From positions 6,167,375 to 6,231,374 of the forward strand of contig CAIIXF020000005.1 of NCBI GenBank assembly GCA_903813345.2: DNA of 64,000 nt, in the 5' to 3' direction. The stretch is from Owenia fusiformis (Eukaryota; Annelida; Polychaeta; Sabellida; Oweniidae). Both the position numbers and the translations under genes were made by a program. Shown in pieces: positions 1 to 64,000 of this stretch (the first letter of the stretch is position 1; each line of letters begins with the position of its first letter). Below the pieces are notes generated by a model, which worked only from the letters and a program-made list of their open reading frames with translations, made no database searches and was not told where the DNA came from.

Positions 1-445
1 ATTGTAAATAATGTTTCTGGTCAGTACGTTGATCAAATACCTTGAATTCATGCACAGAAATACAAGAATAGTACTCTCAGCTGATTGGCTGAGACACGCT
101 TGGCATATTTGAATAATTCATATACAGTGGTATCCCCATGAGGCAGCGTAATCATATTAGAAGACGTCAGATCGTCTGAAATTCAGGAATTTTGGAATAG
201 TCATTCACTTTCTCTGGTTATACCTTTAAATAAGAGAGGATACACGAAGTGTCTAGAATTAAATCTTGTAGTAAACTGGAATTTGTTACGTATTATTTTG
301 TTTTAGAACACAGGAAATGTATAATTTTATGACTATATTTAATGACACCAGAGCAACTTATGTCTCATTACATGTATGTTGCTTTCCATGGAATCAAATT
401 CAGGTTTCGCACAGTATAATAACGACTCATTAAATTGAAATTGTG
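1..445. other. 3' flank of the minus-strand gene
   Basis: No coding exon is seen. The stretch is probably the 3' untranslated region and downstream flank of the minus-strand gene that stops at 446-448. A minus-strand ATTAAA (plus TTTAAT near 332-337) is the only weak polyadenylation-like signal noticed. Confidence 0.4.
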
Positions 446-1462
446 TCATTTTGGCATATCAGGCATGACAACAGTGTGTTCGAGAGTTGGTGGTAGGCAC
501 TGACCTCCGCTGAGCTGTCTCTCGCTTACCCATTGAACGATGCGTTCGTCTGACGGTTTTTTGATGTTCTCATCAAGGTCATTATCTAATGCTCCTTTTA
601 AAATTAATGGATCATTTGGCTTCCTTGGACTCGTATAATGATCATGCATTTCAATGTTTTCCGTTGTGAGCAAGGCAGGACCATCGGGAAGCATTATCGA
701 GTTCTTTTTTGTAACAACATATGTTTCTAATTTCCTCGGAGAAGGCAGGTCCTTCTGTAATAAAGTCGGATCGATTGTTCGGTAAGGATTTGTACTTCGT
801 TGGGTCTTATCTCCCGTAGGATTATCGTCCTGTTCGAGGATTGCATTGAAGAGGTCACCAGGACGAGGTACGAATTTACTAGGGTCCATTGTCGGTGATA
901 TTTTTCTCGGTGAGTTTGATCGCTTCACGGCTAATCGAGGTGAATACCTCTCAAAGGTTATATGCCTGTTTCCTTGTTCTATTGTCTCATCAAGTGTCCT
1001 TCCATCAATGTAAACCACACCATCCTTATCAAAACGTTCCTTGGGAACAGCTTGTTCTGCACCGTCAAGTTTGTATACACCTTCTCTATGCGGCCCGTTA
1101 TGATCTACTTTTTTCCTGATGGTATCTGGGTAATGTCCTTGTTTGTTTTTCTCACCAATATCAGCCGCTGTCTTTGGACGAGAATTCCTATTGGGTGCGT
1201 CAATGCTGTAGATATTAATAGGTGGAAGTTCATCATCCTCCATGCGATCGACTCTATAATGATTATAATTGTTCCCGTTTCCACGGACATGATTAAATTC
1301 TGCAACAGTATGAAATCTGCGTCTATTGCTTTTGGCGACTTTTTCTTTGATATTTGCTATCGGAATATGTCTGTTTCCAAAATCAAAGATATCGTTTTTC
1401 TTTTGTAGATCACCTGCAGAGGAAGACCTCGCGTGCTGTCGGTGTCTTGATAATGTTGCCAT
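446..1462 (-). CDS. Unrecognised basic, disordered protein (338 aa), single coding exon
   Basis: I do not recognise this protein. It is an uninterrupted reading frame ending in TGA at 446-448. The first ATG is at 1460-1462; codons further upstream in frame lack an ATG and run into a good splice acceptor (TTTGCTTTCAG then GGAAATGG on the minus strand). The ATG therefore probably lies 4 nt inside an exon joined to an untranslated 5' exon. The protein is hydrophilic, with no signal peptide or membrane segment. It is rich in Arg, Lys, Asp and Pro, and three SPRK motifs (NSPRK, PSPRK, TSPRK) look like proline-directed kinase sites. The N-terminal part is Arg/His/Ser-rich. It is divergent to the gene at 5762-7216, which has a similar disordered composition. 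Function unknown; a cytoskeletal or scaffold role would be a guess. Confidence 0.7.
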   Translation of the reverse strand: MATLSRHRQHARSSSAGDLQKKNDIFDFGNRHIPIANIKEKVAKSNRRRFHTVAEFNHVRGNGNNYNHYRVDRMEDDELPPINIYSIDAPNRNSRPKTAADIGEKNKQGHYPDTIRKKVDHNGPHREGVYKLDGAEQAVPKERFDKDGVVYIDGRTLDETIEQGNRHITFERYSPRLAVKRSNSPRKISPTMDPSKFVPRPGDLFNAILEQDDNPTGDKTQRSTNPYRTIDPTLLQKDLPSPRKLETYVVTKKNSIMLPDGPALLTTENIEMHDHYTSPRKPNDPLILKGALDNDLDENIKKPSDERIVQWVSERQLSGGQCLPPTLEHTVVMPDMPK

Positions 1463-4400
1463 TTCCCTGAAAGCAAACAAGGAGTATATATGACCAGTGT
1501 TGTATACATAGTTATGGCTTTGGAAGGTTCTATTTTGTCAACACGTCAATGACTTTGTGATGTTATAGATTGAAGTATTTGTCTATGGGGAGCTATAAAA
1601 TCCAAGGCAATATATTTGACATAAATCTCGGTGTAGGTCTTAAATTCTATATTCTTTTATGATAAACAAACCACAAAAAGTATTTTGTGGTCTATTCTGA
1701 AATCTTAACTGCCATATATACCCATCAGATAACAAAGGGACATATAGACCAGTAAATTAGTTGTGCCATCTTATAACATAACCTAATAGATAACCTTACC
1801 TTATCTGTTTATAGATTATGTAAAGTTGTAAAAAATCAAAATTAGTATTACTCTCAGTACTTACTTGAATCGATCCAAATGCCTTTATTCTAACTCACTT
1901 TACAATATTCAGAAATTATTTTTGAAGTTTTGTCTATCATTGTAAATGTCTTTTACATATCAATTATGTATTTAGATCCCATTTGCATAATCTAATCCAA
2001 AGACGTAAATGAACACCCCAGCATCGCCCTGTTGTTAGGCATCAGCATATTGTCCCAGTCCTGGTGCTAAACAGCTTGGGGGACGTTCGGGATTTATATC
2101 ACCGTAACATGGTTAGTTTCTTAATACCATATTTATATCTGAAATCTCATTATAAGTGTTCACATTTCGTGAAAACATAATGGAGGTCAATAAAGATTAA
2201 GTTCTTCCTTGAATGGGGATTATGCTTGTTGAATAGTTACTCTGAAACGGCCCTTTGAATGGATCACTGCGATAATTGCATTAAAGGCCCCTTACGTTTG
2301 TATTGCCACAATACCACCAATGATGGAATCGTAACAACATTAGGTAGGCCAAGTGGATTGTACTTTTAATCCTTCTGGGATTATTGCCAGAACTAGTTTG
2401 TTTTAATTAACATGTATTTGGTGACATCATGAAATCCATGAATATAACGATCAGGAATCGTAAATCCTCCCCTCGGAAGCTCCATGAAGCCGAGATCATT
2501 TATTTTTTGTGGTCCACGCATGTATCAATTCCACTGTTTCTTTAATCCATTGGTCTTATTTCTTTAGTTCGAATGATATCACTGTCTTTCGAAACGAACA
2601 AAAAACTGAACCCCTTTTTACTCGATTTGGATTTTATTTATGCTACCTCACCGTATACTTTACTTTCATTTTCAGAGCACACGATTGTCAAATGACATTT
2701 CGTCGGGAATCAATTTGCCGCGAAATAGGATTTGTTAGATAAAAAGTAAAAACCTGGCCTCAAAAACGAGTTGTTCACTCTAAGTCTGAGCCACTAATTG
2801 CATGATTTAAAGTTTTTTTTAATCAATTTTGGAAAGTGTGTACCAGTTTAGTAAGTGAATCAATCCGATCATATCGCTTGTAAAAGCATGTAAGTTACAT
2901 TAGAATACCACAGCAAGGCATTGTCTTTGGGGATTAAGGCTTTTAATTAAGCTTGTTTTTGTGATGTTCTAAGGCTAAAAAATATAATTATTGGTTAAAC
3001 ATATTTAAATCATCGATATATAGCAAACAAATAATGTGCCTTGTAGATTTCTTTAAAGCCGTTGCTGCCTTTGTTATACCTGTACTGTTTAGCATTTTAG
3101 AAATGACGGATGCGGTTTTCAGGTATGATGTTATGCTTGTTTCTTTGGGTGATCAAGGTCATGCGATGTCAGATTAGCTACTATATTGTCGCAGGTAGTT
3201 TGCGATCATCATTTTAAAATGTTCAAATTTGGCGCCAGAATAACTCAGTACAACGGTACATCAAAACTATCATGGTCAAATGACTTCAAAAGGTCCGCGA
3301 GAATAACAGAATGCCAGAGGCTGACAATTTCGTCTTAATAAATCGTGTTTTATGGGGAACTATCACTAGTTTTGTGGTTAAAATAACAAGACAGTTCTAT
3401 GTGCTAATAATTACAAGCTAATTAGAGATTCTGACTTACATTTTGATAATATCTATAATTGAATAGGTGATAACTGCTATTTGTATTAGTGATGAATTGA
3501 CTTCAACTTACCAAAACATTGCAAGAATCGATTACCCTGCGCACAGAGTCGAGTTGTAAACGAAGTTCTCTTTTAAGAAGCGAAGTCGATCGAATGCAAA
3601 GGGTAAGAATCGATCAATCGAAAGGGATGATTACCCGGGTATAATTATTTAAACTAACATTGTCTGTATTACGGTCAAACATGTCAAATGCGCTGTAAGA
3701 TATTTTTTTGTAAAAGTACAATAATAGACCCAAAGAATAAATCCATTAACCAACAAAATACCAAAAATGCTCCCTTACCAAATGTTTATCAATGCCCCAA
3801 TAAAATAACCAGTCAATATATCCAATAGTTATTTCCAAAACAATTGTCCCAAGCCGTATCATCTCTACAAATATATAGAGATCTAACACGGGGATCGAAC
3901 GTACTAAAGCTCCCACTGAATTTATTATAGAGGTATTCAATAGGCACTGGAATGCTGCAAAGGACAAATCTTTACTCAATATTTTTTTTCGTGATAGGGG
4001 CACAATAAACATTCAGCAAAGTATTACAAAAACATTATTAGAATTTTTTTTGAAAATATTAGAAAGTTTATTAGCTAAAAACCAAAGGTTACTTTTGGTA
4101 CCCATTACCCCGGGAGTTTAAGCAAACTTTCTTCATGAATATAAAAAAGAAGTAATGTTTTCATTAACACAGTAAAAAGTATGCGTTAAACGCTGATCTT
4201 AAACTTTAAATGTTCTAAACTTTGATACGTGCTACTTTAAAGGTCAGTCGTTAGGGGCTACCACGAAACAAATCCCAAGATTCCTCTCGAAATACCTGTT
4301 ATTTATCCACTTAACTAATATTTACTCTGTATTCATACACTCAACAACATTTCAATGGTGTTTCAATCAATAACAATATACGCTTTCTGATAACATTCAA

Positions 4401-4500
4401 TGTGACATGTACGATTAACAGTAGTATGGCTTACAGCAGCCTGGTTTAGTTCAGTAGTCTATAATATCACAGTTTGCAGTTTAGGACATTGACAGCCGAC
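1463..4500. other. Intergenic region between two divergent genes
   Basis: About 3 kb between the divergent single-coding-exon genes. It should hold their promoters and untranslated first exons. Apart from the 73-bp mini-element at 3533-3605, I see no conserved exon, RNA gene or clear core-promoter motif. Short open frames here (for example around 2509-2742) have no splice or compositional support. Confidence 0.5.
3524..3614. mobile_element. 73-bp mini inverted-repeat element with 9-bp target duplication
   Basis: The element runs 3533-3605, from TACCCTGCGC to GCAAAGGGTA. It is flanked by exact 9-bp direct repeats AGAATCGAT at 3524-3532 and 3606-3614. Its ends match those of the 378-bp element at 40971-41348 in the opposite orientation (TACCCTTTGCATTCG end and GCACGCAGGGTA end), so the two belong to one family. 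Nine-base duplications with such termini are typical of Mutator-like DNA transposons; that assignment is inference. Confidence 0.8.
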
Positions 4501-4516
4501 AGTTGCTTCTCAGTAG
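4440..4516 (+). other. Candidate untranslated first exon of the plus-strand gene
   Basis: A strong 5' splice donor (CAGTAG followed by GTAAGT) ends at 4516. It pairs plausibly with the acceptor at 4993/4994. The exon start is not defined; the lower boundary given is arbitrary. Confidence 0.3.
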
Positions 4517-4993
4517 GTAAGTACAGGATTGCAACTTGAAATAGAAAACACTGTTAAGTTTTGTTCATTTTAATCATATTTCAAAATTAAACTTGACGCG
4601 AAGCTTTGATATCCTGCTTAGGAACTTAACCCCTATTTTTACTACTGAAAATGGATTTTAGCAAAACACTCCCATATGAATTAACTTGGATGCAATTGAC
4701 TTTTTCCTGCATATCTACATGTAGGATAACGTCTATTGTATCCCCATTATAAGTCAATGGCACCCTTGCTTAAGTCCTCATTTTCTCAGAACTCAAGTTG
4801 ACCAAGTCTCAACAAGTAGATTCATGTTGGATAGTATTGCTAGAATCCATTTTCAATATCAAGAATAGAGGTTCTAAACAGGACATTGGGTTTGCTTTTT
4901 ACAACTTTTAGTAAGCTCTAAATATGCTCGCTCGCTAAGTGCCTCATTACAAATACCAACGGACTGTATCCATATTTTTTGTTGTTTTTACAG

Positions 4994-5761
4994 GACCAAG
5001 GCAGAGCAGTTTATTGTCCAATTCACACGTATAAAAAACGAACAATACAGTTAATTAATAGTTATCATTATAAAGGTTGCAATCTATTTGAAGAGCCATG
5101 TGGATGTACTCTTGTTAACCCCAAAGAGTTGGACAAAATAACGCTTGCTTCACTTCCAAGAGTGAATACATGGACATCAAAGCATGGACATCGAGACTGA
5201 TTCACAACCAAAAGAGGACAGTTTCTTATCCTTTTTGAGAGAGGACATAAAACGACACTTGCCACTGACTGACTAAGGGAGCTCGACGGATCATCATCCG
5301 CTGTTGATTCACTGTGTGATTGTCACCAAACATCCTTAATTTAGTTCGATTAAGATGTAATGGTATTCAACGATAAAAGCAGATTGAAGAAACACCATCA
5401 CTCAAAAACGATTCATTGACACTTTGAATTCCTGGAGAACTTCTACTCGACAAGAGAATGAAATCTCATATCATCACTTGTTACGTATTGTCATAGACCT
5501 AGAGTAGGCCTACTAATGACAAACTAGACTTCCAATAGTCCATGTTATTACAATATCTGAAGGTGTGGGGAAAATAGATTAATAATCTAGAAAATCAATT
5601 GTTCAGAAACACAGAAATCCACTATCTTATTTCTTGTGTAAGCATCTTAAGCCGAAAGCGCCGTAAATGGGGAATTATCTGAACACTCCCAATAATGATT
5701 AACAATACTGCGCAAAAAGACCGTGACACGATCTTCACCGAAGGTAGCTATTACTGGAGAT
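4994..5761 (+). other. Candidate 5' leader exon upstream of the 5762 gene
   Basis: A polypyrimidine tract (TTTTTTGTTGTTTTTACAG) ends at 4993, giving a good acceptor. After it, one frame stays open to 5200 (about 68 codons) before a stop, and no further intron is evident before the ATG at 5762. The simplest reading is a leader exon continuous with the coding exon. Alternatively 4994-5200 is the last coding exon of a different transcript. Confidence 0.3.
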
Positions 5762-7216
5762 ATGTTGAGTCTACTCCGATCTTTGGATGCAAATGCGACT
5801 GCCGCTCAGAACGACCTCGTACGTCAACAAAATGGCAAAGGACAACGCCTTGGTTATAGACCATCTTCCCGAACAAGTACAGCCAGCAAGAAAAGCAATT
5901 CGTCATCCAGAGGAGTTGATGTAGCATTTCGAAGAGTTAAGGTAGAAGATGATGACGATGTGATTGACTTAACTGAGAAACCTGAAAGGAAACTGTTATA
6001 TTCAGGTCACCTGGGAAAGGAATCACCATTATTAAGAATCCCAAGTGAAGAGTCTATTGCCACAGAACTGTCGCTTATGTCATTTTCAACCGCCAATAGC
6101 AAAATGGGTAGAAAAAAGAAAATAAGAAGACGAGGAAAACGGAAAGAAGATCCACCAAAGAAAGAGATGAAGTGGGTTGAACTGGCAAAGAAAACGAGAA
6201 TGAAAGGTTTATTGGATAGAATGATTCAAAAGGATAAAGCAGAGTTCAGTAATTACATCCACCAGGATCAGGAAATACCTGACATGATGGAAGAGGACGA
6301 GCGACATTTACTACACTTAGTGAGACGTACACGTGGCTTAAAGGGGAACGTAAAAAGTGGCAGTACATCAAATATAAGTAACATACATGATATACCAAAA
6401 AGGATTCAAACAGCATTGTCCCGTAATGGGGGGAATATGTCTGGGAAAAGAAAAACTGAACGAAGTGTTTCAATCAACCCACAACTTGAAGGATTCCTTG
6501 CTAGTCCAAGAGCTTCTCCTCATCTGAGACCAACGTCAGTTAACACAACACACCAACTTGGGACGCAGTCAAAATCAAAGCGTCCATTATCACGTACCAG
6601 AATGACATTCAACCTGCCCGATTATGATCGACCTTTGACGGAAAAGGTAAAATACCGAATTCGTGAGACGGTCCGTGCATTAGAAAGAGTGACGGGGACT
6701 GGAGATCCACCCACTGTATGTAGGGGTTACTTCGATCGAGATGAGGCATTCCCTTACATAGAAAATGACTTTACCCAAGTGCCACGTATACCCCAAAATG
6801 TACGAATCGCTCCACAGTTGAGCAAAGTTATCAAAGCTGATATAAAGCACAGAATGGGAAGACCAAGGTATCACGAAGTTCGCAAAGCAGATTTAGCAGC
6901 ATTCGACAAAGCAAAAGATCGTGGAATTAGAAGCAATAGGAACCTTATGATATTTGATTGGCTCAACTCTATCAATGAAGACTATTACGATCACGAGGCT
7001 AGTGTTGAAAGGATTGCCCCTGTTAATTCTAAAGAAGACTTACAATACGACCCGCCAGACATCAAAGAAGAGGTACCTCTCGGTGAAAAGTATAGATTCA
7101 TAAGAGAGTTAGAAAAACACATTGATTTGCCACTGCTTGATAATTTAGATTATGATGACGGTAATTCTGAGGACAGTGAGAAAATTGATATAAATATGAT
7201 TGCTCATCCCCATTGA
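5762..7216 (+). CDS. Unrecognised Lys/Arg-rich disordered protein (484 aa), single coding exon
   Basis: I do not recognise this protein. The frame is open from 5699, but the first ATG in frame is at 5762, so this start is used. Translation ends at TGA 7214-7216, followed closely by an AATAAA at 7230. The N-terminal third is Ser/Arg-rich, then acidic (VEDDDDVIDLTE), then strongly basic (GRKKKIRRRGKRK, around residues 115-130), which could act as a nuclear localisation signal. The C-terminal third is more ordered-looking, with Trp, Tyr and Phe and a helical stretch near YRFIRELEKHIDLPLLDNL, and ends in an acidic tail. There is no signal peptide or membrane segment. It faces away from the gene at 446-1462. 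The length of the uninterrupted frame and its biased composition make it a real gene; function unknown. Confidence 0.75.
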   Translation: MLSLLRSLDANATAAQNDLVRQQNGKGQRLGYRPSSRTSTASKKSNSSSRGVDVAFRRVKVEDDDDVIDLTEKPERKLLYSGHLGKESPLLRIPSEESIATELSLMSFSTANSKMGRKKKIRRRGKRKEDPPKKEMKWVELAKKTRMKGLLDRMIQKDKAEFSNYIHQDQEIPDMMEEDERHLLHLVRRTRGLKGNVKSGSTSNISNIHDIPKRIQTALSRNGGNMSGKRKTERSVSINPQLEGFLASPRASPHLRPTSVNTTHQLGTQSKSKRPLSRTRMTFNLPDYDRPLTEKVKYRIRETVRALERVTGTGDPPTVCRGYFDRDEAFPYIENDFTQVPRIPQNVRIAPQLSKVIKADIKHRMGRPRYHEVRKADLAAFDKAKDRGIRSNRNLMIFDWLNSINEDYYDHEASVERIAPVNSKEDLQYDPPDIKEEVPLGEKYRFIRELEKHIDLPLLDNLDYDDGNSEDSEKIDINMIAHPH

Positions 7217-8240
7217 TAAAGTATAGGCGAATAAACGAATTATGAGATACGTGATGCAAATTATCGTTAACTATCACAGTGTTAGTGTAGTGGTCGTAAA
7301 TATGTACCATTCAAGTACTGATGCAATGCGTCATAAAAAAGTATTACTTGGTTAATCTATCCTACTATTCTTACATTAGCTTTACGTCAGTCTATGAAAC
7401 TATGTAGGTATCCAGCCTATTTTACGCTAATTGGACTGTTTGCGCAATATGTGTACTGTGTCATGTCATAATTAGTTGATACGTCGTCAGATACTGTACA
7501 TCACGTCGTAACATTAATCGCACTATAAAACCCGGTTTTACGTCTTAAATGATAATAGTACCGTATGGTGAATATAAACGAAGCATAAAAATAACTTTTA
7601 CGTATGATCCTGAAATGTTCAGAGCTTATACAGTTTTATTTTTCCTTTTTAAATATTAAATACTTCATATAAAAATGCTATAATTCCTTGAGATTAATTA
7701 AAAGTTGATGTACTGATCGGGTTAAATGAAACTTTCTATTCCCAGGGAGCACTTGGGTTACACTTATTTTCCCAAGAGGATTCATGCATTTCTATTTCTA
7801 TTGCTATGTTTGAGCCTCATCTTAAATCATAGGCGATACCACAGATTAAATCAAAATGAAACATTAGACTCGGGTTGGGTGACAAACCGATTCGATGTAC
7901 ATTGTGGATATTTATGAAAATGTGGGACGGCATCATTTTGTGACCATCATACATGTATTTGGCGTCCGAAATTTGAGTTGGAAGTGACAGTGTTTTGAAA
8001 ATACCGAAACATCAAGCACATCAAAATATCTGAACAACGTCAAGTATTAACAATATACTTTTCGTGTATCTCGATCAAGGCAAGAAACTTAGATCCAGCA
8101 ATGTGTATTTCATATATAAGGAATATCTACATAAAACTCTATCGAGTTGAATATTACATTCGAAATGTTACACTTGCCTTGGGCAAGGCTATGGTATACA
8201 GGCACACATAGAAATTTTGGCCATTTCGTTCAAGATTGCC
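7217..8240. other. Intergenic, 3' flank of the 5762 gene
   Basis: Contains an AATAAA at 7230, only 14 bp beyond the stop. Otherwise AT-rich sequence in which I see no exon or repeat structure. Confidence 0.5.
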
Positions 8241-8249
8241 TTAACCAAG

Positions 8250-8638
8250 GGACGATTCTCGGTTTGGAGAACAGTCTCCTGGGCTAATGATTTTTTTCAT
8301 GAAAAATATAGAAATATTACCCAAATTAAACTATAAATATTCAAAAGAGGACATTTAAATCTACAAGATGTAAAAAATAAAAAATTGGCCTGAAGCAGGG
8401 ATAACGCTCAATTAGACCGATTCAATAAAATACAAGTCTCGATTTGGGGAAAGAAGTTCATCAGTGTACTGCGCTAATATTTTTTTGCGAAAAATCCAGA
8501 AATATTACCCAAATTAAATTATGATTATTCAAAAGAAGACATTCAAATCTATATTATGTAAAAAAATCAAATTTGTCCGAAGCAGGGATAATGCTCATTT
8601 AGATTGATGAACTTCGTTCTCCAAACCGAGAATCGTCC
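8250..8638. mobile_element. Inverted-repeat element with an internal direct duplication
   Basis: Twenty-three-base terminal inverted repeats (GGACGATTCTCGGTTTGGAG... at 8250-8272 and its complement at 8616-8638) bracket about 390 bp. Inside, a segment of about 140 bp beginning GCTAAT is present twice, near 8283-8425 and 8473-8607, in direct orientation with roughly 80-85 percent identity by eye. No protein is encoded. It is a non-autonomous DNA element; the superfamily is not assigned. Confidence 0.7.
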
Positions 8639-8814
8639 TTTTAACAAGTTATCACAATTATTTTCATGCTTGCTGATATGTATTGTGTATATTAAAATAA
8701 TGGACCAGAAGTTTACACTTATTGTTGGACCATTTTCAATAAGTATTAATCCACAAACGAATTGTGCATTTTGAGGCAGTTACGTAGCCTAACTGTTATG
8801 AAATCTAATATACT

Positions 8815-9172
8815 CATTCGCACATTTGATAATGTACCATTTTCTATTGATAGGAAAATTTCAGAATTTTTGGGGTGATGTAGGTATTTTCTCACATACA
8901 ACTATTTGGTAAGTACAGCGCAATAGTTTGTTCACCGTACCACACATGACCTGCATATTCTATCTAAATTTTTGGGGATACCTATATAAGGCAGGGTAAT
9001 TACCGTCTTCGATGTGTAAATATCCAGTTATAAAGCACCAAAATAGCTTAAATCAAGCTCATCACAAACTATTGAGATGTGCTCACCAATAGTTGTATAT
9101 GAGAAAAACGTATACCTATCAGTAGAGAATGACACGTTATTAAAAGTGTGAATGTTTTTTTGGACCACCCTG
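8815..9172. mobile_element. Truncated mariner-type MITE
   Basis: The right end reads TGGACCACCCTGTA, the terminus also seen at 42575 and 48307. An inverted repeat of about 110 bp pairs 8815-8930 with 9040-9160 (both include a TCTC-ATA-CAACTAT core). The left terminal motif is missing, so the element is incomplete. No coding capacity. Confidence 0.55.
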
Positions 9173-9174
9173 TA

Positions 9175-10614
9175 CTATATTATTTTATTTTGAGTCACGT
9201 CAATAAAATAACAATTTAACTTATGTGTGCAATCATTATATCACTATCATATTCTTCCCTCTATACCAAAGAACACTATTGTATCTCTCCGCCTTTTGGA
9301 GTGAACAAAAAATCCGAGGGTGACTTACTCCCAGACCCCAAACTCGATATTCAACCATTACTTTGTATTGATCGACGACAGCATTGAAAATGTCGTTATT
9401 TTCTGACAACGGAGTATAGAGATTCAGAGATTCGAAATACTATTTTGATCACTTCTTTTGTTTTTTGGAATCTTTTTTTTGGAAACAAGACAAAAATTCG
9501 CGATTTAATTTTCTAAGTTATAAAATGGGGGCTATTTGATTCCAATTTTGTAATCACATGACTCGCAGACTGTGACATGACTCTATGTATGTCAGAATAT
9601 CGACCTGGGAGCTAATCCTCCTTACAAAAATGTCTAAAACAGTGAGCATAGTTCTCTGAAAGTTCTCTGTAGCAGGCGCCAACTTGAATAAAAATGTGGT
9701 AGTGATGCATGGAACCATGTATAAAACTTAAGGTAATTCCGTCAAATGGTTTTCCTGGTTTCGCGTTGGGAAGATTTATGTTCAAGTTTGCACAGACCTC
9801 GGACAGATTCCTCCTGTTGGTCTCTAGGCTTAATAAAGTTACCTATGGAGACTGGATCTGGCTCAGGGTCTGTGCAAGTTTGTGGTTAAAAATCTGATCG
9901 AGTTGTTTCATGGAATCGCGATGACAAGAAAATTGAGACACCGCCCTTCCGCCAAGCTGACACAATATCGTTCACTTTTTGGGAACGATAAAACTCCACA
10001 AACCTGGATACCTCTTTCAAACAACATAACACGAGAGTAAATACATTAGCAACATAAAACTTTATATTTGTTGTTCAGTGATTCATACATCTTTTTCAAT
10101 AAATCAGCTGGTCTACCATTGCTAAAAATAATGCTGGACAAAACACTGTTGTAGAGAATGAAACAGTTAACTATAAAAAATAGATTCCACTGATTTATGC
10201 TGCTGGTTCATGCAGCTGCACTAGCTATTCAAGTATTGTAAAGATCCAATTTTAAAAGCAATTTACAAATAGGCCTACTTAATGTAATACTTGGACAGAC
10301 AAACCTTGCTGGCAGAACTTAGTAAACCTTTATGTTCAAAATACAGAAAACACGGCACGTTCACTTACACGTTACTGCCAAATGATTCATAAATGATTGC
10401 AATTTGGTCAACAAAAATACATTCTCAGAAAAGCACAACCCAGATGACACATAATAGTAGTGTAGTCACTTAAGACATAATGACTGTGGAAGCATTTTCT
10501 AAATTGCAATTTTGACCATCCAAGTAGTACGTTAAAATATAATTCATCAAAAACTTTTATATTGCTAGGAATTTGATTAATTTTACATTATATTGATTTC
10601 ATTGAAAATAATCT
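9175..10614. other. Intergenic, no recognised content
   Basis: AT-rich spacer between the MITE cluster and the large foldback element. No supported exon, RNA gene or repeat was found. A 62-codon open frame near 9709 has no supporting features. Confidence 0.4.
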
Positions 10615-11053
10615 GTAGTGCAGTCATAATGAGGGTTTGGGCGTGCGTTCAGAGGGATTTTATGGGACATAATTTTTTATGTTGCTAGTATGATTTTACA
10701 TATTCTTATGGATTAATAGATCTTAGTTTTTCAGCTTTTAGATTTTGTGGCCATTTTACCCCCCATGGGCTATAATTTGGACCCGTACTATAAAATTGGG
10801 CTAGAACTCCAAAAATACTCAGTAGAATGTATCCAAATTATTAAGATATATTTGTATAGGCTAACTGAATATATGATAGAAATTTCAAGTCACATGGTGA
10901 AGCAGTTGCCATGAAAACGGATAAAACATACCCTTCAGGTGTTGATTTTCAGGCCATTTTTTCAGATATGATAGAGTCATTTCATGCATATTTTGTCATC
11001 ATTGTGTTAAGAAGGGTTAAAATACGAATAGAAAACTTCTATAATATATTACC
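10615..11053 (+). repeat. Foldback left arm, outer segment
   Basis: Pairs with the complement of 19640-20082. It ends at the 5' junction of the nested retrotransposon (...AATATATTACC, then ATGATAGG). Confidence 0.8.
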
Positions 11054-11289
11054 ATGATAGGTGTCTATCTATGATAGGTGGCGCTGTATGAAAATATTTT
11101 TGTGTATGGTGCTCCGAGTATTTGGTGATTTCCTTGAGGATTTACATCTAAACACATTTCTACTGGAATCTGATTTGACTATAAAGGTTCAATGTAGCGA
11201 CCTGTCAACTGCAAACCAGTAGGCGTTTGCCTAAATCATGGATATTGATGGATAAATCCACGCTGTGACCGTTAGGAATAATTTTCAAT

Positions 11290-12792
11290 ATGGCGTCTGA
11301 TTTTGAAATTGACCCGTGCATGGATAACCTGCTTAGAACTGTTGAATGCACACCGAGGTATGAAATTGTTGAACAGTTATCTATGGACTATGATGAGGAT
11401 ATGCTATATGAGGTTAGATCATATCAATTTTCTATGGTGGAAAAATCTATATCTACTTTGTGCGAGGATCGTTTCGGACCCCAAACAGCTAGGGGTGAGG
11501 ACCAAATGGTGGATCTCAAGATCAAGCGTAGGAAAGGAGATAATAAACTTGTAAGTTATGCCAACGACATATATGACATGTATGTATATCTAATGGGGCT
11601 AACGGAACACTTTCCGCGTAGTATTTTGGCCCCCACTAGCGTATTACCGGAGGAAATTACATGTATAAAGGACCTACGCTCTACCCTTAGGGAACGAACC
11701 GTATGTAAGGATATGGCAGATAACTCGAATGCTGCAGAATATCAAGCACGTCTGAGTATTTTAACCAGCTCAAACGATGAGCTGAAGTTGGAAATTCAGA
11801 ACATGAAACAGGCTCACAAAGGTCAACTTGACATTCTAACCAAGCGAGTCAAGGAACTTGAATGTAAAATAGGTCAACTGCAAGGGTGTACACTGCCTCT
11901 CACTTATAATGAGACTAAGAAGCCAATCAGTGTGGGGTCCATCGATACACAACGATCAGCTGATTGTAATGTTACTGTGACTGAGCAGCCGAGTGATGAC
12001 GCGTGTGTTGATAAACAAAGATCAGCTGTTGATGTTGACGCTTTGATCACCAAATCGAGCAATCGTACACATGAGGTACGGCCCCAAGTTCCATCCATGG
12101 GACGGGGCAGGGGGAGGGGACGCAGCGTATCGGCACCTGATGGTAGAATGCCTGGGATTACCCGCCATGCTCCCTTTCCGACTAAATCAACCCCGAGACC
12201 TGCACCCGCACCTCAGCCCGACCAACAGTCAACTACACAGCGAAGAATTGAGGTGGTTTTAGGTTCGAAACCGAGTAGCGACGATAATGCCGTGTCATGG
12301 TCACAGGTCGTTCGCAGGAAGAAATCTCAACCTACCGTTCGTCGACATATCCCTAATAAAGCAGCTGTTGATAAACCAGTGCGATCTTTGAGAGGGGTTA
12401 AACGTGAAAAGGGTGTAACATTGTATGTTGAAAATATCGAGAAAGAGGAAGGCGAAAGTGACATTAACATTAAGCAGCAAGTAATATTACAGGCTAAACT
12501 AAACAATATACGTGTAATGCAATGTTATGTGATTCATAACAGGGTGTCTGAATATAACGTGGGCTGTAAAATAACAGTTCCAGTATCATCGGTACAACTT
12601 GCGTTGTTGGAGAGCAGTTGGCCAGCACCAATAAAGTGCCGAGAATGGGTGTCTCGTCGGTCCTATAATAATAGTCCGATGGACGACGCCGATCTTGATT
12701 ACAGTGATATCTATCATTCAACCAAGGAATATGACGGTTATTCAAATACAGAGTGTCGCGATTACGGCTATACAAACGATAATGTTGACTGA
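11290..12792 (+). CDS. Retrotransposon ORF1 protein (500 aa)
   Basis: ORF1 of the nested non-LTR element, presumably the RNA-binding and chaperone protein of its ribonucleoprotein. Visible parts are an acidic N-terminal region; a coiled-coil-like stretch around residues 155-200 (EYQARLSILTSSNDELKLEI onward); an Arg/Gly motif near 275-283 (GRGRGRGRS) likely to bind RNA; a Pro-rich linker; and a C-terminal region with the pattern CKITVPVSSVQLALLESSWP, resembling the small C-terminal domain of many CR1/Jockey-type ORF1 proteins. There is no CCHC zinc knuckle. The C-terminus is rich in Tyr and Asp. The stop codon overlaps the ORF2 start as TGATG, suggesting coupled termination and reinitiation. 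Confidence 0.85.
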   Translation: MASDFEIDPCMDNLLRTVECTPRYEIVEQLSMDYDEDMLYEVRSYQFSMVEKSISTLCEDRFGPQTARGEDQMVDLKIKRRKGDNKLVSYANDIYDMYVYLMGLTEHFPRSILAPTSVLPEEITCIKDLRSTLRERTVCKDMADNSNAAEYQARLSILTSSNDELKLEIQNMKQAHKGQLDILTKRVKELECKIGQLQGCTLPLTYNETKKPISVGSIDTQRSADCNVTVTEQPSDDACVDKQRSAVDVDALITKSSNRTHEVRPQVPSMGRGRGRGRSVSAPDGRMPGITRHAPFPTKSTPRPAPAPQPDQQSTTQRRIEVVLGSKPSSDDNAVSWSQVVRRKKSQPTVRRHIPNKAAVDKPVRSLRGVKREKGVTLYVENIEKEEGESDINIKQQVILQAKLNNIRVMQCYVIHNRVSEYNVGCKITVPVSSVQLALLESSWPAPIKCREWVSRRSYNNSPMDDADLDYSDIYHSTKEYDGYSNTECRDYGYTNDNVD

Positions 12793-15700
12793 TGGCTGGC
12801 CTGACAATTATGTTATATTTTGTGTATATAGTTCAGTTTCTGCTTTTGACACACACGCCATCAATGAACTGCACTGGTAACAATAAAAATGATGGGCCAG
12901 TAAATCTTGATTTTTCTCTTAATATTGCATCTTGGAATGCGAACGGTTTGGGCATCTCCAAACCTTATCTGTCACATCTTATGGAATTTAATGACATTGT
13001 TTTAATACAAGAACATTGGTTGCATAGTGGTTCAAAGCATGTTCTAGATGACATAGATATGCATTTTAATTGTACAGTTTTTGAAAGTAGTAGAGATTTG
13101 TCTGTTTTTGATAATTACCATAACATAGGCCATGGTGGCATTGCCATACTTGTTAAAAATGATGTACAACAGTTGGTTTCGAAAGTTAACTTGAAATGCA
13201 ATAATACAGATAGGTTATGTGCCATTGATGTTAATTGTAATGAACGACACTTATATGTTGTATGTGTATACTTGCCACACCAAAATTGTAAAAAGGTTAG
13301 TTTTACAGAGGTTTTGGTTGAACTTGAGATGTGCATAGCTGTTTTGATGAAAAAGGGTGATATCATAATCTTTGGTGATACGAATGCATGTATTGATTCC
13401 TTATATGGAGATAGGGGTATAGGTTGTCCAACACGTAATGGGAGATTGTTTATGGATTTTAGTAATAGAAATGGGCTAATCCCAGTTGATATGTTGAGTA
13501 AAATTTGGAAGGGACCTTCATATACATTTAGTAGAGATTACACCGGCAGTTCGTATATTGATCATTGTGTAATATCTGCCGCATTGTTAGAGAACATCAA
13601 GTCTGGAGTAACGCATAATGAATGTATCATTAATACCTCTGATCACCTGTCTATGTCAGTTAATATTGTATTTGATGGACAGGCACCATGCTCCCTAAAC
13701 AACATATTAAATGACACATTAAATGAATCATACATCTCATGGGATCAGCTCTCAGATAGCGATATTGATTTGTTGTATACATCAAAAGTTCAGGATCTTT
13801 TAGAACATGTCCAAACCGATTTTGAGGATAATTGTAAAGATCAGGGATATAATGTGCATATTATAGATAAAACATTAGAGAATATTACAGACATTTTGAA
13901 ATCGGTCGCTGAGGGTAACATGCCAAAGCGCAAATATAATAAGCGTCTGAAACCATACTGGAATTCCACAGTCAAAGATTTTATGAAAGAAAAGAATAGG
14001 CTGTGGAATCGTTGGAAATGCAGCGGAATGCAGCGGGGCGATGACGAGTTTTGGCTTTTATATAAAGAATCCAAACGGAATTACAGGCGGGCTTTAAGAA
14101 TGGCCGAAATGCAATATAATATTACCTGTCAAAAGAAAATTGACGAGTCTCAGGATGTGGATTCGAGATACTATTGGTATTTAGCTAACAGACATAAACG
14201 GGATTGTAAACAATCGATACATATTAGAGCTGATGATGGGACTGTGCTACAAGATCCTGGTGATATTAGAAATGAATGGGCTAATTATTTTGAGAAACTG
14301 TTTACCCCAAAATGTAATGTTAATTTTGATTCCGACTTTAAAGATTATATTGATTCTCGAGTAAATATTATGAAAAAAGAATACCAAAACAACAGTGATG
14401 GCTCTTTTGATGTTAATTTTGACAATGAAGAACTCTTGAAAGCGATTACGTCATTGAATAACAGACGTGCTAGTGGTATGGACGGTGTATCAGCTGAGCA
14501 TCTTAAATATGGTGGCATGGCACTTATTAATCTTTTAACTGCGATTTTTAATGCTATTTTTAAGTATGAACATGTACCAAGTAGTTTAAAAGTAGGAGTT
14601 ATGATAACACTGTATAAAGGTGGTAATAAGGATGTTCTTGATAAAGATAACCACCGGGGAATAACTCTAATGAGTACATATAGTAAGATATTAGATAGGT
14701 TGATTTTAAACCGTAGCAAATGTTGTGATCATTTTAATAGGTCAAAACTTCAATATGCAGCACAGTCAGGGTCATCTTGTATTGACACCTCCCTTGTCCT
14801 TAGGGAAACAGTTGCCCATCAACTTGAAAATGGCTCAGATGCCTATGTTTTGGCAATTGACGTGAAAAAGGCATTTGATACGGTTTTTACAAATGGCTTG
14901 ATGTTTTTGTTATATAATCAGGGTATCAACGGAAAATTGTGGAAAATTATCTATGAGACATATGTAGGATATCGTTGCTGTGTTAAGGTCAATGGTATAT
15001 TAAGTAATTTATTTTATGTTCAACAAGGGGTCCACCAAGGTGGGGTCCTTTCTATGGAATTGTATGTAAGATTCATGAACCCTTTGTTATTAGAATTAGA
15101 GAGCTCTGGACATGGATGTCAGGTACGGGGGATAAACTGTGTTGCTCCATCGTACGCAGATGACACCATACTGGTATCAATGTTCAGACATAGCATGCAA
15201 GAAATGCTGCACATTCTTTATAATTATGCAAATAGATGGAGATTTGAGATCCATCCAGGGAAATGTGCAGCAGTTCACTTTACTAGAAGTAGTTTTAAAG
15301 ATGTACAACCTTTTGATTTCGGATCCGCTAAGATTCCGATAAACAAAGACCTTGTTCATCTTGGGTTACCAGTTACACAGCGGGATATAGCCTATCACTT
15401 AGACAATGTAACATCTAGGGCAAGGCGCAATTTCTATGCCACTGTAGATTGTGTCACCCCCGAAAAGTGTAGCGTAAATCCCTTACCTGCTTCTAATTTA
15501 TATTGGACTGTTTCAATTCCTACCATGCTATATGGTGTCGAGGTATTAAATTATAATGTATCAAATATTAAAACTTTAGAAAAGGTGCATGCCAATTCGG
15601 CCAAGTCAATTCAATCTCTTCCAAAGAACACAACTGATTGTGCCGCGATTGCTCAACTTGGTTGGACAGGTATAAGCGAAACTATTGCAATCAGGAAGCT

Positions 15701-16385
15701 CATGTATTTCTGGCACATCTTTAATACTAGTGTTGGTATTTGTAAGAAGTTAAGTATCTTTAGATGGTATGCTATACTATATAGCTTCTTCGTAGATAAA
15801 TGTGCTGTAACAGTTTCATCACCAATTAGGGAAATTATACAACTTGGAATGCAATATGATCTTATAGAAAGAATGGATAGCTATATTTCTAATAACACAT
15901 TTCCATCCAAGTGGCACTGGAAAAAGATAGTGAAAAGTTCTGTTCTTACAAAGTCTCTGCAAAGATGGCGTTTTCAATGCATGACATATAATAAAATCAA
16001 ACATTATAGAGAAGTAGTAACAACTCGTACTCCAATAGTCTGGTACCAGCTATGTAAATACAAACCTGAAATGATATTCAAATGTAAACTTATGGTGAGA
16101 CTACTGGTTGGTGAAGGTGTTGGTCGTCATACCGAGCCAAATGTGAATAGGGTATGCCCAATGTGTAATTCGCATGAATCATTGTTACATTTTATTAAGT
16201 TTTGTGATGTGCTGGAAACAACTAGAAATCCTATACGACCTTACTTAGGCGGAAGTGACCTAAATGTAATTGAAAATATTTTTGCCCCAAATGAATATGA
16301 TGATTGTATTATAATAGCCAGGACAGTGTATCATATGTACCAACTGAGAACTAGATTTCTCAATTCTCTAAACGTCCTGCACTAA
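12792..16385 (+). CDS. Retrotransposon ORF2: endonuclease and reverse transcriptase (1197 aa)
   Basis: It makes the DNA nick and copies the element RNA by target-primed reverse transcription. The N-terminal apurinic-type endonuclease domain (about residues 43-295) shows SWNANG, IQEHW (Glu74), a GDTNA motif, YIDH and the terminal SDHLSMSV. The reverse transcriptase (about 590-830) shows NHRGITL, AIDVKKAFD (catalytic Asp690), GVHQGGVLS and YADD (788-791, catalytic Asp790 and Asp791). Near the C-terminus is a C-x2-C-x7-H-x4-C zinc motif (CPMCNSHESLLHFIKFC). No RNase H domain is recognised. All catalytic residues checked are present and there is no frameshift. Residues 3-22 form an unusual hydrophobic stretch ahead of the endonuclease. 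The start overlaps the ORF1 stop. Confidence 0.93.
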   Translation: MAGLTIMLYFVYIVQFLLLTHTPSMNCTGNNKNDGPVNLDFSLNIASWNANGLGISKPYLSHLMEFNDIVLIQEHWLHSGSKHVLDDIDMHFNCTVFESSRDLSVFDNYHNIGHGGIAILVKNDVQQLVSKVNLKCNNTDRLCAIDVNCNERHLYVVCVYLPHQNCKKVSFTEVLVELEMCIAVLMKKGDIIIFGDTNACIDSLYGDRGIGCPTRNGRLFMDFSNRNGLIPVDMLSKIWKGPSYTFSRDYTGSSYIDHCVISAALLENIKSGVTHNECIINTSDHLSMSVNIVFDGQAPCSLNNILNDTLNESYISWDQLSDSDIDLLYTSKVQDLLEHVQTDFEDNCKDQGYNVHIIDKTLENITDILKSVAEGNMPKRKYNKRLKPYWNSTVKDFMKEKNRLWNRWKCSGMQRGDDEFWLLYKESKRNYRRALRMAEMQYNITCQKKIDESQDVDSRYYWYLANRHKRDCKQSIHIRADDGTVLQDPGDIRNEWANYFEKLFTPKCNVNFDSDFKDYIDSRVNIMKKEYQNNSDGSFDVNFDNEELLKAITSLNNRRASGMDGVSAEHLKYGGMALINLLTAIFNAIFKYEHVPSSLKVGVMITLYKGGNKDVLDKDNHRGITLMSTYSKILDRLILNRSKCCDHFNRSKLQYAAQSGSSCIDTSLVLRETVAHQLENGSDAYVLAIDVKKAFDTVFTNGLMFLLYNQGINGKLWKIIYETYVGYRCCVKVNGILSNLFYVQQGVHQGGVLSMELYVRFMNPLLLELESSGHGCQVRGINCVAPSYADDTILVSMFRHSMQEMLHILYNYANRWRFEIHPGKCAAVHFTRSSFKDVQPFDFGSAKIPINKDLVHLGLPVTQRDIAYHLDNVTSRARRNFYATVDCVTPEKCSVNPLPASNLYWTVSIPTMLYGVEVLNYNVSNIKTLEKVHANSAKSIQSLPKNTTDCAAIAQLGWTGISETIAIRKLMYFWHIFNTSVGICKKLSIFRWYAILYSFFVDKCAVTVSSPIREIIQLGMQYDLIERMDSYISNNTFPSKWHWKKIVKSSVLTKSLQRWRFQCMTYNKIKHYREVVTTRTPIVWYQLCKYKPEMIFKCKLMVRLLVGEGVGRHTEPNVNRVCPMCNSHESLLHFIKFCDVLETTRNPIRPYLGGSDLNVIENIFAPNEYDDCIIIARTVYHMYQLRTRFLNSLNVLH

Positions 16386-16505
16386 ACAACTACTGTATAT
16401 TTTGTTATATTTTTGTATGTTTTTTCTTCATAACCTTTTATAACCTTTTATGTTAAACTATATGTATATGATCAGAATTGGTCGCAATAAAGAAATATAT
16501 ATATA

Positions 16506-17160
16506 CCAACAATCTTATATAAAGATTAGTCCACAGGATCTCAGATTTTGGCCTTATATGGGTCCATGATTTATACAGGGGCCTATTTCACAGATTCGAA
16601 CCCCCACATTGGATGGATGCTATAACTTTTGAAATAAGGGAAATACAGGTCTTATTTTTTCAGATCTTCATAAATGACTGGTTTTAAGTATGGTATCATA
16701 CTTTGGGAGCTGTTATGCGATTGGTTGCTATGGTAACCAGGGTTTTATGGAAATTCGGACCCCCACATTGGATGGATGTTACAATTTTTAAAATAAGGGA
16801 TATAGGTGTCTCATTTTTTCAAGTCTTAGACAATGATTGATTTTAAGGATTGATTCAGACTTTGGGAGCTTGTATTAGACTGGTTACCAAGGTAACCAGG
16901 GTTTTGTTGAAATTCAGATCTCCACAATTGATGAATGCTATAACTTTTAAATACAGGCAGATAAAAGTATAGTATTTTCAGATCTAAAATAATAATAAAA
17001 TGTGTATATTGTATTAGACTTTGGAAGCTAGGATTTACTTGGATGCCATGGTTACTATGTTTCATTGTCATGGTAACTGTCTTTTTTGTTTTTAGATTCA
17101 CCTTTATTCTAGATAGGTCAATACATGATATGAAATACCAAATTGCCATTTTATTCATAA
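16506..17160 (+). repeat. Foldback left arm, inner segment with three 160-bp tandem repeats
   Basis: Tandem units begin at 16601, 16760 and about 16920. Each starts CCCCCACATTGGATGGATG or a variant and contains a near-palindromic GGTTGCTATGGTAACC. The right arm has the same three units in reverse (CCAATGTGGGGG near 19540 and 19380, CAATTGTGGAGG near 19218), so the repeats predate or accompany the arm duplication. Confidence 0.8.
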
Positions 17161-17503
17161 TTTGGGGATTTTTCTATGTTATATGATTTACATGCTCATG
17201 ACTCATTAATACTAGAGATGCAAAAATTGTTTGGCTCATAAAATACTAAATACTAGTAAACAATACATGTACATTTATGTCTGACAATATTGCCTCATTC
17301 CATACCACTAGTTCTCACAAATATTCTGACTCCTAATTTGTTCATTTGTACTCATCATTACTTTTTCATTTTGCACAATTGCCTTTTGATTTAAATTTCA
17401 ACCGTTTCTGTTGGAATGAAGGCTTGTTTTGACCATTTTGGAGTGGAGGATCCTCAGGGGATTTCATACATTCATGCAGTATTGGGCTTGGCAGAATGGG
17501 TTA

Positions 17504-18014
17504 AGATTGGTCCCTGGGGGTTCACTGTATATTTGGCTGGGGTCCTAGGCTGAACCCTCAGATATCAATATGTTCCCATACCAATCTGTCAAATTTGAAT
17601 GTATTCCCATACCAACCAAATTAATGCCCAAAGCCATACCAAATGCCCAAATGTAGGATCAATGTGATATCAAATATCCAGATATAAAAACATGGCCATT
17701 CAAAATGTCTAATGCCCCAAGAAGGCAGATCTTTGAGGAAAACAACCCAAAAACAACCTCATATTAAGGATATATACTAGATCAATGCCATACTACAAGT
17801 GAGGGGTAACATATTCTCCAAGACCATTCTCATACCAGTAAGTGGAAAAATCTGACCATTGCCATACCTCAAGTCATAATTTGGAGGACATTCTCATTTC
17901 TCATGTCAGATCCTAAAATTTAGGTCTATTGCCATACCAAATGTCTGAAGTACCCCACCTGAGCCGAGGATCCCCCTCAAGGTTTATATATAGTGAACTC
18001 CCTGGGAGACTGGT
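17504..18014. mobile_element. 495-bp MITE nested in the foldback arm, 8-bp target duplication
   Basis: The element 17512-18006 has imperfect terminal inverted repeats (CCCTGGGGGTTCACTGTATA at the left, the complement of TATATAGTGAACTCCCTGGG at the right). It is flanked by AGATTGGT (17504-17511) and AGACTGGT (18007-18014). The other foldback arm has no such element and a single AGGCTGGT at the equivalent place, confirming an insertion. Eight-base duplication suggests the hAT superfamily. The interior has degenerate CCATACC/CCCATACC repeats and no coding frame. Confidence 0.75.
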
Positions 18015-18352
18015 GGGAATGTTTCCACTTCCACATATAGGATTTGTCATTCACCCTCTTCAAAGGTGGAAGAGTACATCATTGGCTCCAAAGTAATTCA
18101 TTGCATTACATTAGCTGCTATGAAAGCAGTCAAGGACCCATCTTGAAAGACGGGAAGAGTTGAAATGTCAACACCTTCATAAGTGAGGGCAGTACTGTTC
18201 TGTTTTGGAGAATATCTCATGTGAACCAGCTCATATCATAATCTATCCATGTCAGTTAAAAAATGTTTTTTTGTAATTCTGCTGTACTTTTGCAGGTGAA
18301 CAATTCAACTTTGGATTTTATTGTGTCAGGAATTTCTATATTGTTTCCTATT

Positions 18353-18558
18353 ATGAAGAAGACAACGTTAAGAACCTCAACTGATGTGAACTCTGTCCCT
18401 TTAGATGTCAGAAGCTCAACCAAACCCCTGTAGCTGCAAACTTAGGACGACGTACTATTTGAAGCTATATTAGCCTTCAATGCATTACTGGATCTGAACA
18501 AAAGAAAAATAAATCAACTGAAACTGAAGACAAACAATTCTTAAAGTTGTTTTCTTCA
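18353..18558. other. Central loop of the foldback element
   Basis: Unpaired spacer between the innermost arms, which meet at ATATTGTTTCCTATT (18339-18353) and AATAGGAAACAATAT (18559-18573). No reading frame of note. Confidence 0.6.
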
Positions 18559-20082
18559 ATAGGAAACAATATAGAAATTCCTGATACCATAAAATCCAAA
18601 GTTAAATTGTTCACCTGCAAAAGTACAGCTGAATTACAAAAATAACTACCACTATGATGAGCTGTTTCACATGAGATACTAGTATTCTCAAAAACAGAAC
18701 AGTGCTGCCCTCACTTATGAAGGTATTGACATTTCAACTCTTTCACATTTGAAGAGGGTGAATCATCAAACCTGTGTATGGAAACATTCCCACCAGCCTA
18801 AACCCAGCTCTACCGAGCCAAACACTGCATGAATGAACTATGAATTCCCCGAGGAATTCTTTATACCAGAATGGTCAAAAATAGCTAAAATGATGAGTAA
18901 AAACAACTTAGTAGAATATGTGTGAGAACTAGTAGAATGGAATGAGCCAATACTGTCAGATATACATGTAAAAATGTTAAATTAGGAGTAAAATGATAAT
19001 TTTGAGCAATTTTGTGTTCTATGTTGTGTATTGACCATTCTCAAATGAAGGTACATCTAAAATCAAAAATGAAGTTTCCATGACAATGAAACATGGTTAC
19101 CATGGCAACCAAGTAAATTGTAACCCCCAAAGTCAGAGACAATACACAAGTCGTATTATTTTTTAAGTTCTGAAAAGCTGATATCTGTATCTGCTTGAAT
19201 TTAAAAGTTAAAGCATTTATCAATTGTGGAGGTCCAAATTTCAATAAAACCCTAGTTACCATGGTAACCAATCAAGTTTCAGCTCCCAAAGTCTGATTGA
19301 ATACTTAGAATCAATCATTGTCTAAGATCTGAAAAAATGAGACATGTATCACCCTTATTTCGAAAGTTATAGCATCCTTCCAATGTGGGGGTCAGAATTT
19401 CCCTAAAATCTTGGTTACCATGGCAACCAATCATATGCCAGCTCCCAAAGTATGATACAATACTTAAAACCAGTCATTTATGAAGATCTGAAAAAATGAG
19501 ACCTGTATTTCCCTTACTTCAAAAGTTATAGCATCCATCCAATGTGGGGGTTCGAATCTGTGAAATAGGACCCTGTATAAATCATAGACCCATATAAGGC
19601 CAAAATCTGAGATTCTGTGGACTGATCTTTACATAAGATTGTTACTGACATATTACAAAAGTTTTCTATTCACATTTTAACCCTTCCTAACAGACTGGTG
19701 ACAAAATATGCATGAAATGACTCTATCATATCTGAAAATTTGGCCTGAAAATTGACACTCGAAGGGTATGTTTTATCCATTTCCATGGCAACCACTTAAC
19801 CATGTGACTTGAAATTGTTATCGTATATTTAGTTAGCCTATACCAATATACCATAGCAATTTGGAAACATTCTACTGAGTATTTTTGGAGTTCTAGCCCA
19901 ATTTTATAGTAGGGGTCCAAATTATAGCCCATGGGGGGTAAAATGGCCACAAAATCTAAAAGCTGAAAAACTAAGATCTAATAATCCATAAAAATATGTA
20001 AAATCATACTAGCAACATAAAAAATTATGTCCCATAAAATCCCTCTGAACGCACGCTCAAACCCTCATTCTGACTGCACTAC
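18559..20082 (-). repeat. Foldback right arm, uninterrupted
   Basis: Reverse complement of the left arm without the retrotransposon or the 495-bp MITE. It shows the empty site for each: around 19640 for the retrotransposon and around 18800 for the MITE. Contains the three 160-bp repeats between about 19060 and 19550. Confidence 0.8.
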
Positions 20083-21171
20083 TGGACATCTGTTAAAGCC
20101 GATTAAATCATTCTATGACAAGTGCACTAAAATACATGACTCTTTACATTAACGATCTTTTACCATAAATAAATAGACTAGTCTACATCAGTATATTACA
20201 CTTTCATATTTAATTGAACAACTACTGCAAATTTGTTTTTGTTGAAGAAATTAATGCACAAAGATGTTTTACATCCCATTACTGATGCATCTTCAAATCC
20301 CTTCTGTCATATCAGCAAATAGTCTGGTATTGCTATAAACCCTTGGACATTCTTATTCTTTCCCTTTGAAGTCAGCTTTAATATCTTCAAGCATCCTTTC
20401 AAATCTAACAACTGCTTTTGTTTCAACACAAGTTTGGCTATTGTTTTGACAATCATTCAGCATGTCGTTGGCTAATAAATATCATCTCATATCGTTCACA
20501 TATCAGATCAGTCTTGGTGCTCGGAGAACCATATGTAATATTACAAGGCATTAACATGCAAAATGTCACCATCATTTGCTACAGACGCCAACCACCAATT
20601 GTCGACCAAAACGATATGTCACCACATTTTGGTGGTGGAATAATATAAATAACCACATAAATTGATTCACCAGGGTGTGAATGTTTCGCCTTTAAGGTTG
20701 TGAAAAATAATCAAACATCGGCCTAACTGATATCCTTGAGATGACTTTATTGTTAGGAAATGAAGATTGGGCCATATGTTTAAAAGAAATAATTTTGCAT
20801 CATGACTTTATTAAAGTAAACTCATAATAATGAATAATTGAAACATTAAAAGCAATTACTTGAGAGCATGGTTTATTGGCAAATTATTGCATAAGCCCTG
20901 AGGCAGGGGACATTCACATTATGAAGATGGGGATATAAGCTAAGGGTTAGTCATGATTCTGACTTCTTTGCCCTCTAGACCGGTTTGTTCATATGGATGA
21001 CCTTGTGATGTGGTGATATATTCTTCACTCTTCTACCTTAGAACTGTTGTTTCGCAGCTCACATTATGAGGCGAAACAAAACCATCAATTGTTAACTGTA
21101 ATTGACACGGTAACCATTGACACAAATAGAACAAATGATGTCACATAGCAACCATAGGCATTATCAACCAA
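20083..21171. other. 3' flank of OGA
   Basis: Presumed 3' untranslated region and flank of the minus-strand OGA gene. A dispersed repeat lies at 20544-20640. No other exon is supported. Confidence 0.5.
20544..20640 (+). repeat. Dispersed repeat family R3, copy 1
   Basis: Begins CAAGGCATTAACATGCAAAA, continues through TGCTACAGACGCCAA and ends GGTGGTGGA. Related copies lie at 28017-28135 (same strand) and 38238-38370 (opposite strand), in OGA intron 7 and prominin intron 1. Confidence 0.6.
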
Positions 21172-21468
21172 TTATATCACTCTGCCTACAATAGTTGAAT
21201 CTGGACAGACTGGGTCTAATGGCACAGTAAAGAATCCTAATTTGGAGTAAAATTCAAGATAAGCCTCGTCTGTTGGATCGAGCTCACAATGGACACCCTG
21301 TGAGCCATTTGACTTGAGAGCAGACAGCACACAAGCGATCATACGTCTTGGTATGTTGGGGTCCACTGCCCTCTCAGGGAGAATGTCTATCCTCAACATT
21401 GAGGGATATTTTTCATAAAGTTGGTCAGGTAAAAATGGTTTGAAGTCATGGAATTTGGCAATGGTTTC
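21172..21468 (-). CDS. OGA: OGA exon 13 (terminal)
   Basis: 297 nt, residues 792-889, including [20 protein letters not shown] and [10 protein letters not shown]; stop TAA at 21172-21174. Confidence 0.96.
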   Translation of the reverse strand, partial: ETIAKFHDFKPFLPDQLYEKYPSMLRIDILPERAVDPNIPRRMIACVLSALKSNGSQGVHCELDPTDEAYLEFYSKLGFFTVPLDPVCPDSTIVGRVI

Positions 21469-24400
21469 CTGAAAAGAACAATAACAAATATTAGATAACA
21501 ACCCAAAATGGTACTATTATGGAAAAGCCTCTAGTAAGAATGTCAACCATATATCATTAAAGCTGCTCTTTCAAAATAATTTAATGAAAGCTGGAAGTTA
21601 CAATAAAACAGGACTGTCAATACCACAAAAGCTAACCACAAGGACTGCAATATCCTAATAACTAAACAAACTCAAAATTCAGGAAATATGGCTTTAACTT
21701 TTTAGGGTTTCTGAAGTCCTGCATGAAACCTCTATTTTGCCTCTTCTCCCAATGTTGATTTGATACAAGACTATTGCTCTTCAATAGATAATGTAAATAA
21801 GAATAATACAAGTAATACTCACTTCAGCAGGAGTTAGGTTTTCTGTTGACTTGGGTCTGGGGTAAGCATTATGTAGGGTAGGGAGATAGTCCTCCTGTAT
21901 CTGTTTGTAGTGGGCTTTGGCATCCAAGCTGGCCAGGACATAACCATATATACCAGCATCATCCTCCACAACAAAACAGTACTCTGGAGTGGTTTGAAGG
22001 AAGCCACCTACAAGCCTGAAAAAAGAAAAAAATTTAAAACCTACTAGCCTGAAAAAAGAAATTATTTTAAGTAAATAATTGTTTCACTCTAAAATTGACA
22101 AAATCAAATTTTCTTAAATGGCAAACATCATTTATGAAGGTATATGAACACCAAACATACTCCATCTGTTAGTGCAACCTTTTTTGATAAGTGTGCAGCC
22201 ACCACCCACCAAGGCCCAAGTTGTCCGAATCATTTAGTACTCCCTATAAGTTTTTGTGTACTGTGTGTTTATATGGTTTGATGGTGTGTATTACAGGATT
22301 CAGTGATCTCTCTAACATTAAGGCAAGTGGGTATGTTCACAAATGGGATTTTGAAAGTAGTTATGCCCTCACTTAAATTGAGAAAAAAACATGAAAAGTG
22401 ACAAATTTTGATCAAAATTGTGAATTGTGCACCGACTTGAAGAAAGATCATGTAATGGGGAGAACATGGGAATCCCTCACAGAAATCTCAAATCGAAAAA
22501 TTAGATGTTCCCACTGGCTTGATATGCTTACTTACACATGTTGCCATGTTCCCTGCATAAAATTCAAATAAATCAAAATACATTATTTCTTTTTAAACAT
22601 TTTTTTGAATAACAAAATTAAAACCCTCAATGTGAATCATAAACCAACTCTAAAACTTCACTCAATAGGATATTACTGAAAAGGCCTGATATTCCTGAAA
22701 AAGTTTATTGACTAAAACAAGTACATACTGATGGGGCACAAGGTCAGGATATTCCTGTGTGGTATCAGTCACATCCATCTGCTCGTCATAGATCTTCCTG
22801 CACAGATCAAACACTGCATTCTTATCAGATGGCAGATAGGGACGCACTATCGTCATAGAATTGCATGCACTTGAGGCTGGGTCCAACACAATAGGATTGA
22901 AAAGGTCTGAGGCGCCATCAAGAGGGAGCATTCGCTAAAAAAATAAATGATTTGATTTGAACTGGAGATTTATTCAATTTATTGTTGCACAAATTAGAGT
23001 GGGGTTCCTAAATCTAAACCAAATATTAAATACTTTAAATTAAAATGCAAGCACTGTATTTAGAATTAATCCATCTGTCTGTATCCAGAATCAGTACCTG
23101 CATTTAGCTATTACAGGATTCCTAGCAGATTTTGGAAAAAAATCCTCACAGTAACAGTAACAGAAGTTTTAAAAACTCCAGAATGTAACAGCCTCAATGA
23201 AATTAAAAAGCCCCTGAACTTTTCCATGACATATTTTGCTCTCATAAAATTTAATGACACTTTTGGCAAGATTATAATTTCTCAGACAACTGAAAATAAA
23301 AATAAAATTTCCACGACATCAAGGTGTATACTAAGAACCCTGGATAACTGTAGCTGCAGGCATCAAATTCACTGTACATTCAACTCGATAAGAAATGAAC
23401 TGAAAGTTTAGACAGATGCATTAAGACATACCAGGGGGTCATTAACAGAAACTTCAACAGACTTAAGAATTTTCAAATTGATGTCAGTTTCTGTTAATAC
23501 CCCCAGAACAATATGAGAAATATATACAGGGTGGAAGAATGGTAAAATACATACAACAAAACATAATATATAAAAATCCACATATAGATGGAGTTTATTC
23601 AATTTTTTAATTCAAATACTGAATAAACCCAGCTATTTGCGACTTATCTATTCCATAATTTCACAAACCTGTAGTTCAGCTTGTAAACCTCCTCTAAACA
23701 CCCATGGCTCCTGTTCTCCATTCATAAAGGCTTCCCTATAGTTCTTATTACTCCCTAGAATATGATATGAACAAAATGTTATAGCACGTGCAAAATCAAG
23801 TGTGGCTAACTTCTACATAAAGTTGTCAAATTATGGCAGAATCATATAGTAATGAGAATTAAAGCAAAGGAAATTCAGTTTCTATTTTTTAAAGAACATT
23901 TTGAAGAAAATGAAGTTGATTGAAGCGTAGAGATATATTTCTTGAGAGTGAGGTTATGAAGACTCTGCCATTATTCAGGGTTCTAAGGGATTATACGCTG
24001 CGCAAAAGCCACATCCATGATACTGAGCTATCTAAAGTGTAGGTGTAATAAACCAAAATTCGAGATGAACATATATCAAGAACAAGTTGTGTATAGTCAA
24101 ATAGAGGAGCAAAATGTCCATTTTGAAATTCATTCCTTTCTGTTGTGAATTAACAGAAAGGAATTTACGAAGTTGTTTTCTTTTTAACGAGAAGCTGGTT
24201 TATTACAGGTTACCATAGTTAGCTCATAGGGACAGAAAATTGATTATTGGAATGGGGTCCATGGGGTACATTTAATTCTGCTAGTTAGCACTCAGTAATT
24301 CATAGATATGAGGCCTTCAATTCTGCCAGTATCTTTTTGTGAATCTCATTTAACAGTTTCTCTTCCCCTCCACTTCCCTAACTACACATCGTTCAGTGCT

Positions 24401-27400
24401 ACAATCCTTACAACATATCTGTTGTAACCCCCTGGTTAAGGCCTATCTTTGGAGTAGTGAGTCGACTAACTAGCAGGTCACAATAAAAGAAAGCCACAAT
24501 AGGCATTATTGTCAATTGGACCTGTTACAAAAAATAACATGATTAGTTGCTGTACAAGTCAATATCTTTGCAGCCTGGTAGAGCTATTACATCAGTAACG
24601 CTCCCTCCCAATAGGGTTCGTACATATTTCACCCGAGGCACATTTCCTCAGTTGCTCTCACACTATATGCGTAGTGGAGTATATAAAACGCTAGCGCATG
24701 TGACTTTTCAACCTCAAAGGCGTGCCACCTACCGTATTGTACCAATATGTTTGTGATACGTATGTTTAAAAAAGAACTACAAAATCTAGGTGCATACATG
24801 TAAACTGGTGGTTCCCTGCATTGTTGATCACGCTGATATATGGAACATGGCCAATTGCTGTGAAAATAGAAAATAAAAAATGGATTAGTAAATGTAGTAT
24901 TATAGTTTTACATAAGGTTGCTTTACATAGGCTTGATATTACATTAAGAAATAAATATCTGCTGAAACAAGCAATTTTAACTGTAAATTAAAATCGTTAG
25001 TTTACTTTCTACACTCACTAGAAGTGAAAAGATATTCTTGTTTTATTCTGTTGTTAATTTAATGCTGAAAATTAAGGATTAGTTTAATGGAGATATCCAT
25101 TCTTTTTTTCTAAAAGCAATATTGGCAAATGGGTCAGCAAGGAGAAAACAAAGGTGTCGTCAAAGTAACAATATCCATATAGATATAATCTGACTCCAGA
25201 CAATGTCACTGCTCAAACCATTTCTAACATCAAGTATCAAGGTCGACTGATATAATTGTATTGTAACTTTCAATGCCATTCTGTAGTGAAAAAACATGGA
25301 AAGCACATGAAATTTTGAAATTCCAAAGATTATGTAATTGAATATGAATATTTTCAATATATTTTTTGAATAAACAGAAACATAAACCACTTTTTTAGAA
25401 TTTCGATGCGAGAGACAGGAAAGTAATGTCTCTTGACACAGTACTTGTTTTTAGACACATTACTTTTCTTTCCCTACACACAATGACACAGTAGGAGGAT
25501 TTTGTTCCCAAGGTTTGAGGCAGAGCATATTTGAAGCCAGATATATATGTCCAGCCATTGTACAGCCTTAAACAGAGCACATTTATAACAAGAACATAGG
25601 GAAAGCTTCATTACTGATTATGAGCCCATTTATGAGTATACTACAGAACTCAAAACACCTGATTTGTGTGACATTTGAGGTACTTCTGCTCTTTTAGTGA
25701 TCAAGTTACATAGATGCATGTTGACTTCTTGTCCATTGCTTTATGAAGAAATACAATTTCAGATATCTGGTACATACAACAATTAAACTCAATGGTCAAG
25801 TACTGTTATATCTATGTACCAGATACCTTTATCATTCACATTTACAAAGATTTTGCCACTACACTAGAGCTGTATGTAGAATGTATGTGAGCGTGTGTGT
25901 GTCATAGTATTCTGCTAGCCTGCTGCCATCTATCTGTAGTTTCTTGGATAACTGCCTCTGTATGTTGGGCACAACTCAAAGTGTTTCCATGGCAAAATCT
26001 TTCATTCCTTTTTGAGATACCATTTTATAGCACTTGAAACGAGCATACAATTTCAGTGTTTAAGAAATTTTACAAGTCACATATGTGACTAGGTCCAAGA
26101 AAATCTGGTATATGTACACATCAAAATTGTTGTGCATTTCAAGGCAATGGTAGCGCCACAGGATATGCTATTACATTAAAAAATAAAATGTAACAAACAA
26201 AAGAAACAGAAGTACCGTCAGTAATGTAGCTTTCCAATCAATCTAAAGACAACCTTATTTTTCTCTATGGTGAGCCAATTGCTTTTTATAAACCCATTGA
26301 TCTTAATTGTATACAAACTCCCCAGAAACCTCCCGTGATTGGATATCTCCCAATCATACAGAAGCCTAGTAGCCTGGATATGATATATCCCATATTCCCC
26401 TCATATATCCAGACTACTGGCCTAGAATGATGGCAAAATACCGACAGCTCTTATAGGAAGACCCATTTGTGAATTGTAATTTGTTTAAGGTAAAAACAGA
26501 CATGTTCGAGGGGAGAGAATTTTTCAGTGTGATTTAAACATTTCTGAATACAACATATGTTAAAAGGAGTCATATGAATCAAACTCAGACTCACAATATT
26601 AACATTGTATTCAAAGTGCTTAAAAGTTCCACGGAAAAATACGAGAGCTGTTGGTATTTATGAAATTAATGACCAGATGCGGCCAAGTTACGTACCTAAC
26701 CAGTTGACAAATGAGGACATAAGAGAAAGTGTGCCTCTGATATCCCATATGTAGGGGTAGATATCATACAGTAGAGACCTGTTAGGAATCTTTGTCATTT
26801 TCCTTGCTAGATTTCCGACTCGCTTTACGATTCCTTCAAAATCTTTTGCCTTTTGCTGCCATTCATCTACCTGTAGTTTTACTTCTTGCTGCTGTAATAA
26901 CATAAACATACATTTTAAATCAACAACTCTTGAGAATCATGGGTCTTATGTATGAAGAATCTTTCCAGTAATTTTCCATTTAACAAAATATCATCTTCAG
27001 AAAAATGGTCTCTTGGAGATGGCTGTGGGATTGGTGACCTTATTGTTAACTATGAAATGCATTATTAATAATATAACATCAAATTCAGTAATTACCCTTT
27101 CACTGTCGTTGTGAGTGATACCGGCTACATAATGTGCGTGTGATTTCAACCAATGAAACTTGTTCATTAACTGACACGCCTGTTTACCATGCTCAAATGG
27201 TAAATAGAAAAGATCAGCCAGCAGAATCACATCAGATGTACTAAGTACATCATCTTCTGGTATTGCCTTCCTCATATCATATATATCACTGCTACTGTCA
27301 GTGTCCAGTTGCATTTTCTCTGTGGAAGTTGAATTATCTGGTGGGTTTAATGTTTTCATATTATCCATGTCCACTTTGCTGTCACAGTCTGTCTGTGTGG

Positions 27401-30400
27401 GAGATGATCCGGGGGAGGGGACACAATCCATGGGTTCTACTTCTATACTGCTGGTACTACTAGACTCGGGAATGGGGATAGATGGGGTATCAAGAAGACT
27501 GTTGACAGGGTTCATTGTGGGCTGCATGTAAGATTCATTGCCACTTTCGGGTATAGGGAGATCTGGCAGGCCAGTACCCCCACTCAGACTAGACCCTGCT
27601 GTGCTGGTGATTGTCGTTCCACTAACAGACATACAAGTGTTCACAACAGGTAATATTGGAGTAGATGGCAGCCCACCAGGAGTAAATGGTGTTTTTTGTT
27701 GTCCATTAGCATTTCGTGTAGAGTATATTTCTTCCATCCAATCCCCAATTGCTGCAATAAGAGCCTGTCTTGGTTTATATGAGCCATTAAGCTGCTCATT
27801 TGTATCATCTTCAGATACATTGTCATCTAAGTCACTATTATCCTCACCATCTGTCTCAAGTTTGATATCAGAACACACTGGGCTTTCACCTGGAACAGTA
27901 AATGTGTACAGACTTCTTTTACAATATACAAGGTTTGTTTATATCAAGATCACACAAGGAGAATGTACATGAATAGGTGACACTTTGAACAAGTGTATAT
28001 TCACAATAAGAAGAAACAAGGCATTAACATGCAAAATGTCACTATCTGCCATTTGTTACAGATGCCAAACTCTGAACGCCGTCACAACAAACTTGGAGAC
28101 TATAACAATATGTTGCATGGGGTGGTGACATAAAACAACTACTGTGACAATATAACACTTTGATTTTTGATGAAAAGTGTGTTAAAATGTATAACAATTG
28201 GGTGTGTCAAACCAATTGAAGATAGAGACTACACATTCAAAAACACATTATTGTATTAACATTAATATTCAAATGGACATTTTAACAAAATAGGACCATA
28301 CATGCACCATTACTGAATATGAGTGATATAATAATTTAACCTGTATTACATCCACCTGTCAAGCAATACTTACTTAATATTACATCTTTTTTAATACTGC
28401 TTGCATTACACTTGCACCACTGTCCTAGGGTATGGAATGCTATAAAGTTGGCTTCGTATTCACAGTTAGGATTTGTCAGAACACCTCTTAGGTATGGTAT
28501 TAGTTCTGAGGATCTACCGTTATATGGACCTAAGAATAGTCTTTTTTGATCATAATCATTTGCGTGTATATTGTCCCATATGATTGGGGGCCTCTGTAGC
28601 ACCTTGGTTATTTCTTCTATTGCTTGGATTGTTATACGTTTAGATATTACCTTGGGACCTGCAAGAAAATATTGTATGATGAAATATAAAGGGATTTCAG
28701 CTATTTAGTCAAGACAAAACTCTATGATAAAAAAGAACAAAATAGAATTTTGACAAATCTTTACACTGGTCAAACTTACAGGAAAATTGCCTTGTGACTC
28801 CTATTCACAAAAGCAATTGCATTCACATGTCTATAAAACCAAAGGAATAAAACATAAACAGTGAAAACTGCTGGGAACTGTGGGAGGCCATTCCATTATT
28901 ATAAATCTGTGCACTGTATATTAGATACATTATTTGTATAATTATAACAAGAAAGAGTGTCTTGTGTTTTTGTATGTCAACATGTTTTTTCAAATAAATA
29001 CAACCTTAAGTCCAAATAGAAATTGACTGACCTGATAAACAATAACATAAACAGGTGTTTTCATACTAATATCATGCGCAAGTATGAGGCGATTATTTCC
29101 ACCCCATGGTCAATACCAAGTGCAGGTGAACCCCTTGAGGCCTTGACCTTAATCATCATATTGTATTTGTTTTACAATATTGAACCCTACTCTTCTATAA
29201 TGCCTTCAGGGACTGAAGAGATTAACTTCACAATCTTTATAATGAAATAAATATATCTTATTAAAAACAAAACATGAGACACAGGGACCACCTTAATGGG
29301 CATTAGCTTACCTGTCCAGAGTATATCCACTCCAGGTAACAGCTTAGCACCTATTGTATTGAGATATTCTGAACTGGAAACTGTTGGCACTGCTCTTGAG
29401 GCACAATATTCTGAAATACAAATGTGTACCCAATTGTTTTTATCATATTTTTTAACATGTGTAGTTCAAACAGAAATTATTCCATGTCAAATAAATTCAA
29501 TGTTTTTATCTATTTATTTACTTTACTTGTCTAATTCCATAAATGTTAAATAACATATACCTTCTCTGGAACATAGAATGGATAGGCAAACAAACTTGGA
29601 ATGATGCAGTTTTACTGTACATTTCCACAGAATCAATAAAATAATTATTATAAAAAAATATAAGTGCACTAACCTGTGGGACAAAACAAAAATGTTGGTT
29701 GTTCCAAGTGCTGAAATGTCTCATTGGTCACAGAGACTTGAGCATGAGCAAATGACTGAAACATCTCTTTGTCTGAGCTGGACATCTCAGAATCAATATC
29801 GTCAAACAGCAGTGAAAACGCCTTACAGCCAAATCTCTGCACCTAAAACGAGAATAATGAAAATTGTCAAGCTACATTCCTTAATGATGAAAGCAAAATT
29901 TTTAAAATTCTGAACAAGTTGACAATTATGGAACTGGAAATTCTATGCAAATTCTTGAAATTATATTACCAATCATGGCACCAAAATTAATATTGTTACA
30001 AAACTAGCAACTAACCTGTTCCAGTTTACGTTTAAGAAACTGAACATCTTTGGTACTAGAGAATGTGATGTCCAAGCCAGGTGACAGAGCATAGAGGAAT
30101 GTGACACCCTCAGCCTCCGCAGCACTGATCAGGTTGGTTAGATGCTCTGAAAATATGTAAAGATGTAACTTACTGTACAATATGCTAAAATGTAACATAC
30201 TCTAAAAACTATGTAATGATGTAACAATCTCGAAAATAATATATGAATCAGTAATATAAGCAGAGTTTGTATATAATGAAATGACTATAAACTCAAGGAA
30301 TATTATATTTCAAAACATGGAATCTATACAGTATACACCCCCCTCCCTCAGTGTCCTTTTCATGTCTTCGTAAATATTTATATGTCACCCTATGCAGACA

Positions 30401-33176
30401 GAGCCTGTGGGAAATATTGGGTGGGGAGCAAATGAGCGGAGGGTGCGGAGCTAACGGTCATTTTTGAATTTAAATTTGGGATATTTCTGGAACTAAGCCG
30501 TTTTGGGACTTCAAATATACCAAGATATGTGTATTTGACACCAAATATCAATACAATTGTGAAAATAGTAGCGCAATTCATTCTATAGCGACGCAGTGTG
30601 CCTTAAACCTTTCCCAGACCTATATATTTTGAAATAATCCTTTTAATACTGAGTCCCCAGCATTCATAAAAAATGGTGTTCAAGGTACACTATCTATACA
30701 AATTATTTTTGCATCTTGCATCTCCGCACCCAATATTTAGAGGGGGCTCATATCTGAAGAACATTTCCGAATTTTTATAAAATCACACAGATACTGCCTG
30801 GCTTCCAAGATGCAAAAATAATTTGCATGGGTAGTGTATCTTGAACACCATTTTTTATGAATGCTGGGGACGCAGTATTAAAAGGATAGTCTCAAAATAT
30901 ATAGGTCTGGGAAATGTTTAAGGCATACTGCGTCGCTATAAAATGAATTGCACTACTATTTTCACAATTTTATTGATATTTGGTGTCAAATACACATATC
31001 TTGGTATATTTGAAGTCCCAAAACGGCTTAGTTTCAGAAATACCCCAATTCTAAATTCAAAAATGACCGTTAGCTCCGCACCCTCCGCTCATTTGCGCCG
31101 CACCCAATATTTCCCACAAGCTCTGTCTGCATAGGGTGTATGTATGAAAACTAGATTTAAATAAATAAATTGTAACATATCGTTTTGATCAATTTCAAAC
31201 AAATATAATGTCTCCTCTTTTAATCCAATAAAAGGATGCCCTTTTTACTATCATTAATCATTTCTAGAAGTTTCACAAACTTACCTGCTTCTTCTACTGA
31301 GTAGAGGTCTCGCCAGTAAGCTCTGTGTTTGTAATCGTCTTTTGGTGCATAGAGATATGTGTTCATACCCATTTTCCTCATCCTGAAACATGAATTTGAT
31401 GTTGTAAAAATATGTTGTGACCACATTGACCATAGTGGTCATTATCTACCCTGGTCCAGGAGATAGTGGCCGGTCTTTTTCATACAACATCCTAATGTAT
31501 GGAAAAAACTGATTAGTATCCATCATAATAGGTTAAGTAACACACAGTTCATTATATGAAAATCTAAGTTTGAATTACTCTCACCTTTTGAAAAGATCCT
31601 TTCTCTGTTCTGTTGTCCATGGCCTGCCATAGAACCCTGGAAAAGTGGAAAATAATGTTTTACATAAGAGAAATGTTACTACCCAAAAATAAATGCTTCA
31701 AAATGGTTTATTTAGTGGCAGATTGAGATACAAAGTGAAATACAAGAAAAATATGCAATTGCAATCTTATAGACAGGTATTTATTATTTATATTGTCTAA
31801 TAGTCTAAAGGAGAAATAAGATTAATAGTCTAGTTTTACATTTTGTTTCAGAGCAATGTGACCAATGTTTTTCAACCAATCAGCGATATGGTTAAAAATA
31901 AATTAATAGACTCAATAGATAACAGACTGAGAATGCTAAAATAGAAGTTTTTACATTAAGATAGGCCATTGTACGATATTAGGTTAACCTATTCCTTTCT
32001 TAGCGCTATTCTTATTACTTAAGTCTATTTCAGTGCTTCATTTTCATCGATCGTTACAATCTGTAAGATGTGGAAAAATATCTTCATATTATACACAAGT
32101 GACATTTGTATATATTGGGATTGCTTCCTTGCGGTTCAACTCATCAAATGTGTTGCCTCTTATGTTTTGATGCTTGTTTTCGAAAAAATTAACATGACTG
32201 AAACTCCTTAGATTACGAAGCCACAGGTTTATTGCACATAGAACTAATTCATCTGAAATGTACAATTGTTATTTGTGTTCATTATGAGTATATTTTTCTA
32301 TATAATATTCCATAGTGATCTTTAGATTCTTTATCTCTTAAGTTTTATTGACGAATATAAAACATTGAAATGGACTATTCATTATGTACATGTTACATCA
32401 TCATCAAGTTTAGGAAAGTTGGAGGTTTTCTACTTTCTAGCCTCTAATGTTCTCCCATCTGTTCTATTTATTTGTAGGGGTTGAATTCCCCTAACATCTT
32501 ATTCTATTTTTAAGGGGTTGGATTTCCTCATCCTTAACTTGTAATCTGATATTTATGTAAAAGGAATTGGTCTCATCGCACGGTTACTAAGTTATGTTGT
32601 GTTTGACAATCTCAATCTCCAAATGGCAAACCTTATACTTTAAGTGACCCATTTTGATTCGCATGTGTGGTCATCCTAATTATCGCACCAGGGTTGGTTG
32701 AATATTTTAGCTGTGGACTACACCCGGGGGAAGACAATAGTGTGATAATTAGGACCATGCGACAATTAGGACCATTTCCCCTTTATCTTTTCCGATCTGA
32801 TTCTGAACAATTCAACATTCCTCGTTGAAGAGATTGCAAATATTAAGTGTGAAGCCCCTTCTTTAAATGGGCTATACTCACCTTTTGCAGATCATTGACC
32901 TAGATGTATGAGAAAATGCCAGAGAAAGGGGAAACAACAACAAACTATTTTATTTGACTTTGTTTCTTGAGTTTGACCTTCACCTTTTCAGATTTGTGGT
33001 GTATTATAAAGATGCATACACCTATGAGCAGTAAATATGGTGATCCATGCACATAGGAAAAGGTTATCCAAACTTATCTAGAATACGTATGTAAGATTAT
33101 ACATATAATTACCTTCAACAACACCACAGAAGAAACTGCTGGTATTCATTCGGTTGTTGTGAAAATTGTCGTCCAT
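21172..33176 (-). CDS. OGA: Protein O-GlcNAcase, 13 coding exons, 889 aa
   Basis: It hydrolyses O-linked GlcNAc from Ser/Thr of nuclear and cytoplasmic proteins. Spliced from 13 exons with consistent phases, it gives 889 residues against 916 in human. The N-terminal GH84 catalytic domain starts at residue 15 ([14 protein letters not shown]). It has the substrate-binding [12 protein letters not shown] (Lys53), the catalytic pair in LLFDDID (Asp129 and Asp130, human Asp174/175) and [12 protein letters not shown] (Asn234, Asp239, Tyr240). Exon 8 holds a long acidic, Ser/Pro-rich disordered insert (about 305-525, with PIPES twice), then the stalk region ([14 protein letters not shown]) continues into exon 9. 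The C-terminal acetyltransferase-like domain spans about 670-889. The sequence before GH84 is only 14 residues, much shorter than in vertebrates; no in-frame ATG lies between this start and an upstream in-frame stop. No signal peptide. Confidence 0.96.
21469..21822. other. OGA intron 12
   Basis: 354 bp of AT-rich intron; nothing recognised. Confidence 0.6.
21823..22015 (-). CDS. OGA: OGA exon 12
   Basis: 193 nt, residues 727-791: [20 protein letters not shown] and [12 protein letters not shown], the core of the acetyltransferase-like fold. Donor GTGAGT. Confidence 0.95.
22016..22728. other. OGA intron 11
   Basis: 713 bp; no repeat or RNA gene recognised. Confidence 0.6.
22729..22934 (-). 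CDS. OGA: OGA exon 11
   Basis: 206 nt, residues 659-726: [14 protein letters not shown] and [18 protein letters not shown], start of the acetyltransferase-like domain. Phase 0 in, 2 out. Confidence 0.95.
22935..23668. other. OGA intron 10 with a small hairpin element
   Basis: Contains an inverted repeat of about 19 bp at 23434-23504 (GGGGGTCATTAACAGAAACT paired with AGTTTCTGTTAATACCCCC) with a loop of about 33 nt. It resembles a very small MITE. Confidence 0.55.
23669..23754 (-). CDS. OGA: OGA exon 10
   Basis: 86 nt, residues 630-658, with [18 protein letters not shown]. Acceptor ATTCTAG, donor GTTTGT (weaker than the others). Confidence 0.93.
23755..26695. other. OGA intron 9 (2.9 kb)
   Basis: Holds a 13-bp stem hairpin at 24132-24164 (ATTCCTTTCTGTT and its complement), an imperfect palindrome at 26364-26425, and a possible tRNA-derived repeat near 24555-24625. 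A short open stretch at 24785-24852 with AG/GT ends is not needed: exons 9 and 10 join in phase without it. Confidence 0.55.
24550..24640 (+). repeat. Possible tRNA-derived SINE head
   Basis: CCTGGTAGAGC (A-box-like) is followed about 30 nt later by GGGTTCGTAC (B-box-like), near the spacing in a tRNA. No acceptor stem or 3' tail is visible, so this is weak. Confidence 0.2.
26696..26891 (-). CDS. OGA: OGA exon 9, NAGNAG acceptor
   Basis: 196 nt, residues 565-629, with [14 protein letters not shown]. The acceptor reads TTACAGCAGCAAG: either AG keeps frame, so one Gln may be included or skipped. Confidence 0.93.
26892..27095. other. OGA intron 8
   Basis: 204 bp; ends in the tandem CAGCAG acceptor described for exon 9. 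Confidence 0.6.
27096..27889 (-). CDS. OGA: OGA exon 8 (disordered insert and stalk)
   Basis: 794 nt, residues 300-564. Acidic start ([16 protein letters not shown]), then a Ser/Thr/Pro-rich low-complexity region, then the stalk motif [14 protein letters not shown]. The largest exon; its insert is poorly conserved, as in other OGA proteins. Confidence 0.93.
27890..28373. other. OGA intron 7 with dispersed repeat R3, copy 2
   Basis: The repeat spans about 28017-28135 (AAGGCATTAACATGCAAAA to GGGGTGGTGACATAA), in the same orientation as the copy at 20544. Confidence 0.6.
28374..28658 (-). CDS. OGA: OGA exon 7
   Basis: 285 nt, residues 205-299, with [20 protein letters not shown] and [13 protein letters not shown]. 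Closes the GH84 domain. Phase 1 in and out; donor GTAAGT. Confidence 0.96.
28659..29311. other. OGA intron 6
   Basis: 653 bp; nothing recognised. Confidence 0.5.
29312..29410 (-). CDS. OGA: OGA exon 6
   Basis: 99 nt, residues 172-204: [13 protein letters not shown] through [14 protein letters not shown]. Phase 1 in and out. Confidence 0.95.
29674..29842 (-). CDS. OGA: OGA exon 5 (catalytic Asp pair)
   Basis: 169 nt, residues 116-171, with [12 protein letters not shown] (Asp129 and Asp130) and [11 protein letters not shown]. Phase 0 in, 1 out. Confidence 0.96.
30016..30146 (-). CDS. OGA: OGA exon 4
   Basis: 131 nt, residues 72-115, including [15 protein letters not shown]. Phase 1 in, 0 out. 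Confidence 0.96.
30381..31143. mobile_element. 753-bp foldback MITE in OGA intron 3
   Basis: The element 30386-31138 is an almost complete palindrome. The left half begins CACCCTATGCAGACAGAGC and the right half ends with its complement; the loop lies near 30740-30790. TATGT is repeated on each side (30381-30385 and 31139-31143), a 5-bp target duplication. It has no coding capacity, and its two halves yield near-identical short false ORFs on opposite strands. Hairpin RNA from the intron is possible. Confidence 0.8.
31285..31382 (-). CDS. OGA: OGA exon 3
   Basis: Ninety-eight nt with [15 protein letters not shown], the substrate-site Lys53 motif, ending YSVEEA. Acceptor GTTTCAG, donor GTAAGT. 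Confidence 0.96.
31585..31636 (-). CDS. OGA: OGA exon 2
   Basis: Fifty-two nt encoding [17 protein letters not shown], the first GH84 strand with conserved GFYGRPW. Phase 1 in, phase 2 out; acceptor TTTTCCAG, donor GTGAGA. Confidence 0.95.
31637..33112. other. OGA intron 1
   Basis: 1.5 kb. Contains a short inverted-repeat element at 32661-32763 (GGTCATCCTAATTATCGCAC paired with GTGTGATAATTAGGACC). No exon is needed between exons 1 and 2. Confidence 0.6.
33113..33176 (-). CDS. OGA: OGA exon 1
   Basis: ATG at 33174-33176; residues 1-21 plus one base. Ends CTTCTGTGGTGTTGTTGAAG before GTAATT; begins the GH84 domain. Confidence 0.9.
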
Positions 33177-34999
33177 CTTGTCGAGAATTCGAACAGCCCG
33201 AATTGTCGACTTTAGCAGAGAAATTCTTCCAATAAACCGATGTGCTTAGAATATATTTTACAATTTATTGTAATATGACTACTTAACTATCATGAACACT
33301 ATAAGACATAGCGAAATAGACGCTTGAAATACATCATTTTGTCGATTTTAGTATGAATATTTTTTTATTTTGGTTTACACCCTTCTTATCAGATTTTGTT
33401 CTGAATTGCAACACTGTATTTGATTGGTGAAATTAGGAAATGACGTCATTTTACTCAAGTTCTCTACCAATCAAATTTGATATAATGAAGTATTTTGGAA
33501 TATAGAACAAGGCCAATGAAACTGGATTGGTCCGGATTTTTCCAATTTTCCAAGGAGGACCAACCTTCTTGCAGGGTTTGACTTATTTTAAATGTGTGAC
33601 TGAGTGCAGCAGGCAGACCATTACTAAAATTATTTTGCACAGTCAGTGTTTAGTCCTTTTTCACTCTTTTCACTTTTCTGTTGTGAAGAACACTAAAAAA
33701 TATAACCAACAAGGAGGGGGGGGGGGCAAAATTCTTGTCTTATTTATAGAAAAAAACTTTTAGGCTCCTAAAACCGAACTCCTATGCAGTGTCTCGGTAT
33801 ATCACTGCACGGGAGTTCGTCCTAAAACCAAAAAGAGGGACCCTGCCCACTGGCGGATTAGGGAGGGGGGCTGGGGGCCCGGGTGCCCGATCTTGAAATG
33901 TAAAGTAATTTGTGGACTATTAGTCTGAATATTTCCCCCCTGGTGTGACAGCATACAAAATATTCCCCCAAATATGTTTTTGAGGGTATATTTTGTTTGC
34001 TGTCCAAGTCAGCAAGTGTTGACCCCGGGGTGTTGACATTTGAAGATCATTTACCCGGTGCGCAAAGTCACAGAGACATATAAAACTGGCATAGTCTAGA
34101 CGTTACTTCTGTAGCTCTCTCTGTCTCTGTCTCTCTCTCTCTCTCTCGCTCTCGCTCTCGCTCTCGCTCTCGCTCTCGCTCTCTCTCTCTCTCTCTTATT
34201 AGAAGCAGAGTCTCTGTTAGAAGCAAAGTCGAACACTCGGTCGAACGAATGCAAATGGTAGAAAAGAGCATGGACGGATACCGGCTGAGGCCCTGGCATA
34301 CGTTATAAAGTGTTTAATAATCCCCCAGTGTACTAATGTTGGTAATGCCAGTGTATATGTAAATAAACTTTTACTATCTTAGCTATTTACTCATGCAAAT
34401 GAGTGAATAAGATGTAACAAAACAAGATAAAACACAAGAAACTTTGATATACGTCCATGGAGAGACTGAGTGAAAATACAACGTCTCCATTTCCCTGTGT
34501 TTTAAAAACCCTGCACAGACTGTCTATTCTTAAACTAATTGGTTCTGTTTCTAAGTGCTGCCATCTTTCAGTCAGGTGGAAATACATTATACAAACAAAC
34601 CATTCAAAGCGGATTTATTACGAGGGGATTTAAACATTACAACGTTTCCACGATAATATAAATATTTACAAAAGATATGAAGACGAAACCTTTGACAAAA
34701 TAATCTTTGTAATGTTATCTGATAGTTGAGGATATTTATTTGATAATTACCTATTTGAAAAATACTGAAAAATACATGGATGAGTAAAATCTCAAACAGT
34801 CAGAGAAGGATCTTGCTAATTCAGTAATTGCTTGATGTAATTGTAAAAATAGACTGTAGGACAATGTGTGATCTAATGGAGTAAACTTGATATATTAAGT
34901 TTCATGTACTTTAATTAAGAAGGTATAATTAAGACAAAACATCAACAATTAGAATCTGTTGTATTTTGTAAGCTTAGGAAGTTTATAAAAAATAGAAAA
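33177..34999. promoter_or_regulatory. Intergenic space between divergent OGA and prominin
   Basis: About 1.8 kb separates the two start codons, so the promoters of both genes must lie here or in untranslated first exons. No TATA box or other core motif was convincingly placed. The interval includes a poly-G run near 33715, an imperfect repeat around 33760-33840 and the microsatellite at 34117-34197. Confidence 0.4.
34117..34197. repeat. Compound (CT)n / (CTCTCG)n microsatellite
   Basis: CT repeats flank five to six GCTCTC hexamers. Sequence on both sides (TTTACCCGGTGCGCAAAGTC near 34050 and GAATGCAAATGGTAG near 34250) resembles the ends of the 9-bp-duplication mini-element family, so the microsatellite may have expanded inside a diverged copy. 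Confidence 0.75.
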
Positions 35000-35267
35000 A
35001 TGGATGGAAACAGAACGTTCCTAATTTTATGGATATTTTTACATTTTATCGGAATATGTCACATGGCCGATCCAGTCTTCAACCCAGAAACATTAAATGA
35101 CAGTTTGGGAAATTACGCTGATGCAAATAGCAATATTACTTTTGCACCAGTACCAGCAAGCAGTGAATACCAGACTGATTCCACATATGATGTTGGGGGT
35201 CTAGGGGTATTTTACGACATGACCAGAGGATTTCTCAATGTCATCCAGCCTAATGACTTTCCCTATG
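35000..35267 (+). CDS. Prominin exon 1 (signal peptide)
   Basis: Starts [20 protein letters not shown]; residues 1-89 plus one base. Ends VIQPNDFPY, similar to the VVQPRDFP motif of prominins before TM1. Donor GTAAGA. Read-through would stop at 35302. Confidence 0.92.
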
Positions 35268-38200
35268 GTAAGAAAGACATTTTGTCTAATTTCGCTGATT
35301 GAAATGTAAAGCTTGATCACCCCCATTCTGTTGATCAGGATGAATCATTTCCCAACTTGCATATCTGTGATGTTAAAACTGCAAGTACAAGTGATATCAT
35401 GATGCACACAGCCGCAGGCCTGTCAACTGTCCCGCAATTTGCGTATTTGTCACGCATTTGCTGAAGAATTTGAAGTCACGCCAGTTTTTTTTGCGTGACA
35501 CAAAATGTCACGCAAATACGCATTTTACCTGGTAATTGTCACGCAAATATGTTTCTGTAAAATTTTATTCAAAATATGTTTATGATACGGTAAAAATACG
35601 AACGTCGGAAAAAAACGAACGCAATTTGTTCTGATTTGTCACGCGAATCCCGTATATGTCACGCATGTTCATTGGAAATTTTCGTACCTCCCCCCCTCCG
35701 TCGACGACATCGCGAGCGTAGCGAGCGCGAAAAATTTGAGGTGATAAAAGTTTAGCAAAGGTGCTCAAACTTTGGCCAAAGGTGTTTAAAAGTTGGCCAA
35801 AGGTGTTCAAAATTTTGACAAAAGTGTTCAGATTTGGACTTCGGTGTCCAACATTTGTAAGTCACTCATATTAGGTGGTCCCAAGTTGACAGCCCTGCAG
35901 CCGGAACATATACTTGTGCTTTGAAAAGTTGTGACTTGCACTAATCAGTGCTAAATAAAAGAGAGAATGTTGAAAGAGTAAATCATATCTCTTGACCCCC
36001 CCCCCTTATGTACTTCACCTAAGGTGTATAACAGGTCATGAGGGCTTGAATTGAAAAATGCCAAAATTATTAAATCTAAATTAGATGTGACATTTCTGGA
36101 TGTAACCTGGGAGAATCTGTATTAAAGATTAAATAAATTGTGAATAATCAGCTAATCAACCATGCAGTAAAATGTGTCTAAGTGGAATACCTTTAATTGT
36201 ACCTGTAAAAAGTGTTCCACTTGGGGGGGGGGTCCACTTGTAGAGGTTCATCATGTTACATTAAGCTTAAAGGTGCAACAATGAGTGCAGAGGGGCCATC
36301 AACGATCATGGACAAGTGTCAAAATATATTTAAGTTTGGTTATTCTTTGAGACTAACATATATTTTAATTTATTATTTCCAAAGAAACCCCCTGGATGAA
36401 CATTATATTCAGCTGATATTCCTCGAAACATGCATATGGTGAATCTTAAAATCCACAGAAACTTTGAACTGAATTTACACTTCTTCATGCTGAAATTGAT
36501 AGTTTATCCATACATTTTAAGAAAATAGGTTTGTCAAAGAAGATGTTAAGCCAAATGTTGCCCTGATACATGTAGCTCAGAAAAAGTAAAATAATTCGAA
36601 TTTTCTCTCTATAGGCCTTGTTGCCCCTTTAATTGGTCTTTGGACCCTGAAAAGTGTTCCACTTACAGAGGTGTTCCACTTCTTGAGCTGTTCCACTTTA
36701 CAGTTTTCAATGGATTAATGTATTGCACTATTCTTTTATCCCAAAAACATCCAATAAATAATATCATACCAAAAAGTAATACATGCAGAAAAGTTGTTAT
36801 CTCTGATATTCTGTTTAATGGTTTAATGAGATAAGGATCATTTTGAGATTTTCAGATCTTGGAATAGACAAAAAGAAATTGATCTTAAATAAGATTGGAA
36901 AAATCGACCTCCACCCTTTTAACCCTTAAGTATATTTTTGATATTCCTCATATTTTTATTCACCAATGATCTACACTGCACATTTATTGCAATCACCTCT
37001 TGGCTATGGCCATCAATCATTTATTAACACTTGCCTGTGAAACATTTACACACAGGTCTTAATTGAACAGCATACTTAATTAAATATGGTAAGGCCCCTC
37101 TATAATATTGATCTATTGTGCATTTCCCATTACTAAGCATATCGCAACACGAAGAACAAATATAAAACTCAGTATCTTGAGAAACCATGACCTTCTATTT
37201 GTTCAAAAAGTTAAAAAACAGAAATGAAAACGTGACTTAGTTTTTATTTTTCTTGAGAGATTCATTCTAGAATTCTCAAGCCCTTCCTCTATGGTTTCAA
37301 TTATGGAACATTATTTTGTTGACAAACTTTGTTGGATTGGAAGACAAACATATCTCTTTGTAAGAACTCTCTTCTCTTTTGAATGTGGTTATTGGTCGGG
37401 AACTGGAGTATATTCAGCTTGTACTTTGTTGCTTAGTAACATATCAACACTTTCATTTAGAATGGTGTTTATTACCATGATTCAGAAAACAATTAGAAAA
37501 CTGCATATTTCAAAACTGCATATTTAAAAAATGGTAATATTATTCGAGATTGGAAATTGGTTTACCCCTTAAGAGGAATTTTAAATATACTAGATATAGT
37601 ACACAGTTGAATTATTTATAGATCTTCTATTTTCAGTACAATTTATTCATGATGCTTTCTATTAAAATTATATATAATTGTAAATGTTAAAGTAAAAGCC
37701 TTTTCCAGTTTCATATCAATGTTTCTGTATTTGCCTATTAGTTACAATGTATAGAAAGACATTGATGTATAAAATCAGCTTAGCTAGTTTAACACTAAAG
37801 CCATCAAAGCGAAATCAATATGAATTACATTAATCTGTAATCAGATTTGATGTCAAGGTCCTACTAGATTTGAAGCCATTCTTATTCAATTGGATGATAT
37901 TATATTATTTTATATTTGATATAGTGAATACATGTATAAATGTATAGGTCACTTAGGGGTTAAGGGTTTAATCTTTTTCTTCCTAATATTTATGTTAGAT
38001 AGTATTACTACTCTATCCTTTAGGGTTAACTACTACTTGAAATGAAGTTCTATTTTAGTAGCATATTTATGGTTTTATCAGCATGCAATCTATCATACGA
38101 TACATGAATGCAATGAATCATGTTGCTTGAACACTCTATAGTTACATTTCTCATTCTGTTTTAATTAGCAACCTCACCATAAGTCTAGTAGAGTCAAGTA

Positions 38201-41200
38201 GAATTTTTATTGTTGTGTCATTTTCAATATACTATCCCACCACCAGAAGTGGTGACATATCATTATAGTCTCCAACTTTTTTATTAATGATGTTTGGTGT
38301 TTGGTTAGTGTTTGGCATTCTGTGCAATATGTAACAAATGGCAGGTAGAGCTCAAAATGCTTTTATTCTTGACCTTCTACAATTTATTAAGTCACCTTCA
38401 CTTTAAGAATTTTATATTTATAAAAACATTAAATCATTTATATTTAATATTTTTTCCCCTTAATTGATACATAAAATTAGAATATTCAATTTAATTTAAA
38501 ACATACCTTTAGATACCCTCTTTTTGAACCCATCAGTAAAGTTAGGTATTTTTAACCAACACTGAATGAATTTTTAATGTTAATTTTGATCTCAAATCAA
38601 TTTCTTTATCAAATAAAGTCAGTACTGAAAGTTGGTGTTTCAAAATGAAACATAAATCCCACCTCTTACATGTAAAAATTATCAAAGGTTCTAAAACCGT
38701 TCTCACGATTTAACTTCAACATTTAAAAAATGAGAAAAAGATACAAAAATACAGGGACATGTTGAAAAAGTGTAATTTTATATACTAGGCCTATACTACA
38801 AATTATCACTTAAAGATCTATACATCGTTTTACATGTCTACCATGTAATCATTTCATTGTTGGGGGTCTGATTTCAAAGAAGGAAGTGTTCCATCACCAT
38901 ATTTAATAGTACAGTGTACTTTGTTAACCATCAATCATTCCAGACTATGTAACATTTTGATGTTTAAAAATAGCAGTTGTAGAAAGGTCCGGAATAAAAG
39001 GAGGAGACGACCCATAATTCATAGTAGGTCTCATAATCATCTCAGTCTTCTGGGGACCCCTTTCATTTTGTGTAAAATATAAAGCATGTTTGAATCATCC
39101 ATTTTGTTTAGAGTTTAATATGGCCATTGTGTAATATAAGTAGAAGTAGAGTGATAGGCATTTACAGTTAAACATACATACAAATACAGTAAAACCTGAG
39201 TATATTGAACATTTAGAGTAAAAACGTTCAGTGTTAAGAGGTGTTCACTACAGGGTAACTTATACAGATCAGAGTATGTGGGAAGGAAGGGTGTCTACTA
39301 GGTGTTCACTAGAGAGAGGTGTTCACTAAGACAGGTTTTACTGTACGAGCGTATATATGATAAAAGAAGCAAATCTCAAATGACTGAAAAATATGTTGTA
39401 AAGTAAATGAATTAAAATCCATTATTAGTGAAAGAATCAATTCCTGTTTGTATAGAGTGCCATGACTTTTTAAGACTTGAGATAAGTCAAATACAGATAA
39501 AAACATACATTTGCCGTATTGATTTATTACTATACTAAAGTAATTATTGCATTAGCATTAATTTTTAATATTGTTTTCTTGTCAAACATCATGGGATTCA
39601 AATTATTGTACAAGTATCTATAGATAATGATGGTGTGTTGAAGGGTATGATATACAGTTAGAGCCAGTTAGACCACCTGTATATCTGAACACCTCGATCT
39701 GTACACCAAATAGATACATTTCAATACGAGAATATATCATTATATGGATATTCCTTCTTACTTAAGGATCACTTTAAGGATCATTGAACCCATACAACAT
39801 GCTCCTTTTGGAATTGAATATATGACATCACCAATGATGCATCACATAATGACATGTCCTTAGCCCCCTGACCCTCATCTGCCCCTTGAATACATGTACA
39901 TATACATGTAACTGGAGAACCCTTTTCATCTTCTTTTGATAATTTATAACTTCAAACAATTCCTCTCATTGAATCCATGCATATTAATGTTACTTTTGAT
40001 ATTGATAAATGTATAAAGCAAAGAGGAGAATATTTCTTTGATTGTGTCAGGAAGTAGGTACATTGATATGTTAACCCTTTGTTAATCTTTTACTACAGTG
40101 ATTTTCTAATTTGCAATTATCATTTGTAACAATTTTACTTTTACATATTTCAGACATAATTGGTGGTGTTGTAGGTGGCACATATGACATCATGGCAAAT
40201 ATAATGAATGTAAGTAACTAACATTTTATGTCCAATATTATCATATTACCACCAAGTACAACTTGTATATGTTTCTACCTGAGAGAGGATCGTCAGCAAC
40301 AATCAGTTTACTTTACCAAAAGGTTGTTGAGACTTTCCCACCTTTAGTTATGTACTAAATTGCTAAATATTAAAAACACTGGAAAGTGTGTTGCACATCT
40401 GATATGTGACCATTGAATTCAAGGATCTGAATTCTAGGATAAGTGATATTTAAATTGATTACTATGTATTAGTTTGTTCAATAAATTCGGTGATTGTTAT
40501 CGATCCCCCACAGGTTGTGATGTACATCCTTGGCTTCGCAATATGTTTTGTCATCGGCATCCTCTTCATGATCATCATGCCCATCGCTGGCTGCTGCATG
40601 CTATGCTGTCGTTGTTGCTGCGGTGGCTGTGGGGGAAGTCTCAGAGCAAAGCACAGTGAAAGCGCCAGCTGCAAGAAGATCGTCTTCTCAATTGTTCTAC
40701 TACTAATGGCATTATTAATGGGGTAAGAATATTTGTCTCTATACTGTAGATGTATATTTTTGTATTGATGAGGTTACTAGCTACTAGCTATAATGTAGGT
40801 AGGTGATCGTTGAAAATTGAATTGAATTTTGAATCTTGATTTATATAATAGAGACGCTTGGGTGTAATCATTATTTAGTCCTTCAACGAGAAACACATTG
40901 CTAGTTTGAAAACAGAAGGATGTGTTGAAAATTATAATGTTAGTTGAACTAAATGATTATAATCTATAGGTACCCTTTGCATTCGTTTGACTTCACTTCT
41001 TAAAATAGAGCTTCGTCTTCACTCTTTCAAACTAAAATAAACCTGTGAACTCACCGCGCCAATCAGTGTTCGTCGGCCAAATTTGACCGACGTTCTATAT
41101 ATGGGCATTCCTTCTGACGTCATCGTTGAGCCCAGAATTGACCAATGACATACGCATATTTAATTAGAACGCATTTGGCGTATGTTTCTTCAAGCTCGCT

Positions 41201-44200
41201 GATTGGTGGAAGAAAGGTCAGCACTTAGGTCAGAAGTGATTTACTCCCCAAACTGTCACCGGTACCCGTCCTGGGGGCGGGGCTACTTAACTGTAATATG
41301 GTCTCTACTAGGCAGAGTGTAGTTTAACTAGACTCTGCACGCAGGGTAATCTATAGGTTAATTTGATATAAAATTATTCTATTTTTATAAATACACTTTT
41401 ACTATATTTGTCTGTCTGTGCTATATTTTCAGGAGTGGTATCATATGTACATATATCAGTAACAGTCACATGACAACTGCGCTTGGCCAATTCCCCAAGT
41501 CTGTAACAACCAATCTTGCTGACATCAACACATTCATGAATGACACAGTTGGCGTAAGTCCACCTTCATTCAACTACCACTATTTATAAATTAGAACAGG
41601 TACAATGATATCCACAGGTTGCTATATCTCAACGGACTGCCAAAATCTAACATTACCTGTTTTAGTCAAAGTCTCAATGTTTCGTACATTCGACAGTGTG
41701 GAAACAGAGTGGCGTGTAACTTTGAAATGTTTTAATGGGTTGCATCACCTGGTTGCTCTAATGCTGTAGAGATCACTGATTCACATCAAATCAGAAATGA
41801 AAGGCAAATACTCTTATATGCAATCTTTTCATAGAATACTGCACTGTATATGCAAAAGGCAACCGAAGGCTTTAAAAGATAACTTGCATTTCTCCATTGA
41901 TTTATTGAAGTGTTACTTGTTTAAAACCCAAAATATTTAAAACTCCATTGATTTATTGAAGTGTTACTTGTTTAAAACCGAAAATATTTAAAACTCCATT
42001 GATTTATTGAAATATTCCAAACTCCATTGATTTATTGAAGTGTTACTTGTTTAAAACCCAAAATATTCAAAACTATGTTGTGAATAGATGTATTACATGT
42101 AAATATATGCTATTTTATTTCAGCAAATCAAGTATGCAGCTATAGATGAGTTTGGCTTTACAAAATCTGTCATATTTAGGGACCTTGACAGTAAGTATTT
42201 TAACGGGTATAAGCCAGGGATCGAATAGAGAGTTTAGAATCGTGAGAATTCTTTTTTTTATTCATTTAATTTAAATTGGGATTGTGACCTTACATATAAA
42301 TGATATTGTTGAATTTGATCATTTAGAAACTTTTAAGTAATTATACATGTACAGAGTGGCCCAAAACATCCATATTTTTATTTTAATATAACTAATATAA
42401 AATAATATCTACTATATCTATACACCTATACGGTCCTAAAGATAGATTGATCAGTTATCCCATTTGAGGAAAACTTTATTCTTGCATCTCCATGAAAAAT
42501 ATTTCTTAGATGTATGTTTTATTAAAAAGTATCGCCAATTTGAAGAATAAAACATGGATATTTTTGCCCACCCTGTATAATACATCTATTTTATTAACAT
42601 ATTTGACATTTTGAAATCTATAGAAATACTGATCTAATAACCCTAAGCCTATCTTTATCAAGTTACAATATGCTATCTCTTCCCCTCATAATATACTGCT
42701 GAGTGTTAAGAATGCATAATGCCTATGCAAAAGCATATGCTGCTGCAAATCTTAGCAAAAAGTATAATAGATTCAAACAATGTTTCTCTTATTCAATTGT
42801 GGAGGTACGCAGATTGTAGTAATGGCCTAGCTATAAAGATATTTGATCAATATATGCCTAGCAAACAGGAAAAATTTAAAGTACACGCAGGTATTACGAT
42901 AATTTTATAATGATGGGTTCCAAGAACTGGCAAGTGTTTTCCTGTTAGGAACAGAGCTGAAGGAGAACTTGACAGATTTACATGACACCAAGCCTTTTAT
43001 AATGGGTCTATTATGACATAGGAGGCCAAAATAACACTATACCATGATCATTGTGCAAACACTACTAGAGATTATTCCTTTATTTAATGTCACCGTAGGC
43101 TCTTTCTATAGAAATTCAAAATTTGTCTGCTAAAAACAACTTTATGTACACATATCACTTAGCATTGATTTCCGGTTATGTAGTGCAGAGTCTGGGTTTT
43201 AAAGGAAAAGTACGAAGTACAGGGGGAGACAAAATCATCAATGATTTTTTATTGCATTCAGGAATATGTAAAATCAGTTGCACGCGCTCATAAAAACATA
43301 CATTTGAGACTATTAGCAGCTATGGTATAAAAAAATATTGTAGTAATATTAAATTATAAGATTTCTTTACTAGTATAGACATTTACATGAGCTCTTACAG
43401 CTTTGTCTACTTGAGTCATATGTAGAGCTGGTGATAACCATATTTTCTAATATTATTAAGATTTTGAATAACAGTTCTTTTACCGAAGATGTAAAAATGG
43501 AGAAAAACTAGAATTTACAAGTGCTTGAGAGTACATACAATCTAAAATAAACATTTATTACATGCTATCTGATAAAAATTTAGTATTTCAAGAAGTTTGA
43601 CATCTAAAAGATAAATATTGAATTATTTTAAGAGTACTTGAAGATATTTTCCCAAAATAATGATATGTTGAAAGCATTTCAACAAGAAAAGAATCTGTAG
43701 AATCATTAGCGTTGGAAAGTTTGAAATATCAGTTAATTTTTTCCCTGTAGTGTAGGTCCTGATTATGGTTAAAGGTTATTAATTGGGTATCAAAGAAAAA
43801 ATATAACACCCCATCCATGCGTGTCACCTTTATTCATAATCAATTAACTTAGCATACTGCCTTCTTAAATACTGGTTCAATAGTATTGATTCATGTGTTC
43901 CTTTGTTACATCTAAAGTAAGGTTCCCCTAAGACAGTATAATTGTAGCCAATCAATGGCTTCTTATTGATTTACTTCAAATGAGGGAATATACAGAAGAT
44001 TATCTATTGCGTAATGGCCATGGAAATAAGTCCATCGTATTAGAATTCATATAAATAAGAATTATTATCCAATGCCAAGTAGAGTTTTAGGGAGATAACT
44101 TGGTAAAATATATCCCGTATCGTGATTTTGAGGTTTCCATATCCTGAACCTCCATATCTCCCGCCCATATCTCCCGCTCCAGGACATATCTTCCCGCTTC

Positions 44201-47200
44201 GAAAATAAAATTTGAAAAAATTGAAAAAAAGAAAAAATCTGAAAAAATTTTGTAAAAATTGAAAAAAGAAAAAAATAGAAAAAATAAAATTTGAAAAATG
44301 TGAAAAAATTGAAAAAAAAAATTGAAAACAATTTTAAAGAAAATTAGAAAACTCTACTTAGTATAGGATAAAGAAGTTATGTACGGTCGGTTTGAATATT
44401 GGGTTCATCCCTCGTGAGATATACACATCTACCTTCGGTCCCTACGGTCCCTCAGGTAGATATGCATATCTCCCCCTGGATAAATCCCATATCCAAAACC
44501 TCCCAGTACATAACCCTTATGTTTACATTTCAAGTGTAAACACTAGAGAAAGATATATCTTTGGCTTTCCTTTTTCATTTTACAATCTTATTTGCTCATT
44601 GATGATTCCATTTTAATAATTTTAATTGCATATTTATTTTTGAAGCAATTGAAATGTTTTTATCAACTATGATTGAAATAAAATACAAAAATTATTTGTC
44701 ATTAATACCATGGGCTTTCAACTAGTTGAAAGCCCATGGTAATACCAGGAAAACCATTAATATTAAATTTCAGTATTTATTTCTGTCATTAACTTATTTT
44801 TACTTGTGCATGTTGTGTTTAATGAATTTTTTAGTCCTTAAATGCAAAATGATAATAAAAAAAAGTTAAGACAATTTGACCTAAATGTTGTACACTCCCT
44901 GAGCAAGTAACATAAAACAAAATTGAATTGATTAATTAACTAATCAACTTTGATCTAAACCATCCCTTATCATATCAAAGTAAACACAATTAATGTTGTA
45001 GTTGACCACATTATTAATTCGGTACAGTATTTGGGTCACAATACCTTACTATTCTGTGCACTCACATTTAAATTGAAGAACCTACAAACCTGAAATAAAA
45101 TACAAATACAACGTTTCTTAACACTGAGACAAATGTGTTTCACAAGGAGAGTATAATCAATAACATCTACAATAGGTAGACTCATAGCATATGGAATGTT
45201 TTGCCTGTTGCCTAGCAACAGTGTTTAATCAGTGAAGTCCTTCAATAGCATTTCCAATACAGTTACAAATCAAGGAGGATTGGCTCCCAGAATGCAACAC
45301 CGATATTCTGCAAAACAATCACCTAGCGATAGCTTTGTTGGAGAGTATCGGGTCATTCTCCATGCAGTCGTACAAATTATACAGACACGAATAGCAAATG
45401 ACGCATGCGTGGAGATTAAAGAATATCGAGTTGGAACCCTGGCTTCCAATCCTCCTTGGTTACAAATAGTGTAACTTGCATTAAGGTTGTTTACGATAAA
45501 AACCTTTTTAGATAGATTGTGCTATTTTTTTCAAAAGGTCATATGCCCTTGGCCTTCTCTAAGATTTCTGAATAGAATTGTGTGTTACTTTGGCATGTAG
45601 AGTATTTCATAATGGCCATGTCCAGTCTTAAATTGACATGTCATGGTGTCATGTTAATATCATATCCATGTCATAAATGATGAAACTTATTCAATTCTGG
45701 ACATACAGCCAAATATTTTGATTGTTGATTGTTGGGAATATTACCTATGAACTATTATGATTTGGAGTCACTCAATTTGGTTTCTGAGTTTGTAGCTAGA
45801 CTTTCCACCCATGGTACCGAACAAGAGTGCTTTTTTAATGCTAATCAAGTAATTAAAATAAGTCAACATTGTTTCAACTAGGAACCACGAGAACTCAAAA
45901 ACTAAACTTCTTATTTTATAGTATTGACATTTTCATATTTGATACATGAACAATACACATTAATGCTCATTATTTAATAGGGTGTAATTGTCAGAGATCC
46001 CCAGAATTCTTTTTTTCTAATTAAGGATCCCCTACACTGCCTTAACTTCATTGTCCAGAGATTTGTCATAAATAAATATTAATGATGGAACTCTACATTC
46101 CAATCACTTCACAGCGATCTCCCCAGGAATTTTTTCTCAAGTTGGTGCAAAATTCTCATTTTCACAATTCAGACCAAAATTAGTCAAAATATGCCAATTT
46201 TTCATGATTTTTCACATTTTCAAGTGGGTGCAAATGGATTTTCAGGTGGGTGCAATGCTGTTTTCAAAATCCCAGGTGGGTGCTGCGCCCACTTGCTTTA
46301 ATGGTGGGGAGATCACTGCATCATATTATGATAGAAGACATTGCTTTCGGGAAAAATTGTTTTAGAGTAAAACAAGCCAATATTTGGTCCAGGAATTGAT
46401 TTCCAGAGGGAATTGAATGACAAAAAATCCCTCTAACAGTATATTCTATTGAATGATCCAATAAGAGTATCAAACACATGTACTATTTGATGTTCTAAGG
46501 GAAATGGCATATTGACATCTGTAACTTTTTAACACCCACTGAGACACCTGTATTCATTTTGCCATTAGGCAAATAAAGGATTTAAAATTAAACTTAGGGT
46601 TAGTTAAGTATACACATTCATTTATAAAGGTATAGCATTTTTTAATTTTTTAGAAAAAATGTTAAATTACATTTTTGGGAAAGTGACAAAGAGAGGTCAC
46701 TCCAAAATGAAAAAAAATCGGCTTGACATATAAAAAAAAAGACTTAATGGATCTACTATCCAATCATTGAAGTTTGTTTTGATAATGTCTCACCTTAGCT
46801 TGGTATATTATTGATTACTAAATAACAAAGTAATGCCAAAGGGTATTTGAATTGTTGTAGATATTGGTGTATTGATGGGAGTTCCACTTAGGGATGAGAT
46901 AGCTACTACAGGGGGTGTGGATGCAGCATTAGACAGCATTGCGGCTCTGGATGGATGTAAGTAAAAGACAGGTGTAGCTACATATATTGGCTACAGGTGT
47001 AACATTTGCTATAAAGTAAAATCTCAGAAAAAATTTATTTTACTGTGAAAGGTCTATGAAATCAAATGATTCAACTGTTATACAATCAAGTTTGCTGCTA
47101 ATTGTATTGTATTGTATCCATTATTACCGCAGATATAATGTGAGTTACAATTTTTCATTTACCTAAAATTAACATATTATGCATCCTTGCTGCAAGGGTA

Positions 47201-50200
47201 TTTTTACAAGTATATACAGGGTGGGCCAAAAAATTTTGCAACTTTTTTATAAGGCAAAAAAAGTATCATAACAATATAGTATTGACATTAAATTTTTTTT
47301 ACAGAAACTTGAGGATAGGCATATTTTACCATTCAAATACTTAAGCTAATACTGACTTCAAATTTTTTTGTCAGATGTTTGAATATTAGTGGTAAATTGT
47401 TCATGTGTCCGAGATTTACCAATTTTCCTAAAAAAATGTGATTTTCTATAATTTTTTTGTGATCATCAATAGCACATTTATTATGTTCACTAAATCTGCT
47501 GCAATCTTTGTTAAGTGGTGTATTGAGCAGCTATTCATTAGGACTAATAAATCAAGGGGTATTCTCCTCCAGATATTCCGTACTGACTTTTGCCCTATGG
47601 CTGGGAGCGCTATCCTGCTGGAATAAGTAATGACTTGGGGCTGAAAAAGCCCTCATTCTCGACAATGTCACTTTTGAAGAATATTAGTCCAGATGAATGG
47701 CCACCCAATACACCAGATGCCAACCCCTGTGACTATCGCACATGGGAGCACCTTGAGCAATGTATTGTAGTTAATGGTTATACCCCACACATTATTGATC
47801 AACTAAAAGAAGTTCTGAAGGAGACGTGAAGAGAATTACCACAAGAATCACTGGATCGCGCCATTAACCAGTTCCGCCCTCGTCTTCGCGCAATAGTGAA
47901 GGTGAAAGACGGATGCATAGAACATTTGTTTAATAAATAATTATTAGATACAGTATAACATAATACCATAGTGACTAGATACTTATATAAACCTATTATT
48001 GGTTAAGCAGTTATCAAAGATTGTAGCAAATTTGGTGAACATAATGAATGTGTTATTGTTGATCACATAAAATCATAGAAAGTCACATTTTCTAGGAAAA
48101 AGGGTAAATCTCGGACACATGAACAATTTACCATTGATATTCAAAGATTCAACAAAAGAAATTTGAAGTCAGTATTAGCTAAAATATTTGAATGGTAAAA
48201 TATGCCTCTCCTAAAGTTTCTTTAAAAAAAATTTCATGTCAATACCTTAATGTAAATATACTTTTCTAGCCTTTTAAAAAAGTTGCAAAATTTTTTGGCC
48301 CACCCTGTACTTGTAAAATACCCTTGAATTTAAGCATAAATGAAGTCCTTTGAAGAAGGATGATATTACGCTTTGAATACATTGTGAATATAGCATTGGC
48401 TTTCAAGATTATTCTCTCATCATCTTCAGATTATAAAATGTAATATACACATGCCCTAATTTGCCTTTAAAGCAAATCAAACTCACAGTATCATAATGTC
48501 TGGTGAGTGCCCATGTTAGTAGACCTAATAGACCTAAGTAGCATCTCTCCCATATTCAACCAACCACCCGGCTACAGTTTTCATTCAGCAATATACTAAA
48601 TGTGATCATCCTGTATTTCTAGCTATTTCCACACTAAATGCTCAGATGGTCATTGTGAATGCCAGCATTGCTGACTTCGGAAGTAAGGTTGATGCTCTTA
48701 AGGCAGCTTTAGCTAATAAGAAAACAGACATAGATAGTACTTTGGTTGATCCTGGCTGTAACGCCGCTGGATGTGGTACCCTTGACACATCAGTCTTGGC
48801 TGTTGATGCAGATTCTGCAAATGTAGGTTGATTTAGGTTGATGGTTGCATAGCTATCATGTTAATTAGACGTTCAGCCACATGGAATATTTTCTGAATAG
48901 ATGTATTAAGATTTTTCCTTCTTGAACCAGTTAGACTCAAGCAAATAGTCACATTCTTTTTTGAACCAGTCAGTGTAACTTTTGGAATTCTAGTTTTTAA
49001 TTACTCTCTGATATTAATTTTGTCATACAGACAATGAATTAACACCTTAAACATATGAGTTGAAGTGTCTTACACATCCAAATGCCAATGTAAAAATATC
49101 AAATGGGACCAAATTAAGTTGTCCTTGCTAATTAACTGACACTATTTGCTTGATATCTAACTGGTGAATATTGAAGGTAGTTGATGTACAATACAATGTT
49201 TTTATGTAATGTATATATCAAGAGACTTTTTGGCCATTCAAATTGTCAAAAATATGCATATTCCTCTCATATTTTCCCCACTTGATTTGAATTACTGTGA
49301 GCGTACATTTTTACAAAATTTTGCGACACAACTTGGTCTTGATTATTCTACTTCACTGAGAAAGTTTTAAAGTAAAATATTAGTTGGCCTAAAGATGATT
49401 GATGAAGACTGGAGGACAGGTAATGAGTTGTATCACATGTTTATTTCAGTTGCCAGACTTTAGCTCTCAGATGAGCATGATGGACAGTGTTAGTGGAGGT
49501 GATAGCCTTACTTCAATGGCTAATGAGGTAAAAGCACACCCTTACACACCCTTACAAGATTTGGTAACACAGTGATGCTTACATCATTGTCACAACCTTG
49601 AATGATCTTCAAGACATTTCAATTTTAATTTGAAATTATGAATAAAAATGTTCTCATTAATTAAGGGAAATTACACGAATGTACTTTTATTTATATTTCA
49701 ATGTTCTAAAAGATTGGGAATTGAATTATCCTATCACTATTTTCAAAAAGCATCAAATTCTCATTTTCATAAAATAAAACAGTATGAACTTTTTAATAAT
49801 GGCAATATTTGTATTTCAGGGTCGGGCAAATTTTTATGATACACCTAATAAAGTGCAGAATGAGTCTGCAGCTACAATTGCAAGTAAGTAAATAATAACA
49901 ACAGTAAACAATTGGAAACAAACACCCAGTGAGTTTCATACACACAAATACCCAGTGTGTTTCATAATTAGAAACAAACACCCAGTGTGTTTCATACATG
50001 CACTTCATGAACTCAGTTTTAGGGTTTGGATTTTTAGAATTCAATCTCAGAGTTTGCTTTGTACACACGTATGATTAAAACATAAATGCCTGATTTTGTT
50101 GTGTTGATTTATCTCAATTGCCTGTAAAATAATAGATAAACTCATAATGTAAAATATTATGATGAGGAACAGTGTTCATTTAATTTTCTCTCCTTACTTT

Positions 50201-53200
50201 TAGCTATGAAGACAATGATCAATGATTTTGATACGACCATATCAGATGCCCTGAACCCTATAGAGGACATGATCAGTGGTATCAGTGGGGATTCCAGTCC
50301 ATTAGCAGGTGTTAATACTCAAGTGGATGACATATTTGGCATGATAACACCTTATGACCAATACAGGTAAGGGGTAGAATTACCAAAGTTGAAAAAATAC
50401 AATACAATGCAAACAATAAATAGATACAAGACTACACTAAATGAGACTTGATTTTTAACCCAATAATTCTAAAATATGCTTGATTACTTTGCTTAAGTAC
50501 CAAATTGTTTAGTCAGCTCCCACTATATTATATATACATTACATACACTAGGCTCCAGGCCCGTAGCCATGGGGGTTCGAGCTGGCCAAAAATTCTTTCA
50601 AAATCATGAAATTTGTCATCATTCTGAGCACTTTTTAAGTTATTTTTGCCTATTTTTGGGCCACAGTTGTCAAAAGTGAACCCCCCTTGGAATTTTCAAA
50701 AAGTGACCCACCCCCCTTCGCAAATCCTGGCTTCAGAGACATGATATTTGTATTTCGTATTTACAGATGGTATGCAGGTATTGGACTGTGCTCTCTCATA
50801 GCCCTAATCGTATTGTTGCTAATAATTGGCGTGGTGATGGGGCTAATAGGCTCTTCGGGTGACCCTTATCCGACCAACAGAGGATGTGTTTCAGACAGCG
50901 GAGGCAGAATGCTACTAGCGTAAGTTTTCTTTCATCCTCTGTTGATTTTATGTTATCACCGTTATCACCATCAAGGTCCTAGAAGCATCATTTGTAACAA
51001 ATTGTTAACTTTGAAACCATGTACTATAAATTACCATGTCAATTGTTAATGCATCATTTATTCAAAATGTAGTTCACAGGAACAGTGTTATGTGTAATAG
51101 ATAAGATTTGCTAGTAGCTAATTAGCGTTATAGTTGTATCTGATGCTTTGTTATCATAAGGTATGCATGATCGAATTAGAAAAAAACTGGAAGTTTTTAA
51201 GGCATATTGTTCCAGGTGTTTATTTTGATTTGATTCTTGAGTAAATGCCATCATATTAATTTAAATGTGCTTCTATTGTAATTGCTATCATATACATGTA
51301 TACAGTATTTCAATGTGTTTCCAGGGCAACTGGCTTTATGTTCATTTTCTCATGGCTGTTGATGCTACTAATCAGCATCTTATTTATGGTTGGAGGCAAC
51401 TTAGAAAAGGTTCTCTGTCAACCAATCATGGACCCTGAATACAAGATTTTTAATAATGTAAGTGTTCTGTAATAGGCTATAAGTGTCCATTAATTTATTG
51501 TTGAATGAACATTGTAAGTGGAACACCTTCCAAGTAGAACATTTTGTCATCCCAAGTTATTCAACTTACACATGCTTTCATTGTCAATTACTTAATGTTA
51601 TTCTCTTCTTCCATGATAACAGTTCTGCATTGAATACCGTTCTCATTGTCGAAATATCTTTAATGTTTAAAATTAGTCTTGCTTCAAGACTGTGTATACC
51701 CATTGTCGTATCTAGGGGTCCAGGGCCCATTTTTTTATCAGACTTTAGATTTGTCCCCCCTTGTTTGTTCCCAGATTCGCCCCTGGTACCCCTCTCCCCC
51801 TGTGTACAGTGTACTTCACCTCCCCAACACAACACAGTTGATAGACATCTAGCAACTATAGTCAATCTCAGTGAGAGATACCTTCTGGTAACAAGACTGT
51901 GTTGGGAAGGTGAAGGGCAGTGAAGTACACTTTGATGATTGAAATCGAAATATTTTATTAGATTTAAAGTTTTAATGAGAAAAAATTACTTTTAGTTATT
52001 GGATGGTCCAGCCAGTCCTCTGGGTGATGGAACAGGGGGATCAGTGCTTGGCAACCTGCTTCTACAAACCAGTACCATCAACCTAACATTTGCAGGCATT
52101 CTAGAGTGAGTATACCATTACTGAAATAGTATATTGTTACACTCTTCGTTGAATACTAACTTTTGAACCCACAGGATCAGCAATTTGTACAATATGTTCT
52201 ATGTAGATTCTCCGCTACCAATTAGATAACACTACAGAGCCATGCTTATATGTTTTTTATCTCATCCCCAAAAGTGGTGATACGATGTAATACAAAAACG
52301 TTGATAGACAAATGTCACTGGCGACGCATTCTTTGTAAATGCTGTATACCCCAACTGAAACCAGTATTTTTCTGATGGTATAGAACAATGCTTGTTTATT
52401 TCAGTGATTGTAAGAATGGAGTGAGTGCATACAAGGCCCTCAAGCTTAGTGCAATGTTTGACATTGCCAATGTCACCGACTACAAAAGTGTATGTACATT
52501 TATTATAGTCAGATTGAATTGACATTGATACTCAAATGGAATGTTCCAAAGTTAACTGTTCAAAAAATATAAATGTTTAGATATAATAGTATATAAAATG
52601 ATTTTGTTTATAACAGTCTTGTTTGTCAATCTGTGATCTGATGTCTCTTATTTTTCATATTAACTTTAAGATAGTAGAATGTCATTGGATTTTTGTGTTT
52701 TTATTTTCAGCAATTTGATTTAGATGCTGAGATTGATAAATTGAATGTTGACCTGTCTGCGGTGAGCATATTTGACGCAAATACAGAGGCGACTCTCAAT
52801 GACTTCAGGGATTCTCTCAATGTTGACTTTAACAGCTTTATAACAGAGGTAAGCCTATTGATACGCCCCCTCTACTATATATAGTTTTGTAGTGTTGTTT
52901 ACCATATATGGTATGTCATTCTGTTTGTCCATTTAAGTCAAATCAGCCTCAATTTGAACAATTCAATGAAAATTGTTTTCTGAAAAATACAGCATGCAAT
53001 CTTGAGTCGCAAAGAAACTTTAATTTAAAGAAGAAACATGATATTGGTAAACAGTGCTCTGGTTTCCTGCCATTTAAAGAACAGAATGAATTTACAGTTC
53101 TTTTGTTTTTCTTTGTTTTTTCTTGTTGCACTTATTGATTTTGATTACATGTATGTACTTGTATAATTATTTGCAAAAAATATAGATATGATCAAAAATT

Positions 53201-56200
53201 AATCTCCTCTGCACTTCTTTATCTAGATTTACAGAAGTGTCATTACAGCACCCTTGTTTCTGCAAGTGGGCTGCTTTGCACATCAGGGGTAGTAGAAATC
53301 AAAATGGAAAGTTATCTACAAAACTACTCATTCACTTTCAGCTAAGTAAAAATTCTACACAAATTGGTTTGGAGGACTTTGCTGTGTCATTGGAAACCTT
53401 GAGAGATGCTACCACTCCATCACCAAACAGTGCAGGAGTAATAGTGAGTGACAGTACCATATTTACTCTATTCACTCTGAAATTTCATGTAACCACTTTA
53501 ATACTCTGGGGCCTACACTCCCAAACCTACACCCCCAAAATGCAATCTGTTTTTCGACGCGCTTTGGTGTCATAAGGTTTCGGTGCCGAAACGGTGCCGG
53601 AACAGCGCCGAATTTTTTTACGATGATAAAACGGCGCCGAATTATATTGGCTGTGTAGTTCTAATGCTCTTAACAGAACAAATGAACAGTTTTGATAATA
53701 AGGTCTGATGACCCCCAAATGCAATGAGAGTTTCAAAATGAAATAAAATCTGCAGGTGCCTAGCAGGTGTCTGTGACTTCAATTCTGATGTGATGAGTAT
53801 TAGATACCAATACTTTAACACAAAAATATTGTTATAATTTAGTTTCACCTTTCAATACAAGTAAAGGTGGGGGGGGGGAGATAAACAACAAGGATTTGAT
53901 AATGGTACTGTTGCCCCCTCCCCTTTGGTCATATTCATACATTGTATTGTGTCATTTTGGTGAAAATGTTTATACACATTTATATCAGGTTTGTTTTCTT
54001 TATTTCAGAGTGATTTCACAACACATGCATCTGATATAAGAGCCATTGAAACCACTGAGCAAGCTGATGTAGATACTGCCAAGGTATTTATTAATACATA
54101 TTTAATTAGCATGGTCAGTAAAAAGGAAGTGTAGGTGTAGATGCTGTAGTATAGGTTTCATGGAATGTCGAACTGGATTTTTTTTTATTAGTTAATAGTA
54201 TATTGTAGTGTTATAACTAATTATTCTAAATTGTTAAATGAATGGTAGATAATCATATCTGATCATATGAAAGCTGTTGATAATCAACCAACAGATTGTC
54301 TTTAAGATATTTTTTTGATGTTTTAGGCTCAGCTTATAACAGACCTGAACAATTTCCAGGCAGCTATAGCATCAGTGCCGGTGAGCAACTCTTATTGTGT
54401 TTGTGTCTTGATTGTACATCTCCATTCATAATGTATTATCTGTTATGAACTCATTTCTATGTATTAAATGAACCATTGAATACTCAATTCAACTTATAGA
54501 TTAGATTTTTGATAGAAGTTACATGTATAGAAACTGAATTGTTCTGAATGATGACGCCAATGGTTTGCAATTTACCAATATCTATATAATAAACCCCCAA
54601 CAATAGGAGCGTTATTTGTATTCAATTTTATAGGTATTTTGATTAACTCAACATCAAAGCTTCTGCTTGTGATGTTTAATGAAACAAAATCCAGTTAACT
54701 CCTCTTTATAGCATTTATGTAAAATGAGCTCATTAAGGTGACAAACAATAGCATATATAGGAAGCATATACAGTGATCTCCCCAGGATTTTTTGGTACAA
54801 AATTTTCATTTTCACAATTCACACTGAAAATTGTCAAAATATGCCCATTTTTCACGATTTTTGTCATTTTCAAGTGGGTGCAAATGGATTTTCAGGTGGG
54901 TGCAAGCCTGTTTTTAAAATCTCAGGTGGGTGCTGCGCCTACTTGCTTTAATGCTGGGGAGATCCACTGATATAAGTAAAATAGAAAATAAATTAAAATG
55001 CAAAATTCCATTGTACCTTTTTGCCTTTCCAGGCACTTTCCAGGCCTCTGTCAGAAGACCAGCCTATGAATGATTTAAATATGTTTTTGTTTGAAATGAT
55101 TGATATCTATTTTTAGGCCCAGATTAACACCACTATAGATACAGCCAAAGCCATGGAGTCTTATGTCCAGAATAATGCAAGTGCTACCATACAAAAAGTG
55201 AGTACCAGGTCTATGAATGGTCATAAATCATTGGGCAGTCTTAAAGGATTTGTTCGAAATTAGATGCTAGCTAGATCAAATGATCACTCTAAAACAATTT
55301 GCATTTTTATTTTGTGGGCTTCTACCACATCCTAAAATTGCGTAATTATTTCACGTAATTCCCTGGAAGTGTACTGCATCCAGCAAGGAAGGTAGTCTCC
55401 CATGAATCACATTTGTACATGTAATTTCATTGTACTTTCAGCATGCAAGGCTATTTGGCGATCGCATCCTTGGCACTGTGGACAGTTTTATAGCTTTTGT
55501 GCTGAATGCTGTAAGTAATCATAAATCTGCATGAACAAGTTTTTACTATAATTACAAATGTAAACGTGGCCAATTTACTACATTGAGCAACATTAGTCAT
55601 CAAAACAAATAGATGGCGCTGGCTCTCTTCACCTAGGTCCAGATTTGCAAATCTCATTTATAAAAACAATTATTCTTTTAAATTTTGTGTTGTTAAAAAA
55701 ATATATACAAGTACATCTTTCATTTGTCTGTTGGAATGGTCTCATGTAATAAATTACCAATTTCAGGTAAATGAGGATATTGGGAAGTGTACTCCAATAT
55801 GGAACCTGTATAACTCCATATTTGGTATTGCTCTCTGTGGATATCTTGTGGATGCTATGGTAAGTTAGAACTTTGGAGTCACTATCTCATTCTTCTGTTT
55901 AAATGTTAATGTCATCATGAACTTCTCAATATTTCATCATTATTAAATGATTTAAATACAAAAGTGTGATAAAATCAATTTTTATTACACTTTCAAGAAT
56001 TTAAAGTGCTATTTTGTAATCACTTTGTTCAAGATACAAGAACATGAATATTAAACATATTGAAACAAATAACTCACCTGAATGGCAGTATGCATGTACA
56101 TGTATGTTAATTTGAAGAGAAAAACTTCCAATTATCAATTACAGCAAACACTGTACAATGAACTTAAAATGCAAAACATTTCAATGCTATTGGGAAGCTC

Positions 56201-59200
56201 TAAAATGATTGTTCACATATAGACATACTTTCATATTTAGACCAAAATTCTTATGGTAGTATGTAGAAGGAAGGAACTGAAATCTATTTCTATGTTAAGG
56301 CCAAAGGGAGACAAATACACATGTTTTACTGGAATTGTTGCATGGTGGCAATTAAACATGCACATCAATTATTCTTTTATTTTTTAGAATGGCTTTTGGT
56401 TTGGACTTGGCTGGTGTGTCTTCTTCTTTATTCCGTCCATCGTATTTTCTGTCCTGTTACAGAAATATTTCCGCAACATGAAGTCTGCTGAAGGTTTCCC
56501 TGTAGAGTATGTACACATTTTAATTAATGTATATTGGAAACTGTCATCGCATGCTATCACAAATAAATATATTTGGATTCGGATACAAAAATATATTTGA
56601 TTCTCTGAATCGATACAATTGAGCTTAGCTTCATGATAGACTAGCTTTGAGTAGAATGAAATTTTTTTTACCTGGAGCTTTTGGTGGATTTTTGGTTGCA
56701 TATACTGAGGCAAGGTTTACAATAGTTCAAAATTTATCCATCATGTCGCTTCTTAATTTCAAAAAGAATGTATCTGCAACTGCATTCTATATGCACTGCA
56801 ATTTATTACAAAGCTTTTTAGTCTGCTATATACTAATAATGAGATTAATGAAGCCAAATATATGAGAGTTTTTTCTAAAATATGGATTGAAGAACAGTGA
56901 CTGGATCACACAGCCTGCTTTGTGTACTGAACGAACAAAGTACATGAGAGGCTCCAGCAGCAGTGTGGTGCAGTCAGAGTTATGCATATAACCCTGTTCT
57001 GAGGTCTATATAGGCCTCTATAATTATAACATGAGGCCAATGATGGAAATTAACAAAAGAGATGAACATTTCATGATTGATTGGAAATCAGGTTGATTAC
57101 CCAGAAATCAACTAATGTTACATCAAAATCAAATGACATCATTACAGGGTGTCCATACTCCATAGATTTCACCTCACTAAGTCTATATAAACCATTCCAA
57201 TGTAATGTTTGTACAAATCATGTTATGATTAAGGTCGATAGAAGGTTTATTGCTTGATCAGGCTATATAATGTACGAGTTTATGTATATTTTATTAGAAA
57301 AAATTCATTAGATATTTTAGTAAACCTGTTTTTCATGGTAGATTAGTTCATGTTCACTACTCTTGTGATTAACCCTTTTCAGCTTATTCATGTTACATAT
57401 ACATTAGACCTATGAAGGTTAATTGCTGGATATTTGAAACATTGTCATTTTTACATACATATTGCTTGCTGTGTTTCAAATTTTATCAATCGTATTATGT
57501 TTATCCTTGTAGCCCTGAGACAAAAGAAGCTGATGTCATGCTAAAGAGGGATTCATATGTTGTGCCCCCTCAACCCATTTTCACCCCAGATGCCCCTCAA
57601 CCCATTTTCACCCCAGATGCCCCTCAACCCATGTTAACCCATGACCAATCAGACAACCAATCACAAAGGAGTGGGAGTGGTCTATTAAAAGGTTCCACCA
57701 ATAAGGTTCATCCTGTTGACTTTGATCCCACCCTTCCTACTGCCCATACAGAAAATGAAAAGAGTCCAGCTCATAAGTACCAAACACCTGTCAAACAAAA
57801 TCAAGTTGAACCTGTTGACTTTGATCCATACAAAGGTGATCCAGCCCCAGATAGCCAAGAGTTACAGTTGCAATATCCTCAGTACATTGGCACTATTGGA
57901 GATGAAGTGACTCCCCTCCCAGGAACTGCTATTGTTGACAAAGGTCAGGTCACAACTGAACAAAAGCTGGATGTTGGTATGGAGTCAGATAAGGTAGATG
58001 AGGATAATAAGCCGGATACAACAGCAGATGCAAAGCAAAATGATCTGGGTGAACCAGAAGGGTTGAATGATGCTAAAGATGATACTTCTACTTTACCACT
58101 TGAAGATCAGTTTATGGCTAAAACCTTTGTGCATGCAGATGATACCAATCAAGGAAATCTAGATGACACTATAAAAGAAGAAAATGTTATAGAAAATAAA
58201 GAGCCAAAAAACCCTGCTGTTGAAGGGGGTGAGGCTACTAAGATTGGAGGGGCTAATGAAGTTGATGATGAGATAAATGGTGAAAGCAATGATACTAAAG
58301 ATGCTCATGTAGGTGATGGTGTTAAAGATGCAGATTCCAAAGAGACCAATGGCACAGAGTCCAATGGGGATGAACCAAACATCAGAGATAGTGAAATCCC
58401 CAAGACATCAGAAGAACCAATGAATTCTAGTCAATCAAGCCTTAAGGAAGAAAACAGGGAAAAGTCCTTCACACAGGATGAACCTGAAAAAGAGTCAAAC
58501 CAATTGAATAATCCAGAGAAAGATGGCAACCAATCCAGGCCAAATGAAGAACAAAATCCTGAAATAGATACAAAAGTTGAGACCCCCAAGTCTGAGGTCC
58601 CATCCCCTAGTACCCCTGTCCCATCTCACCCCACCCCCAAAGATGATCCTAAATAGCAACCTGAGTACATGGACTAATGTAGCAAGATATTGGATAGTAA
58701 GTTACCTGGTGCTATGATTCAGTGTTCATGTATGCTATGTCTGCTCACATACGTCCTTTAAACAATTGCTAACCAGTACAACGTACCTTTATACATGTAT
58801 GTTATATTACCCCCGAGTTGTTCATCTAATAGAATTGAAATTGTTCGTCCATGTATGTCCTGTTATATTTGTCCTTTTGATATTATGTGTAGTTTGGCTC
58901 GTCTTATGTTTTTAATTCCAACTAGGTTTTACACTCTACAAGTTGTAATGCAATAATGATACTTGTAGGTTATGCTCTAAAACTAGGTTTGATTGATCTT
59001 ATACTTTCCATGTCTAACCATATTGAGTTTTTAGATTAACACTTTTGAATTTCAAATAGAGACTTATTGCACATTATTCTTTAATTTTCCAGATTTTATC
59101 ATGACATTACATTTTGTAGATGGGACTGCTGCTTATAAATGTATGCTTCTAAATCTCGTATTATATCACGATTATATAATGTAGAAATGATGTTGTTACA

Positions 59201-59765
59201 TACCATAGTATGCACAATTTTGAATTCCAATGTACAAAAACTATGAATGATTAACATTAAATTAATATTAGACTGTATTTATATGAAATGACATTTGAAG
59301 TAAATATATAGAATAAATTGTAATCGATGAATAAAGATTAATGATTTACATGTTTTATTATAACTTGACCTAATTGTTGTTTTTTCTTTTCTGTTTGCAG
59401 TAACAATTATGGTACAAAGTAAGTAAATGATATATTTTCACAACACATATTAATATTTTTGTGCTTATATATTATTTGTAGTTTAAATAATTAAAAGAAT
59501 AATGCTTGAATTGCAGCCAGTGATTAATAGATGTAAAAGTTAGAATGTAGGAATTTAGAATCATTGAAATTCATAGTCGAGCGAAGTCTTACAACATTGT
59601 TTCTGAGTAAATGCATTTTACTTCATTTTAAATAAAATGATTATGATACAATAAATGTTTGCCTTCAAAACTGGACTTGTATTTTAGTGTAATCTTGTTA
59701 TTTTACCTTCCAGGGAGGGGCCTCCATTCTCCAACAAGATCGCCCATAATGATACCCCAGTGTAA
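35000..59765 (+). CDS. Prominin (CD133 family), five-pass membrane protein with alternative C-termini
   Basis: Prominins are cholesterol-binding glycoproteins of plasma-membrane protrusions. Twenty-two common exons join in consistent phase (residues 1-844). They encode a signal peptide (residues 1 to about 22, [14 protein letters not shown]); an N-terminal extracellular part; TM1 (about 109-133); the hallmark Cys-rich loop ([15 protein letters not shown]); TM2 (about 163-186); a first large extracellular loop rich in NxS/T; TM3 (about 442-468); the conserved [13 protein letters not shown]4 (about 493-516); a second large loop; and TM5 (about 806-832). Two ends are possible. The 18-nt exon at 59401 plus the last exon at 59714 gives 867 aa, against 865 for human PROM1. 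Exon 57513-58656 instead gives 1225 aa with an acidic tail. Which PROM paralogue this matches cannot be decided, so no symbol is given. Confidence 0.94.
35409..35903. mobile_element. 483-bp element with CAGGCCTGTCAACT termini
   Basis: The element 35415-35897 starts CAGGCCTGTCAACT and ends AGTTGACAGCCCTG, flanked by direct repeats CAGCCG (35409-35414 and 35898-35903). The interior has repeated TGTCACGCAAAT motifs and a series of AAAGGTGTTCAAA-like units. The termini resemble those of the 1.9-kb element at 60769. Confidence 0.7.
36180..36700. repeat. GTTCCACTT-rich repeats
   Basis: Motifs AAGTGTTCCACTT and its variants occur twice near 36180-36245 and three times near 36648-36700, with more near 51488-51540 (complement). 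Probably parts of one decayed inverted-repeat element. Confidence 0.45.
39185..39345. mobile_element. MITE with TACAGTAAAACCT ends
   Basis: Terminal inverted repeats TACAGTAAAACCTG and CAGGTTTTACTGTA bound 161 bp; the TA may be the target duplication. The interior has three GGTGTTCACTA units. No coding frame. Confidence 0.75.
40154..40209 (+). CDS. Prominin exon 2
   Basis: 56 nt: [19 protein letters not shown]. Acceptor ATATTTCAG, donor GTAAGT; phase 1 in, 0 out. Confidence 0.88.
40210..40513. other. Prominin intron 2
   Basis: 304 bp; nothing recognised. Confidence 0.6.
40514..40722 (+). CDS. Prominin exon 3 (TM1, Cys-rich loop, TM2)
   Basis: 209 nt. TM1 is [20 protein letters not shown]; the cytoplasmic loop has ten Cys and begins [18 protein letters not shown]2 starts [15 protein letters not shown]. 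The strongest prominin signature in the gene. Confidence 0.96.
40962..41357. mobile_element. 378-bp element with 9-bp target duplication, in prominin intron 3
   Basis: The element 40971-41348 runs TACCCTTTGCATTCG to GCACGCAGGGTA, flanked by exact ATCTATAGG repeats (40962-40970 and 41349-41357). Its left 50 bp match the complement of the 73-bp element at 3533. The interior is GC-richer than its surroundings and non-coding. Mutator-like affiliation is inferred from duplication length. Confidence 0.82.
41433..41553 (+). CDS. Prominin exon 4
   Basis: 121 nt: end of TM2 and start of extracellular loop 1 ([19 protein letters not shown]). Acceptor TATTTTCAG, donor GTAAGT. Confidence 0.94.
41892..42074. 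repeat. 51-bp minisatellite in prominin intron 4
   Basis: Units start CTCCATTGATTTATTGAAG at 41892, 41943, 41994 (shortened to 27 bp) and 42021. The full units are nearly identical, implying recent expansion. It ends about 50 bp before the exon 5 acceptor. Confidence 0.85.
42124..42190 (+). CDS. Prominin exon 5
   Basis: 67 nt: [20 protein letters not shown]. Phase 0 in, 1 out. Confidence 0.92.
42352..42575. mobile_element. Mariner-type MITE, TA target
   Basis: The left end CAGAGTGGCCCAAAACATCC pairs with the right end GGATATTTTTGCCCACCCTG; TA lies on both sides. 224 bp, non-coding. Confidence 0.75.
44067..44369. mobile_element. Inverted-repeat element with A-rich tract
   Basis: 22-bp ends (ATCCAATGCCAAGTAGAGTT.. 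and the complement of ..ACTCTACTTAGTATAGGAT) match at 18 positions. Bases 44211-44351 are a GAAAAA/TTGAAAAA low-complexity run, which on the minus strand gives a false Phe-rich ORF. Confidence 0.55.
44706..44741. repeat. 36-bp perfect palindrome without spacer
   Basis: TACCATGGGCTTTCAACT is followed directly by its exact complement. No flanking duplication is evident. Confidence 0.95.
45260..45465. mobile_element. Small inverted-repeat element
   Basis: TACAAATCAAGGAGGATTGG (45264-45283) pairs with CCAATCCTCCTTGGTTAC (45446-45463). Non-coding, superfamily unassigned. Confidence 0.6.
46112..46318 (+). mobile_element. GATCTCCCCA element, copy 1
   Basis: Ends CAGCGATCTCCCCA and TGGGGAGATCACTG; the interior has repeated GTGGGTGCAA motifs. 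About 85 percent identical by eye to 54771-54969 and in the same orientation. Confidence 0.75.
46861..46956 (+). CDS. Prominin exon 6
   Basis: 96 nt: [20 protein letters not shown] onward. Acceptor TTGTTGTAG, donor GTAAGT. Confidence 0.92.
47217..48307 (+). mobile_element. Degenerate mariner/Tc1 element, 1091 bp
   Basis: The ends CAGGGTGGGCCAAAAAATTT and AAATTTTTTGGCCCACCCTG are perfect complements within long inverted repeats (over 200 bp, to about 47430 and 48100); TA flanks both sides. The interior keeps a decayed transposase. The flanks themselves form a palindrome (CAAGGGTATTTTTACAAG and CTTGTAAAATACCCTTG), so the element appears to sit in the centre of a palindromic TA target. Confidence 0.85.
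47590..47935 (+). pseudogene. Mariner transposase remnant
   Basis: The frame at 47660-47829 reads [20 protein letters not shown], resembling the C-terminal catalytic motif of mariner DDE transposases (third Asp in PD-x-NP-x-DY). It stops at 47827-47829 and the N-terminal catalytic part is not recognisable. Non-functional. Confidence 0.65.
48623..48822 (+). CDS. Prominin exon 7
   Basis: 200 nt of extracellular loop 1, with a helical stretch and the Cys pair in [13 protein letters not shown], corresponding to the loop-1 cysteines of vertebrate prominins. Confidence 0.94.
48823..49449. other. Prominin intron 7
   Basis: 627 bp; nothing recognised. Confidence 0.6.
49450..49527 (+). CDS. Prominin exon 8
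   Basis: 78 nt: [20 protein letters not shown] onward, phase 0 both sides. Confidence 0.9.
49820..49883 (+). CDS. Prominin exon 9
   Basis: 64 nt: [20 protein letters not shown]. Matches the position of the IPDRVQ segment in human PROM1. Confidence 0.9.
50204..50366 (+). CDS. Prominin exon 10
   Basis: 163 nt, end of loop 1, finishing YDQY before TM3. Phase 1 in, 2 out. Confidence 0.94.
50556..50740. mobile_element. CAGGCCCGTAGCC repeat upstream of exon 11
   Basis: Begins CAGGCCCGTAGCCATGGGGG and ends CCTGGCTTCAGAGAC, a degraded inverted match of the start. The interior is CCCCCC-rich. Its end is 26 bp from the exon 11 start, so it overlaps the branch-point region. Confidence 0.55.
50767..50919 (+). 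CDS. Prominin exon 11 (TM3)
   Basis: 153 nt: [20 protein letters not shown] (TM3), then the conserved cytoplasmic loop [11 protein letters not shown]. Its acceptor lies 26 bp after a repeat element. Confidence 0.96.
51325..51457 (+). CDS. Prominin exon 12 (TM4)
   Basis: 133 nt: [20 protein letters not shown] (TM4), then [11 protein letters not shown], matching the ANVEKLICEP motif of human PROM1. Confidence 0.96.
51458..51995. other. Prominin intron 12
   Basis: 538 bp. Contains a GTTCCACTT-type fragment near 51488 and a foldback at 51808-51931 (AGTGTACTTCACCTCCCCAA paired with its complement). Confidence 0.55.
51996..52105 (+). CDS. Prominin exon 13
   Basis: 110 nt, start of extracellular loop 2 ([20 protein letters not shown]). 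Donor GTGAGT. Confidence 0.92.
52405..52489 (+). CDS. Prominin exon 14
   Basis: 85 nt with [15 protein letters not shown], matching SDCKKNRGTYGTLHL of PROM1. Confidence 0.95.
52711..52848 (+). CDS. Prominin exon 15
   Basis: 138 nt, 46 codons, helical loop 2 ([20 protein letters not shown]). Phase 0 both sides. Confidence 0.93.
52849..53341. other. Prominin intron 15
   Basis: 493 bp; nothing recognised. Confidence 0.5.
53342..53443 (+). CDS. Prominin exon 16
   Basis: 102 nt, 34 codons, with [17 protein letters not shown]. Acceptor TTCACTTTCAG, donor GTGAGT. Confidence 0.9.
53444..54008. other. Prominin intron 16
   Basis: 565 bp, with an unusually GC-rich patch at 53578-53642 that repeats GGTGCCG/GCGCCGAA. 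Otherwise unremarkable. Confidence 0.5.
54009..54083 (+). CDS. Prominin exon 17
   Basis: 75 nt: [20 protein letters not shown] onward. Confidence 0.88.
54327..54380 (+). CDS. Prominin exon 18
   Basis: 54 nt: [18 protein letters not shown]. Phase 0 both sides, so skippable without frame change. Confidence 0.87.
54766..54974 (+). mobile_element. GATCTCCCCA element, copy 2, with 5-bp duplication
   Basis: The element 54771-54969 (CAGTGATCTCCCCA to TGGGGAGATCCACTG) is flanked by ATATA on both sides. Same family and orientation as 46112-46318, in another intron of the same gene. Confidence 0.75.
55117..55197 (+). CDS. Prominin exon 19
   Basis: 81 nt: [20 protein letters not shown] onward; NxS/T sites correspond to the glycosylated end of loop 2. 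Confidence 0.9.
55442..55510 (+). CDS. Prominin exon 20
   Basis: 69 nt: [20 protein letters not shown] onward. Phase 0 both sides. Confidence 0.9.
55767..55859 (+). CDS. Prominin exon 21
   Basis: 93 nt: [20 protein letters not shown] then [10 protein letters not shown], matching the EKVASCKP...LCSYIIDP region of PROM1 with both cysteines kept. Confidence 0.95.
55860..56387. other. Prominin intron 21
   Basis: 528 bp; nothing recognised. Confidence 0.5.
56388..56506 (+). CDS. Prominin exon 22 (TM5, last common exon)
   Basis: 119 nt: [20 protein letters not shown] (TM5), then [15 protein letters not shown]. Ends in phase 2 (GA before GTATGT), which fits both the 57513 exon (C, giving Asp) and the 59401 microexon (T, also Asp). 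Confidence 0.95.
56507..57512. other. Prominin intron before exon 23a
   Basis: 1.0 kb with no exon or repeat recognised. Confidence 0.5.
57513..58656 (+). CDS. Prominin alternative terminal exon 23a: long acidic tail
   Basis: Acceptor TTATCCTTGTAG; the frame continues for 381 residues to TAG at 58654-58656. Near the start, three copies of a 9-residue unit ([27 protein letters not shown]) are encoded by 27-bp tandem repeats at about 57561-57640. They are followed by two PVDFDP motifs, then a Glu/Asp/Asn/Lys-rich disordered region ending in a Pro-rich segment ([19 protein letters not shown]). Two AATAAA signals follow at 59312 and 59330, making this a self-contained 3' terminal exon. Vertebrate prominin tails are only about 50 residues, so the extension is unusual. 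Its long open frame in the right phase supports it as coding. Confidence 0.85.
58657..59400. other. 3' untranslated region of the long-tail form
   Basis: Extends from the stop to the AATAAA signals. A possible donor GTAAGT at 58698 could splice on to the microexon, but only after the stop codon. Confidence 0.5.
59312..59335 (+). promoter_or_regulatory. Twin AATAAA polyadenylation signals of exon 23a
   Basis: AATAAA at 59312-59317 and 59330-59335, about 65-85 bp before the microexon acceptor at 59400. Cleavage here would remove the downstream exons. Confidence 0.6.
59401..59418 (+). CDS. Prominin 18-nt microexon 23b
   Basis: A strong acceptor (TTTTTTCTTTTCTGTTTGCAG) and a GTAAGT donor enclose TAACAATTATGGTACAAA. 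Joined to GA of exon 22 it reads DNNYGTK; joined after the stop of exon 23a it would be untranslated. NNYG resembles NNGY in the human PROM1 tail. Confidence 0.75.
59714..59765 (+). CDS. Prominin last exon of the short-tail form
   Basis: Acceptor TTACCTTCCAG; encodes [16 protein letters not shown] then TAA at 59763-59765. The C-terminal TPV fits a class I PDZ ligand (S/T-x-hydrophobic). With this end the protein is 867 aa, the normal length for the family. Confidence 0.8.
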
Positions 59766-60768
59766 CTCCTAAGAAAAGCAATACCAGATGCCAAAGCTTA
59801 GCAATATCAGATGCCATAGCTTAGCAATATCAGATGCCATAGCTTGCTACAGGGACACATTCTTGTGAAATAACTATGTGGAAATACAGCTAGTTGTTTG
59901 AACCTTAAGGTGGGCCAATTGGGATGACTATTGGACTGCCATGCTGGCAATTACATATGTAAAGCTCCAATTTACTCATTCTGTTAGGCCTACCTTAGTA
60001 GAGCAAGATGCAGTAATATGAACTTGAACAATGATATTATTATTATACAAAGTATTTTTATATTTTGATGGAGTTTTGCATCAATTTTAATCCCTATTCT
60101 CTGTTTATGACTATTTTAATTGTAAGATGGGGGATGGATACAGATATTAGATGTAAGACTATATGCTTATACTCGTATATATGCTTATGCTACTTATTAG
60201 GGAGATGTTTATTATATTTATTAGGAGTATATATCTTGTTATTCAATCACAGGGTATTACATGTGTATTGAAAAACACATTCAATATGGAAATACCCTTT
60301 CTTTAGTACATATATGAATATCATTTATTTTCTGAACCTGACCTTTTAGTACTCTCATCAGAAAGGTGAATGATATCAGCTTAGATAAGATCTGTGAGGC
60401 TCTGTGATATTATTAATCCAATTTAGGAATATGTGTTTGCTTATCTAGTATAATATGCCAAGGAATTTATTTGTAAGAAAAATAAGTGCTTATATTATAT
60501 ATTGTATATTATTTACTTGAAATTGTGACTTAGAAGTATACACTATGTAATTCATAATTTGACCAATTCTCACTATAAAGATAATCTTACTTCAAGACCC
60601 TAGAGCCCCCACCTTATCTACTTAGTTGGGGGGGGGGGGGAGTTGAAGCAAGGCTACTATAAGGAATACAGACAGTTGATACCCATTTTGATTTTTAACC
60701 TCCGTCCACATTTAGTTGTATTTCCGTCCAGTTCAGATGATTTGACCCTTTAGTTTCATCCCACAATG
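59766..60768. other. 3' untranslated region of the short-tail form and flank
   Basis: Begins with about three copies of a 24-bp unit (AGCAATATCAGATGCCATAGC) at 59790-59852. No strong AATAAA was placed. A poly-G tract lies near 60630. Confidence 0.5.
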
Positions 60769-62697
60769 CAGGGCCGTCAGATGGGGGGGTGCGATGGGTG
60801 CGACCGCACCCCCCTTTGTCACCCCCCAAAAAAAATTGAAAAAAAATTTTTTTGTAATTTTTTTCATTGACTCATACACTTTGAAAGTACCCAGTAAGCA
60901 CCAAATAGCATCTTAAAATTGTAAAATTTTCTAAGGGTATTGGCCACCCCTCACACCCCCCCCCCCCACAAAACAATGGAAAAGTTCTAAATTTATTTTA
61001 GTGTTTTGTCCCAGACACTTTTAAAGTGCACAGACATCATCAAATACCTCCTTGATACAGTTAGTGTTTCTGGGGGACTAACACTTGCTCCCCTCTTGCA
61101 TCTTGCACTTGCATCCCCACACCACCTCCCCCTCTGGCGCCCCCCCCCCCCTTGACCCCCCCCCAAAAAAAAAGAAATTGGATAAAAGTTGTGATTTTCT
61201 CAAATTCTTTAATTGACTCATACACTTTGAAAGCGCCCAGAAAGCACCAAATAGTGTCGTAAAATTGTAAAATTTTCTAGGGGGAGTGGGCCACCCCTCA
61301 CACCCCCAACAAAACAATGGAAAAGTTCTGAATTTGTTTTATGTATTGTCTCAGACACTTTTAAATTGCTCAGACATCATCATTGATATAGTTAATGATT
61401 CTGGGAGACTAACACTTACTCGCCCTCTGGCATCCCCACTCCCCATTCCCCTCTGGCATCCCCCCTTGACGCACCCCCACCCCCCAAAAAATTGAAAAAA
61501 AATTAAGATTTTTAGCATAGCATCTTAAAATTGTAAAATTTTCTAGGGGTATTGGCCACCCCTCACACCCCCCACAAAACAATGGAAAAGTTCTAAATTT
61601 ATTTTAGTGTTTTGTCCCAGACACTTTTACAGTGCACAGACATCATCAAATAGCTCCTTGATACAGTTAGTGTTTCTGGGGGACTAACACTTGCTCCCTC
61701 TTGCATCTTGCACTTGCATCCCCACACCACCTCCCCCTCTGGCGCCCCCCCCTTGACCCCCCCCCCCCCAAAAAAAGTGGATGAAAGTTGTGATTTTCTC
61801 AAATTCTTTAATTGACTCATACACATTGAAAGTGCCCAGGAAGCACCAAGTAGTGTCGTAAAATCTGGCATCCCCCCTTGACACACCCCCACCCCCCCAA
61901 AAAAAAATTGAAAAAAAATTAAGATTTTTCAAATTTTTTATTGACTCATACACTCTGAAAGTGCCCAGAAAGCACCAAACAGCATCTTAAAATTGTAAAA
62001 TTTTCTTGGTAAATAGGCAGAGACACTTTTAAAGTGCCTAGACTTCATCGAATAGCACCTTGATATCGTAAATGTTTCTGGGGGACAGATATGGGGGACA
62101 AACACCTGCTCTCCATCTGGCACCCCAACCCCACCTCCCCCTCTGGCACCCCTCCCTCCCCTTTGACACCCCCAAAATTTGAAAATGTTTTTATTGACTA
62201 ATACACTTTAAAAGTGCCCAGAAGCACCAAATATCATCTTTAAATTGTAAAATTTTCTAGGAGAGTTAGCCACCCCTCACATCCACCACAAAACAAAAGA
62301 AAATATTCTGAATTTCATGTATTATCTCAGACATTTTTTAAGTGCCCAGACATCATCAAATAGCACCTTGATATGGTCAATGTTTCTGGGGGACAACCCC
62401 TTGCTCCCCCTCTGGCACCCCACCCCACTTCACCCTCTCATCCTTTTTGACACCCTCAAAAGAATTTGAAAAAAATTCACATTTTTCTTATTGACTCATA
62501 CACTTTGAAAGTGCCCGGCCCAGAATGCACCAAATAGTATCTCAAAACTGTAAAATCTTCTAGGGGGAGTGACCGACCCCCCCCCCCCCTCTGACTTACG
62601 CGATTTGGTTTACGCGGCAAAAAAATTGACAATTTTAAATTCTCTTTAGTAAAAACCGCACCCCCCTTGGAGAAAAGTGTCTTACGGGCCTGCAATG
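60764..62697. mobile_element. 1.9-kb element with internal C-rich repeat array
   Basis: The element 60769-62692 begins CAGGGCCGTC and ends ACGGGCCTG, with CAATG repeated at each side (60764-60768 and 62693-62697). Inside, a module containing GACTCATACACTTTGAAAGTGCCC, a GCACCAAATAG-type segment, TTGTAAAATTTTCTAGGGG and a poly-C/poly-A block recurs about six to eight times at irregular spacing of 130-360 bp. Minus-strand Gly-rich ORFs here are artefacts of the C runs. It looks like a small DNA element that expanded by internal duplication. Confidence 0.7.
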
Positions 62698-63094
62698 TGT
62701 ATTAATTATTTATCCCAGAGCCTATATATAAAACCTGATATTTCTATTTTACAATTATATCTGATACACATTCTAATACATGTATGTTGATTAGAATGTG
62801 TATTTATCACTTTTTATAGTTGATACAGTAATCCATATGAAGTCAATTAGTCCCTCCATTAATAAATAAAGAATATGATAGCATATTTATGATTCACAAC
62901 TGTGATAAATTATATGACATTCCATTGATGAAATAGTATTTATCTTGCATGTTCATGTCTTAAAGGGATGCATGCGTGATTGTGTATGTAATGTATTAGT
63001 TTATGTTGTAATTTGTGGATGAATCTGTATCAAATGAAGTATTAGGCAAAGTACTCCATAGGCTAAGTACATAAATAGAGATTATCCTATATGA

Positions 63095-63158
63095 GGTTCA
63101 GGATAAATTCGGGCAAATATATTATATTTGCCTCGGGATAATCCCAATATCCTGAACC
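63095..63158. repeat. Two-tier palindrome (cruciform type)
   Basis: GGTTCAGGATA pairs with TATCCTGAACC, and inside it GGCAAATATA pairs with TATATTTGCC. A GGTTCAGGATA block (complement) also occurs near 44134. Confidence 0.7.
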
Positions 63159-63457
63159 GACTTTCGGATAATATGTTTATCCCATGCCAATCTTGGTCAT
63201 CTGGTTCACATTGTTCAATCGTGGAAATATTTTAGAATATTCATGTCCAGTTTTGTTTTCTTGGCCGTGGGCGGATTTTCGTGTTCTCTCAAATATTCCC
63301 ACATTTATTTTCTCGAATTTTTGATTAAATGGATGCTCTTTCCCTTTTTTAAACCATCAAACAGATCCCGATTGTCTGTGTTTTCTCCATTGTAGTTTAC
63401 AGTCATTACGCGAACGTTACAAATTATGAACAAATATGCGAGCGGCGATTATGACGT

Positions 63458-63518
63458 AGCGGGCAGATATACTATATCTGCCCGCTCGGAGCGGGACGTA
63501 AAGCTATATCTGCCCGCT
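63458..63518. repeat. Palindrome with a third repeated arm
   Basis: AGCGGGCAGATATA (63458-63471) pairs with TATATCTGCCCGCT at 63473-63486, and that arm recurs at 63505-63518, allowing two alternative hairpins. Confidence 0.75.
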
Positions 63519-64000
63519 GATGAAAGTATAAGTTTTTACAAACCGGCTTTATGTACCCGTAACACGTCCAAGTATGGGATAAATAAGAGTATATATTAAC
63601 CAAGAATATATATAAACAAGAATATATATCACCAAAGAATACTATATAAACTCTGGAATTTTGATAGCTTCTTAATGATACAAAAATCAAAGTAGATTGC
63701 ATACAGGGTATTTTTTGTTTGTTTACTCGCATGTCAGTCAGACTTCAACTTTAAAATAGAAAGAGTATATCCATTCATCTTAATATTACGTTAGGGTGCA
63801 ATACGCCTAATACTCTTTAGCATTTTCATAAATTGTAATATTTTATTTTACATTTCACTAACATGAGATGACACTTGGTGGAAGGAAAAATGTATTTATA
63901 TATGAGGGTTTTTATTTTTTGCCAATATGTACATGTATATACCATATAGATATACACATAGATTTATTAAGAATACTGAAATAAATGTACATGTACATGT

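Follow-up and report, generated by a model that had tools for sequence, protein, structure and literature searches.

A prominin gene of Owenia fusiformis with two candidate terminal routes, to a long acidic tail or a short PDZ-type tail

How does the prominin gene in this stretch of annelid DNA end its protein, and can it do so in more than one way? Prominins are proteins of membrane protrusions. The window (the whole stretch analysed here, 64,000 nucleotides) corresponds to C5:6167375-6231374 of the 498-Mb genome of Owenia fusiformis, and the gene that it holds, called P1 below, has two in-frame ways to continue behind its exon 22. We consider it likely that the P1 pre-mRNA takes one of two terminal routes, one leading to a long acidic tail and the other to a short tail with a PDZ-type end. 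The features on which this reading is based are collected in Table 1.

Table 1. Features of the P1 gene, in window positions
Feature	Start	End	Strand	Basis
Prominin core: 22 exons, signal-peptide-like start, five hydrophobic segments, Cys-rich stretch after TM1	35000	56506	+	exon chain, Pfam PF05478, hydropathy
Exon 22: TM5 and start of the cytoplasmic tail; phase-2 end GA|; weak donor AGA|GTATGT	56388	56506	+	sequence, splice-site score, protein similarity
Long terminal exon, coding part: 381-residue acidic tail, TAG stop	57513	58656	+	in-phase ORF, chance tests, change point, gene finder
27-nt tandem repeat inside the long exon, 2.8 copies, in frame (APQPIFTPD)	57566	57640	+	sequence
Long-form 3' UTR: ATTAAA 59256, AATAAA 59312 and 59330; putative cleavage near 59350	58657	59350	+	sequence
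U-rich tract and microexon acceptor (score 7.0), at a place where a poly(A) downstream element could lie	59374	59400	+	sequence; the role as a shared element is putative
18-nt symmetric microexon with a strong donor (AAA|GTAAGT); codes for the rest of D, for NNYGT, and for part of a split Lys codon	59401	59418	+	splice scores, translation
Last exon, coding part: ends DTPV-stop (PDZ-type end)	59714	59765	+	splice scores, translation, G+C

P1 encodes a full-length prominin. A Pfam scan of the 873-residue model with the short end matched PF05478 with E = 2.1e-163 over positions 16-799 of the 799 in the profile. According to the hydropathy analysis, residues 5-27 form a signal-peptide-like start and five hydrophobic segments lie at residues 101-147, 158-188, 436-470, 484-519 and 813-839, with the two large extracellular loops among the five transmembrane segments that characterize a prominin. 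The model protein also has a Cys-rich stretch after TM1, and a stretch of this kind at the end of TM1 is described as a prominin feature in the accessible text of PMC5049760. A PDB search with the sequence of the 873-residue model gave two matches at E <= 1 (0.16 and 0.84), both to unrelated proteins, and no structural relative was found there. The exon chain comes from a gene finder that gave 25 exons, three of which were weakly supported and were dropped by hand (44456-44535, 46173-46275, and 54875-54925). One internal exon starts at either 46861 or 46873; we used 46873, which does not stand behind an AG, and the AG-based start at 46861 adds four residues. Because of this uncertain start, the lengths of our models, 873 aa with the short end and 1231 aa with the long end, are good to a few residues only. 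An earlier note on this DNA had given 867 and 1225 aa; the absolute values thus differ from ours, while the difference of 358 residues between the two forms (381 vs 23) is exact. Its view that 867 aa is the norm of the family is about right, compared with the 804-865 aa given for rodents and primates in the accessible part of PMC10967083.

A genome-wide search with the Pfam prominin profile returned 16 matches at E <= 0.001 (12 above cut-off), and these were grouped into five genes: P1 in the window, its tandem neighbour P2 on C5, P3 and P4 on C9, and P5 further along C5. By profile similarity, P1 is one copy in a predicted family of at least five prominin genes. Elsewhere in the window, a 1198-codon open frame at 12789-16382 carries a reverse transcriptase domain (Pfam RVT_1, E = 7.7e-25) and belongs to a retroelement. 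Two further open frames of 505 and 507 codons, at 5699-7213 and 11269-12789, have no Pfam match, and the second ends where the reverse transcriptase frame starts.

Both terminal routes leave from exon 22, whose protein end ...GFPV is followed by the split codon GA|. Protein similarity revealed a counterpart of this exon in each of the four other prominin loci, the P5 match being weak (E 0.004). P1, P2, P4, and P5 share the phase-2 end of the TM5 exon. The only donor-like site of P3 that scores above 2.5 is in phase 2 as well; as the reading frame terminates directly at this site (EDP-stop), the TM5 exon may be the last one of P3. As the earlier note proposed, exon 22 can be joined in frame to either route at coordinates that check in the sequence, and an Asp codon is rebuilt at both junctions, as GAC on joining to 57513 and as GAT on joining to 59401. 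Rebuilding Asp is not special to P1, as the tandem paralog P2 does the same (GA|T). The exon-22 donor scored 2.7, a value equalled or exceeded by 87% of the training donors. This comparison is partly circular, since the splice-site matrix was trained on 52 exons from our own earlier predictions with exon 22 among them; the P1 long exon, microexon, and last exon were outside the training set.

The short route consists of small exons, the 18-nt microexon and a 52-nt coding end with the stop codon, and the long route of one 381-codon exon. Splice sites of the short route are stronger than those of the long one, with acceptor scores of 7.0 (59401) and 7.4 (59714) and a score of 6.0 for the microexon donor. 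The last exon closes with GTG TAA. The resulting tail counts 23 residues with the microexon and 17 if it is skipped, and DTPV is kept either way. We take this end (TPV-COOH) to be a class-I-like PDZ motif by the usual class rule, and a short tail with DTPV would be able to bind a class I PDZ adaptor. One acidic tail of 381 residues and one PDZ-type end, both announced in the earlier note, can be read directly from the DNA. If the microexon donor is left unused, the frame stops at once (...DNNYGTK), which gives a possible third tail without the PDZ end; AATAAA signals at 59631 and 59650 follow this stop (window 59401-59660). The two tails had been presented as mutually exclusive; the two in-frame terminal routes stand, but the choice between them is not strictly two-way, because the microexon can be skipped and retention yields a third tail.

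Behind the short-form stop, neither AATAAA nor ATTAAA is present up to 62000. Variant poly(A) hexamers in this region include AAGAAA at 59771, AATACA at 59883, and TATAAA at 60574. Three copies of a 23-nt tandem repeat (AGCAATATCAGATGCCATAGCTT) lie just behind the same stop, at window 59777-59845. Another acceptor-like site with a score of 7.2 is found at 59093, in the 3' UTR of the long form, and opens a 15-residue phase-2 tail beginning with EFYHD, which is faintly like the microexon of the paralog P2 (DFYDD). Coding evidence for a terminal exon at this site is slight (codon score 0.7). In the 28-kb stretch, 8 of the 1,488 AGs reach 7.2, which predicts roughly one such AG in 56507-59800, where there are 203.

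It could be that the long form alone is made and that the microexon and last exon are relics of an ancestral short-tail end, such as P2 has kept. This is improbable in our view, although the absence of a canonical poly(A) signal after the short-form stop agrees with it, as does the preference of the gene finder for the long exon when its end is left free. Both small exons retain the strong splice sites given above and an open frame, and the G+C content of the last exon is 52%, compared to 25% in the intron before it and 34% in the sequence behind it. A relic would be expected to lose such traits.

On the other route, the long exon looks coding. It begins after TTGTAG at 57513 and, from the rebuilt GAC, reads 381 residues to the TAG at 58654-58656. 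It contains no in-frame stop, compared to a mean of 24 and a minimum of 12 in 300 dinucleotide shuffles, and at the local stop-triplet frequency of 0.066 the chance of 380 open codons is about 5e-12. Stop-to-stop segments of at least 381 codons are rare, with 6 of 23,004 in the window and 13 fetched loci (180 kb), the long exon being one of the six. Four of the other five were scanned with Pfam: those at window 12789 and in locus L010 hold a reverse transcriptase domain, and no match was obtained for window 11269 or window 5699. The fifth lies in locus L008. The G+C content of the long exon by codon position is 0.59, 0.38, and 0.31, which is a three-base periodicity. A codon score, for which exons from the five prominin genes served as training set with the long exon excluded, gives 61.7 bits in frame, 3.6 and -285 in the other forward frames, and 36.8 in the best reverse frame.

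Because the open frame runs 141 bases upstream of the long exon into the intron, the start of the coding signal could be located. The best change point from intron to coding sequence is 57514, the first full codon behind the predicted acceptor, with 41.3 bits (40.5 and 40.2 for the adjacent codons). The model was trained on the last two thirds of the long exon and on the intron before 57373, all of it outside the test stretch. A change point at the acceptor favours a spliced exon rather than a nested gene. The free-end gene finder, run on the unpruned 25-exon chain, picked the path from 56506 to 57513-58656 at all three intron penalties. A looser, earlier run ended otherwise, with exon 22 truncated at 56413, a splice from 58312 inside the long exon, and a gene end at 61155. 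The acceptor at 57513 is weak, with a score of 2.8 that is reached or exceeded by 88% of the 52 training acceptors and by 4.2% of all AGs in the stretch.

The 381-residue tail has 83 acidic (D+E) and 36 basic (K+R) residues and a computed pI of 4.26. No relative of it was found in Pfam, in the PDB (by sequence), or in the genome itself by protein or DNA search, and the DNA of the long exon has one single match in the genome. AlphaFold2, run on the single sequence of the tail, gave a mean pLDDT of 47.4, and DSSP gave no result for this model. A folded domain in the tail was considered and set aside, since this value fits disorder, though a single-sequence model is weak evidence. The long tail is probably disordered and largely unstructured, as judged from the prediction.

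These data bear on the converse possibility, that the short form alone is made and the 381-codon frame is a nested gene or an exon of another gene, unjoined to exon 22. The weakness of acceptor 57513 would suit such an arrangement, as would an in-frame ATG at the ninth codon past the junction codon and the lack of protein or DNA relatives of the frame elsewhere in the genome. However, the coding signal starts at the acceptor and not at this ATG, for which the change-point score at the codon just after is 32.6 bits vs 41.3. The frame also fits exon 22 exactly and on the same strand, and poly(A) signals stand ahead of the microexon acceptor. We therefore regard this explanation as quite unlikely.

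There is very little to recommend a third explanation, in which the long exon is partly a cassette and an internal donor splices to 59401 to give a combined tail. Donor-like sites are present at 58228 (score 4.0, phase 1) and 58308 (3.2, phase 0), and the looser run of the gene finder joined 58312 to 59401. Both donor-like sites lose the phase 2 that leads to DTPV, however; the sole phase-2 donor scoring above 0 lies at 57983, with 0.6, and 58312 scores -3.7 with the trained matrix. Moreover, no stop interrupts the frame before the TAG, which is followed by poly(A) signals. That the long exon is a chance open frame or an assembly artefact, for which only the absence of relatives of the tail speaks, is extremely improbable in the face of the open-frame probability, the three-base periodicity, the change point on the acceptor, and the one single genome match.

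We retain the reading with two terminal routes; the frames, the phases, the coding character, and the layout of the paralog can be seen in the DNA, and the use of both routes, their regulation, the PDZ binding, and the function are inferred from these features. The choice would be a competition of splice sites for the exon-22 donor, aided by cleavage and polyadenylation upstream of 59401. On one route, the weak exon-22 donor would be joined to the weak near acceptor at 57513 and the transcript polyadenylated near 59350, and the product would be a prominin that lacks a PDZ end and carries, on its cytoplasmic side, a largely unstructured acidic tail of 381 residues. On the other route, the long exon would be skipped in favour of the stronger acceptor at 59401 (or of 59714 directly), and the product would have a tail of 17 to 23 residues ending with DTPV, for a class I PDZ adaptor. 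The AATAAA signals that the earlier note ascribed to the long exon were located at 59312 and 59330. Since they lie just ahead of the microexon acceptor, and the U-rich tract stands where a downstream element could be placed, cleavage at the long-form site would eliminate the exons of the short end. The U-rich tract may play a double role, serving the microexon as polypyrimidine tract and the poly(A) site as downstream element.

The slot after TM5 is filled differently in the paralogs. Behind the TM5-exon junction there are 381 or 23 residues in P1, 16 in P2 (4 if its microexon is skipped), 124 in P4, and 47 in P5. The tandem paralog P2 (G000 C5, about 6239602-6256136) is like P1 in its phase-2 donor GA|T, its symmetric microexon, and its short last exon, a layout that speaks for the short end of P1. 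Its splice sites score 8.2 (acceptor) and 2.7 (donor) for the 36-nt microexon and 10.3 for the last-exon acceptor. The microexons of P1 (18 nt) and P2 (36 nt) are both multiples of three, and therefore both can be skipped in frame. Unlike that of P1, the P2 tail ends with YYKY and lacks a PDZ-type end, and a search of the P2 intron for a long exon found none. Right after the P2 TM5 exon, a minisatellite of ten 36-nt units is open for 129 codons (3817-4203 of locus L003, G000 C5:6251375-6261374). We did not accept this repetitive frame as a tail, given its minisatellite-like structure and the lack of any acceptor with a score above 2.5.

P4 (G000 C9) resembles the long route of P1, with a phase-2 donor and one long terminal exon of 124 residues (acceptor 6.6). 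It differs from P1 in a donor score of 1.97, also weak, and in a tail that has no detectable kinship to the 381-residue tail (z 1.0). Pairwise comparison of six prominin tails (15 comparisons, the doubtful second P4 exon included) gave a highest z of 1.0 and revealed no relation. The P4 locus L011 (G000 C9:5244000-5253999) has two phase-2 open terminal stretches, at 4839-5163 (108 residues) and at 8526-8898 (124 residues). The nearer one (14839-15163 of the joined stretch) was not counted, since its acceptor scores -1.7, compared to 6.6 for the other. As a tentative extension, a regulated alternative last exon may switch P1 between a PDZ-anchored form and a form with an acidic disordered tail of about 42 kDa, which could crowd the cytoplasmic side of protrusions or recruit other partners, and the tail slot after TM5 may evolve rapidly in this lineage, as a module that each paralog has filled on its own.

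Tail swapping itself is familiar from vertebrates. In prominin-1 (CD133), types A to J, the accessible text of PMC3047580 and PMC10967083 describes a tail swapped by splicing right after the TM5-proximal exon, at the place that corresponds to the P1 junction, with an Asp junction (Glu in type C), small optional exons, and some PDZ-binding ends, much as predicted for P1. Ten alternative C-termini, some of them predicted, are listed in PMC3047580 (Table 1), and all the tails in this table go on after ...VYD with D, or with E in type C. This D or E would fit the same split GA| codon. The vertebrate tails are nevertheless unlike the long route of P1: they extend over 11 to about 60 residues from RRM and come from small exons, while all 381 codons of the long route sit in one terminal exon, which also brings a 3' UTR of its own. 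The statement of the earlier note that the long tail far exceeds those of vertebrate prominins fits these ten C-termini. According to the accessible part of PMC10967083, some prominin-1 variants end in PDZ-binding classes I to III. Within its accessible text, PMC11776279 discusses syntenin-1 and reports that deletion of the mouse prominin tail leaves the microvillar location intact, the role of particular splice variants being described as open. The canine variants s22/s23 of prominin-1 are like P1 in that exon 27 carries a stop codon, a 3' UTR, and an AAUAAA of its own and terminates the protein prematurely; in contrast to P1, the tail is shortened and no long acidic stretch is added (PMC5049760, accessible text).

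A literature search on prominins (annelid, mollusc, Drosophila, alternative last exon), with most subscription papers outside its reach, found no description of such a long single-exon tail. As far as the accessible sources go, the choice of tails, the Asp junction, and the PDZ ends are already known in prominins. New in P1 are how long the acidic and probably disordered tail is, and the fact that a single terminal exon supplies it. As the corresponding junction seems to be used in P1, the site of tail swapping may predate the vertebrates, which the comparison suggests but does not prove. The function of prominins is poorly understood, and the cytoplasmic tail is among their most variable parts. 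P1, whose product would bear a PDZ hook or else an acidic chain of 381 residues, together with the other tails of its paralogs, would offer a test of whether the tail tunes the shape of protrusions or the release of vesicles.
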